A stretch of DNA of 43,657 nt. Origin: an uncultured Alphaproteobacteria bacterium (GTDB lineage: Bacteria > Pseudomonadota > Alphaproteobacteria > HIMB59 > GCA-002718135). Shown piece by piece: positions 1 to 43,657 of the stretch. Numbering within the stretch: the first letter of the stretch is position 1; each line of letters begins with the position of its first letter. A program made the position numbers and the translations under genes. Below the pieces are notes generated by a model that worked only from the letters and a program-made list of their open reading frames with translations, made no database searches and had not been told where the DNA came from. Location: positions 1 through 43,657 of the forward strand of contig CACIRR010000005.1 in NCBI GenBank assembly GCA_902589095.1, written 5' to 3'.

Positions 1-138
1 TCTTTCTGATAAACTTGTATGTTTCCATTTTAATTTTGTTTGATCTGATAAATGTAGAGCATTTTCAATTTCACTTAAAGTGGCGTATGGTCTTTCTACA
101 AAAACTGAGTTATCTATTGGAGATATAGTTTTAAGCAT
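1..138 (-). CDS. Aldehyde dehydrogenase, N-terminal fragment (cut by window edge)
   Basis: An open frame of 46 codons starts with ATG (cat at 136-138) and runs off the left edge. The peptide begins MLKTISPIDNSVFVERPYAT, which looks like the first segment of an NAD(P)-dependent aldehyde dehydrogenase (the 'P-x-D/N' opening followed by a sequence like that before the nucleotide-binding domain). It is divergent from the complete aldehyde dehydrogenase that starts 69 nt away, so the two probably share the AT-rich intergenic region 139-207. Only the beginning is visible, so substrate and catalytic residues cannot be judged. The family call is moderately supported; a short unrelated frame is the alternative, but the codon usage and the divergent arrangement favour a real gene. 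Confidence 0.6.
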   Translation of the reverse strand, partial: MLKTISPIDNSVFVERPYATLSEIENALHLSDQTKLKWKHTSLSER

Positions 139-207
139 GTTTACGATCTAGTTATATTGTGATACAGATTAACTATAGAATAAACAAATTTTTTCAAACA
201 AAGAATT

Positions 208-1641
208 ATGAAAATTTATAAAAATTATATTGACGGCAAATGGATAGAAAGTGAATCTAAAGAAATTATTCAGGTTGATGATCCTTCAAATGGTAAAATA
301 ATAGGTGAGATATCTTGTGCTAAAAAAACTGAAGTAGATCTTGCCGTATCTGCAGCTAAGAATGCATTCAGTTCAAGAGTGTTAGTAGATATGCCAATAC
401 TTGAAAGAGCAAAATTAATGCACCGCATTGCTGATGAAACAAGAAAAGTAGCTAATGATGGTGGAAAAATGCTGTGTTATGAAAACGGTAAAGCCCTAGG
501 ATCAGCAATAAAAGAATTTAATGATGTAGCAGACATGTTTGATTATTATGCAGGACTAACAGATAAGCTTGAAGGAAAAACTATTCCTGTATCTCCAACA
601 GTTTTTGATTATACAGTTTTAGAGCCTTTTGGTGTTTCTGCACATATTGTACCTTGGAACTTTCCTCTTTCAATGGTTGGAAGATCTCTTGCTTGTTCGT
701 TTGCAACAGGAAATTCAACAATAGTTAAAACAGCTGAACTCACACCTTTGTCAGCCACTTTTTTTGCTCAAGCAATTGAGAATGCTGGAGTACCAAATGG
801 GCTTATCAATATAATTTGTGGTTATGGTAATGAGGCAGGTTCTTATTTAGTATCACATCCTGATGTGAATCATGTAGTGTTTACTGGCTCAGTGGCAACA
901 GGTAAAAAAATATTGCATGCATGTGCAGATAAAGCAATCCCAGCTATTGTAGAGCTTGGTGGAAAATCAGCAGGTATAGTTTACCCTGATGCAGATCTTG
1001 ATCAAGTTATTGAAAGTGCACGTCATGGAATATTCGGTGTTGCAGGTCAAATTTGTACAGCAATGTCGAGACTAGTTGTTCACCAATCAGTGAAAGACGA
1101 ACTGATTGGAAAATTAGTTGATTTGAGTAAGTCGCTTAAAGTTGGTGCTGGTTATGAAGAAGGTGTAGGGCTAACTCCAGTAATTTCTGAAAAACAATTA
1201 GAAAAAGTTGAGGGTTATGCAAGGTCTGGAGTTCAACAGGGTGCTGAGGCAGTGCATGGTGGAAAAAGAGTTGAAAGAGATGGTTACTTTATGGAAGCAA
1301 CTGTTCTTAATAATGTCAAACAAGACATGACCGTAGCAAGAGAAGAAATTTTTGGGCCTGTTTTATCTGTGCTTGAATACAATGATCAAGAGGAGGCAAT
1401 TCACATTGCCAATGATACTGATTATGGTTTAGGAGCAGGCGTTTTCACTAAAGATCTTAAAAAAGCATCTTGGACAGCTAGTAAATTAGAAGCTGGTCAG
1501 GTTTATGTTAACAAATGGTTTACAGGCAGTCATGCAACTCCTTTTGGGGGATACAAACAATCTGGTTACAGCAGAGAAAAAGGAATCGATGCTCTAAAAT
1601 CATATCTTCAAGTTAAAAACGTAGGCATTAGCTTAGATTAA
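208..1641 (+). CDS. NAD(P)-dependent aldehyde dehydrogenase
   Basis: A 477-aa full-length aldehyde dehydrogenase superfamily enzyme, which oxidises an aldehyde to the acid in the cytoplasm. Visible landmarks are the VPWNFP segment (about residues 148-153), FTGS of the cofactor-binding fold (about 225-228), the catalytic glutamate in VELGGKSAG (Glu249), the catalytic cysteine in GVAGQICTAMSR (Cys283), and EEIFGPV near the C-terminus. The ATG at 208 gives the usual family length. It lies divergent to another aldehyde dehydrogenase and convergent with a DadA-like oxidase, sharing TTAA as both stop codons. The likely role is removing an aldehyde formed by oxidation of an imported amine or amino acid, but the exact substrate (betaine, aminoaldehyde or semialdehyde) cannot be read from sequence. 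Confidence 0.9.
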   Translation: MKIYKNYIDGKWIESESKEIIQVDDPSNGKIIGEISCAKKTEVDLAVSAAKNAFSSRVLVDMPILERAKLMHRIADETRKVANDGGKMLCYENGKALGSAIKEFNDVADMFDYYAGLTDKLEGKTIPVSPTVFDYTVLEPFGVSAHIVPWNFPLSMVGRSLACSFATGNSTIVKTAELTPLSATFFAQAIENAGVPNGLINIICGYGNEAGSYLVSHPDVNHVVFTGSVATGKKILHACADKAIPAIVELGGKSAGIVYPDADLDQVIESARHGIFGVAGQICTAMSRLVVHQSVKDELIGKLVDLSKSLKVGAGYEEGVGLTPVISEKQLEKVEGYARSGVQQGAEAVHGGKRVERDGYFMEATVLNNVKQDMTVAREEIFGPVLSVLEYNDQEEAIHIANDTDYGLGAGVFTKDLKKASWTASKLEAGQVYVNKWFTGSHATPFGGYKQSGYSREKGIDALKSYLQVKNVGISLD

Positions 1642-2873
1642 TAAAATCGCTTAGGACTAAAAGGTTCAATATTAATATTTGGCACACGATCATTACACAA
1701 TGAATTAATTACTTTTCCCGTAACGGCACCTAAAGTCCATCCTATATGCTGGTGTCCAAATCCATAAAATATATTTTTATATTTAGCTGATTGACCAATA
1801 ACTGGTAATGAGTCAGGCAGTGTTGGTCTAAATCCTAACCAAGTACTTTTAACATCTTTAAGTTGAGGCAATAACTTTCGAGCCTGCATTTCAATCATCT
1901 TTGTTCTTTTTTTATTTTCTGGTTTTTTTAAACCTGCAATTTCAACCGTTCCAGCAGCTCTTAAACCTTCCTCAAGTTGGACTAAGTAAAAACCACTTTG
2001 TGACCAACCTATAGGTCTATTAATCAAATTATAATTGTCAAATAAAACATGATAACCTCTTTCAGTATCTAATGGAAAGTTATCTCCAAAAGTTTTTGTC
2101 AGCACCTTTGACCATGCTCCTGCACAGACTACCACTTTATCAAATTTATGAGTGGCTTCCTCATAATTTAGTTTTACCACCTCATCATCTGGAAAAATAT
2201 TTTTGACACTTTTTTTATGAAATATTCCACCATTATTAATAAAAGATTCAAAAATTTTATTACTTATTTCTTGAGGATTAGTGGTGTGTCGAGATCCAAC
2301 AAAAAGTTGACCATTGTAAAAAACTGGAGCAAGGTTTGGTTCCATTTCTAATATCTCTTTCTTTGATAAAATTCTTATTTGGACACCATTTTTCTCTCTA
2401 ATAATGTTTGTTTTTTTTGCTTTTAAAAATTCATTTACATTTTGATATAAATATAAAGCTTCTTCATTTTTAATATAATTGGAAACATTAACATCTGAAA
2501 AAATTTCATCGTAACTAACGCTAGCATTATTAAGTAAATTACTTAATGAACTTGAAATATGCTCCACCTTATTTGCTGTGCAATTTTGTAAAAATTTGTA
2601 AGCCCAGCTAAGATTTTTAATGACATGGAAAAAATCTACTGCAAGTGGTCCGTCACTTTTTAAAAGCATTGAAGGTATCTCTTTGAATAACTCTGGTGAA
2701 TTCACAGGGACACTTGCATAATCTGCAAATGTGCAAGCATGACCATAGCTCGTCATAGTACCTGGTTCATTTCTATCAATAAGAGTAACTTTAAAACCTG
2801 ATTTATTTAAAAAATATGCTGAGCATATGCCAACTATTCCAGCACCAACCACAGCAATATGCGGCTTAGTCAT
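1638..2873 (-). CDS. DadA-like FAD-dependent D-amino acid dehydrogenase / amine oxidase
   Basis: A 411-aa member of the DAO (D-amino acid oxidase) superfamily. The N-terminal Rossmann motif GAGIVGICSAYFL (about residues 10-22) binds FAD, and the C-terminal part has the DadA-type signature with GFRPTLPDSLPVIG followed by the GFGHQHIGWTLGAVTGK segment. DadA enzymes oxidatively deaminate amino acids and pass electrons to the membrane quinone pool; relatives act on sarcosine, glycine betaine derivatives or opines. It starts 6 nt after the stop of an ABC permease gene on the same strand and is probably the last gene of the importer operon, so its substrate may be what the importer brings in. The family is clear; the substrate is inference. 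Its end overlaps the convergent aldehyde dehydrogenase by 4 nt. Confidence 0.82.
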   Translation of the reverse strand: MTKPHIAVVGAGIVGICSAYFLNKSGFKVTLIDRNEPGTMTSYGHACTFADYASVPVNSPELFKEIPSMLLKSDGPLAVDFFHVIKNLSWAYKFLQNCTANKVEHISSSLSNLLNNASVSYDEIFSDVNVSNYIKNEEALYLYQNVNEFLKAKKTNIIREKNGVQIRILSKKEILEMEPNLAPVFYNGQLFVGSRHTTNPQEISNKIFESFINNGGIFHKKSVKNIFPDDEVVKLNYEEATHKFDKVVVCAGAWSKVLTKTFGDNFPLDTERGYHVLFDNYNLINRPIGWSQSGFYLVQLEEGLRAAGTVEIAGLKKPENKKRTKMIEMQARKLLPQLKDVKSTWLGFRPTLPDSLPVIGQSAKYKNIFYGFGHQHIGWTLGAVTGKVINSLCNDRVPNINIEPFSPKRFY

Positions 2874-2879
2874 ACTATT

Positions 2880-3776
2880 TTATCTCGGTTTAATACCGCG
2901 CAGTCGTTCTGATCTTCTTCTTAATAATTCTACTGTAGTAAGTAAGAATATAGACAGAGCTACCAAACAAGTAGCCATACATAAAATTACTGGACTAATT
3001 TCCTGTCTAATTCCAGCCCACATTTGTTTTGGTATAGTTAATTGATCCAAACTTGCCATAAACATAACTATAACAACTTCATCGAAAGAAGTAATAAAAG
3101 CAAACAACGCCCCAGAAATTATACCTGGTAATATTAATGGCATTATAACTCGGAAAAAAGTTTTAACTGGTCTTGCTCCAAGACTTTGAGCAGCTTTAAC
3201 CATATTCATATCAAATCCAACTAAGGTTGCAGTAACTGTGATTACTACAAATGGAGTAGCTAGAGCTACATGGGCTAAAATTACTCCTGTGAAAGTATAA
3301 ACTAAATTTATTCTAGCATAAAAAAAGAACATGCCCGCTGCTGTTATAATTAAAGGCACAATCATTGGGGAGATTAAAATTGCCATTATAATTCCTTTGA
3401 AAGGCATATGAGGTCGACTTAATCCCAATGCAGCTAATGTTCCGAGAGAAGTAGCAATAACTGTGGCTACAATACCAATGAAGAAGCTGTTAAGAGTACC
3501 TACCATCCATTTGTTTGAACAAGGAACTGTAGAAGAGACTACATCAGCACTACAATCACCAATCATATTTTTATACCATCTTAATGACCAAGCTTCTGGG
3601 TCAGGTGGCCATGCCAACATTCCATCAGTAAATACCATGAAAGGTGATACGCTAAATGAAATAGGTACGATTGCAATCAAAGGAGCGACAAGGAAAAAGA
3701 AAACAACTCCACAAAAAAACAGATAAAAGTAATAGTAAGTTTTTTGAACAGGTGATGCGTAACTTGGTAATGCCAT
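2880..3776 (-). CDS. ABC transporter permease, spermidine/putrescine type (PotC/PotI-like)
   Basis: A 298-aa inner-membrane permease with six predicted hydrophobic segments and the cytoplasmic EAA loop (AAQSLGARPVKTFFRVIMP, around residues 195-213) that contacts the ATPase. The region between the first and second membrane segments carries an extra hydrophilic stretch with two cysteines (GDCSADVVSSTVPCSNKW) that could form a periplasmic disulfide; this insertion is longer than in Escherichia coli PotC. It begins 2 nt after the stop of the partner permease and is followed 6 nt later by the DadA-like gene, consistent with one leftward transcript. The family is the polyamine/opine/phosphonate (Pot) ABC class; the transported compound is not determined by sequence. 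Confidence 0.88.
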   Translation of the reverse strand: MALPSYASPVQKTYYYFYLFFCGVVFFFLVAPLIAIVPISFSVSPFMVFTDGMLAWPPDPEAWSLRWYKNMIGDCSADVVSSTVPCSNKWMVGTLNSFFIGIVATVIATSLGTLAALGLSRPHMPFKGIIMAILISPMIVPLIITAAGMFFFYARINLVYTFTGVILAHVALATPFVVITVTATLVGFDMNMVKAAQSLGARPVKTFFRVIMPLILPGIISGALFAFITSFDEVVIVMFMASLDQLTIPKQMWAGIRQEISPVILCMATCLVALSIFLLTTVELLRRRSERLRGIKPR

Positions 3777-3778
3777 AT

Positions 3779-5041
3779 TTATCCTAATTTAATGTTATCA
3801 ATGCCAACAATTTTATTATAAAGCCAGTAAAATACGAGCATTACTGCTAAGAGTATTGCTCCTAAAGCCGCACATAAACCCCAGTTCAATGTTGTTTTAA
3901 GGTGAAAGGCTATCCAACTACCAATTAATTTACCATCTTTTCCACCCACTAATTCAGGAGTAATAAAATAACCAATTGCTAAAACAAAAACTAGCAAGCC
4001 TCCAGCACTCATTCCTGGAATCGTTTGTGGTAAGTACACTCTCCAAAATGCCATTGCGGGCTTTGCTCCTAAGTTTTGAGCTGCTCTCATATGACTTTTT
4101 GGAATTACCTTCATCACACTATAAAGGGGTAAAATCATAAATGGCAACAATATCTGCGTCATTGCAATTAAAGTACCCGTTTCATTATAAACCATCTGAA
4201 GTCTTCCATCATCACTGAGTATACCAAGCCATACTAAGACACCATTGATAACTCCTTTTTGTTGAAGCATAACAATCCATGCTGTTGTACGAACAAGCAA
4301 AGATGTCCAAAATGGAAGAAGTACAAAAATCATTAATAGGTTACTGTAACGTAAAGGTAGGTTGGCTAATAAATGGGCTACTGGAAAACCTAAAACCAAA
4401 CAAAAGAAAGTTACATAGACACTAACCTTTAGAGTTTTAAACCAAGTCTGAACATAAATTCTTCTTTTCTCATCCTGCATGATAACGTTTTGATTTTGAT
4501 CATATGTCCTATCAATTGCATTCCAATAATAAATAGGCGTCTGTTTATTAACCATTTGAGCCATAGAGTACCAAAATGTTGGATCGCCCCAATCATTGTT
4601 TATCTCAATAAGTGTCTCTTTATAAGACTCGGGCACAATCCCTTTTTTTGTCATTTTTTTTATTTCTCTAGAAGTTTTTTTAATCAAACTTTTCCAGCCT
4701 GATTTAGAATAATTCATTCTAGTCAATGCTCTACCTATTTGGATTTTTTCTCCAGTAGCAAGTTCTTCAAAAAGAGTTCTATATACTTCCTCAGGAGGAA
4801 GCTCCTCTACATCTCTGTTCCACTTGTTGTATTCTTCAAAAGTTCTTGGAAAGACCGTATTGATTTGACTATCATCTACACTTCTTAACAGCATGTCGCC
4901 AATTGGCATTACGAAGGTAACAAATATAAAAAGCAACAAAGGAAAGACTAAAAGGAATGCTCTTATTTTATTCTTTCTTTCAGCTTTTTTTAGACTTTGC
5001 TTTAGTGGAATACCATCAGTTGTAAGTAGTTGCGTAGAAAT
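3779..5041 (-). CDS. ABC transporter permease (PotB/PotH-like) with probable non-canonical start
   Basis: The partner permease has the EAA loop AAQNLGAKPAMAFWRVYLPQ and a large (about 150 aa) periplasmic insertion between membrane segments 1 and 2, known in some alphaproteobacterial Pot-type permeases. The first usual start codon in frame is TTG at 4939, but that would cut the first membrane helix in half. The frame stays open upstream for 34 more codons reading family-like sequence (TTDGIPLKQSLKKAERK then the helix start KIRAFLLVFP). A strong GGGAGG ribosome-binding site lies at 5047-5052, and the only codons at the right distance are ATT at 5041 or 5044. I therefore place the start at ATT 5041 (420 aa). 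Gene identity is confident; the start is an inference. Confidence 0.85.
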   Translation of the reverse strand: MSTQLLTTDGIPLKQSLKKAERKNKIRAFLLVFPLLLFIFVTFVMPIGDMLLRSVDDSQINTVFPRTFEEYNKWNRDVEELPPEEVYRTLFEELATGEKIQIGRALTRMNYSKSGWKSLIKKTSREIKKMTKKGIVPESYKETLIEINNDWGDPTFWYSMAQMVNKQTPIYYWNAIDRTYDQNQNVIMQDEKRRIYVQTWFKTLKVSVYVTFFCLVLGFPVAHLLANLPLRYSNLLMIFVLLPFWTSLLVRTTAWIVMLQQKGVINGVLVWLGILSDDGRLQMVYNETGTLIAMTQILLPFMILPLYSVMKVIPKSHMRAAQNLGAKPAMAFWRVYLPQTIPGMSAGGLLVFVLAIGYFITPELVGGKDGKLIGSWIAFHLKTTLNWGLCAALGAILLAVMLVFYWLYNKIVGIDNIKLG

Positions 5042-5046
5042 AATAA

Positions 5047-5052
5047 CCTCCC
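5047..5052 (-). promoter_or_regulatory. Strong Shine-Dalgarno site preceding an ATT start
   Basis: On the minus strand GGGAGG is followed by TT and then two in-frame ATT codons (5044-5042 and 5041-5039). No ATG, GTG or TTG occurs in frame between this site and the TTG at 4939, about 100 nt away. The site therefore decides the start of the PotB/PotH-like permease gene and argues for AUU initiation. Confidence 0.6.
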
Positions 5053-5057
5053 AATTG

Positions 5058-5085
5058 AAAAAGGCGAGAATAAATCTCGCCTTTT
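5058..5085 (-). terminator. Intrinsic terminator/attenuator between binding-protein and permease genes
   Basis: A perfect hairpin: AAAAGGCGAGA pairs with TCTCGCCTTTT around a 5-nt loop, an 11-bp stem with a GC-rich core (5063-5069 with 5075-5081). On the minus strand it ends in a run of five T. It lies 30 nt after the stop of the solute-binding protein gene and just before the permease ribosome-binding site. In binding-protein-dependent ABC operons such partial terminators commonly keep binding-protein mRNA in excess over permease mRNA; that role here is inferred from position. Confidence 0.75.
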
Positions 5086-5115
5086 AGTTAAATTAATATT
5101 GTAACTTAATCAAGC

Positions 5116-6219
5116 TTAGTTACCCATCCACGCTGCATAACGTTCATTAATTTCAGCACCGTAATCAGACCACCATTGTGGATCACTTACGATTGAAACT
5201 TTTAAACGCTCAGGCGTATTAGGCATATGAGGCATAATATCTACACCACCTGGTCCCCAAGGCTCATTATTTTGAATGATTGGAATACCAGAAGCTCTCA
5301 TAGGTCCATAAGTAATATACTTTGCTTGCTCAGCTTGCGCTTCAGGAGTCGATGCATGCATCATGAAATCAATAGCAGCATCTCTGTTAGGAGCACCAGT
5401 AGTAAGACATAGATACTCTTGGTCTAACACTTGACCTTCCCAAATATATTCGAAGTTTTCACCTTCAGCTAGGTTAGCTGCACCAACACGACCATTATAA
5501 GCAATAGCCATTACAACCTCACCACTTTTTACTAATTCTAGTGGTTTTGATCCTGAAGACCAGAAAACAACGTGATCCTTGATAGTGTCTAATTTAGCAA
5601 AAGCTCTATCAAGCGCACCAGTTTGGTTAGCTAGAACTGTAGGAACTGCAGTTGGTTTAACACCATCAGCAACCATCGCTTTTTCAATTATACCTGTAGC
5701 CCAAGTATGAATACCTCTTTTGCCAGGGAATTTTTCCACGTCAAAAAAGTCTGCCATGCTGCTTGGCTTATCACCAGGAAAAGCATCCGGGTCATAGAAC
5801 ACAACGTATGTCCAGAAGATTTGTGGAACACAACAATCCCAACCAGAGTGATACTCTAGACCGTTGTTTTCCATATCCTCTAGCATTGACTCGCCATCAG
5901 GACCTGGAGTTGATAAATCTGCAATTTCAGAAGAGATGTCCTCAAACAAACCTTCATCACAACCAGTAATTGCATCACTTGGAAGAACGTCTACTAAGTC
6001 CCAAGTTACATTACCACTTTCAACTTGTGCTCTTACTTCACCAAGACCACCGTTATAGTTCTCAAATTGAATTGAGCTTGGATCTGTGTAAGTATCAGCA
6101 TAAGCTTTTTGTTGACTTTCTGTGTAAGCACCACCCCATGAAGCAACAGTTACTGCTTTAACAGCAAATGAAGACACAAGAAGTGAAGCGAACAAGAATA
6201 CTTTAATAAACTTTGACAT
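5116..6219 (-). CDS. Periplasmic solute-binding protein of Pot-type ABC importer
   Basis: A 367-aa extracellular solute-binding protein of the spermidine/putrescine (PotD/PotF) class. Residues 1-22 form a Sec signal peptide (positively charged MSKFIK, hydrophobic core, small residues before VTVASWGGAY), and VASWGGAYTESQQKAY is the typical start of the mature lobe in this family. Several cysteines (in ITGCDEG, WDCCVPQ and EYLCLTT) could form disulfides. The ATG is preceded by an AGGAGG ribosome-binding site (6225-6230), the best in this region, in keeping with high expression. A TATAAT at 6251-6256 may be an internal promoter -10 box. The gene sits between the ATPase and the permeases; the ligand is unknown, with amine or quaternary amine compounds most plausible. 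Confidence 0.88.
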   Translation of the reverse strand: MSKFIKVFLFASLLVSSFAVKAVTVASWGGAYTESQQKAYADTYTDPSSIQFENYNGGLGEVRAQVESGNVTWDLVDVLPSDAITGCDEGLFEDISSEIADLSTPGPDGESMLEDMENNGLEYHSGWDCCVPQIFWTYVVFYDPDAFPGDKPSSMADFFDVEKFPGKRGIHTWATGIIEKAMVADGVKPTAVPTVLANQTGALDRAFAKLDTIKDHVVFWSSGSKPLELVKSGEVVMAIAYNGRVGAANLAEGENFEYIWEGQVLDQEYLCLTTGAPNRDAAIDFMMHASTPEAQAEQAKYITYGPMRASGIPIIQNNEPWGPGGVDIMPHMPNTPERLKVSIVSDPQWWSDYGAEINERYAAWMGN

Positions 6220-6334
6220 ATTTTCCTCCTATTCGTTGGTTAATCTTAAGATTATATGTCTATCGATAAACCTCTATTAACATGCAAAATTTATAAAAAA
6301 AAGTGTTAAAATAAGGCAGAATACTTGGAAAAAA

Positions 6335-7432
6335 CTAATTTACAGGGTCTAAAGCTCTTATGTCGTTAGGATTCCAGTTAAGTTTAATGGAGTCCCCCTC
6401 TTTATAGTTGAATGATCCCTCATTTGGAACCTTTACTATAAATTCATTGTTTCCACATACATCAAGTCTAACCCTAATATGATCTCCTAAATAAATTAGC
6501 TCTTCAACTTTCCCTGTAAATACATTTTCACCATTGCCTTCAGAACCTAATGATACTCTTTCAGGTCTAACAGAAAGTTGTGTTTTATCACCAACCCCTC
6601 CTACATTTACCTTAAGGGCTTTAACAACACCTGCTCCATTCTCAAGATCAACAGAACAATAATCATTTTCAATACTTTTAATTGTTCCAGTCATTCTATT
6701 GTTTTCACCAATAAATTGTGCAACAAAAGAATTTTCTGGTTTTTCATATAATATGTCTGGCGTTGATAATTGCTGAACTACACCGTCATTAAAAACTGCA
6801 ATTCTATTTGACATTGTTAGAGCCTCACTTTGATCATGTGTAACATATACAACTGTAATACCTATTCTGTCATGAATGTGTTTAATTTCATATTGCATTT
6901 GCTCTCTTAAATTTTTATCAAGTGCACCTAGAGGCTCATCCATTAAAACTAGTCTGGGCTCAAAAACTAGAGCTCTTGCAAGCGCAACTCTTTGTTGTTG
7001 GCCACCAGAGAGTTGTGCAGGGAAACGAGTTCCAAAATCCCCAAGCTCAACCATATCAAGAGCTTTTTGAACTTTTGTTTTCGTATCTTCCTTTGATAAT
7101 TTTCTTACCTCAAGAGGGAAGGCTAAGTTTTCTTGCACAGTCATATGAGGAAAAAGAGCATAATTTTGAAAGACCATTCCTATTTCTCTTTCATAGGGAG
7201 GAATTTTACTTATCGGCATTCCATCCAAATAAATTTCACCGTTTGTAGGTGTTTCAAAACCCGCTAACATCATGAGTGTCGTAGTTTTTCCTGATCCGGA
7301 AGGACCAAGCATAGTTACAAATTCACCTTTTGCGATATCTAGATTAAGATTTTTTACTACTAAAACTTCTCCATCATAACTTTTGTCAATCTTTTCAAAT
7401 TTAACAAAGGTTTTTTCTGACTCAGAATTCAT
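6335..7432 (-). CDS. ABC transporter ATP-binding protein (PotA/PotG-like)
   Basis: A 365-aa nucleotide-binding subunit that powers the importer encoded downstream. Visible are Walker A GPSGSGKTT (residues 43-51), the Q-loop in VFQNYALFPH (about 87-96), the ABC signature LSGGQQQR (141-148), Walker B LVLMDEP (161-167), the H-loop in YVTHDQSEAL and a C-terminal TOBE region after about residue 240, as in PotA and MalK. It is the first gene of the leftward operon (ATPase, binding protein, two permeases, DadA-like oxidase) and is divergent from the EamA permease gene across a 76-nt gap that must hold both promoters. Confidence 0.92.
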   Translation of the reverse strand: MNSESEKTFVKFEKIDKSYDGEVLVVKNLNLDIAKGEFVTMLGPSGSGKTTTLMMLAGFETPTNGEIYLDGMPISKIPPYEREIGMVFQNYALFPHMTVQENLAFPLEVRKLSKEDTKTKVQKALDMVELGDFGTRFPAQLSGGQQQRVALARALVFEPRLVLMDEPLGALDKNLREQMQYEIKHIHDRIGITVVYVTHDQSEALTMSNRIAVFNDGVVQQLSTPDILYEKPENSFVAQFIGENNRMTGTIKSIENDYCSVDLENGAGVVKALKVNVGGVGDKTQLSVRPERVSLGSEGNGENVFTGKVEELIYLGDHIRVRLDVCGNNEFIVKVPNEGSFNYKEGDSIKLNWNPNDIRALDPVN

Positions 7433-7508
7433 AATTTTGATTATTTTTTTGTTGTTGGACTGTGAATACCTGTCATAAGAGCATTAGTCAAAAAAAAATT
7501 TAAATTAT

Positions 7509-8372
7509 ATGAATATTTTGGGCATAATATTTGCTTTACTTGCTGGAGTTTTTTTTGGAATTATTGGTCCAATTACAAAAACTGCTTATAATTTAGGAGC
7601 CGGTATAGGCCTTGCTATTTTTTTAAGATATATTGTTGCGTTAATAATAGTCTCTCCCCTAATTCCAAATCAACAAAACTTATTCAGTATTTATAAAAAT
7701 AATATACGAGATTTTTTACTGATCACTGTTGCCTCCATAATGCTAACTACAGGATTATTAATTTCAGTTACCTATATTAACGTTAGTTTAACAATAATAA
7801 TATTTTGTACCTATCCAATTTTAGTCTTATCGATATCAATTTTTATAACTAAAGAAAAAATAAAAAATGTTATCAAATTTTTATTTTTGACAACATTTAT
7901 TGGATTATTTCTTGCATTAAGTCCCTCAACTGATGACTTAAAAATTGAAGGAATTATTTTTGCTTTGATTGCATCATTGGGTGCTGCCATCATGATAGTG
8001 ACCAATCAAACAATGTCTAAAAAAAATATTTCCCCTATTCCAATCAATATTTTTATTAATTTTTTTAACACAATATTCTTTTTTATTATTTTAAGTTTAT
8101 TCTACGAGATAGACACCAACATCAATCTTAATGCATTTTTAATTTTACTAATTCCTTCTTGTTCGTATGCAATTGCTCTATTTCTTCAATTACTCGCAAT
8201 ACCAAGAATTGGTCAAACGAATACCGCTTTATTTTTATATCTTGAGCCCATAACAGGAATATTTGGAGCTGTAATACTTCTTAATGAGTCCTTAACTTCA
8301 ATGCAGTTATTTGGCACTGCAATTGTCTTAATCAGTCTTGCATCTTCAACGTTTGTAACAAGAAGAACTTAA
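7509..8372 (+). CDS. DMT-superfamily EamA-type permease
   Basis: A 287-aa very hydrophobic protein with about ten membrane segments arranged as two similar halves, the usual EamA/RhaT drug/metabolite transporter plan. The C-terminal half has the characteristic LEPITGIFGAVILLNESLT segment followed by GTAIVLISL. Members export or import amino acids, nucleotides or other metabolites; nothing here fixes the substrate. It is divergent from the ABC operon and convergent with the dipeptidase-like gene, the two sharing TTAA as overlapping stop codons (8369-8372). Asn, Ile and Phe are frequent, as expected in an AT-rich genome. Confidence 0.85.
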   Translation: MNILGIIFALLAGVFFGIIGPITKTAYNLGAGIGLAIFLRYIVALIIVSPLIPNQQNLFSIYKNNIRDFLLITVASIMLTTGLLISVTYINVSLTIIIFCTYPILVLSISIFITKEKIKNVIKFLFLTTFIGLFLALSPSTDDLKIEGIIFALIASLGAAIMIVTNQTMSKKNISPIPINIFINFFNTIFFFIILSLFYEIDTNINLNAFLILLIPSCSYAIALFLQLLAIPRIGQTNTALFLYLEPITGIFGAVILLNESLTSMQLFGTAIVLISLASSTFVTRRT

Positions 8373-9332
8373 AAATGATTGGTCATAAAATTAAACCAGT
8401 TTTTACCAGCTATTTTATGGGCAGTTTTTTCATTGACTCCATTTGATATCATTCCAGTCAAAAAACTAGATAAGTCTTCTGGTTTTGAATACCACGATGT
8501 GGGTTTTGGCCAATTAGCATTTTTATCCTTCGACTCACCATAATCAATTTTTTTAGTCCATTTGCCATTACGCATCCACATCACAACTTCATCTGGCCAA
8601 TTAACACATAAGTCTGATCCTATGCCGATGTTATCTTCTCCAATCATATTGATAAGCTGTTTAATCATGTCACAAAAATCTTCTAACTTACAATCTCCAT
8701 GATTTTTTTAAATGATAAGGGTAAACGCTTAGACCAATAAATCCATTTTTATTTGCTAATTCTTTTAACACATCTTCATCTATGTTCCTGATCGAATTAT
8801 GAAAAAAATTTGGGTTTGCATGAGATATGGCAACAGGTTTCTTTGATAAATTAATAGCATCTAAACATGTTTGTCTTCCTGCATGGCTTAAATCTACTAT
8901 CATTCCTAAACGGTTCATTTCTTCAATCACCATTTCACCAAAACGAGACACGCCAGAGTCATTTTTTTCATAACAACCCCCTGCTAGAGGTGTTTGATTA
9001 TTGTAAGTTAATTGCATGAAACGTAAACCGCGTGAAAAAAACTTTTCTACTAAAAAAATATCATTTGCAATTGGTGCTGAATTTTGAAAACCATAAACAA
9101 TGCCAATTTTATTTGTTTCTTTTGCAACAAGTATGTCGGAGGATTTTTTTACATGCATTAAAATATCATTATTGGATTGAATTAAATCATCCCAATAATT
9201 CATTTTCTCAAATGACTCCTGGGTATCCTCCCAATAGACCAACGTTGCATGAATGGCCGTTAATCCTGCAGCATGAGCCTTTTCAAATAAGTCTCTATTC
9301 CAATTTACATATTCAAGACCATCGATGAGCAT
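8369..9332 (-). pseudogene. M19 (membrane dipeptidase) family gene broken by a frameshift
   Basis: Two minus-strand frames, an N-terminal part ending at a TAA at 8688-8690 and a C-terminal part ending at 8369, together make one M19-family protein of about 320 aa. At a run of seven T (8703-8709; seven A in the coding strand) removal of one base joins ...GLSVYPYHLK to NHGDCKLEDFCDMIKQL in frame. The N-terminal part has metal-site segments VDLSHAGRQT and VAISHANPNF; the usual first HxD metal motif is replaced by DGLEYVNW, as in a subgroup of this family. I choose the start at 9332 (MLIDGLEYVNW, preceded by AAGGAC) rather than the longer frame from 9383. It may be a true pseudogene, a sequencing error in the homopolymer, or a gene rescued by slippage. 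Confidence 0.8.
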
Positions 9333-9418
9333 ATTGTCCTTTTCCATATATAATTTAACTTCTAATAGTGAAAAAGATGACAATCCACTATATATATTTG
9401 TATATGTTGCAACAAAAC

Positions 9419-11077
9419 ATGAATTCTGCAGAAATCATGACCCTTGAAAAAATGGGCTCCAGATACCCTTCTCGATTAAGTTTTTCGAGAAGCATGCTCA
9501 GAAGATTATTGTTTGATAACTGGACAATATCTAAGTCAAAGTTTGATCTCGATGAAAATGGTTATGGAACAGCAATTTATGAAATTAAAATAAACAACAA
9601 CATTTACTCTTTAGTTTGTTTTTCCCAGCATCTTGATAGCGCTGATCGAAGTGACAGAGTAATTGCAGAAAAATGGGATACTGCCTATTCTTTGATTAAC
9701 GGAAAATTAGATGATCAGGAACTTAACAGATTAAGAAAAAATGTACCGCTTCAAGAGTCAGGTCGCAATTCTCCTAAAGAATTAATTTTAAGTAGAGCAA
9801 ATAAAAGTGTTCGTTTATTTGAATATGTCGTCAAATGCTTATCCAATGGTAAGCAGCCTGATATTAATGAAATAAATAAAGTTGGATATCTCCTAAGAAC
9901 AACTGCTGTTTATGGTAGCGGAAAATTTGGGCTATCAGACTTTGCAAATACGAAAGCAGTTACTGACTTCAACCAACCATTTAGAGCTGAAATGCTTGCA
10001 GTTTATATAATAAGAGAATTTAGTGTTCAGTTGGTTGAGCATGTTGCAAATAAACAAAATCCAAACAAAGCAGTTAAACTTGAAAATAACATTAAACAAC
10101 ACCTGGGTATTGGTAATTCAACTGGTTTAGGAATGGCACCTTTCATTATTAAACATCCAAAGTTGATTAATAAATGGATGAAACAGTATACTCAGTCTCT
10201 AGATAATATCATCAATCAAAAAGTTGACTCAAAAAAACTTACTGCATATTTCAAGCTACTTAAAAAAGCTCTTCTTTACTTAAAAGAGGTGACAACTTTT
10301 GATGAATACCAAATTACAAAAAACTCAAAAACAGTTAAAGATTTAGAAAAATTTATAAGTCATCTTAATAAATTTCAAAAAGAAAATGTAAATGATTTAC
10401 AGTGGATTGATCTAATTAAATTCACAATTAATCATTGTAATTTTGATACCCAGGAAATTGCCAAAGTTCAATTATTAGAACTTTATCCTGAAATTTCTGA
10501 AGAATTAGCAGAAGACATGTCTGATGTTGAAGAGATGAAAATTAATGAGTCTCAAACTTTAAAACAATTAAATTCAATTATCGAAAAAGATTATAAGTGG
10601 GCATTAAAAGTTGATTTTTCTGATAAAAATAATGATTATCTATTCTGGTATATTTCAGCGGCAAAACTAGAGCCAAGACTGGGTGAAAGATATAATGAAG
10701 AAGGAAGCGAACTTGAACAACATCTTGGTGTTGCTAAAATGGTTCAAAATCTGCACACAAAAATGCAAAAAGAGAATTTAGATAAATCAGTAGCTGAATA
10801 TTTAATTCTTAATCCAGAATTAAGAGGCATCATAAGAAGAATACAATCTCTTGAGCAGTACCCTTATGCGGAAGTGCAGGATAATATTTTATCAAAAGAA
10901 ACTATCCCAATTAACATGCTGCGATTTAAATTATCTTTTTTTGGGGCAAATAGATATGATCCAAAATCAGACAGATGGCTTCGTGTGAGTTTTTTTTCGG
11001 GAGCACCGTTTCTCTCAAACTTAAATGCAGAAAACGTTGATAGTTGGGGTTTTGCAACCATGAATTCATATCATTAA
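9419..11077 (+). CDS. Conserved-looking hypothetical protein
   Basis: I do not recognise this 552-aa protein. A GTG at 9368 would allow 17 more residues, but that stretch overlaps the divergent dipeptidase-like frame and reads as low-complexity, so I prefer the ATG at 9419 (MNSAEIMTLEKMGSRYPSRL). The protein is soluble-looking, rich in Lys, Glu, Asn and Leu, with no signal peptide or membrane segment. It has an early Arg-rich stretch (FSRSMLRRLLF), a Gly-rich segment (TTAVYGSGKFGLSDF) and a glycine stretch with GNSTGLGMAPFIIKHPK. The end is conserved-looking (RWLRVSFFSGAPFLSN). The next gene begins 3 nt after its stop with GTG, so translation is probably coupled to the DUF3726-like protein; the two likely act together, function unknown. 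Confidence 0.75.
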   Translation: MNSAEIMTLEKMGSRYPSRLSFSRSMLRRLLFDNWTISKSKFDLDENGYGTAIYEIKINNNIYSLVCFSQHLDSADRSDRVIAEKWDTAYSLINGKLDDQELNRLRKNVPLQESGRNSPKELILSRANKSVRLFEYVVKCLSNGKQPDINEINKVGYLLRTTAVYGSGKFGLSDFANTKAVTDFNQPFRAEMLAVYIIREFSVQLVEHVANKQNPNKAVKLENNIKQHLGIGNSTGLGMAPFIIKHPKLINKWMKQYTQSLDNIINQKVDSKKLTAYFKLLKKALLYLKEVTTFDEYQITKNSKTVKDLEKFISHLNKFQKENVNDLQWIDLIKFTINHCNFDTQEIAKVQLLELYPEISEELAEDMSDVEEMKINESQTLKQLNSIIEKDYKWALKVDFSDKNNDYLFWYISAAKLEPRLGERYNEEGSELEQHLGVAKMVQNLHTKMQKENLDKSVAEYLILNPELRGIIRRIQSLEQYPYAEVQDNILSKETIPINMLRFKLSFFGANRYDPKSDRWLRVSFFSGAPFLSNLNAENVDSWGFATMNSYH

Positions 11078-11080
11078 TTT

Positions 11081-11758
11081 GTGAGTTATTCTTATTATGA
11101 GGTTTACACAAATGCGCAGCGAGCTTTTTCTGGTCTTGGATTTCCATATGGCGCAGATGAAGATGCGGCATTCATTATAAGCTGGCTAGAAGCTTTTGAA
11201 TTAAGTGGTATCCATTTATTTGCTAATATTCAAAACAAAATTGATAATAATTTTGATGGAACTCTAACCAATAAAGATTTTGTTAATGAGATTAATTTAG
11301 AAAAAAAATCATGTCTTATGATTGGTCCAGGTTTGGTAGATTTTGTAAATTTTCAAACATTAAAAAATAATGAAGTTAACTTAGAAATTCAACAATGCAT
11401 AGATCCTCTTTTTCTTATTCCACTTCTCTACAGAAGTGTGCAAAAAAATATTTATTCAAAAATAAGTAATCAAAATAAAACACTCACAATTTTAGGTAAC
11501 AATAAAATTTTTATTCACGATGATATAAAAAATAATAATTGCCCGAATTTTTCTCTTTATCTCTCTAAAAGTGAAATCCAGATACCAGATGAGCAGGACT
11601 TCTCGACTTATGATATTCTTAATCAAAATCTATCTAATGGATTAAATCCGCATCAATCCAGTTGGGATAAAATTTCAGCCTTAGCATTTAGAACTTATGT
11701 TCCTGAGTCAGAAACTTCTAGAGAAAAGGGAGCTGGCGGCGGAGATGCAAATGATTAA
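11081..11758 (+). CDS. DUF3726-like protein
   Basis: A 225-aa protein starting with GTG 3 nt after the preceding stop. The N-terminus (YEVYTNAQRAFSGLGFPYGADEDAAFIISWLEAF) and the C-terminal end (FRTYVPESETSREKGAGGGDAND) resemble the DUF3726 family as I remember it: an N-terminal helical 'AARGAGL-GxAEEAA-W' region and a terminal 'TYVPATEASRxxGAGxGxxDND' motif. No biochemical function is known to me for that family. It has no signal peptide or membrane segments. It is tightly linked to the unrecognised 552-aa protein and ends 2 nt from the convergent ectoine-hydrolase-like gene. The family name is recalled from pattern, not searched. Confidence 0.6.
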   Translation: MSYSYYEVYTNAQRAFSGLGFPYGADEDAAFIISWLEAFELSGIHLFANIQNKIDNNFDGTLTNKDFVNEINLEKKSCLMIGPGLVDFVNFQTLKNNEVNLEIQQCIDPLFLIPLLYRSVQKNIYSKISNQNKTLTILGNNKIFIHDDIKNNNCPNFSLYLSKSEIQIPDEQDFSTYDILNQNLSNGLNPHQSSWDKISALAFRTYVPESETSREKGAGGGDAND

Positions 11759-11760
11759 TT

Positions 11761-12933
11761 TTAAACTAAATGTAAATCTCTTGAAAGATCGCACAACAGT
11801 TCGCATCCATTTTCAGTTACATTAATTGTTTCACTAATTTCTAATCCCCAAGTATCCATCCACATCCCTGCAATCATATGAAAAGTAACGTTTGGTTCCA
11901 AAACAGTCATATCATTTTTTCTAATGCTCATCGTATGTTCGCCCCAATCAGGAGGATAGCCTAGACCAGTGGCATAGCCAAGACGGGAGTCTTTTTCAAT
12001 TCCATATTTTTCCAACACTGACCAAAAAGCAACAGCAACATCATGAGCTGTTTTTCCTGGTTTAATTATTGAAATAGCATTTTCAACACCCTCATTTGTA
12101 ATCTTCATTGTATCTGAAATTTTTGAGTCTGGTTTTCCGCAATAAACAGTTCTTGATAATGGACAATGATAACGATGTTTTACTCCAGCTAACTCAATAA
12201 TCGTTCCTTCATTTTCATTAAATATATTATCTTTTGGGGTGAGATGCGAAGCAGAGGCAGAAATACCACTCGCTAATATGGGTGTTAATCCAGAATATTC
12301 TCCACCAATTTTTATTTCTTCATTACCAGCTATTAAGCTGTTCAAAATTTGTCCTGCAACGAAACTTTGTTTTACACCTGGTTTAATACTATCAAAGGCA
12401 GTTCTCATTCCAGCTTGAACAAGTTTGGCTCCCTCTTTCATGTATGCAACTTCTGTATCTGATTTTATCAATCGCACCCAATTTACTAAACAAGTGGCAT
12501 CATGAAAATTAGCATTAGGGCAGGTGGAAGTTAATCGATAATGATTTTCTGCAGTGTAATAATATGCATCCATTTCAACGCCTATATTTTTTGAAGCCCA
12601 ATTATTTTCATGTAAATAAGAAGATACAAAATCATAGGGATGTGTTGGCGGTGCTTGAATCAACTCTTCAGGATAAAAAATAATATTTTCATGATCTAAA
12701 TATGTTGTTACTTTTGCACCATTAGAGTCTTGCTTTCTTCCAAACCAAATAGGTTGTTCTCTATCAAGAGAAATAATTACTCCTTGAGGAACATAAAATG
12801 ACCAACCATCATATCCTGTTAAATAATTCATATTGGATGGATCTGTTAGGATGAGCACATCCATATTTTTTTGATCCATTTCTTTTTTAACTTTTGATAA
12901 TCTTGATAAATATTCTTCTTTAGAAAAAATCAT
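11761..12933 (-). CDS. doeA: Ectoine hydrolase-like protein (DoeA/EutD type, M24 fold)
   Basis: A 390-aa pita-bread-fold (M24/creatinase) protein. Segments match the DoeA/EutD ectoine hydrolase group: TDPSNMNYLTGYDGWSFYV near residues 30-48, IGVEMDAYYYTAE, ATCLVNWVRLIKS, YHCPLSRTVYCGKP, GLGYPPDWGEHTMS and TWGLEISETI. DoeA opens the ectoine ring to N-acetyl-diaminobutyrate without the metal centre of true M24 peptidases. The gene follows soxG by 42 nt on the same strand, so it is probably transcribed with sarcosine oxidase, an unusual partner for an ectoine hydrolase. The deacetylase DoeB/EutE is not in the window, while eutABC lie 12 kb away. Creatinase, a relative that produces sarcosine, is the alternative, but the motifs fit DoeA better. 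Confidence 0.72.
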   Translation of the reverse strand: MIFSKEEYLSRLSKVKKEMDQKNMDVLILTDPSNMNYLTGYDGWSFYVPQGVIISLDREQPIWFGRKQDSNGAKVTTYLDHENIIFYPEELIQAPPTHPYDFVSSYLHENNWASKNIGVEMDAYYYTAENHYRLTSTCPNANFHDATCLVNWVRLIKSDTEVAYMKEGAKLVQAGMRTAFDSIKPGVKQSFVAGQILNSLIAGNEEIKIGGEYSGLTPILASGISASASHLTPKDNIFNENEGTIIELAGVKHRYHCPLSRTVYCGKPDSKISDTMKITNEGVENAISIIKPGKTAHDVAVAFWSVLEKYGIEKDSRLGYATGLGYPPDWGEHTMSIRKNDMTVLEPNVTFHMIAGMWMDTWGLEISETINVTENGCELLCDLSRDLHLV

Positions 12934-12975
12934 TATTAATTCTCTAATATGTAAAAAGAATAATGTCTAATAAGT

Positions 12976-13539
12976 TTAGCTATCTTTTATTTCGTACCCA
13001 AACTGAGAAGCTGACTCTAGTAAGATTTCCCAGATTGACAAAGCAAATCCTCTTGGGATTAAAAGTCTGAATTCTTTATTATAAATTCTAAAGAGTTTAA
13101 CACTGACATGATGAATTGCAGAACTTGCTGAAGAATTTATGGGAAAATTATCTAAACGCAGATCAAGGGGTAAGTGTCTATTTAGCAAAACATCACTTTT
13201 TTCACCCTCAATAGTTATAGAGGTAAAAGCATGGGATAGTTCAAGAGATGTGCCTAAATTTTCTGGAACTTGAATTGTACTTCCTAGCAACCACCATTTT
13301 GAAGGCTCCATTCTCCATAAAGAATTATTTTTAAAATTTTCTCCTCGATTAAAATCAACTGGTTGAGCACCTAATTGATCAGCAAAAAGTTTTTCTAAAT
13401 TTGAAATTTCATCAGGCCAAGCAGCAATTTGTTGTATTATAAGATTTCGGTTTTCAGAAAATATAATTTCAATATTCTCTTCAAAAGGATATTTTCCAAT
13501 TTTATATTTTTCTATGATGGCTGAATTTCTATTAAGCAT
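12976..13539 (-). CDS. soxG: Sarcosine oxidase gamma subunit
   Basis: A 187-aa protein in the position and size of the gamma subunit of heterotetrameric sarcosine oxidase. The sequence contains the moderately conserved parts of the family: WPDEISNLEKLFADQLG, the WWLLGS segment, SLELSHAFTSITIEG, LNRHLPLDLRLDNFP and FRLLIPRGFALSIWEIL near the C-terminus, which resemble the GcvT/YgfZ-like fold of SoxG. Its ATG overlaps the stop of soxA by 8 nt (ATGCTTAA), so translation is coupled. It is required for assembly of the cytoplasmic enzyme that demethylates sarcosine to glycine. Identification rests mainly on context and partial motifs, but the operon makes it secure. Confidence 0.88.
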   Translation of the reverse strand: MLNRNSAIIEKYKIGKYPFEENIEIIFSENRNLIIQQIAAWPDEISNLEKLFADQLGAQPVDFNRGENFKNNSLWRMEPSKWWLLGSTIQVPENLGTSLELSHAFTSITIEGEKSDVLLNRHLPLDLRLDNFPINSSASSAIHHVSVKLFRIYNKEFRLLIPRGFALSIWEILLESASQFGYEIKDS

Positions 13540-16489
13540 ACATTCTTTTACCTTCTGGATCGATCATATGAGGTGAAACAACTTTGATTTCCATTTGTTT
13601 GTTTCTTACAGGATCAGCCCCTACTAATGTTATATCTTTCCACTTCGCAAGACCGCCTTTAACAAATCCAATACCAATCCAATGACCTAATTCTGGAGAG
13701 TGAGTAACAGATGTAATACGACCCACACCCTGCCCTTTAATATTATTTTTTTCACAAACAATTGTTCCTGCATTGAACGTTTCATTTTCATTAATAGGAA
13801 AAAAACCGACTAACACTTCTCTATCATCTGCGCTTAATACACCTCTTTTACGCATTGCACTTCCAATGTAGGATTTTTTTGTTGATGCCATTTTCCCTAA
13901 CCCAGCATCATCAATCGTTACTCTTCCATCAAGCTCAGCGCCAGTTACATGTCCTTTTTCAACCCTTAAAGCTCCCAAAGCCTCAAGACCATACAAGCAA
14001 CCATCATACTTTTGCGCACTTTCCCATAACATATCCATCATTCCATGCGCATAATCAGATTCAATATACATCTCGTAGGCTAACTCTCCTGAAAAACTTA
14101 TTCTCACAACTCTACATGGTGTGCCATCTTTGAGTTTAGTTTGAAGTACGCCCATGAAAGGTAAATTATCGTTTGTAATTTCAGTTGGATCAAACACACA
14201 TTCATTCAACACATCTCGCGATTTAGGACCAGCAATTGCTGCACCTGCCCATTGTTCAGAAACACTTGTTACATTCACTTTAAGATCTGTCCATCTTGTT
14301 TGCAGTAGTTCTTCTAACCACGACATCACTTTTGCTGCAGCTGCAGTTGAGGTTGTCATAAAATATTCATTTTCACCAAGTCTCCATGATGTACCATCAT
14401 CCATCACAATACCATCATCGCGTAGCATGATTCCATAACGAGCTTTCCCAATTGGAAGTTTAGCAAATGGATTTGTGTAAATACGATTTACGAGTTCAGT
14501 TGCATCAGGTCCCTGAATTGCAATTTTACCAAGCGATGTTACGTCACATATTCCAACTGTTTTTCTCACAATGGTTGCTTCTCGAATATATGAGTCACTC
14601 AATGTTTCATTTTTTTTAGGATAGTACCATGGTCTTTGGTATAGACCGACTTCAATCATTTTTGCTCCATGATCAATATTCCATTGATGCATGGGTGTTA
14701 CTCTTAAAGGTCTGAAATGTTTTCCAACATTCCTTCCTGTTAAAGCACCTATAGGGACAGGTGTATAAGGTGGTCGAAAGACTGTTGTTCCAACTTCAGG
14801 TATAGTTTTATCGAGTTGTTCGGCCATTAAAGATAATCCAATGATATTGCCCATTTTGCCCTGATCATTGGCCATACCTAAAGTGGTATATCTTTTTAAA
14901 TGCTCCACGGAGACAAAACCCTCTCTGTGCGCTAGTCTAACATCCTCAGTAGTAACATCATGTTGAAAGTCGACAAAACTTTTGGAGGGAAATTTATTTG
15001 ATTTAACTTCGAATAATGGCTCTATCGCATTTGACCAACCGCCTACAGGTGGAAAAGAAATTTCTTTTTTGTGGATACCAAAAGTATTCATTGCTTCATT
15101 CGCACCTGCAAAGCCCGACTCTACGCAATCCTTTTCATTCCAAATTCCTTTTGCTGATCCTACGACAGAAATATTTTCTTTAATTTCTCCTGGAATGAAA
15201 CATTGGTTTTCGTTATTCCACACCGGTTTAATGCCACGGTGTGAAACAAGATTAACAATTGGGGACCAACCACCAGACATTAAAACTTGGTCACAAATAA
15301 TTGTATTTTTATGTGATAGATCTGAGGTTTTGTAAACATCAATACCATCAATTTTTTTTCTACCATTAATACTAAACGGCAGAGTATTTAAATGAAGATC
15401 AATCTCTTGTGGTAAATCATGATTAACATTTTCTCTTGAATCTAAAATTGTAACTTTAGAACCTGCCTCATGCAACTCTATAGCTGTTTGATAGACAGAA
15501 TCATTATTTGTTGAGATCACAATGTTATTTCCAGTTAAAACACCGTATCTGTTTAAATAATGTTTAGACGCGTTGACAGTCATTGCTCCAGGTAAATCAT
15601 TGTTATTAAATGCAATATGTCTTTCAAGAGCGCCACTTGCCACAATGATATGTTTTGCTCTAATTGTCCAAAAACGTTGTCGAGGTAAATTACTATGTGG
15701 TGTTGAGAGATGATCAGTAACTCTTTCTAAAGCGCCTACTACAGTATTATCATAGATGCCAAATGCTGTTGTTCTGGACATCACCCTAATGCCACTATTT
15801 TTAAGTTGATCATTTAAAAGATGAGCATCAAAATCTTTTTGGGATAAACTATTTCCTCCTAATAATGAATCCTGCTCAATTAAAATAACATCTAATTTAT
15901 TGTTGGCAATTTCTTGAGCGGCAGCAATACCTGCAGGACCGGACCCTATTACAAGTACATCACAAAAATCATTCGCATGTTCATAGCTATCTGGATCCGG
16001 TTCTCTAGACGCTTTACCCATGCCAGCTGCTTTTCGAATAATTTTTTCAAAAACCATCCAAATACCAGTACCTTTACCCCATTCAAATGGAGGTAGACCC
16101 ATAAATGTTTTATAATAAAAACCTGCAGCAAAAAAACGGCTTAAATAATTATTAACACCACCAAAATCAAAATTAACACTCGGAAATGCATTTTGACCTG
16201 AAGCATTTAATCCAGAATACAGTTCTTGTGTAGTTGCACGCACATTGGGATCTCTTCTACTGCCAGAGCCAACAGTTACTAAAGCACCTGATTCTTCAAC
16301 ACCGCAAGACATTACTCCTCGTGGACGATGATATTTAAAACTTCTACCAACTATTCTAACATCATTTGCTAATAGCGCAGAGGCTAGTGAGTCACCTTCA
16401 TATCCAAAATATTCTTTATTATCCCAAGTAAAGCCCAATACTTTGTCTCTATTAATTTTACCGTAGTGTTCTTTTCTTTGCGATGTCAT
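13532..16489 (-). CDS. soxA: Sarcosine oxidase alpha subunit
   Basis: A 985-aa alpha subunit of tetrameric sarcosine oxidase, full length for the family. The N-terminal ferredoxin-like region includes GRSFKYHRPRGVMSCGVEE (about residues 48-66); an NAD(+)-binding Rossmann motif VIGSGPAGIAAAQ lies at about 180-192; and the C-terminal third (from about 600, HFRPLRVTPMHQWNIDHGA onward) is the GcvT-like tetrahydrofolate-binding domain that captures the methyl carbon as methylene-THF. Sarcosine plus O2 plus THF gives glycine, H2O2 and methylene-THF. The start overlaps the soxD stop by 4 nt (ATGA). Related alpha subunits can serve dimethylglycine-type or other N-methyl amino acids, so the physiological substrate could differ. 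Confidence 0.95.
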   Translation of the reverse strand: MTSQRKEHYGKINRDKVLGFTWDNKEYFGYEGDSLASALLANDVRIVGRSFKYHRPRGVMSCGVEESGALVTVGSGSRRDPNVRATTQELYSGLNASGQNAFPSVNFDFGGVNNYLSRFFAAGFYYKTFMGLPPFEWGKGTGIWMVFEKIIRKAAGMGKASREPDPDSYEHANDFCDVLVIGSGPAGIAAAQEIANNKLDVILIEQDSLLGGNSLSQKDFDAHLLNDQLKNSGIRVMSRTTAFGIYDNTVVGALERVTDHLSTPHSNLPRQRFWTIRAKHIIVASGALERHIAFNNNDLPGAMTVNASKHYLNRYGVLTGNNIVISTNNDSVYQTAIELHEAGSKVTILDSRENVNHDLPQEIDLHLNTLPFSINGRKKIDGIDVYKTSDLSHKNTIICDQVLMSGGWSPIVNLVSHRGIKPVWNNENQCFIPGEIKENISVVGSAKGIWNEKDCVESGFAGANEAMNTFGIHKKEISFPPVGGWSNAIEPLFEVKSNKFPSKSFVDFQHDVTTEDVRLAHREGFVSVEHLKRYTTLGMANDQGKMGNIIGLSLMAEQLDKTIPEVGTTVFRPPYTPVPIGALTGRNVGKHFRPLRVTPMHQWNIDHGAKMIEVGLYQRPWYYPKKNETLSDSYIREATIVRKTVGICDVTSLGKIAIQGPDATELVNRIYTNPFAKLPIGKARYGIMLRDDGIVMDDGTSWRLGENEYFMTTSTAAAAKVMSWLEELLQTRWTDLKVNVTSVSEQWAGAAIAGPKSRDVLNECVFDPTEITNDNLPFMGVLQTKLKDGTPCRVVRISFSGELAYEMYIESDYAHGMMDMLWESAQKYDGCLYGLEALGALRVEKGHVTGAELDGRVTIDDAGLGKMASTKKSYIGSAMRKRGVLSADDREVLVGFFPINENETFNAGTIVCEKNNIKGQGVGRITSVTHSPELGHWIGIGFVKGGLAKWKDITLVGADPVRNKQMEIKVVSPHMIDPEGKRMYA

Positions 16490-16770
16490 GATTTGTTTTT
16501 TGTAATGTTTTCAATTTGTGGATGACATGCTTTTACACTTTTGATTTCATGCGTAATTGTAGATCTTTCTACCTCTAACCATAATCTACAACCATTTGTA
16601 TGATGCCAAGTTTCTTTTTGCATACCTCTTATATTTTCACGAAAGAAAATTGCCTTCGTCCATTCTGATTCAGGTGCATCAAGTGCTGGATACTTAATAG
16701 AGGCATCACCACCATAAGTGAACTCACTATGATCTCTCTCCCCGCAATATGGACATTTAATTCTAATCAT
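16486..16770 (-). CDS. soxD: Sarcosine oxidase delta subunit
   Basis: A 94-aa delta subunit beginning MIRIKCPYCGERDHSEFTYG. The Cys-x2-Cys pair (residues 6 and 9), the His in ERDHSEF and the later WHHTNGCRLWLEVER segment form the structural zinc site known in this family. A longer frame reaches back to 16833, but the extra 21 residues overlap soxB and resemble nothing in the family, and the ATG at 16770 starts 1 nt after the soxB stop, so I use it. It overlaps soxA by 4 nt. Length is as expected (about 90-100 aa). Confidence 0.93.
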   Translation of the reverse strand: MIRIKCPYCGERDHSEFTYGGDASIKYPALDAPESEWTKAIFFRENIRGMQKETWHHTNGCRLWLEVERSTITHEIKSVKACHPQIENITKNKS

Positions 16771-16771
16771 A

Positions 16772-18037
16772 TCAACCGTGCAGCTTTGGATCTGGACCAG
16801 CACCACGCTCGTCAATATTAATGCCTTTTTCAAATCTCTCTAAATTATGATTTTGAACATGTTTATGAGGTTGTTCATTAGCTATTAAATCAGCAAAATA
16901 CCAACCTGAGGCGGGACTTGCTTTAAAGCCTCCATAATTCCATCCAGCATTAAGATATAAATTTGATAATGGCGTTTTGCAGATGAAAAAAGAGCCATCC
17001 ATAGACATATCCATCACCCCAGCCCAGTGACGTAAAAGACGTATTCTACCTAAACAAGGCATAATAGCCATAGCGGCCTCCGCAGAGTCCTGAACGATTG
17101 GAAGATTTCCTCTTTGGGCATATGACTTATACCAATCAAGATCTCCGCCAAATACCATGCTACCTTTGTCGGATTGAGAAATATAAAAATGCGCTCCTCC
17201 CACTCCGTATACTACTACATGATCTAATAAAGGCTTAATAGACTCGGTAACAAAAGCTTGAAGTTTATGAGACTCAATTGGTAAGTTACCAAGACCTGCC
17301 ATTTGCCACAAAACAGATGTATGACCTGCAACTGCAAATCCTACTTTTTTAGCCTTAATGGTTCCTCTTGATGTATCCAGGCTTTCAATATTATTTTGGG
17401 ATCTCTTAACACCTGTTACTTCACAATTTTGTAAAATATCAACTCCTAAGCTATCGGCAGCTCGAGCATAACCCCACACTGCTGAGTCATGTCTAGCGTT
17501 ACCAGCTCTTCTTTGAACTGCAGCGCCCATTATTGGAAATCTTGCATCTTCATAGTTTAAATGAGGAATATTTTTTTTAAGAGTTCCTAAGTCCCATAAT
17601 TCAGCATCCGTTCCATGCAAACGCATAATGTTGTATCTTCTTGCAGCTCCATCTCTTGCCCCTGGGCTGTGAAAAAGGGAGACATGCGCTCTTTGACTAA
17701 ACATTACATTATAATTTAAGTCGTGACTTAAATTTTCCCATAGCTTTAATGAATGCTCGTAAAATTCATGATTACCTGGCATCATATAATTCGAACGAAC
17801 TATTGTTGTGTTTCGTCCTGCATTTCCACCACCTATCCATCCTTTTTCAAGAACTGCTATATTTTTTTTATTATGATTTTTTGCTAAATAGTAAGCAGTG
17901 GCTAAGCCATGAAGGCCACCTCCCACTATGATGATATCATATTCTTTTTTTGGTTCAGGATCACGCCATTGTCTGTCCCAGCTTTTTTGGCCAGTAAAAC
18001 CATTCTTAAATACATTCCATGCATTAAAACGTGTCAT
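16772..18037 (-). CDS. soxB: Sarcosine oxidase beta subunit
   Basis: A 421-aa beta subunit carrying the catalytic flavins. The FAD-binding Rossmann motif VGGGLHGLATAYYL is at about residues 38-51, followed by the GGGNAGRNTTIVRSNY segment typical of SoxB. GNARHDSAVWGYARAA contains His183, which by the family motif is the residue that covalently binds FMN. The C-terminal GAGMNYGGF-like segment appears as LNAGWNYGGFKASPASG. It is the first gene of the soxBDAG-doeA operon, reading away from the 152-nt divergent region shared with the DpkA-like gene. Confidence 0.95.
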   Translation of the reverse strand: MTRFNAWNVFKNGFTGQKSWDRQWRDPEPKKEYDIIIVGGGLHGLATAYYLAKNHNKKNIAVLEKGWIGGGNAGRNTTIVRSNYMMPGNHEFYEHSLKLWENLSHDLNYNVMFSQRAHVSLFHSPGARDGAARRYNIMRLHGTDAELWDLGTLKKNIPHLNYEDARFPIMGAAVQRRAGNARHDSAVWGYARAADSLGVDILQNCEVTGVKRSQNNIESLDTSRGTIKAKKVGFAVAGHTSVLWQMAGLGNLPIESHKLQAFVTESIKPLLDHVVVYGVGGAHFYISQSDKGSMVFGGDLDWYKSYAQRGNLPIVQDSAEAAMAIMPCLGRIRLLRHWAGVMDMSMDGSFFICKTPLSNLYLNAGWNYGGFKASPASGWYFADLIANEQPHKHVQNHNLERFEKGINIDERGAGPDPKLHG

Positions 18038-18078
18038 ATTAAATCCTATATCTTCTAATATTTTGACCTAAATAAAAA

Positions 18079-18095
18079 GTTTCATATCCTGAAAC
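18079..18095. promoter_or_regulatory. Inverted repeat, candidate operator between soxB and the DpkA-like gene
   Basis: GTTTCA-TATCC-TGAAAC is a perfect 6-bp dyad with a 5-nt centre, located in the divergent intergenic region 18038-18189 and 42 nt from the soxB start. Its size and spacing fit a dimeric transcription-factor site (IclR-like operators often have a GTTTCA...TGAAAC form). It is not followed by a T-run, so a terminator is unlikely. No regulator gene lies in the window, so the binding protein is unknown. The rest of this 152-nt gap holds only AT-rich sequence, including a TATAAAT around 18151-18157 that could be the -10 of the rightward gene. Confidence 0.35.
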
Positions 18096-18189
18096 AATTT
18101 AAAATATACATATATCTTTAGCCATTTAATCCTTATTGTAAATGCGCTATAAATAGACACATCACATTAGATTTAATAAAAGGAATATT

Positions 18190-19191
18190 ATGACAACTAC
18201 CGATTTATCTCTGGAAGAGATCTATAACTTAGCCCTAAAAACACTCAAATATAATGGTTGTGATGATCTTAACGCAGAAGCGGTTGCGCATACTGTCACA
18301 AATGCTGAAAGAGACGGAAGCGTATCTCACGGGCTTTTTAGAATCCCAGGATATATTGCTGCTTTAAAAAGTAAAAAAGTAAAAGGTAATGCAAGACCAA
18401 CAAATAATTATTTAACTCAAAATGCAATAAGAGTGGAAGGTGATTATGGATTTGCACCAACTGCTATAGGAGTAGGTATTCCAGCTTTGGTAGAGGTTAC
18501 AAAAAAACATGGCGTAGGTGTTTTAACTATTACTAATACACATCACTTTGCTGCTTTATGGCATGAGACTGAGGCTTTAGCAGAAAATGAATTAATTGGC
18601 ATTGCATGTACTGCTTATAAACCAAGCGTTGCACCTGCTGGTGCAAAAAAACCATTATTTGGAACTAATCCAATTTCTTTTGCTTGGCCAAGAAAAAATA
18701 ACACTCCTGTAGTATATGATATGGCAACTTCAACGATGGCAATGGGGGAAGTACAAGTTGCGGCGCGAGATGGTCATAAAGTGCCATTTGGTACTGGATT
18801 AAATAAAGATGGTGAAAAAACAGATAATCCATCTGAAATAGCTAATGGTGGGGTTTTACTAACTTTTGGTGACTATAAAGGTTCTGCCATTGCCATGATG
18901 ATAGAATTATTAGCCGCTGGATTAGTTGGTGACTTATTTAGTTTTGAAGCAAAAGAAGCGGATAATAATGATGGTGGACCTGCACGAGGTGGTGAATTTA
19001 TAATGGCACTCTCTCCAGAATTAATCGCAGGTAATAATTGGAATGATCATGCAGAAAAGTTTTTTGAACAAATGAAATCACTTGAAGGTGTAAGACTTCC
19101 TGGAGAGAGAAGACATCAAAATCGTTTAGACACAGGTTCAAGAAGTATTAATACAGAGTTAGTAAATAAAATTATTTCATTATCAGAATAA
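18190..19191 (+). CDS. Delta1-piperideine-2-carboxylate / Delta1-pyrroline-2-carboxylate reductase (DpkA-like)
   Basis: A 333-aa member of the malate/L-lactate (Ldh2) dehydrogenase family that reduces cyclic imino acids to L-proline or L-pipecolate with NADPH. Family landmarks are ERDGSVSHGLFRIPGYI (residues 35-51), NTHHFAALWHETE, KKPLFGTNPISFAWP, the DMATSTMAMGEVQ segment, GDYKGSAIAMMIELLA and the C-terminal RLPGERRH. These match DpkA-type enzymes better than malate or ureidoglycolate dehydrogenases. It is convergent (5-nt gap) with a proline racemase superfamily gene; the two could convert trans-3-hydroxy-L-proline to the cyclic imine and then to proline. A GGAATATT precedes the ATG. Reductase class is confident, exact substrate is inferred. 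Confidence 0.78.
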   Translation: MTTTDLSLEEIYNLALKTLKYNGCDDLNAEAVAHTVTNAERDGSVSHGLFRIPGYIAALKSKKVKGNARPTNNYLTQNAIRVEGDYGFAPTAIGVGIPALVEVTKKHGVGVLTITNTHHFAALWHETEALAENELIGIACTAYKPSVAPAGAKKPLFGTNPISFAWPRKNNTPVVYDMATSTMAMGEVQVAARDGHKVPFGTGLNKDGEKTDNPSEIANGGVLLTFGDYKGSAIAMMIELLAAGLVGDLFSFEAKEADNNDGGPARGGEFIMALSPELIAGNNWNDHAEKFFEQMKSLEGVRLPGERRHQNRLDTGSRSINTELVNKIISLSE

Positions 19192-19196
19192 TATTC

Positions 19197-20219
19197 TTAA
19201 AGATCAGGCCAGGTATCATTAAGCCTATACCCTTCAGGAAAAGGGTCATCTTTTGAAACATAAAGTTCTTGTTTACCTGTGATGAAAGCTGAGCCTTTAA
19301 TTAAGGGTTTGATCATTTTTTTCCCATTACAGTTAATTTCTTCTTTTATTTTTGTTTCAAATGTAGATCCAATTATTGATCTAGAAATAAATGTTTCATT
19401 TATATCAATCTCTTTTTTTTCTCGCATCAGTGCAAGTCTAGCTGAGGTACCAGTCCCACACGGTGATCTATCCAATTTACCAGGTCTAATACTGACTGTA
19501 TTCCATCCTTCTTTTTGATTTAAATCATTAATTTTGACAGGCTCGATAAATTGACAAAATGAAATATAATCTAACGATGGAAGTGTTGGATGAGAAAAAC
19601 CAAATTCACTATTTGCAATTTTGATAATTTCCTTAGATATTGCAACAAATTTTTTTGCATTCTTCGGTTCAATTGTTAAGTTAAAATCTTTTGCATTACA
19701 AATTACAAATGTATCTCCACCAAATACAGTACTGACAATTATATCTCCAAAATGTTGTGTCTTAAGTTTAACATCTAATAAATCAACAAAGGATGGAAGA
19801 TTTTCTATTTCTACCGATGTTACATGATTATTTTTTACTTCAGCTTTTATTGAAATTAAACCTCCCGGTGCTTCAAGAATAAATTCACTTAAAGGTTCGT
19901 TAGATTTAATTATATTTTTTTCTAATAAGACGGTCGCTACACAAATACTATTTGACCCACTCATTGGGGGATTGTCTTCTGGCTCCATAATGATGAACCC
20001 TGCAGATGCTTTATTATCTTTTGGAGGAACGATTAAATTACAATGTTTAAAAACCCCGCCTCTTGGCTCATTTAATAAAAAGTTTCTTAATTTTTTATTT
20101 TCAAATAAATACTGAGATTGTTTAAATATTGTCTCTCCCTCTAATTTGATATCTCCTGAAACAATAACATCTCCTATTTCACCGCAACAATGCGTATTAT
20201 AAACTTCAATGATTGACAT
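19197..20219 (-). CDS. Proline racemase superfamily: hydroxyproline epimerase/dehydratase-like, Ser/Cys active site
   Basis: A 340-aa ProR-fold protein. The first catalytic position is Ser87 in PPMSGSNSICVATVLLE, where racemases and 4-hydroxyproline epimerases have Cys, and the second is Cys254 in DRSPCGTGTSARLALM. The family contains Cys/Cys enzymes (racemase, 4-Hyp epimerase), Cys/Thr enzymes (trans-3-Hyp dehydratase) and a Ser/Cys group for which epimerase and dehydratase activities have been described, as I recall. The start codon overlaps the stop of the upstream M24 gene (TAATG), making it the last gene of the eutABC-containing operon. The nearby DpkA-like reductase fits removal of a Delta1-pyrroline-2-carboxylate product. 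Racemisation of proline itself is unlikely because of the serine. Confidence 0.8.
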   Translation of the reverse strand: MSIIEVYNTHCCGEIGDVIVSGDIKLEGETIFKQSQYLFENKKLRNFLLNEPRGGVFKHCNLIVPPKDNKASAGFIIMEPEDNPPMSGSNSICVATVLLEKNIIKSNEPLSEFILEAPGGLISIKAEVKNNHVTSVEIENLPSFVDLLDVKLKTQHFGDIIVSTVFGGDTFVICNAKDFNLTIEPKNAKKFVAISKEIIKIANSEFGFSHPTLPSLDYISFCQFIEPVKINDLNQKEGWNTVSIRPGKLDRSPCGTGTSARLALMREKKEIDINETFISRSIIGSTFETKIKEEINCNGKKMIKPLIKGSAFITGKQELYVSKDDPFPEGYRLNDTWPDL

Positions 20220-21367
20220 TAAATAATAACATCCTCTATTTTTTTTGAAAAATTTGTAATTTGATCATAGCCATTTTCAGTAATGATGAAACTATCACCA
20301 ACTTGAGCACGAAATGTTTCTTCATTTGCAGACCCATCAACAGCAAAAACCATGCCTGGTTGTAATATAGTTGTATTTCCTGATACTAATTGCGGCTCTT
20401 CTAACATGCTAAAACCAGTGGCTCTTCCACATCTAAAAGTTGGATAGGGATAGCCTTCACTTTGAATTGCATCTGCGTATGCTGCATGCACATCTTCGGC
20501 TTTAACACCTGGCCCTAGAACACTTAATGCTGCTTTTTGTGATTGAACTGCTGTTTCATATGTTTTTATTTGAGACTTATCTCTAATTTCCTTAACCCAA
20601 AAAGTTCTATCAAAACCAAGTTTAAATTTATGAAAATTGGTCATCCCACAAAAACATAAAAAAACAGGATCTCCCTCTTTGATTAATTTTGTGGAAGCTC
20701 GGTGATGAGTTTTAGGCAAATCTCTTCCAGAAGCCATAATTTGTAAAAAATGAATCAAAGGAGACATATTGCTATCATCAAATTCGTTTTTAAGAATTTC
20801 TGCAGCCTTTCTTGTGCCTGCTTGTGATGTAGCTAATGCCACCTCATACTCAGGAACATTATCTCCAATTGCCTCTTTTCCAGCATTCATCATTGCTTCA
20901 GCAACTTTCCCAGCTGATTTAGCAATCTTAAGCTCTTCTTCAGTTTTAATCATTCTGATAGAGTCAAACGTTGGCGTAATGTTGCTGAGAAATTTTTCTT
21001 CAGTTAAGGATGATATATAATTTAAAACTAAAGTACTGATCTTAAATTTTTCTATTCCAATATTTAAATTTTTTTTTATGTATTTTGGTAAATGCTCTCT
21101 CCATTCATCACCAACACCATCATTCCATGTAATGATTTTGTCAACTGGACAATTTTTACTAACTAGATGGACGTCAATTAAGGGTGTGATCAATACAGAA
21201 TCAGAGTCTTTAGGAACTAATAAAAGAGTTGGTCGCCCAAACGACATGTGTAAATAATCAAAATAACCTGCAAAATAATAAAGTGAGTCATCATCAGTAA
21301 TTATGGCTATATCAATATTATTTTTTTGAAGAGACGTTCTTAAATTTTCAAGATTTTTTTTAAACAT
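20219..21367 (-). CDS. Creatinase-like M24 family hydrolase
   Basis: A 382-aa pita-bread-fold protein of the M24 family (creatinase, Xaa-Pro peptidase, ectoine hydrolase). Similarity to creatinase is visible in MSFGRPTLLLVP, VPEYEVALATSQAGTRKA, and MASGRDLPKTHHRAS, the last aligning with the region that carries the creatinase catalytic histidine. The end (PGMVFAVDGSANEETFRAQVGDSFIITENG) is family-like, but the usual metal ligands of true aminopeptidases are not apparent. It would hydrolyse a C-N bond in a small guanidino, amide or ring compound. It sits between the M20 gene and the ProR-like gene with a stop/start overlap, in the operon led by an amidinotransferase. Peptidase, creatinase-like or EutD-like function cannot be separated by sequence alone. 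Confidence 0.68.
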   Translation of the reverse strand: MFKKNLENLRTSLQKNNIDIAIITDDDSLYYFAGYFDYLHMSFGRPTLLLVPKDSDSVLITPLIDVHLVSKNCPVDKIITWNDGVGDEWREHLPKYIKKNLNIGIEKFKISTLVLNYISSLTEEKFLSNITPTFDSIRMIKTEEELKIAKSAGKVAEAMMNAGKEAIGDNVPEYEVALATSQAGTRKAAEILKNEFDDSNMSPLIHFLQIMASGRDLPKTHHRASTKLIKEGDPVFLCFCGMTNFHKFKLGFDRTFWVKEIRDKSQIKTYETAVQSQKAALSVLGPGVKAEDVHAAYADAIQSEGYPYPTFRCGRATGFSMLEEPQLVSGNTTILQPGMVFAVDGSANEETFRAQVGDSFIITENGYDQITNFSKKIEDVII

Positions 21368-21386
21368 CTCGAATTTTCATTAAAAA

Positions 21387-22544
21387 TTATTTTTGCAATT
21401 GCTGTTCCGCTAGTTCAACCCAATATGAAGAACCTTGTACAAGCAACTCATCATTGAAATCATAATCTGCAGAATGTAGGGGTCTTCCATGTGAACCTTT
21501 AACTCCATTGCCCATTAAGACGAAACAACCAGGAGTGTTTTCTGACATAATAGAAAAATCTTCTGAGAATGGTCTTGGATCAATATCACCATCACATTTA
21601 TCAGGTCCTAACAATGTAATTGCAGCTTTAGTGGCCGCGTCTGCTTGTTTAGGCTGATTAAAAGTCATCGGACAAGTTGTTTCATATTTTACTTCATAGG
21701 AAATTCCATAAGACTCACAAATACCTTTTACAAGTTGGCGCATATTTTGCTCAATCATGGTGTTGGTGTTCTGAGAAAACGCCCTTGCATCTCCTTTAAT
21801 TAATCCATTCCCAGGCAATACATTTTTTTTTCCATCTGTGATAAATTCTGTAACAGAGACTACCCCTGCTTCTACAGGATTAAGTTTTCGTGAAACTATT
21901 GTCTGTAAGGCAACTATAATCTGACTACCAATTGTAATAGTATCTTTTGTCATATGTGGTAAAGCTGCGTGCCCTCCCTTCCCACTAATAGAAATTTCAA
22001 ATAGATTTTCACTAGTTGTAATGCCACCTTTTCTTGTTCCAAATGTCCCAATTTCCATACCAGGTATATTATGCATACCATACACCTCATCAATTGAGAA
22101 TTTGGTGTATAATCCTTCTTCAATCATTGTCTTTGCACCAAAGCAATTTTCTTCATCAGGTTGAAAAATAAAATACACAGTCCCATCAAAATTACCATGT
22201 TCCGCTAAATATTTTGCGGCTCCAAGTAACATGGTGGTGTGCCCATCATGACCACAAGCATGCATTCTGTTTTCAATTTTAGATTTATACGAAAAATTAT
22301 TTATCTCATTTATAGGAAGAGCATCCATATCAGCTCTTATACCTATACTTTTATTGCTATTTCCTTTTTTTAATACGCCAACGACACCAGTTTTAGCGAT
22401 ACCTTGATGAACCTCTATTCCAAATTCTCTCATTAAGTTAGCTACTTTGTTTGAGGCATATTCCTCTTCAAAACTTATTTGTGGATTCATGTGTAAATCA
22501 TGCCTCCATCCAGTTAATTGATTATGTAGTGCTTTAGTTTTCAT
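21387..22544 (-). CDS. M20 family amidohydrolase (HipO/AbgB-like)
   Basis: A 385-aa metal-dependent aminoacylase-type enzyme. The metal-binding segment MHACGHDGHTTMLLGAA, the catalytic QPDEENCFGAK (Glu-Glu-like acidic pair replaced by DEE) and the later RPFSEDFSIMSENTPGCFVLMGNG are clear, with a dimerisation domain in between (GGHAALPHMTKD). Such enzymes cleave N-acyl amino acids (hippurate, N-acetyl amino acids, IAA conjugates). In this operon it could replace the EutE/DoeB deacetylase, which belongs to a different fold and is not seen, by removing an acyl group from an intermediate; that is inference. It starts 3 nt upstream-adjacent to the PLP-enzyme gene and is followed 19 nt later by the M24 gene. 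Confidence 0.88.
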   Translation of the reverse strand: MKTKALHNQLTGWRHDLHMNPQISFEEEYASNKVANLMREFGIEVHQGIAKTGVVGVLKKGNSNKSIGIRADMDALPINEINNFSYKSKIENRMHACGHDGHTTMLLGAAKYLAEHGNFDGTVYFIFQPDEENCFGAKTMIEEGLYTKFSIDEVYGMHNIPGMEIGTFGTRKGGITTSENLFEISISGKGGHAALPHMTKDTITIGSQIIVALQTIVSRKLNPVEAGVVSVTEFITDGKKNVLPGNGLIKGDARAFSQNTNTMIEQNMRQLVKGICESYGISYEVKYETTCPMTFNQPKQADAATKAAITLLGPDKCDGDIDPRPFSEDFSIMSENTPGCFVLMGNGVKGSHGRPLHSADYDFNDELLVQGSSYWVELAEQQLQK

Positions 22545-22547
22545 TGT

Positions 22548-23990
22548 CTAAAAAGAATTAAACTCTTTAATTTTTTCATCAAGTGAAATCATATCTTTGT
22601 AGTGCTTATCCCAAAAAGATTGATTTCTTCTGTTTTCAAATTCTTCCAAACTAATACCTTGTTGTTCTACCCATGTATAATAACCCAAATTAAATATTCT
22701 CTCTTTGTCAATTTGACTCAATTCTTGAGTGTGGTCAACAGTAATTGCTTCAAAATTTTTTGCAAAAATTTCTGCACACGTTATTTGATCGTATATTTTG
22801 CTAAAATGTTTTTTTGTTTTTGCTAATTCAGTTTCGTATAAATCAGCGCCGTCAGTAGCCACAGTTATAATGGCGTCATCTTTTGTTAACTTCATTTTTT
22901 TAGCTAATTTGATTGAAGCGATAATATTTGCTATTGAAGAAAAACCGAATTCAGGAAGTCTGTCGACAAATTCACCATCAAATCCTTTTCTTTTTTTCAA
23001 ATAATTTTTACCCTCACTAGTATTGAACAATAAATTGAGATTATTTGTAGCTTCATCTGATACTCCAACAACATAATCTGAATTCATAACATTATGTATC
23101 AAAGGAACATGTTTATCGCCTATTCCCTGGATATTATGTTCACCATATCCATTATAAAGAAGAGTTGGACATTCAACCGCCTCAACAACTGCAATTTTGG
23201 CATTAAGACTTTCCTTTAAATAATCACCTGCCGCAAGAGTGCCACTTGATCCTGAGGCAGAAACGTAAAGTCTTGCAGTTAAATTAGAGTCACCTTTAAC
23301 TTTAAGAAAAGATTTTTCAAATGAAGACCCAGTAATTGATCTGTGTATTGCATAATTATAATATTCATTAAATTGATTAATAATATCGTTGTTTTTATCT
23401 TTTTCTAACTCATTACATGCATCGTATATTTCTTTCACATTACTTTCAGTGCCTTTAGTTTTGATGATATCCTTTTTATCTTCAACCCATTTTTCCAACC
23501 AATTAAATCTCTCCTTGCTCATGCCTTCTGGTAAAATAGCTACACTTTTTAATCCTAATATTTTCGAAATTGCTACTCCACCACGGCAATAATTTCCAGT
23601 TGAAGGCCAAACTGCTTTATGCTTGGAATAGTCAAATGTGCCATTTAGTATCCTTGGAAGTAGGCATCCGTATGCTGCTAAAACTTTATGAGCAGTAATA
23701 AGCGGAAAGTAACGTCCTAGATTAACAATAATTTTAGCTTCAATACCAGTAAACTCATCTGGCAACACTATATGTTCTGGAACGTCTAAAAAGTTAGTAT
23801 GATCACTTTTATTAAACCAATGAACTCTAAATAAATTCGCCGGATCCATAGCGTCTTTATCAGTCTTAAAAACTTTATTCTTAATGTCTGTGTCAATTAA
23901 ATGTGGGTTTTGTAATTCACTGATAGTTGGAAGTAGAATACCCTTCTGTTTAAAATAATTAGCTGTTTTTTCTATTACTAATGAATTCAT
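22548..23990 (-). CDS. PLP-dependent fold-type II enzyme (cysteine synthase / amino acid lyase family)
   Basis: A 480-aa protein of the tryptophan synthase beta superfamily, much longer than cysteine synthase or serine dehydratase (about 310-340 aa). Evidence is the SASGSSGTLAAGDYLKE segment (a phosphate-binding glycine/serine loop), WPSTGNYCRGGVAISKILGLKSVAILPEGMSKERFNWLEKW (the STGNxG-type motif followed by the typical IxxPE), and FPLITAHKVLAAYG around residues 94-107, in which a lysine may bind PLP. The reaction could be beta-elimination, beta-replacement or dehydration of a hydroxylated amino acid, consistent with hydroxyectoine or hydroxyproline chemistry. It lies between eutC and the M20 gene in the same operon. 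I cannot assign a substrate. Confidence 0.72.
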   Translation of the reverse strand: MNSLVIEKTANYFKQKGILLPTISELQNPHLIDTDIKNKVFKTDKDAMDPANLFRVHWFNKSDHTNFLDVPEHIVLPDEFTGIEAKIIVNLGRYFPLITAHKVLAAYGCLLPRILNGTFDYSKHKAVWPSTGNYCRGGVAISKILGLKSVAILPEGMSKERFNWLEKWVEDKKDIIKTKGTESNVKEIYDACNELEKDKNNDIINQFNEYYNYAIHRSITGSSFEKSFLKVKGDSNLTARLYVSASGSSGTLAAGDYLKESLNAKIAVVEAVECPTLLYNGYGEHNIQGIGDKHVPLIHNVMNSDYVVGVSDEATNNLNLLFNTSEGKNYLKKRKGFDGEFVDRLPEFGFSSIANIIASIKLAKKMKLTKDDAIITVATDGADLYETELAKTKKHFSKIYDQITCAEIFAKNFEAITVDHTQELSQIDKERIFNLGYYTWVEQQGISLEEFENRRNQSFWDKHYKDMISLDEKIKEFNSF

Positions 23991-24017
23991 ATCCTGATAA
24001 CTAGATACGCCCTACAC

Positions 24018-25001
24018 CTAATCTACATTCTTGCCTAGTTTTTTATTTAGAGCAATTTCATAAGCATAACGGGCAATTGCTGTATCTTGAACTCCAGTAC
24101 CAGTTAAGTCAGCCACCGTAATATCATCATTATTTTTTCTACCAAGCTCTGGATTGATAATAATTTTTCCCAGATCATTATAAATCTTATCATTTGGAAT
24201 TAATTTTTTTTTAAGTGCATGATTTAATTCACCCAAAATCATTGTCTGATTCTGATTATCAGGAACATAAACATCACACTTTTGAATTATATTTGGATCT
24301 AACTCATTCTTTTGTTCTGCATCAGATCCCATTGCAGTAATATGAATACCTTTGGGTAATGAAGAATATTCAATAAGAGGTTTTTTACTTGGAGTTGTTG
24401 TAATTAATATATCAACTTCTTTTACTAAATCTTCAGTATTGTCATGAACATTAAATTTAAAATTATATTTTTTACTTACATTGTCAATATATGCATGAGC
24501 TTTACTTTTATCTCTTGCCCATACATTTACATTTTTTATATCTCTAACAAGAGTAAGAGACTCAAGTTGCAACTCAGCCTGAATTCCTGCTCCAATAATT
24601 GCTACTGATGATGAAGTAGGTTTTGATAAATATTTTGAGGCTATTGCACCTGCTATAGCCGTCCTGACATCAGTTAAATAGCCTTTATCTAATAATACAG
24701 ATTTGATAACTCCTGTTTTTGAGTCCAAAAGTATCATCAGTCCATTACTCGATGGTAATCCAAGTTTAGAATTATTAAAGAAACCTGAAGCAACTTTAAC
24801 AGCAAAACTATCTAAACCTTCTATGTAAGCCGCCTTTACATCTGACTCCCCGTGATATTTTTCAATATCAACCCTCAGAATTGGAGGCATAACTGTTTTA
24901 CCTAAAGATAAACTCTTAAAAGCATCTTCAATTATGGGAATAAGATCTTCATTAAACTTAACACAATTTTTTATTTCTGTTGAATCGAGTATTAATGTCA
25001 T
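24018..25001 (-). CDS. eutC: EutC-like ornithine cyclodeaminase family protein
   Basis: A 327-aa member of the ornithine cyclodeaminase/mu-crystallin family. Features are MPPILRVDIEKYHGESDVKAAYIEG, SGFFNNSKLGLPSSNGLMILLD, LLDKGYLTDVRTAIAGAIASKYL and the NAD(H)-binding motif AIIGAGIQAELQLESLTLV around residues 133-151. These match the EutC protein of (hydroxy)ectoine clusters more closely than ornithine cyclodeaminase. Family members reduce cyclic imines or deaminate diamino acids. It overlaps eutB by 4 nt and follows the conserved order eutA-eutB-eutC. The precise step of EutC is not settled in the literature I know, so the reaction is left open. Confidence 0.82.
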   Translation of the reverse strand: MTLILDSTEIKNCVKFNEDLIPIIEDAFKSLSLGKTVMPPILRVDIEKYHGESDVKAAYIEGLDSFAVKVASGFFNNSKLGLPSSNGLMILLDSKTGVIKSVLLDKGYLTDVRTAIAGAIASKYLSKPTSSSVAIIGAGIQAELQLESLTLVRDIKNVNVWARDKSKAHAYIDNVSKKYNFKFNVHDNTEDLVKEVDILITTTPSKKPLIEYSSLPKGIHITAMGSDAEQKNELDPNIIQKCDVYVPDNQNQTMILGELNHALKKKLIPNDKIYNDLGKIIINPELGRKNNDDITVADLTGTGVQDTAIARYAYEIALNKKLGKNVD

Positions 25002-25948
25002 GAAATTATTTTATTAAATAGTTTAGCATCAATATTGCCACCACATATTAGGGAAATGATATTTTTTCCTAATTTTTTCGACATATTATCTTTGACCACC
25101 ATTACTCCAGTTGCAGCAGCTCCTTCAGTCACGAGTTTATGTTCAACAAAATTAAATTTTATACCTTCAGCAATTTTATCTTCATTGACTAAAACAAAAT
25201 CGTCAATGGTTTCCTGAGCAATTTTAAATGTATATTTATTATCAAGCCCTATACTTCCCCCTAAACAATCAGCAAGAGTCTCAAGTTCTTCCACATCTGT
25301 TGGTTTCCCTTTTTTTAAACTTTCATACATCGATGGTCCTTTTTCCATAGATACTGCTATTATTTGTACTGATGGTTTTTGTAATTTTATCGCAAGTGCT
25401 ATACCACCAATAAGACCTCCACCCGAGGTTGGAATGATAACAGTATCAACATCAGGAAAATCCTCAAGCATTTCTAATCCAACGGTGCCTTGCCCAGCAA
25501 TAACTTCTTCATCATCAAACGGGTGAACAAGAGTTATATTTTTTTCTTTTGCCAGTTTTTTTGCATGCAAGTCAGCTTCATCGCTATTATTTCCAATTAT
25601 TTCAACTTTTGCACCCAAGGCTTCAATTGCTTCTTTTCTATACTGGGGTACCATGGAAGACATAAAGATTGTCGATTTGATACCCAATACTCTTGCTGCA
25701 TGCGCAACTCCTTTACCATGATTGCCTGTCGATACAGCTATCACCCCTTTTTGCTTTTGTTCATTATCTAATGATAATAATTTATTAGTAGCTCCACGCA
25801 ACTTAAAGGAATTAGTAATTTGAAGGGACTCTAGTTTTAATTTTACAATTCTATTTTGAGATAAACGATTAGATAATATTAAAGGTGTCCTATTAATATA
25901 AGGTGCTATACTCGTATGAGCTTTCTTAATTTTATCTAAACTAATCAA
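24998..25948 (-). CDS. eutB: EutB-like threonine dehydratase family enzyme
   Basis: A 316-aa PLP fold-type II enzyme. Lys49 in the NSFKLRGATNK motif should bind PLP; VSTGNHGKGVAHAARVLGI and the glycine loop IPTSGGGLIGGIAL bind cofactor and substrate. The segments HPFDDEEVIAGQGTVGLEMLED and TLADCLGGSIGLDNKYTF match hydroxyectoine utilisation dehydratase EutB rather than plain IlvA, and the regulatory ACT domain is missing, as expected. The frame has a stop three codons upstream, so the start must be TTG at 25948 (a poor ribosome-binding site precedes it). It would dehydrate or deaminate a beta-hydroxy amino acid intermediate. It lies between eutA (38 nt upstream) and eutC (4-nt overlap). Confidence 0.82.
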   Translation of the reverse strand: MISLDKIKKAHTSIAPYINRTPLILSNRLSQNRIVKLKLESLQITNSFKLRGATNKLLSLDNEQKQKGVIAVSTGNHGKGVAHAARVLGIKSTIFMSSMVPQYRKEAIEALGAKVEIIGNNSDEADLHAKKLAKEKNITLVHPFDDEEVIAGQGTVGLEMLEDFPDVDTVIIPTSGGGLIGGIALAIKLQKPSVQIIAVSMEKGPSMYESLKKGKPTDVEELETLADCLGGSIGLDNKYTFKIAQETIDDFVLVNEDKIAEGIKFNFVEHKLVTEGAAATGVMVVKDNMSKKLGKNIISLICGGNIDAKLFNKIIS

Positions 25949-25986
25949 ACCGATTTATTTCTAGTTGTTGTAAAAAATTGCATATT

Positions 25987-26739
25987 TTAACTTTCAAATA
26001 ATTTTCCATAACCCTTGATTTTCGTATCAATGCCAATAGATCTTAAACAGTCCCAAATAATAGCCTGATTGCTTGAGATGATTGTCGTATCTTGGAACTT
26101 CTCAATTTTATCTAACACATCTACAATTTTTAGAGCCGTACAGGAAACAAACAAACCGTCGACATTGGCTAAATCTATCTTTGCTATTTCTTTTTGAAGG
26201 CTCTCAAGACTTACTTGAGCTATGTCAGAGTCATATTCCAAATTAAATGAGCTAAACGAATCAATAGTTAAATTGTTTTCATTTAAATAATTAAAGACCG
26301 TTACATTCACATCTTTTGGATACGGCGTTAGAACCGCAATTTTTTTTATACCTAAATGTTTAAAAGCCTTTATAGCAGCTGTTATTGGTGTTGTGACCTT
26401 TGCATTTGGTTTTGAATTGTTTACCTCTTCCTTAATTTTCTCCGCACCAATAGCAATCGTTCCAGAGGTACAACCATAGGCAATAATATCTACATCTTCA
26501 GAAGGTAAAATTTGTGCTGACACATCACTAATATGAAGAGCCATTTTTAAATAATTTTCTTGATTTAAAGGATTTTCAAAAGGAATACGATTTACAAATA
26601 TATCTACCGGAAGTTGATGACAAATATTTCTATAATCTTGCTCAATCGTAAAATCTGTAGATAAAGCAATGAGACCAATTCTGGGATTAATTGTTTTAAT
26701 GATATCAGGTCTTAAATCATTTTGAAAAAAGGTGGTCAT
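25987..26739 (-). CDS. eutA: EutA-like Asp/Glu racemase superfamily protein
   Basis: A 250-aa protein of the aspartate/glutamate racemase, maleate isomerase and arylmalonate decarboxylase superfamily. Two catalytic cysteines are visible: Cys90 in IAYGCTSGTIAIG and Cys200 in LFVSCTALKIVD. The start IGLIALSTDFTIEQDYRN and the segment VTTPITAAIKAFKHLGIKKIAVLTPYP match EutA of ectoine clusters, in which eutA, eutB and eutC stand in this order. EutA is thought to isomerise or racemise an intermediate of hydroxyectoine breakdown. Its ATG overlaps the stop of the amidinotransferase (ATGA at 26736-26739), so both are translated together. Confidence 0.8.
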   Translation of the reverse strand: MTTFFQNDLRPDIIKTINPRIGLIALSTDFTIEQDYRNICHQLPVDIFVNRIPFENPLNQENYLKMALHISDVSAQILPSEDVDIIAYGCTSGTIAIGAEKIKEEVNNSKPNAKVTTPITAAIKAFKHLGIKKIAVLTPYPKDVNVTVFNYLNENNLTIDSFSSFNLEYDSDIAQVSLESLQKEIAKIDLANVDGLFVSCTALKIVDVLDKIEKFQDTTIISSNQAIIWDCLRSIGIDTKIKGYGKLFES

Positions 26740-27842
26740 GATTGATTGGGAAAATAGTCTTCACATCCGCCTTCTCTATAGACATCTGTTGTAGCACAGT
26801 GAAGACTTCCACCAAAAGCATAGGCATCTCTAAAAGGGACTGGGATAACATCCATGCCAAATCCTTCCATTTGCTTAATCATTTTTTCTTCTGAAGCTTC
26901 TACGCATATTGTGGTTGGATTTAAAATTAATACATTCATAGATAGCCAAATAGAAGAATAGCACATCGGTGGTGGAGCATTATGTACTGAAGGAGCAGCT
27001 TCGTGAATTTCCCATTTGTTATCATCAAAAATTTTTCTTTGTTCATTAGAAATTTTTCTATTGGGATTAATAATAATTACTCCTGGTTTGATAGGGGTGA
27101 AACAAGCATCGATGTGAGTAGGAATTAAATCACCTGGAAGGTTGATTTGGTGTACGCGGTGATTTGGAAAATGTCTGCGTAACCAATCTAACCCTTTTAA
27201 ATTTGATGTAAAATTATTGTGGTAAAATAAATCTTTTCCAAAACGCAACACTTCTGCTGCATCAAAAAGAGGTTCTTGTTCGGTCAAAATCATATCACCA
27301 TCTTCAATCTTTTTGTATCTTTCTTCCTCAGTTATGCCCTCCGGTAAATAATTTGATTTATAAGTTGATGCTGTTAAACGAGGTTTTGGTGATGACTCCC
27401 AACGCATATTTGGATCATCATTATAATATTGTTCAAGAAGCGGTCTGTATGCAAGATATTCAAACCATCTACAGCGATAAGACATTGGTGCCTCCAGCAT
27501 TTCATTCCCTACCGTTAAGATAACATCTCGAGGTGGCATCGATCCAAATTGACCATCATTTATCCAATCAGGTGTAGCAATTGCTTTTGTAAAATCTATT
27601 GGAGTTGGTCTATCTACTCTGACTCCATTTGATTCTAAAATTTTTATAAAATTATTTAATTGAATATTTGCTTTATCAATCGACTCTTGACTTCTCGGTC
27701 CGTGTGAACCTACCATGCCGCTATCTTTGCTTATTTTAGGTTCTAATGCCGGTTCCATTGGAGGGACATTTGAATTTTCAACAGTACCTACAATGACATG
27801 TTTAAGTGGATCCCATTCATTCCAAGAGTTAACTATTGTCAT
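26736..27842 (-). CDS. Glycine amidinotransferase-like enzyme (arginine:glycine amidinotransferase family)
   Basis: A 368-aa amidinotransferase. Characteristic parts are the start NEWDPLKHVIVG, the DWLRRHFPNHRVHQINLPGD region, the LIPTHIDACFTPIKPGVIIINPNR segment with the catalytic histidine and aspartate, SSIWLSMNVLILNP, and the C-terminal GGSLHCATTDVYREG with nucleophile Cys349. These correspond to the AGAT (GATM) family that moves the amidino group from arginine to glycine, giving guanidinoacetate and ornithine; bacterial relatives use other acceptors. It is the first gene of the eutABC-containing operon, coupled to eutA by a 4-nt overlap. Whether it makes a guanidino compound or runs in reverse is unknown; this is an unusual partner for eutABC. 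Confidence 0.83.
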   Translation of the reverse strand: MTIVNSWNEWDPLKHVIVGTVENSNVPPMEPALEPKISKDSGMVGSHGPRSQESIDKANIQLNNFIKILESNGVRVDRPTPIDFTKAIATPDWINDGQFGSMPPRDVILTVGNEMLEAPMSYRCRWFEYLAYRPLLEQYYNDDPNMRWESSPKPRLTASTYKSNYLPEGITEEERYKKIEDGDMILTEQEPLFDAAEVLRFGKDLFYHNNFTSNLKGLDWLRRHFPNHRVHQINLPGDLIPTHIDACFTPIKPGVIIINPNRKISNEQRKIFDDNKWEIHEAAPSVHNAPPPMCYSSIWLSMNVLILNPTTICVEASEEKMIKQMEGFGMDVIPVPFRDAYAFGGSLHCATTDVYREGGCEDYFPNQS

Positions 27843-27908
27843 ATGTGCCTCTATAAATTAAAAGTTAAAAGAATAATCTAGTAAATCTATAAATAAGAGG
27901 AAGTAAAT

Positions 27909-29360
27909 ATGGAACTTAAAAATAATACACTTTTCAAAGAAAATTGTCTAATCGGTGGTAAATGGATTGAAAGCAATTCTGGTGAAAAAATTGATGTAGA
28001 CAATCCCGCAAATGGTGAAATTATTGGCAAAGTTCCTAAATGCTCAACATCTGAAACTACTAAGGCAATTGATGAGGCTCAAAAAGCTTTTCCTGCATGG
28101 AGAGATAAAACTGCAAAGGAAAGATCTATAATATTACAAAAATGGGCAAGATTAATTGAAGACAATGTTGATGATTTAGCAAAAATTATGACGGTCGAGC
28201 AAGGAAAACCTTTGGCTGAAGCAAAAGGTGAAATTTTAATGGGAGTGACATATATTGATTTTTACGCAGAAGAGGGAAAAAGAGTTTACGGTGATATCAT
28301 TCCCGATCCAATGCCTGATAGAAGAATAGTTGTTATTAAACAACCTGTTGGTGTTGTTGGAGCAATTACTCCTTGGAACTTCCCTAGTACAATGATTACC
28401 AGAAAATGCGCTCCTGCACTTGCAGTAGGTTGTACTGTTGTAATAAAACCTGCTAGTCAAACTCCTTATTCTGCACTTGCTCTTGGAGTTTTGGCAAAAG
28501 AGGCCGGCTTTCCTGATGGTGTTATAAATATTATTACAGGATCAGCAGGTGCTATTGGTAAAGAATTAACAGAAAACCCCATCGTAAGAAAAATATCATT
28601 TACAGGCTCTACGGAGGTTGGAAAAATTCTTTTACAACAAAGTGCTTCTACAGTGAAAAAAGTATCAATGGAATTGGGGGGTCATGCACCATTTGTAGTA
28701 TTTGATGATGCAAACATTGAAGAAGCAGTTACAGGAGCTATGCAAAGTAAGTTTAGAAATTCAGGTCAGACCTGTATCTGTGCCAACAGAATTTTTGTTC
28801 ATGAAAAAGTTTATGATGATTTTCTAAATAAATTTATTCAGGAAGTTAATAAAATCAAAGTTGGAAATGGTTTGGATGAAGGTATTGTCTCAGGACCACT
28901 CATTGATCAACCATCTCTTATTAAAGTACATGATCAAGTAAAGGATGCAGTTAATCAAGGAGCAAAAATTGCGGTGGGGGGAGATGTGCATCCACTAGGA
29001 GGTAATTTTTATCAACCAACAATTCTCTCAGATGTTACCACAAAAGCAAAAATTACATACGAAGAAACTTTTGGTCCTGTTGCTCCTTTGTACAAGTTTA
29101 AATCAGATGAAGAAGTAATTAAGCTTGCGAATGACACGCCTTATGGTCTAGCTTCATATTTTTACTCAAGAGATATAGGTAGAATATGGAGAGTAGCAGA
29201 AGCGCTTGAATATGGAATGGTTGGCGTCAATACAGGATTAACAACTAAAGCAGAAATACCCTTTGGGGGAGTTAAAGAATCAGGTCTAGGAAGAGAAGGT
29301 TCTCGCTATGGTCTTGATGATTATTTAAATATAAAATATATTTCAATGGCCGGTATTTAA
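27909..29360 (+). CDS. gabD: Succinate-semialdehyde dehydrogenase-like aldehyde dehydrogenase (GabD type)
   Basis: A 483-aa aldehyde dehydrogenase of the GabD group. Visible are the TPWNFPSTMITRKCAPALAVG segment, FTGSTEVGKILL, the catalytic glutamate in MELGGHAPF (Glu255) and the catalytic cysteine in NSGQTCICANRI (Cys289; the extra Cys291 at the CxC motif is typical of redox-sensitive GabD). PFGGVKESGLGREG closes the protein. The start has a GAGG ribosome-binding site 8 nt upstream. It diverges from the amidinotransferase-eutABC operon across 66 nt. In ectoine clusters a semialdehyde dehydrogenase makes the final acid; succinate semialdehyde or aspartate semialdehyde may be the substrate. 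GabD naming is by similarity. Confidence 0.83.
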   Translation: MELKNNTLFKENCLIGGKWIESNSGEKIDVDNPANGEIIGKVPKCSTSETTKAIDEAQKAFPAWRDKTAKERSIILQKWARLIEDNVDDLAKIMTVEQGKPLAEAKGEILMGVTYIDFYAEEGKRVYGDIIPDPMPDRRIVVIKQPVGVVGAITPWNFPSTMITRKCAPALAVGCTVVIKPASQTPYSALALGVLAKEAGFPDGVINIITGSAGAIGKELTENPIVRKISFTGSTEVGKILLQQSASTVKKVSMELGGHAPFVVFDDANIEEAVTGAMQSKFRNSGQTCICANRIFVHEKVYDDFLNKFIQEVNKIKVGNGLDEGIVSGPLIDQPSLIKVHDQVKDAVNQGAKIAVGGDVHPLGGNFYQPTILSDVTTKAKITYEETFGPVAPLYKFKSDEEVIKLANDTPYGLASYFYSRDIGRIWRVAEALEYGMVGVNTGLTTKAEIPFGGVKESGLGREGSRYGLDDYLNIKYISMAGI

Positions 29361-30247
29361 GAGAGCCAAGCAGCTCCTCTTACTCCACCAGAATCACCGT
29401 GAATATTTTTTACAACTTTTGTGTGAAAAGTATCACTAAAAATATATTTTTTTAGTACAGTATTTATATTTTCATAAATGTATGAGATATTTGACATCCC
29501 TCCACCTAAGACAATTATATCTGGATCTAGTATATTACAAACGAGGGACAATCCTCTTGCAAGATGATCAACATAATTATCTAAAGCCTCTATTGCCCTC
29601 TTCTCATTATTCTCAAACTCTTGCAAAATTGCATGAGAGTCATATTTTGTATTATGTTTTAAATTAAAACAATTTGCAAACCCAGGACCAGATACGTACG
29701 TTTCCATACACCCACTTTTTTGACAATAACACTGGCTTACAAATTTTTTTTCCTCATCAGATCTATTAGGTAATCCTATATGACCCCATTCTCCGGCTAT
29801 ATTATTTCTTCCTGTTAATACTTTTTGATTAATAGATATACCTCCTCCCGTACCCGTTCCAATTATAACACCGAATACAACAGGATGACCTTTGCCAGCC
29901 CCATCTACTGCTTCTGATAATGCAAAACAGTTTGCATCATTTTCTAGATTAATTTTTCGATCAAGTTCTTTTTCTAAATCTTTCCTAAAAGGTTTGCCAT
30001 TCAACCATATTGAATTAGCATTCTTTACTAAGGCTGAGTCAGCAGACACTGCTCCAGGCATTCCAATTCCAACAGATGTTGAATTACCAAAATCACTTTC
30101 AAACTTTTTAACTATAGATATTATACCTTGAATAGTTCCATCATAGTTTTTTTCAGTTTTGATTCTTGTTCTTGAGAGTTCTTTACCAACATCATCAATT
30201 AAAATACCTTCGGTCTTCGTCCCACCGAGATCGATACCTATTTTCAT
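29357..30247 (-). CDS. mak: ROK family sugar kinase, fructokinase Mak-like
   Basis: A 296-aa ROK kinase. The ATP-binding start IGIDLGGTKTEGILID (residues 3-18), the catalytic ENDANCFALSEAVDGAG, VIIGTGTGGGISINQ, the EWGHIGLP segment and the zinc-binding cluster QCYCQKSGCMETYVSG are all present; NPDIIVLGGGMSN-like LDPDIIVLGGGMSN follows. The whole pattern resembles fructokinase Mak of E. coli, which phosphorylates fructose to fructose-6-phosphate, better than N-acetylglucosamine kinase. It is convergent with the GabD-like gene, both stops within a shared TTAA, and is followed 6 nt upstream-adjacent by BioY. Confidence 0.85.
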   Translation of the reverse strand: MKIGIDLGGTKTEGILIDDVGKELSRTRIKTEKNYDGTIQGIISIVKKFESDFGNSTSVGIGMPGAVSADSALVKNANSIWLNGKPFRKDLEKELDRKINLENDANCFALSEAVDGAGKGHPVVFGVIIGTGTGGGISINQKVLTGRNNIAGEWGHIGLPNRSDEEKKFVSQCYCQKSGCMETYVSGPGFANCFNLKHNTKYDSHAILQEFENNEKRAIEALDNYVDHLARGLSLVCNILDPDIIVLGGGMSNISYIYENINTVLKKYIFSDTFHTKVVKNIHGDSGGVRGAAWLS

Positions 30248-30253
30248 CTAAAA

Positions 30254-30817
30254 TTATTTTATAATTTTATTAAGAGTTGGTATTAACAGAACAGCTAGTG
30301 CTATTTTAAATATCTCACTAGGAATAAATGGTAACAATCCTGCTTGTATCGCTTTAGTGTATCCAATAATTGAACCTAAATATAAAACACCACAAACAAA
30401 TATTATGATTGAACCAATCATGATACTTATAAAAGACTTTATATAGGATGTGCTGTATCCCATATTAGCAAAGTAACTTATGGCTGCAGCAGCTATTGTC
30501 ATTCCAAACAAATATCCTGCTGTTGGACCAGTTAAATAGATAATACCCCCTCCAGCAGCAAATACTGGTAAGCCTAATGCCCCTTCAATTAAATAAGCGA
30601 CTAATGTGATAAAAGATAAACGAACACCGTAAGTAGATCCAATTAAAAATACCACGAACGTTTGCATTGTCATAGGAACAGGCCAAAATGGTACTTGGAC
30701 TTTAGCTGATATTGTTAGCAAAAAGGTTCCAAAAAGAATAAGCAATACGTTGATTATATTTTGATTAATTCCTTGAAAAATTTTTAAGTCATTAATGAGA
30801 ATTCTACTATTGTTCAT
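30254..30817 (-). CDS. bioY: BioY biotin transport substrate-binding (S) component
   Basis: A 187-aa integral membrane protein with about six hydrophobic segments. BioY landmarks are VQVPFWPVPMTMQTFVVFLIG, EGALGLPVFAAGGGIIYLTGPTAGYLFG and the short terminal FIPSEIFKIALAVLLIP. It is the biotin-binding S component of an ECF transporter and needs no other gene in the window; bacteria with only BioY can still take up biotin. This suggests the organism depends on external biotin at least partly, though biosynthesis genes may lie elsewhere. It stands between gshB (24-nt gap) and mak on the same strand. Confidence 0.9.
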   Translation of the reverse strand: MNNSRILINDLKIFQGINQNIINVLLILFGTFLLTISAKVQVPFWPVPMTMQTFVVFLIGSTYGVRLSFITLVAYLIEGALGLPVFAAGGGIIYLTGPTAGYLFGMTIAAAAISYFANMGYSTSYIKSFISIMIGSIIIFVCGVLYLGSIIGYTKAIQAGLLPFIPSEIFKIALAVLLIPTLNKIIK

Positions 30818-30841
30818 ATACTTTCCTTTATTTATTACCCT

Positions 30842-31783
30842 TTAAACTATTTTATATTTTGCTTCAAGTTTATCCCAAAATACTTGTTCAAGTTTAACAT
30901 TATTTAATTGATTGATTTGTTTTATACCAGTTGGTGAGGTAACATTAATTTCTGTAAGAAAATCACCTATGATATCAATACCCACAAAAAAAAGATCAAG
31001 TTTTTTTAATTCAGGGCCAACAGCTTCTATTATTTGCTGATCACGAAAAACTAAATCTGTTTTTTCTGCTATTCCCCCAGCGTGAAAGTTAGCTTTTATA
31101 CTTCCTTTTGTTGGTATTCTTGCAACAGAACCAGCATATTCTCCATCAAAGAAAATTATTCTTCGATCCCCGTCCTTAATTTCGGGAATATATTTTTGTG
31201 CTATTATAGGCATATCTAAATATTCACTTGCTGTTTCGATACCTATAAGACTACCCTTATTACTTCTATTTATACCTTCTCCACCATTGCCATATAGTGG
31301 CTTTGTAATGACATCTTTGTGGATATTTAAAAAATTTTCGATATCTTTTATATTTTGTGAAATAAGAGTTGGAGGCATAAATTCTTTAAATTTAAAAGGG
31401 AGAATTTTTTCGGTACAATTACGCACGGAGGTTGGATTATTAATAACAATAGTAGTATCTGAAAGACAATCTAATAAGTAAGTAGATGTTATATAATGCA
31501 TATTAAATGGAGGATCTTGTCTTAAAAAAATAAATTTAAATTCTTCCAAATTCATTTCAATCTTTTCCGATAAAAATTTAAAATAGTTTTTATCTTGTTC
31601 ATAGAACTCTATATAAAATCCTCTAGCCTTAACTACTCCATTATCAATGTATAAATCATTTGGATGGTAATAAAATATTTCATAATTCCTTTTTTGGCCT
31701 TCAAGCCCGATCATAAAGGATGAGTCAAAAGCATAATCAATTGTCATTATATCATCCATCTGAATTGCAATTTTGTTGTTCAT
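30842..31783 (-). CDS. gshB: Glutathione synthetase
   Basis: A 313-aa ATP-grasp ligase that joins glycine to gamma-glutamylcysteine. Features are KIAIQMDDIMTIDYAFDSSFMIGLE at the start, FLRQDPPFNMHYITSTYLLD, ATP-grasp KPLYGNGGEGI, and the PEIKDGDRRIIFFDGEYAGSVARIP segment, ending with FVGIDIIGDFLTEINVTSPTGIKQIN, which carries the magnesium and substrate residues. The order gshA then gshB with a 1-nt overlap is a two-gene glutathione operon downstream of tRNA-Leu. Length and motifs are complete. Confidence 0.95.
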   Translation of the reverse strand: MNNKIAIQMDDIMTIDYAFDSSFMIGLEGQKRNYEIFYYHPNDLYIDNGVVKARGFYIEFYEQDKNYFKFLSEKIEMNLEEFKFIFLRQDPPFNMHYITSTYLLDCLSDTTIVINNPTSVRNCTEKILPFKFKEFMPPTLISQNIKDIENFLNIHKDVITKPLYGNGGEGINRSNKGSLIGIETASEYLDMPIIAQKYIPEIKDGDRRIIFFDGEYAGSVARIPTKGSIKANFHAGGIAEKTDLVFRDQQIIEAVGPELKKLDLFFVGIDIIGDFLTEINVTSPTGIKQINQLNNVKLEQVFWDKLEAKYKIV

Positions 31784-33120
31784 TAAAAAATCATTTCTTC
31801 ATAAATAGGCATTACTGACTTATCCCAATTTAATTCATATTTATTTATTAAACAATCAGCTGGTGAACATCCATTTTCGAGATTTTTCTCTAGGTCTTTC
31901 ATATGAATACTTTCATCGAACTCACCATTTTTAGATAATCGGTTTCTTTTTTTTAGACCTTTTTTGGATAGTTCAAAAAAATCTTGAGCAAATGAGATTA
32001 ATTTTTTTTCTTTAAATATAGTTTGCAATCCTTCTTGAGGTACTGTTTTATTCAAATATTCTCTATCCTCCTGCGTCCAACTTTCTGTTATTTCTTTTAC
32101 ATTGTCCATAATTTCATCATCATACAAAATTCCTATCCAAAATGCAGGCTGTGAACAGATCAAATCCCAACTACAAGCATCCATCGAACGTATTTCTATA
32201 TATTGTTTCAATCGAACTTGTGGAAATAAAGTTGTTAAGTGATCTTCCCAATCTTTAAGGAGAATTGCATCATCTTGATTATTAGAATTTTCATCTAAAT
32301 ACTCTTTGAAAGTATATTTAGTCATATCGATATAATTATGATTTCTATTTATAAAATACATTGGCACACTTAAGGCGTAATCAGTATATTTTTCAAAACA
32401 AAATCCTTGTTCAAAAACAAAAGGAAGTAATCCTGTTCTATCAGGGTCTGTATGATGCCAAAAATGCGAACGCAAACTTTTATATTTCGAGATTTTGCCT
32501 TGATCAAAGGGAGAATTAGCAAACATTGCTGTGGCAATAGACTCAAGATTAAACATTAATCTTAATTTTTCAATCATATCTACTTCTGAAGAATAATCTA
32601 TATTGACTTGATTAGTGCAAGTACGCTTCATCATATGATGACCTAAAGTTCCAACTTTAGTCATATATTTTTTCATGATCCCATAGCGCTGTTTTGGCAT
32701 CCAAGGAATATCATCTAGACTAAGATTAGGCTCAACACCCATTCCTAACAAAATAAAGTTAAGTTCATTGCCAATCTTTGTTAATTCTTTAAGATGATTG
32801 GTTGTTTCCTCACATGTTTCATGAATAGTATCTAAAGGAGCTCCTGATAGTTCAATTTGTCCACCCGGCTCTAAAGTAATAGCCTCCTTACCTCTTTTTA
32901 GAGCAATGATTGTTTGTTTATTATCATCATACAAAGGTATCCAACCAATAGTTGTTAGTTTTTCTAGAATTTCTTTAATACCTTTGTGCTCGTCATAGGA
33001 AAGTGGCTTTAAAGTATTTTTATTTAAGATAAATTTTTCATGCTCCACACCAATTTTTAAATTGGTTTTAGATTTTATTCCTCTAAAAAAATATTCAGTT
33101 AGATCATCTTTTTTAATCAT
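31783..33120 (-). CDS. gshA: Glutamate-cysteine ligase (plant-type GCS)
   Basis: A 445-aa enzyme of the alphaproteobacterial/plant type glutamate-cysteine ligase. Support comes from NLKIGVEHEKFILN near the N-terminus (active-site start), EPGGQIELSGAPLDTIHETCEE (substrate-binding), GTLGHHMMKRTCTNQVNIDYSSE and NSPFDQGKISKYKSLRSHFWHHTDPDRTG, and EIRSMDACSWDLICSQPAFWIGILYD. It makes gamma-glutamylcysteine, the first step in glutathione synthesis, and is followed by gshB with a 1-nt overlap. The ATG lies 34 nt after the 3' end of a tRNA-Leu on the same strand, so it may be expressed from the tRNA promoter. Confidence 0.93.
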   Translation of the reverse strand: MIKKDDLTEYFFRGIKSKTNLKIGVEHEKFILNKNTLKPLSYDEHKGIKEILEKLTTIGWIPLYDDNKQTIIALKRGKEAITLEPGGQIELSGAPLDTIHETCEETTNHLKELTKIGNELNFILLGMGVEPNLSLDDIPWMPKQRYGIMKKYMTKVGTLGHHMMKRTCTNQVNIDYSSEVDMIEKLRLMFNLESIATAMFANSPFDQGKISKYKSLRSHFWHHTDPDRTGLLPFVFEQGFCFEKYTDYALSVPMYFINRNHNYIDMTKYTFKEYLDENSNNQDDAILLKDWEDHLTTLFPQVRLKQYIEIRSMDACSWDLICSQPAFWIGILYDDEIMDNVKEITESWTQEDREYLNKTVPQEGLQTIFKEKKLISFAQDFFELSKKGLKKRNRLSKNGEFDESIHMKDLEKNLENGCSPADCLINKYELNWDKSVMPIYEEMIF

Positions 33121-33154
33121 ATGTATTTATATCATTAATTTTTGAAAAAGTATT

Positions 33155-33241
33155 TGGTGCGGCTGAGAAGACTTGAACTTCCACAGGATAAATCCCACAG
33201 CGACCTCAACGCTGCGCGTATACCAATTCCGCCACAGCCGC
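33155..33241 (-). tRNA. tRNA-Leu (anticodon GAG)
   Basis: The minus strand folds as a class II tRNA. The acceptor stem GCGGCTG (33241-33235) pairs with CAGCCGC (33165-33159), followed by discriminator A and an encoded CCA (33157-33155). The anticodon stem-loop is CAGCG-TTGAGGT-CGCTG with anticodon GAG at 33207-33205. A variable arm and a T-loop GTTCAAGTC are present. Length with CCA is 87 nt, as expected for tRNA-Leu. It lies between gshA (same strand, 34 nt downstream) and lipB (divergent), and marks the change from accessory to housekeeping content. Confidence 0.95.
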
Positions 33242-33296
33242 ATATTTACTAGCATTAAATAACAGATAAGTTAATAATAGCAATAAGGTTAAATTC

Positions 33297-33944
33297 ATGA
33301 ATATAGAAATTAAAAAACAGTATGATCTAGTAGACTATGAGGCTTCTGTAAAATTTATGCAACTCAGAGTTAACGGAATTTCTAAAAATTTGCAAAAAGA
33401 ATTAATTTGGTTTTTAAATCATGATCATATTTATACAAAAGGTACAAGTGCTAATGAAAATGAAATATTAAAAAAGAATGAAATTAAAATAGTAAAAACT
33501 AACCGAGGAGGCAAGACCACATATCATGGGCCAGGTCAAAGAATTGTGTATTTCATGATAGATCTTAATCGTAAAAAAAAAGATATTCGAAAGTTTATTA
33601 CAATAATTGAACAATCACTCATTGATTTTTTAAAAAACTACAAAATAAATGCCACAACTTTTAGAGATCGGGTTGGTATTTGGGTTACAGGTAAGGATGG
33701 ACAAACATTTGATAAAGAAGAAAAAATTGGCGCCATAGGTCTAAGGTTGCAAAAATGGATAACGTACCACGGATTAAGTTTTAACATAAAACCAGATATG
33801 ACTAATTATGAATATATAAATGCATGCGGCCTTGAAAACTATAAAAATACTTCCTTATTTGAGTTAGGTATTAACTTGGATGAAGAATGTTTTGATAATG
33901 AATATTCAAAAATTTTTTTGAAAAATTTACAAAAACTTAAATAG
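33297..33944 (+). CDS. lipB: Octanoyl-[acyl-carrier protein]:protein octanoyltransferase (LipB)
   Basis: A 215-aa LipB that transfers octanoate from acyl carrier protein to lipoyl domains, the first step of lipoate synthesis. Features are DHIYTKGTSANENE, the RGGKTTYHGPGQRIVYF motif (around residues 70-86), catalytic Lys143 in EEKIGAIGLRLQKW, ITYHGLSFN and catalytic Cys177 in INACGLE. The ATG follows an AAGG site. The gene abuts the convergent pseudouridine synthase gene with no gap. It needs LipA, which is not in the window. Confidence 0.95.
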   Translation: MNIEIKKQYDLVDYEASVKFMQLRVNGISKNLQKELIWFLNHDHIYTKGTSANENEILKKNEIKIVKTNRGGKTTYHGPGQRIVYFMIDLNRKKKDIRKFITIIEQSLIDFLKNYKINATTFRDRVGIWVTGKDGQTFDKEEKIGAIGLRLQKWITYHGLSFNIKPDMTNYEYINACGLENYKNTSLFELGINLDEECFDNEYSKIFLKNLQKLK

Positions 33945-34835
33945 TTATTCTTTAAAGCTAATCTGCTTTTGTTTCATATAATTTGTAAAATCTTTTGGCA
34001 AATTTGATTTAAAATTAAATTGATTACCCTCAATTTTAAATTCTAATTTATGAGCATTTAATTTTAGATTTTCATTTTTATTTGTTTGATTTAAATTATA
34101 TTTACTATCACCAACAATTGGGGAACCAAGATTTTTAGCCACAATTCTTAGTTGATGTTTTTTTCCAGTTTTTGGTTCAAATTGTATCAGTGACGTTCTT
34201 TGTTTATTTGATAATATCTTGTAAAAAGTTTTTGTTTGACTCTTATCTTTCTTCTCATTATGCAATAGCAAATCAACATAAGATTCATTCATCTTTGGTT
34301 TTCCATCACATAATGCCAAATAAGTTTTTTTTATAAGTTGCAATTTAAAAAGCTTACCAAATATCTTTGCATACTTAATATTTTTTGCAATAATTAATAA
34401 ACCTGAGGTCTCTTTATCCAATCTATGAACTAAATTATAGTTTGTTGAAATAGTTTTAATAATAGCATCTATTGAAATAGTAATATTAGTGCCACCCTGA
34501 GTTGATATTCCACACCACTTGTTAATAACTATAAAATTATCATTTTCAAAAACAATAGAGTCTTTTAAATTCTTGATTTGAGTTTTGTTTACTTTTTTAA
34601 AATTCCTTTGTGGTTCATGGGTTGCATAAACTTCTTCAGAATAATTTTTTATTATGATTAAATCATTTTCATTAACTAAGTATTTTGATTTTACGCTTAA
34701 ACCATTAATTAAAATATTTTTTTTTCTTAAGTTTTTCTCAATAAAACTCTGAGACAAATTAGAAAATAATCTTTTTAAATATTTATCTAGTCTTTGATCT
34801 TCAAAACCTTTAGCAATTTTAATTTTTTTAATCAA
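33945..34835 (-). CDS. RluA-family pseudouridine synthase (RluC/RluD-like)
   Basis: A 296-aa enzyme with an N-terminal S4 RNA-binding domain (QRLDKYLKRLFSNLSQSFIEKNLRKKNILING, residues 14-45) and the RluA catalytic domain. The catalytic aspartate is Asp140 in NLVHRLDKETSGLLIIAKN; KTFYKIL, PKTGKKHQLRIVAKNLGSPIVGD and LKLNAHKLEF continue the family pattern. The S4 domain and size point to RluC or RluD, which modify 23S rRNA uridines; exact target sites cannot be chosen. Its start overlaps crcB by 4 nt, giving a small operon ending here. Confidence 0.9.
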   Translation of the reverse strand: MIKKIKIAKGFEDQRLDKYLKRLFSNLSQSFIEKNLRKKNILINGLSVKSKYLVNENDLIIIKNYSEEVYATHEPQRNFKKVNKTQIKNLKDSIVFENDNFIVINKWCGISTQGGTNITISIDAIIKTISTNYNLVHRLDKETSGLLIIAKNIKYAKIFGKLFKLQLIKKTYLALCDGKPKMNESYVDLLLHNEKKDKSQTKTFYKILSNKQRTSLIQFEPKTGKKHQLRIVAKNLGSPIVGDSKYNLNQTNKNENLKLNAHKLEFKIEGNQFNFKSNLPKDFTNYMKQKQISFKE

Positions 34836-35212
34836 TTAATTAATTTGTTAATATTTAAACCAAGAAAAGTAAATAATAAGCATAAGGACAATGATAAAAA
34901 CATATAAGAAAATGCCTGTAAAAATTTTTTACTTAATAGTAAATCTACGCTTTCAAAAGAGAAAGTTGAAAAAGTTGTAAAAGACCCTAATACACCAATG
35001 ATTAAAAAATATTTTATAGCATCTGAAGAAAAATTTTTAGTTTCCATAAATGATATTAGTAATCCAATGAGAAATGATCCTAATATGTTAACAAAAAGTG
35101 TGCTTAAAAATATATAATTTGTAAAAATATAAGATTTAAACATTAAATAAGCTAAATATCTTAATGAAGCGCCAAGAGATCCACCTATGGCGACTAAAAA
35201 AATATTAACCAA
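34832..35212 (-). CDS. crcB: Fluoride exporter CrcB (Fluc)
   Basis: A 126-aa four-helix membrane protein with GGSLGASLRYLAYL near the N-terminus, NILGSFLIGLLISF and the GVLGSFTTFSTFSFESVDLL motif, all typical of CrcB/Fluc. It works as an antiparallel dimer to expel fluoride. Its start is 2 nt after the rplQ stop and its end overlaps the pseudouridine synthase gene, so it is read at the tail of the ribosomal operon or from its own promoter. No fluoride riboswitch is visible upstream. Confidence 0.93.
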   Translation of the reverse strand: MVNIFLVAIGGSLGASLRYLAYLMFKSYIFTNYIFLSTLFVNILGSFLIGLLISFMETKNFSSDAIKYFLIIGVLGSFTTFSTFSFESVDLLLSKKFLQAFSYMFLSLSLCLLFTFLGLNINKLIN

Positions 35213-35214
35213 TG

Positions 35215-35649
35215 TTAGTTCTGAGGAAGCTGGTCTTCTTCAGTTGTTTTCTTTTCAATAACAGGCCCTGAGTCTAAACCCTTAGCATTCTCATCTCTAT
35301 CGACGAATTCAATTACAGCTGTTGGGGCATTATCTCCATACCTATTCCCTAACTTCACAATTCGTGTGTAGCCACCGTTACGATCTTTATATCGATCAGC
35401 TAATGTATCAAAAAGTTTTTTTGACATTTTTTCATCCTGAAGAATTGATATAGATTTTTTTCTTGCAGCTAAATCACCTTTTTTACCTAAAGTAACTAAC
35501 TTCTCCACAAAAGGTCTTAATTCTTTTGCTTTTGGTAAAGTAGTTGTGATTTGCTCATGCTTAATCAATGAATTTGATAAATTCATTAAAAGAGCTTTTC
35601 TATGAGAAGAGGTTCGGTTCAGTTTTCTGTGCTTAATATTGTGTTTCAT
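35215..35649 (-). CDS. rplQ: Ribosomal protein L17
   Basis: A 144-aa L17 with the usual start [20 protein letters not shown], the long basic helix region and [26 protein letters not shown] near residue 94-119. A C-terminal acidic/polar tail ([22 protein letters not shown]) extends past the core. It follows rpoA by 5 nt, the conserved end of the alpha operon. Confidence 0.97.
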
Positions 35650-35654
35650 AAAAA

Positions 35655-36677
35655 TTATTTATTGAAAGGATCCTCATATTTTTTTGCAAGATCATCAATG
35701 TTTTCAGGAGGCCAATCAGGAACTGACATACCTAAGTTTAGCTCCATTTGTTGCAACACTTCTTTAATTTCATTTAGAGATTTTCTTCCAAAATTTGGTG
35801 TTCTTAGCATTTCAGACTCAGACTTTTGAACTAAGTCACCAATATAAATGATATTATCATTTTTAAGACAATTTGCGGATCTTACAGATAATTCCAGTTC
35901 TTCAACTTTTTTAAGAAGATTTGAATTAAATGATAGTTTTTCAGCAGCTGATTGATCTTGTTGAATTTCAGGCTCATCAAAATTAATGAAAGGCTGTAAT
36001 TGATCTTGTAAAATTCTTGATGCTAGAGCTATTGCATCGTCAGGTGTAATAACACCGTTAGTTTCAACCTCAAAAATTAATTTATCATAATCTGTGACCT
36101 GACCTACTCTACTGTTCTCAACTTTATATGAAGCTCTAATCACAGGACTAAACATAGCATCGAGTTTGATTTCACCTATTACTTTATCTTCGTCTTCAGC
36201 TACTTCAGCTGAAACGTAGCCTTTTCCTGTTTCTATGTTTGCTTCTATCTCAATATCCGCATTTGAATCGAGAGTCATTATTAATTGATCAGGATTCATA
36301 ATCTCAGTCTCAGAGTCAGTTTCAAAGTTTCCAGCTCTGATCTCCCCAGATCCAGATGATTTTATGTACATTTTTTTTAAACCAGGTGAATGAACTTTAA
36401 CTGCAACTGATTTGAGATTTAGCAATATATCAGTTAAATCTTCTTTAACACCAGGTATGGTTGAGAACTCATGAACAACACCTTTAATTTTTACAGAAGT
36501 TATAGCAGCTCCTTGAAGGGAAGATAACAAAACTCTTCTTATTGCGTTACCTAAAGTTAATCCAAAACCTCTTTCTAAGGGTTCTGCTATTAATGTACCT
36601 TTTTTGTTGCTATCGTTATTAACGTTAACATCCATTTTGCTTGGCTTAATTAATTCCATCCAATTTTTTTGTAGCAC
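35655..36677 (-). CDS. rpoA: RNA polymerase alpha subunit
   Basis: A 340-aa RpoA. The N-terminal assembly domain begins [13 protein letters not shown] and contains [30 protein letters not shown], the signature of the alpha dimerisation region; the C-terminal domain has [27 protein letters not shown], the DNA/activator-binding fold. It sits between rpsK (17-nt gap) and rplQ, the standard alpha operon order. Confidence 0.98.
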
Positions 36678-36694
36678 TATAATCTCCTTATAAT

Positions 36695-37081
36695 TTAAAC
36701 TCTTCTTCTTTTCCTTGGTCTACAACCGTTATGCGGAATCGGTGTAACATCTTTTATTGAAGTTATTATGTAACCAATTGCCTGAAGAGATCTAAGAGCA
36801 GACTCTCTGCCAGATCCAGGACCTGAAACTTCAACTTTTAAAGATTTAAGACCATATTCTTTAGCTTTATTACCTACATCTTCAGCAGCTATTTGCGCGG
36901 CATACGGAGTAGACTTTCTCGAACCTTTAAATCCTTTATGACCCGCAGAAGACCATGCAAGAGCATTGCCATTTTCATCGGTGATTGTAATTATTGTATT
37001 ATTGAAAGAGGATACAACATGAGCAATACCAGACGATACCTTTTTTTTAATTTTAGATTTTGTTTTTTTCTTATCAGCCAT
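36695..37081 (-). CDS. rpsK: Ribosomal protein S11
   Basis: A 128-aa S11 with [52 protein letters not shown] and the C-terminal [17 protein letters not shown], a perfect family match. It begins 1 nt after the rpsM stop and precedes rpoA. Confidence 0.98.
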
Positions 37082-37082
37082 A

Positions 37083-37463
37083 TTATCCCTTAGTCACTTT
37101 TTTCTTACCTGCTATTGCAACAGCTTTTCCTTTTCTTGTTCTTGCATTAGTATGCGTTCTTTGACCACGAACAGGTAGTTTTTTTCTATGTCTTAATCCT
37201 CTGTAACAGCCTAAGTCATTTAATCTTTTAATATCCATCGATACTTTTCTTCTCAAATCACCTTCAACAATATGTTTTTGATCTATTATCTCTCTAATTT
37301 TATTCAGTTCATCGTCGTTTAATTCATTAACTCTTTTAGATTTATCAATAGATGCTTGATCGCAAAGTTCAGTTGCTATTTTTGGTCCAATTCCATATAT
37401 ATAAGTTAGTGCAATATAGATCTTTTTTGCAGTTGGTATATTTACGCCTGAAATCCTTGCCAT
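37083..37463 (-). CDS. rpsM: Ribosomal protein S13
   Basis: A 126-aa S13 with the start [26 protein letters not shown] and the conserved [27 protein letters not shown] and C-terminal lysine-rich tail. It starts the alpha operon part after adk and has a likely promoter about 35-64 nt upstream. Confidence 0.98.
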
Positions 37464-37497
37464 ATTATAAATTGTCCGTTAAAAAAATGAATGAGGG

Positions 37498-37527
37498 TGC
37501 ATACATTAATATCAACATGAAAGTCAA
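37498..37527 (-). promoter_or_regulatory. Candidate sigma-70-type promoter for rpsM-rpsK-rpoA-rplQ
   Basis: On the minus strand TTGACT (37527-37522, preceded by C to give CTTGAC, the alphaproteobacterial -35 form) is followed by an 18-nt spacer and TATGCA (37503-37498). It lies in the 92-nt gap between adk and rpsM, one of the few gaps inside the ribosomal operon, and leaves a short leader of about 28 nt. Reasonable but not tested; the -10 is a partial match. Confidence 0.5.
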
Positions 37528-37555
37528 GCTCTGATATAGGAATTTTGGCTTAAAA

Positions 37556-38128
37556 TTAAGCATTTTTAAGTCTATTTTCAATTTCAGACTGAATTTTTGA
37601 TATTTCCTGCATTGCATTTATTTCAAAAAACTTACCTTCAAAATTATCTCTAAAGAACCCAGCTAAAGGCTGTGTTTCAGCAAAATATTTTTCTAAGCGT
37701 GTTTTGATTACTTCTAGGTTATCATCTGATCTATTTTCAATTTTAGATCTTTGAATAATCCGATTTTTTATAGTTTCTGTATCTGCTTTAAAATCTATAA
37801 TATGATCAAGATCAATTTTGTTCTTTTGTAAAAAATCAATCAAAAAGTTGCTTTGGGATTTATTGCGAGGATACCCATCTAAAATAAAACCATTTTTACA
37901 ATCGCTACTTAATAACTTTTCAGCAACTATAGGGTTTAAGATAGAGTCAGGCACCAGATTTCCACTCGACATAATTTTAGAAAGCTCATTTGCTAACTCA
38001 TCTTTATCGTTAAGCTTTAATCTTAAAATATCACCTGTAGATAAATGAGGAACATTTATTTTTTTTGCTAATAAAGATGCTTGCGTGCCTTTTCCCGAGC
38101 CCGGAGGTCCGAATAAAATTAACTTCAT
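37556..38128 (-). CDS. adk: Adenylate kinase
   Basis: A 190-aa short-type adenylate kinase. The P-loop GPPGSGKGTQ is at residues 7-16, the AMP-binding part is PHLSTGDILRLKL, and the LID-region signature appears as GFILDGYPRNKSQSNFL (about 79-95). The short LID lacks the four-cysteine zinc-finger insertion of long forms. It catalyses ATP + AMP = 2 ADP. Position between secY and rpsM is the usual one in alphaproteobacteria. The stop is followed by the promoter-bearing 92-nt gap. Confidence 0.96.
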   Translation of the reverse strand: MKLILFGPPGSGKGTQASLLAKKINVPHLSTGDILRLKLNDKDELANELSKIMSSGNLVPDSILNPIVAEKLLSSDCKNGFILDGYPRNKSQSNFLIDFLQKNKIDLDHIIDFKADTETIKNRIIQRSKIENRSDDNLEVIKTRLEKYFAETQPLAGFFRDNFEGKFFEINAMQEISKIQSEIENRLKNA

Positions 38129-38131
38129 TAA

Positions 38132-39472
38132 CTATCTTCTGCCTTTAAGTTTAGTTTTCTTTAACAGCCCTTCATATTGATGTTGAAACAAATGAGATTG
38201 CACTTGATTAATGAAATCAATCATGACAACCACAACAATCAATAAACTTGTTCCTCCTAAATAAAATGGAATAGATGTTTTAGAGATTAAAAATTCAGGT
38301 AAGAGCGCAACAAGTGCAAGATAGATTGTACCAATAGTTGTGAGTCTAGTTAATACGAAGTCAATATACTTTGAGGTATTCTCTCCTGGTCTAATGCCAG
38401 GAATAAAACCACCATACTTTCTTAAATTCTCTGCTTGTTCATCAGGATTAAAAACAATACCAGTATAGAAGAAACCAAAGAAAATAATCATTGCAGCAAA
38501 TATTGCCAGATATAATGGTTGACCTCTTCCTAAATAACTTGAAATAAATAAAAATATGTCACTAGATGTTCCTGCACCAAAACCTGACATGGTGTTTGGT
38601 AAAAGTAGGATAGATGATGCAAATATAACTGGGATTACACCAGCAGTATTAATTTTAAGAGGTAGATGTGAACTTTGACCTCCGTAAACTTTATTTCCAA
38701 CTTGTCTTTTTGGATATTGAACAACTAATCTTCTCTGTCCTTTTTCAATAAATACAATAAAAATGATTAGGGCTAAAACTAAAATTAATATTCCTAAAAT
38801 AAATGCAGCACTTAACTCACCAGTTCTACCAAGTTGTAAAGTGCTTACAAAAGCACTTGGCAGATTAGCGAGAATTCCAGCAGTTATTATTAATGAAATT
38901 CCATTCCCAACACCTCTTGAACTAATTTGTTCTCCCAACCACATTAAGAAAATAGTGCCACCTACTAGTGTAACTACTGTTGTAATTCTGAAGAACATAC
39001 CAGGGTCAATTACGATATTTCCATATGCTGTCTGCATTGATTCTAAACCAATAGACACACCGTAACCTTGAAGAGCAGCTATAAGGACGGTAGCGTACCT
39101 TGTGATTTGACGAAGTTGCCTTTGACCCTTTGAACCCTGTTCTTTTAAATTTTTCATATAGGGTATGGATCCTTGCATTAGAGTCATTATGATTGATGCT
39201 GAAATGTAAGGCATTACACCGAGTGCAAAAATCCCCATCCTTCCAAGTGCTCCACCAGAGAATGTGTCAAAAATACCTAAAATCCCAGAAGACTGTTGTT
39301 CAAAAAACTGTTGAAGAGAAACTGGATTAATACCAGGAATAGGAAGAAATGTGCCAAGCCTAAAAACAATTAGTGCACCCAAGGTAAATAATAACCTATT
39401 TTTTAACTCTGTTGCCTTTCCCAAAGCTCCAAAGTTCAAGTTTCCTGCAAGTTTTTCTGCCGCTGTAGCCAT
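38132..39472 (-). CDS. secY: Preprotein translocase subunit SecY
   Basis: A 446-aa ten-helix channel protein of the SecYEG complex. Clear signatures are GTFLPIPGINP, GGALGRMGIFALGVMPYISASIIMTLMQ (around residues 73-100), SSRGVGNGISLIITAGI, and the C-terminal region with GIRPGENTSKYIDFVLTRLTTIGTIYLALVALLP. Starts 2 nt after the rplO stop, and adk begins 3 nt after its stop. Confidence 0.98.
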   Translation of the reverse strand: MATAAEKLAGNLNFGALGKATELKNRLLFTLGALIVFRLGTFLPIPGINPVSLQQFFEQQSSGILGIFDTFSGGALGRMGIFALGVMPYISASIIMTLMQGSIPYMKNLKEQGSKGQRQLRQITRYATVLIAALQGYGVSIGLESMQTAYGNIVIDPGMFFRITTVVTLVGGTIFLMWLGEQISSRGVGNGISLIITAGILANLPSAFVSTLQLGRTGELSAAFILGILILVLALIIFIVFIEKGQRRLVVQYPKRQVGNKVYGGQSSHLPLKINTAGVIPVIFASSILLLPNTMSGFGAGTSSDIFLFISSYLGRGQPLYLAIFAAMIIFFGFFYTGIVFNPDEQAENLRKYGGFIPGIRPGENTSKYIDFVLTRLTTIGTIYLALVALLPEFLISKTSIPFYLGGTSLLIVVVVMIDFINQVQSHLFQHQYEGLLKKTKLKGRR

Positions 39473-39474
39473 AA

Positions 39475-39933
39475 TTATTCTTTAGCTGTTATTATCTTTC
39501 CACCTAATTTTTCAATTTTTTCAATTGCTTTTTTGGAGGCAGAAGAAATCTCAATATTGATAGCATCCTTAAGTTCTCCATAATTAAGAAGTTTTAAACT
39601 ACCTTTGGATTTATTTAGGATCTTCTTTTCAAATAATTCTGACTCTTTAATATTTTTTGAGTCAATATTATACTTTGAGATCAAAGAATGTAAAATTGTA
39701 AAATTAATTGTTTGAATTTTTTTTTGGAATTTATTTTTAAAACCTCTTTTAGGTAAACGCCTATAAAGAGGCATTTGCCCACCTTCAAATCCATTAATCG
39801 ATACTCCAGATCGAGATTTTTGACCCTTAACACCCCTTCCGGCAGTTTTACCTAAACCAGAACCTGACCCCCTTCCTCTTCTTTTTCTTTTTATATTTGA
39901 GGTTAAGGTTGATGGTATTTCGTTAATTTTCAT
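39475..39933 (-). CDS. rplO: Ribosomal protein L15
   Basis: A 152-aa L15 with the basic, glycine-rich start [29 protein letters not shown] and [20 protein letters not shown]. The C-terminal domain is divergent but has the conserved LKLLNYGEL region and a final [14 protein letters not shown]. It starts 15 nt after the rpsE stop; the L30 gene rpmD that usually lies between them is absent. Confidence 0.97.
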
Positions 39934-39948
39934 AAATTATACTTCCTG

Positions 39949-40455
39949 CTAATTTTTATTTGTCATTATTTCAGTTACTTTTTTTGATCTTTTTGCTGCT
40001 ACAGATTTTGGAGACTCTGACTTCTTAAATGCATCAAAGGTAGCCTTAAGCATATTATGAGGATTAGAGGTCCCTGTAGATTTAGCTACAACATCTTTTA
40101 TCCCTAAAGATTCAAAAAGAGCTCTCATAGCTCCACCTGCAATTATTCCTGTTCCAGGTGCAGCAGATCTTAGTATAACTTTACCTGCACCATATCTACC
40201 AACTATATCGTGATGAATAGTTCTGTTATCTTTAAGAGAAACTCTAATCATTTTACTTTTTGCATTTTCAGAAGCTTTTCTTACAGCTTCTGGAACTTCT
40301 TTTGCTTTACCAGTACCGTAGCCAACTCTTCCCTTATTATCACCTACAATCATTATTGCAGCGAATCCAAATCTTCTTCCACCCTTTACAACTTTAGCTA
40401 CTCTGTTTATGGTAACCAGATGTTCACTAAAATCTTTATCTTCGTTTTCAAACAT
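39949..40455 (-). CDS. rpsE: Ribosomal protein S5
   Basis: A 168-aa S5 with the RNA-binding start [51 protein letters not shown] and the later [27 protein letters not shown] and [17 protein letters not shown] full-length, conserved protein in spc operon order between rplR and rplO. Confidence 0.98.
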
Positions 40456-40464
40456 ACTTTATCC

Positions 40465-40800
40465 TTAAAAAATTAAACCTTGATTTCTGGCAGAGTCTGC
40501 AAGAATTTTAATTAACCCATGATATTTGTATTGACCTTTATCAAAAGCCACTTCCTTTATACCCTTTTCAATTGATCTTTGAGCAATATTTTTACCTATA
40601 ACTTCAGCCATAGATTTTCTATCTTTTATATTCATATCAATATCTTTTTCTTTTGAAGATGCACTAGCCAGAGTTTTTCCAACACTATCATCTATGACTT
40701 GTGCATATAAATGCTTATTGGATCTAAAAACTGTTAGTCTATTTCTGCTTGTGACCTTTTTTAATTTATATCTTACTCTTTTTTTTCTTTTATCTTCCAT
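40465..40800 (-). CDS. rplR: Ribosomal protein L18
   Basis: A 111-aa 5S rRNA-binding L18: RVRYKLKKVTSRNRLTVFRSNKHLYAQVIDDSVGKTLASAS and the C-terminal VAFDKGQYKYHGLIKILADSARNQGLIF. A little shorter at the N-terminus than E. coli L18 but complete in its core. Lies between rplF and rpsE. Confidence 0.97.
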   Translation of the reverse strand: MEDKRKKRVRYKLKKVTSRNRLTVFRSNKHLYAQVIDDSVGKTLASASSKEKDIDMNIKDRKSMAEVIGKNIAQRSIEKGIKEVAFDKGQYKYHGLIKILADSARNQGLIF

Positions 40801-40811
40801 AATATACCAAC

Positions 40812-41345
40812 TTATTTTTTCTTACCTTCTTTTCTAAAGATATATTCGTTTTCATATTTAATGCCTTTACCTTTGAAAGGTTCTGGCTTTCGATATGAAC
40901 GGATTTTAGCAGCTGTAGCGCCTAAAATTTCTTTATTAAAGCTCGATAATTTAATTATGTTCTGTTTCGGACATTCGACTTTGACTTCCTTTGGAACATC
41001 ATAATCAATATCATGACTAAAACCTAATTGTAATTTTAATTTGTTTCCTGAAACACTAGCTCGATATCCAGTACCATTTAATTCTAGAGTTTTCGAAAAA
41101 CCTACATCAACACCCTGAACGATATTATTTATTAATGATCTGGTGGTTCCCCAATTTGGATTAAGCTTGTCTTTATCTTCTTTAGGTAAAACATAAATTT
41201 CTTTTTCGTTAATTTCTACTTTAAAAAGTTGATCAACTTCTAATGACATTTCACCTAGTTTACCTTTAGCGTAAAAACTACCATTTTCAAATTTACATGT
41301 TACATTCTCTGAAATATTAATGCTATTTTTTGCTATTCTAGACAT
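40812..41345 (-). CDS. rplF: Ribosomal protein L6
   Basis: A 177-aa L6 with the two-domain pattern: ELNGTGYRASVSGNKLKLQLGFSHDIDYDVPKEV and the C-terminal rRNA-contact motif RSYRKPEPFKGKGIKYENEYIFRKEGKKK. It starts directly at the end of rpsH (adjacent bases) in spc operon order. Confidence 0.97.
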   Translation of the reverse strand: MSRIAKNSINISENVTCKFENGSFYAKGKLGEMSLEVDQLFKVEINEKEIYVLPKEDKDKLNPNWGTTRSLINNIVQGVDVGFSKTLELNGTGYRASVSGNKLKLQLGFSHDIDYDVPKEVKVECPKQNIIKLSSFNKEILGATAAKIRSYRKPEPFKGKGIKYENEYIFRKEGKKK

Positions 41346-41744
41346 TTAAAAGACCTCACACAACACTTCACCACCAACATTATTTTGCCTTGCTTTGTTA
41401 TCTGACATTACACCCATTGAAGTTGATAAAATTGATATGCCCAAGCCACCATATGTTTTAGGCAAATCAGAAATTTTAGAATAAACTCTAATTCCTGGTT
41501 TTGATACTCTTCTGATATTTTTAATAACAGGAGTGCCGTTGTAATATTTAAGATCAATTTGAATAGAATTTATACCTTTTCTTACTTCAACATCTTTGAA
41601 GTCTCTAATGTATCCTTCATCTTTTAAAACAGATAAGACATTCATGTTTAGATTTGATTTGTAACATGAAGTTATGGATTTTCTTGCTTTATGTGCATTT
41701 TTTATTCTTGCTAACATATCTGATAAAGAGTCATTAAAAGCCAT
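41346..41744 (-). CDS. rpsH: Ribosomal protein S8
   Basis: A 132-aa S8 with DSLSDMLARIKNAHKARK at the N-terminus and the C-terminal YGGLGISILSTSMGVMSDNKARQNNVGGEVLCEVF, the conserved rRNA-binding end. Abuts rplF without a gap and follows rpsN by 9 nt. Confidence 0.98.
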   Translation of the reverse strand: MAFNDSLSDMLARIKNAHKARKSITSCYKSNLNMNVLSVLKDEGYIRDFKDVEVRKGINSIQIDLKYYNGTPVIKNIRRVSKPGIRVYSKISDLPKTYGGLGISILSTSMGVMSDNKARQNNVGGEVLCEVF

Positions 41745-41753
41745 ATTTTTCTC

Positions 41754-42059
41754 CTACCAACTAGATTTTACCATGCCCGGCAAATCTCCTGACATTGATA
41801 ATTCCCTAATTTTTATTCTTGAAAGACCAAACTTCCTGTAAACACCTCTTGTTCTACCAGTTAATTTACATCTATTACGAAATCTTATATTTGCACTATT
41901 TCTTGGAAGATCATTTAATTTATTTTGAAGCTTTAATCTCTCTTCAATAGAAATAGTTTTGTCCATAATTTTTTTCTTAAGAACTTTTCTTTTATTACTG
42001 AATTTCTCAATTAATTTTTGTCTATTGAGATTTTTTTGAACTGAACTTAATTTAGCCAT
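41754..42059 (-). CDS. rpsN: Ribosomal protein S14 (zinc-free, long form)
   Basis: A 101-aa S14. The long proteobacterial form lacks the CxxC zinc motifs; the conserved end LPRNSANIRFRNRCKLTGRTRGVYRKFGLSRIKIRELSMSGDLPGMVKSSW is clear, with an N-terminal basic helix. Lies between rplE (5-nt gap) and rpsH. Confidence 0.97.
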   Translation of the reverse strand: MAKLSSVQKNLNRQKLIEKFSNKRKVLKKKIMDKTISIEERLKLQNKLNDLPRNSANIRFRNRCKLTGRTRGVYRKFGLSRIKIRELSMSGDLPGMVKSSW

Positions 42060-42064
42060 TTAAA

Positions 42065-42616
42065 TTAATTTTCCTCTCCGCCTGCAAAAGGCATGTTAAA
42101 ACATTTTAGCAATTCTAGACCATCGTTATTATTTTTTGCGCTTGTACAAATTGTAATATTCAGGCCTCTTACCTTATCTATTTTGTCATAATTAATTTCG
42201 GGGAATATAATTTGTTCTTTAATACCCATTGAGTAGTTTCCATTCCCGTCAAAACTTTTTGAGTCTAAACCTCTAAAGTCTCTTATTCTTGGAATAGCAA
42301 TGTTAACTAATCTATCTAAAAACTCATACATTTTTTTATTCCTTAAAGTTACTGAAGATCCTAAAGGCATCCCTGCTCTAATTTTAAAACCTGCAATTGC
42401 TTTCTTAGCTTTTGTTTTGATAGCTTTTTGGCCTGATATCAAAGATAATTCCTCTTGAGCTTTATCAATTAGTTTTGAGTCATCTTTTGCATCACCAATT
42501 CCCATATTAATGACAATTTTAGTCAACTTTGGAACTTCATGGATATTATTTACGTTCAATCTTTTTTTAAGATCTTCAACAATATTACTTTTATAATTTT
42601 CTAGAAGTCTACTCAT
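42065..42616 (-). CDS. rplE: Ribosomal protein L5
   Basis: A 183-aa L5 with [76 protein letters not shown] and the end [10 protein letters not shown]. Full-length, binds 5S rRNA. One nucleotide separates its start from the rplX stop. Confidence 0.98.
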
Positions 42617-42617
42617 A

Positions 42618-42935
42618 TTAAATTTCAGCTCCAGTTTTTTTATTTACTCTTATTTTTTTTCCATCTTTATTTAATTTAAAACCAATTCTAACACCTTGAT
42701 TTAATTTAGAGTCGAAGTAATTTAGGTTGGAAATATGGATAGGCATTTCTTTTTCTACAATTCCACCAGGTTCATTATTTCCAGGCTTTTGATGTTTTTT
42801 AACTTTATTAACGTCGGATACAATTGCCTTATTTGTCTTTGGTAAAACCTTCACTATTTTACCTTTTTTTCCTTTATCTTTACCGGCAAGGACAATCACT
42901 TCATCACCCTTTTTTATCTTAAATTTAATATTCAT
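42618..42935 (-). CDS. rplX: Ribosomal protein L24
   Basis: A 105-aa L24 with the KOW motif [46 protein letters not shown] near the N-terminus and [19 protein letters not shown] after it. Directly abuts rplN. Confidence 0.97.
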
Positions 42936-43304
42936 CTACAATACCTCTGGTGCAAGACTTATTATTTTCATAAATTTTTTTGTTCTAAGCTCTCTTGTAA
43001 CTGGACCAAATATTCTCGTGGCTATTGGTTCTTCTTGCTTATCTAATAATACAGCAGCATTTCTATCAAATTTGATAGTTGAACCATCAGTACGTCCAAA
43101 TGCTTTAGATGTTCTGACGATGACTGCTTTAAATACCTCACCTTTTTTTACTTTAGCTCTTGGAATAGCATCTTTAATAGAAACAACTATTATATCACCT
43201 ATAGAAGCAAACCTTCTTTTAGATCCACCAAGTACTTTAATACATTGAACTCTTCTAGCTCCAGAGTTATCAGCAACAAAAAGATTAGATTGCATTTGTA
43301 TCAT
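42936..43304 (-). CDS. rplN: Ribosomal protein L14
   Basis: A 122-aa L14 beginning [55 protein letters not shown], a near-universal signature, and ending [24 protein letters not shown]. Overlaps the rpsQ stop by 4 nt. Confidence 0.98.
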
Positions 43305-43546
43305 TTTTGATCACCGTTGTTATTAACCACCATCCATTTTTTTAGTTTTGATATAGGTTTTGATTCAATTATGCTAACTTTGTCACCACTTTTATATAAA
43401 TTATCTTCATCATGGACGTGATAGTTTTTCGATAAACTGATAATTTTTTTGTATAGCTTGTGTTTTACTCTTCTAGTAACATTTACAACTATAGTTTTAT
43501 TAGAATTAGCAGATACAACAGTTCCAGAAAGTATTCTTTTAGGCAT
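43301..43546 (-). CDS. rpsQ: Ribosomal protein S17
   Basis: An 81-aa S17 with [66 protein letters not shown], the OB-fold rRNA-binding pattern. Its ATG overlaps the end of rpmC by 8 nt. Confidence 0.97.
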
Positions 43547-43657
43547 TTTTATCTCCTATAACTTGACTCATATTTGTTTTAAGTCTTGCAATTTTTAATC
43601 TTGTTTTTTTAATTTCTGCAGTTTTTTCTAATTGTCCTGTTGATTTTTGAAATTTTA
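43539..43657 (-). CDS. rpmC: Ribosomal protein L29, C-terminal part (cut by window edge)
   Basis: Reading the minus strand from the right edge gives [19 protein letters not shown], continuing [19 protein letters not shown] and then TAA at 43541-43539. The [16 protein letters not shown] pattern is the helical C-terminal half of L29, and the position just before rpsQ is the canonical one. The start lies outside the window. The stop overlaps the rpsQ start. Confidence 0.93.

Follow-up and report, generated by a model that had tools for sequence, protein, structure and literature searches.

The DNA analyzed here, referred to below as the window, is a stretch of 43,657 nucleotides (positions 1 to 43,657 of contig CACIRR010000005.1, assembly GCA_902589095.1) from an uncultured alphaproteobacterium of HIMB59, apparently the group HIMB59/AEGEAN-169. 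It carries an operon of eight leftward genes that is headed by an amidinotransferase gene and contains homologues of eutA, eutB and eutC; these genes and their neighbors are the following.

26736 to 27842, minus strand: GATM/AGAT-type amidinotransferase of 368 amino acids, operon gene 1 (alignment with human AGAT)
25987 to 26739, minus strand: EutA-family isomerase/racemase (TIGR02990, 213 bits)
24998 to 25948, minus strand: EutB, PLP dehydratase (two EutB models)
24018 to 25001, minus strand: EutC, OCD-family reductase (PRK08291, TIGR02992)
22548 to 23990, minus strand: fold-type-II PLP enzyme of 480 amino acids, a subfamily of its own in the cysteine-synthase/PALP superfamily (profile scans)
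21387 to 22544, minus strand: M20D amidohydrolase, a candidate for the deacetylase that would replace EutE (TIGR01891)
20219 to 21367, minus strand: creatinase-like M24 protein in which several positions of creatinase and of the M24 metal ligands are altered (alignment with 1chm)
19197 to 20219, minus strand: proline-racemase family protein (ProR), nearest to trans-3-hydroxy-L-proline dehydratase (profile and 4k8l)
18190 to 19191, plus strand: Ldh_2-family dehydrogenase, convergent with ProR (291 bits)
27909 to 29360, plus strand: succinate-semialdehyde dehydrogenase (SSADH), divergent from the amidinotransferase gene, with 66 nt between them (TIGR01780)
11761 to 12933, minus strand: EutD/DoeA ectoine-hydrolase homologue (DoeA 6twk, TIGR02993)
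12976 to 18037, minus strand: sarcosine-oxidase-like set (gamma-like, 12976-13539; alpha, 13532-16489; beta, 16772-18037)
1638 to 7432, minus strand: Pot-type ABC transporter with an FAD oxidoreductase

An earlier note on this DNA had described eight closely packed leftward genes, and gene calling in the window together with profile scans confirmed this observation. All eight genes are present, and their junctions range from -4 to +38 nt: a 4-nt overlap (ATGA) between the amidinotransferase gene and eutA, a gap of 38 nt between eutA and eutB, a 4-nt overlap of eutB and eutC, gaps of 27 nt (eutC-PLP enzyme), 3 nt (PLP enzyme-M20) and 19 nt (M20-M24), and a 1-nt overlap of the M24 and ProR genes. 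The span that the note gave for the operon, 20219 to 27842, holds for seven of these genes; the eighth, that of ProR, sits just outside it.

The product of the first gene has no match among the Pfam and NCBIfam models in profile scans, and Pfam PF02274 matches nothing in its own genome. It aligns with human AGAT across residues 4-364 (253 bits) and with SxtG (228 bits), and Asp254, His303 and Cys407 of AGAT, which we take to be the catalytic residues, are matched (positions counted on the human AGAT alignment). Full-length homology combined with the Asp, His and Cys residues thus places the predicted protein among the AGAT-type amidinotransferases, as the earlier note had proposed. These traits are shared with AGAT/GATM, SxtG, HsvA and StrB1, whereas the genomic context differs from that of all four, and Asn300, Met302 and Trp408 of AGAT (same count) are replaced by Ile, Thr and Ala. 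Since these pocket residues differ, homology does not fix the acceptor as glycine.

EutC passes one of two curated cut-offs, scoring 447 bits in PRK08291 (cut-off 408) and 414 bits in TIGR02992, where it falls under the cut-off of 472; in the ornithine cyclodeaminase model PRK07589 it reaches 125 bits. It exceeds the PRK08291 cut-off in 52 of the 60 family genomes. The two EutB models, each with a cut-off of 413, give EutB 390 and 358 bits and rank highest among all models, the best non-Eut model giving 310 bits; the EutB protein of the reference cluster L220 attains 488 and 482 bits. EutB and EutC are 44-49% identical to their counterparts in three reference clusters (L218-L220). EutA scores 213 bits in TIGR02990 (cut-off 318), a cut-off that is not decisive because the reference EutA of L220 itself scores only 220. 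The motifs YGCTSG and SCTALK are both found in all 36 full-length family copies of EutA examined, and their cysteines are presumably the two expected of a racemase mechanism. In the available part of PMC8739950, the exact reactions of EutABC are described as uncertain.

A gene inventory without EutD, as drawn up in the earlier note, has to be corrected: about 7 kb from the operon, the window contains a homologue that aligns over its full length with DoeA from H. elongata (6twk, 392 bits) and scores 477 bits in TIGR02993 (cut-off 613; reference EutD of L220, 735). EutD/DoeA homologues were found in 26 of the 60 family genomes; at E <= 1e-60 they are absent from 27 of the 52 EutC-positive genomes, including three (G008, G010, G012) of the nine that are at least 90% complete. 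The reported absence of eutE/doeB was borne out, with no match among the ten operon-region proteins scanned and none of the 60 family genomes over the cut-off of the EutE model. Some match occurs in nine genomes, the best of them in G023 (220 of 403 bits), and a partial one of 93 bits in the genome under study. The suggestion that an M20 enzyme replaces EutE fits the gene content, as an M20 gene is in place and EutE was not found in these scans; its score of 310 bits in TIGR01891 (cut-off 154) supports the family assignment, but 311 bits in both DoeB2 (of 550) and CpsA (of 500) do not discriminate between substrates.

The M24 protein scores 89 bits against creatinase (1chm) and matches its SFGRP motif as well as the GAHNP His. 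The Glu residues of ALERT and SMEP are changed to Asp, and the His of GHS to Arg; we take these to be active-site positions of creatinase. All three changes are identical in eight of eight aligned family copies (the full SFGRP motif being present in only two of them), and they rule out that the operon protein is a true creatinase. In two related operons (L018 and L026) the M24 gene is missing and the amidinotransferase gene still present; for genome G010, this statement covers the operon only (L018, continued in L279). AlphaFold2 models of the M24 protein and the PLP enzyme are of low confidence (pLDDT 33 and 38). Orthologues of the PLP enzyme occur in ten genomes outside the family among 385 searched (50-58% identity) and on two plasmids (48-51%), with no common neighborhood as judged from homologues of the window genes and plasmid annotation. 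ProR scores 432 bits in the trans-3-hydroxy-L-proline dehydratase model (cut-off 550) and 365 bits against 4k8l. In relatives, the sarcosine-oxidase set comes after the M24 and ProR genes; its gamma-like member has no Pfam match and is named from its position and a match in Roseovarius (37%).

The divergent dehydrogenase is more likely a genuine SSADH than an Ssd: it scores 714 bits in TIGR01780, above the cut-off of 646, which is not reached by either of the two reference genes that occupy the Ssd position. It adjoins the amidinotransferase gene in 36 of 37 loci of its own clade, the remaining one (L032) beginning within the amidinotransferase gene; it is also present in genera g2, g4 and g6, and in g3 (L156) it is not next to the amidinotransferase gene. 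No clear aminotransferase (atf/DoeD) was found in the genome under study, where the nearest protein is 38% identical to the product of the gene behind Ssd in L220, taken as Atf from its position. Four of the 37 own-clade loci (L005, L007, L009, L010) carry ehuA, ehuB, ehuC and ehuD inserted after eutC; L005 stops short of ehuD, and the insert of L007 comes with an Lrp-type regulator. All four Ehu subunits (one sequence each, from L005 or L007) exceed curated cut-offs, and EhuB scores 271 bits against S. meliloti EhuB; the genome under study has no EhuB over the cut-off. The Pot-type binding protein of the window scores 239 bits against the PotD-like 8jv1, and in L018 and L026 a relative of this transporter sits inside the operon.

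Amidinotransferase genes are present in 54 of the 60 family genomes, and eutA lies directly next to them in 53, across genera g1, g2, g3, g4 and g6; in the exception (G029) the locus stops at a contig end. This adjacency rules out a single-genome accident and, together with the ATGA overlap, supports the claim that the amidinotransferase truly belongs to the operon; the gene set recurs in other genomes, the earlier note having named restriction to a single genome as fatal to its idea. The gene order, whose conservation in marine alphaproteobacteria it had proposed to check, is conserved within the family but, in the sample covered, not beyond. In a class-wide sample of 385 alphaproteobacterial genomes, none of the six outside the family that encode an amidinotransferase of 61-63% identity has eutA beside it (five judged from the fetched neighborhood, G439 from coordinates), and the operon is thus, for this sample, not general to marine alphaproteobacteria. 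EutA was not matched in any of the remaining 43 amidinotransferase loci (tblastn at E 1e-10, with a query coverage of 40% or more), 38 of which extend at least 1 kb on either side of the recognized gene.

In two other genera, the operon slot is occupied by an amidinotransferase of the SAR11 type. A single clade of all operon amidinotransferases was rejected (p-AU 0.0023) in a test on 31 hand-picked rows, the grouping having been spotted beforehand from motifs and a first tree. Hence, the slot holds two kinds of enzyme, probably through an in-place exchange of a gene that was then retained, apparently by refilling with a foreign gene; either direction of exchange, or the loss of one copy where two were once present, would be compatible with the test. 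Trees of EutB, EutC and SoxB have no such split, but they contain family rows and either three reference clusters or two plasmids only, so that a transfer from elsewhere could not show in them. In four SAR11-type loci (L076, L077, L288, L289) the amidinotransferase gene adjoins a creatinase gene. The M24 protein of L076 retains the ALERT, SMEP and GHS motifs and scores 539 bits against P. putida creatinase, and those of the other three loci are 80-88% identical to it. This pair has the amidinotransferase family and an M24-fold partner in common with the HIMB59 operon; unlike the latter, it contains a true creatinase and has no adjacent eutA gene.

We know of no step in the breakdown of hydroxyectoine, a salt protectant, that calls for an amidinotransferase. 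When compared with the ehuABCD-eutABCDE and uehABC-eutABCDE-ssd-atf clusters, the HIMB59 locus shares the eutABC order and homology; the window also has a EutD homologue, and ehu genes occur in some of the relatives. The locus differs in that the operon starts with an amidinotransferase gene, has M20 instead of EutE, adds the M24, PLP and ProR genes and lacks an identified aminotransferase, and in that EutD lies outside the operon and is not universal. According to the available part of PMC13188858, putative ectoine clusters of Bacillota (pucR-eutBCD-atf, abgB-thrA-adh) do without eutE and have an M20-type abgB and, in many cases, two EutD homologues; eutE is also missing from clusters of Thermodesulfobacteriota, and the gene order differs from that of the HIMB59 operon. 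The term amidinotransferase is absent from the text of PMC13188858. Within the open-licence literature searched, we found no amidinotransferase-headed operon of the hydroxyectoine type, nothing pairing an amidinotransferase with SAR11, and nothing joining guanidinoacetate, amidinotransferase and marine bacteria; PMC10308909 (on AEGEAN-169) contains none of the terms creatin-, ectoine, amidinotransferase, hydroxyproline, sarcosine and guanidin-, and the sole term match in PMC10734472 is "creating". The operon is less isolated from known biology than had been claimed, given the EutD homologue 7 kb away, the ehu genes of relatives and the eutE-less clusters of Bacillota. Taken as a whole, the interpretation in the earlier note is partly supported; its guess at a guanidino- or acyl-modified hydroxy amino acid as substrate is possible.

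We tentatively read the operon as the HIMB59/AEGEAN-169 variant of a catabolic module for hydroxyectoine or a close analogue, a reading to which we give somewhat less than an even chance. As judged from homology, the substrate would be imported by an ehu-type or Pot-type transporter, and its ring would be opened by the M24 enzyme resembling EutD/DoeA or, in genomes without it, possibly by the creatinase-like M24 protein; M20 rather than EutE would take off the acyl group, and EutA, EutB and EutC would epimerize and dehydrate a beta-hydroxy diamino acid and reduce the resulting imine. The AGAT-type enzyme may act at the amine end, carrying an amidino group to or from arginine, with a small amine, glycine or the diaminobutyrate product, as the partner, and the nitrogen of the pathway would thereby join the arginine/ornithine pool. 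This reading draws on the best scores of EutB and EutC in hydroxyectoine models, the EutD homologue and the ehu genes of four sister loci, the precedent that Bacillota clusters set for replacing EutE by M20 and for having two EutD-like genes (PMC13188858, available part), and the near-invariant adjacency to eutA of a slot that holds two kinds of amidinotransferase. Against it speak the patchy EutD, an operon without M24 in one of the EutD-less genomes (G010), the missing EutE, aminotransferase and own-genome EhuB noted above, a known route that has no step for an amidinotransferase, the scores of EutA, EutB and EutD below their equivalog cut-offs (EutC below one of two), and a divergent dehydrogenase that scores as SSADH, not Ssd.

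The same EutABC chemistry could instead serve an acyclic substrate, an N-acylated or amidino-substituted beta-hydroxy (di)amino acid, from which M20 would strip the acyl group and to or from which the amidinotransferase would transfer the amidino group, so that no ring hydrolase is necessary. The many EutC-positive genomes without EutD, the operons without M24, the missing EutE and the divergence of the Eut proteins from the reference sets would fit this idea, as would an M20 relative (51%) whose gene in Aminobacter SR38 adjoins that of a diaminopropionate ammonia-lyase; the ehu genes and the DoeA homologues of 26 genomes suggest ectoines, and we consider an acyclic substrate rather unlikely. 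We are still more skeptical that two osmolyte pathways are merely co-expressed, with the amidinotransferase, M24 and sarcosine-oxidase proteins forming a guanidino/N-methyl (creatine- or guanidinoacetate-like) module, and EutABC with M20 a separate one for hydroxyectoine. Amidinotransferase and creatinase genes are neighbors in the SAR11-type loci, M24 genes lie near sarcosine-oxidase genes here, in Roseovarius and in Aminobacter, and the available part of PMC11366302 proposes creatine use for the AEGEAN169 clade Ca. Indicimonas. However, the fixed partner of the amidinotransferase gene is eutA, which overlaps it by 4 nt, and not the M24 gene; the amidinotransferase is kept in the L018 and L026 operons, from which M24 is missing, and M24 has lost creatinase residues. 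Finally, arginine and glycine might yield ornithine and guanidinoacetate, with EutC acting as an ornithine cyclodeaminase that forms proline, ProR and the Ldh_2-family protein as proline-side enzymes, and M24 freeing urea from guanidinoacetate. EutC does belong to the ornithine cyclodeaminase superfamily, ProR is nearest to a hydroxyproline dehydratase, and the available part of PMC11366302 reports urea use by Ca. Indicimonas on the basis of its genes. This route is highly improbable, as it conflicts with the far higher score of EutC in PRK08291 than in PRK07589 and leaves EutA and EutB without a role.

We hold it to be doubtful, though conceivable, that osmolyte catabolism in HIMB59 requires a transamidination, in which an amidino group would move between arginine and the diamino acid (or its guanidino form) that EutABC and M20 release. 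If so, it would tie the breakdown of beta-hydroxylated osmolytes directly to the arginine/ornithine pool, a type of pathway that appears in none of the literature searched. Members of HIMB59/AEGEAN-169 are abundant in the oligotrophic surface ocean (a relative abundance of 3-6% at a depth of 20 m in the South Pacific Gyre, a figure cited in the available part of PMC11366302), and much of their diet is only predicted. With its combination of EutABC and an amidinotransferase, the conserved operon provides definite enzymes on which both the diet of these bacteria and the reactions of EutABC can be tested.

The amidinotransferase-led eut operon described in the earlier note was confirmed in the window in its gene set, its leftward order and its short junctions, which range from -4 to +38 nt and include 4-nt overlaps at GATM/eutA and eutB/eutC. 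The operon and its surroundings are laid out as follows.

26736-27842, leftward: GATM-type amidinotransferase (GATM), operon member
Leftward, same operon: EutA, EutB, EutC, a 480-aa PLP enzyme, an M20 amidohydrolase and a creatinase-like M24 protein
19197-20219, leftward: proline-racemase-family gene (ProR), operon member
Opposite strand, start 66 nt from the operon: succinate-semialdehyde dehydrogenase gene (SSADH)
11761-12933, left of the operon: homologue of the ectoine hydrolase EutD/DoeA
Also left of the operon: an Ldh_2 gene, sarcosine-oxidase-like genes and a Pot-type ABC transporter

Near the sarcosine-oxidase genes, window:8688-11758 holds an M19 dipeptidase, a 569-aa protein without Pfam match and a DUF3726 protein, a set that recurs near such genes in relatives. 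The window's own genome assembly measures 1.13 Mb (66.6% complete), and its close relatives by amidinotransferase, among the best 80 of at least 585, are marine AG-series isolates, whose names suggest single-cell genomes, including SAR11-SAG-MED31. In view of its size, its relatives and the accounts in PMC10308909 and PMC11366302, the genome probably belongs to HIMB59/AEGEAN-169, the former SAR11 subclade V.

Public genomes contain at least 585 relatives of the amidinotransferase, of which the best 80 were taken as loci; 37 of the 80 form its own clade (85-92% identity). Among these 37, GATM is flanked by SSADH in 36 and followed by EutA in 34, and the order continues from EutA to EutB (30), EutB to EutC (30), EutC to the PLP gene (25), PLP gene to M20 (24), M20 to M24 (19) and M24 to ProR (16). 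Breaks in this order stem partly from contig ends and partly from inserts and deletions. A EutA match is absent from the remaining 43 of the best 80 loci, 38 of which extend at least 1 kb to either side of the amidinotransferase gene. The same order reaches the genera g2, g3, g4 and g6 of the family (L153, L154, L156-L158), with SSADH not adjacent to GATM in g3. Across 60 family genomes, GATM and EutA each occur in 54 and are adjacent on the same strand in 53, the exception, G029, being cut off by a contig end; the claim that the amidinotransferase is truly part of the operon is confirmed and strengthened.

Related operons carry several inserts. In L005, L007, L009 and L010, a BisC-family reductase gene and ehuA, ehuB, ehuC and ehuD follow EutC, with the PLP gene after the insert in the latter three and L005 stopping short of ehuD; one sequence per Ehu subunit (from L005 or L007) scores above the curated cut-off. 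A different insert, after EutA, brings an Ehu-like transporter in L002, L028 and L161, the EhuB of L002 reaching 158 of 191 bits, under the cut-off. G019, the genome of L161, holds EutB, EutC, PLP, M20, M24 and ProR on a separate contig, where EutB is the last gene recognised near the contig end. L018 and L026 lack M24 and ProR and carry a Pot-type transporter behind M20. At L004:7888-8966 a truncated PLP gene directly adjoins a truncated ProR gene, M20 and M24 being absent; either part of the operon was deleted or the MAG is misassembled here.

Outside the family, reference hydroxyectoine clusters from three other alphaproteobacteria (L218-L220) resemble the window genes in EutB (44-48%), EutC (47-49%) and EutD (43-48%); no amidinotransferase was recognised within the 17-20 kb fetched. 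M24 was found at E <= 1e-60 in 15 outside genomes among 385 searched, four of them at 57-60%; of these four, G138 and G310 have it next to EutA, while G234 and G330 do not. On plasmids of Roseovarius pelagicus (L204:1-18267, also with a Rieske protein) and Aminobacter SR38 (L205), genes for an M24 orthologue (59%) and an EutA-like protein overlap and are grouped with ehu and sarcosine-oxidase genes, probably an uncharacterised N-methyl osmolyte cluster. Four SAR11-type loci place a creatinase gene directly beside an ordinary amidinotransferase (L076:8760-11098; L077; L288:7375-9711; L289:6808-9146); the L076 creatinase scores 539 bits and the other three proteins are 80-88% identical to it, a pairing that suggests creatine/guanidinoacetate exchange. 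A second link between amidinotransferase and EutD functions is the pair at L046:4980-7261 in a Pelagibacterales bin, where the next gene after the amidinotransferase encodes an EutD/DoeA homologue (51% to the window's). Second EutA-family genes were also seen, in the window's own genome on another contig (L152, G000:C2:40134-40835; 189 bits) and in G035, G036 and G043. In the one-contig genomes G355 and G265 (1.2-1.3 Mb), EutA, an EutD homologue and a Pot-type transporter cluster (L159, L160), with neither EutB nor EutC recognised beside them.

According to PMC8739950 and PMC13188858, EutD cleaves the rings of ectoine and hydroxyectoine to give acetyl-DABA forms, from which EutE removes the acetyl group, and EutABC is needed for hydroxyectoine through reactions that are uncertain. 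The window has an EutD homologue and EutABC, and its M20 enzyme could replace EutE, a role that abgB may play in Bacillota. The two cysteines expected of a racemase are both present in EutA of 36/36 full-length family copies. The amidinotransferase may act at the amine end, on glycine or the diamino acid of the pathway, and arginine would be either its donor or its product.

A single pathway is a plausible hypothesis, and the statement that no described pathway has this gene set holds for the open-licence papers searched. An EutD homologue is absent at E <= 1e-60 from 27 of the 52 EutC-positive family genomes (3/9 of those at least 90% complete), no EutE passes the cut-off in family genomes, no clear pathway aminotransferase was identified, and the window's own genome has no EhuB over the cut-off. 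Most Eut proteins of the operon score below curated cut-offs, and the divergent SSADH scores as a true SSADH. The substrate may instead be a different, acyclic one, or two pathways may share one operon. For all these reasons we regard the operon as a hydroxyectoine-type variant rather than a proven member of that kind.

The amidinotransferase slot itself holds two types: a divergent one in g1, g3 and g6 (by motifs for g1, and by tree) and, in g2 and g4, an ordinary one shared with other marine bacteria (by motifs and tree). In a 31-sequence tree the g2 gene lies within SAR11 sequences (support 100/99), and the wider clade around it also takes in the g4 gene (91/87); a single clade for all 11 operon amidinotransferases was rejected (p-AU 0.0023). 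EutB, EutC and SoxB (sarcosine-oxidase beta) of g2 and g4 group with the other family copies, in trees that hold few outside rows. Loss of one of two old amidinotransferase copies could also have left two types in the slot. In our reading, a gene that the operon would need was replaced in situ one or more times, in one direction or the other; were that so, the operon's job could be done by an ordinary amidinotransferase.
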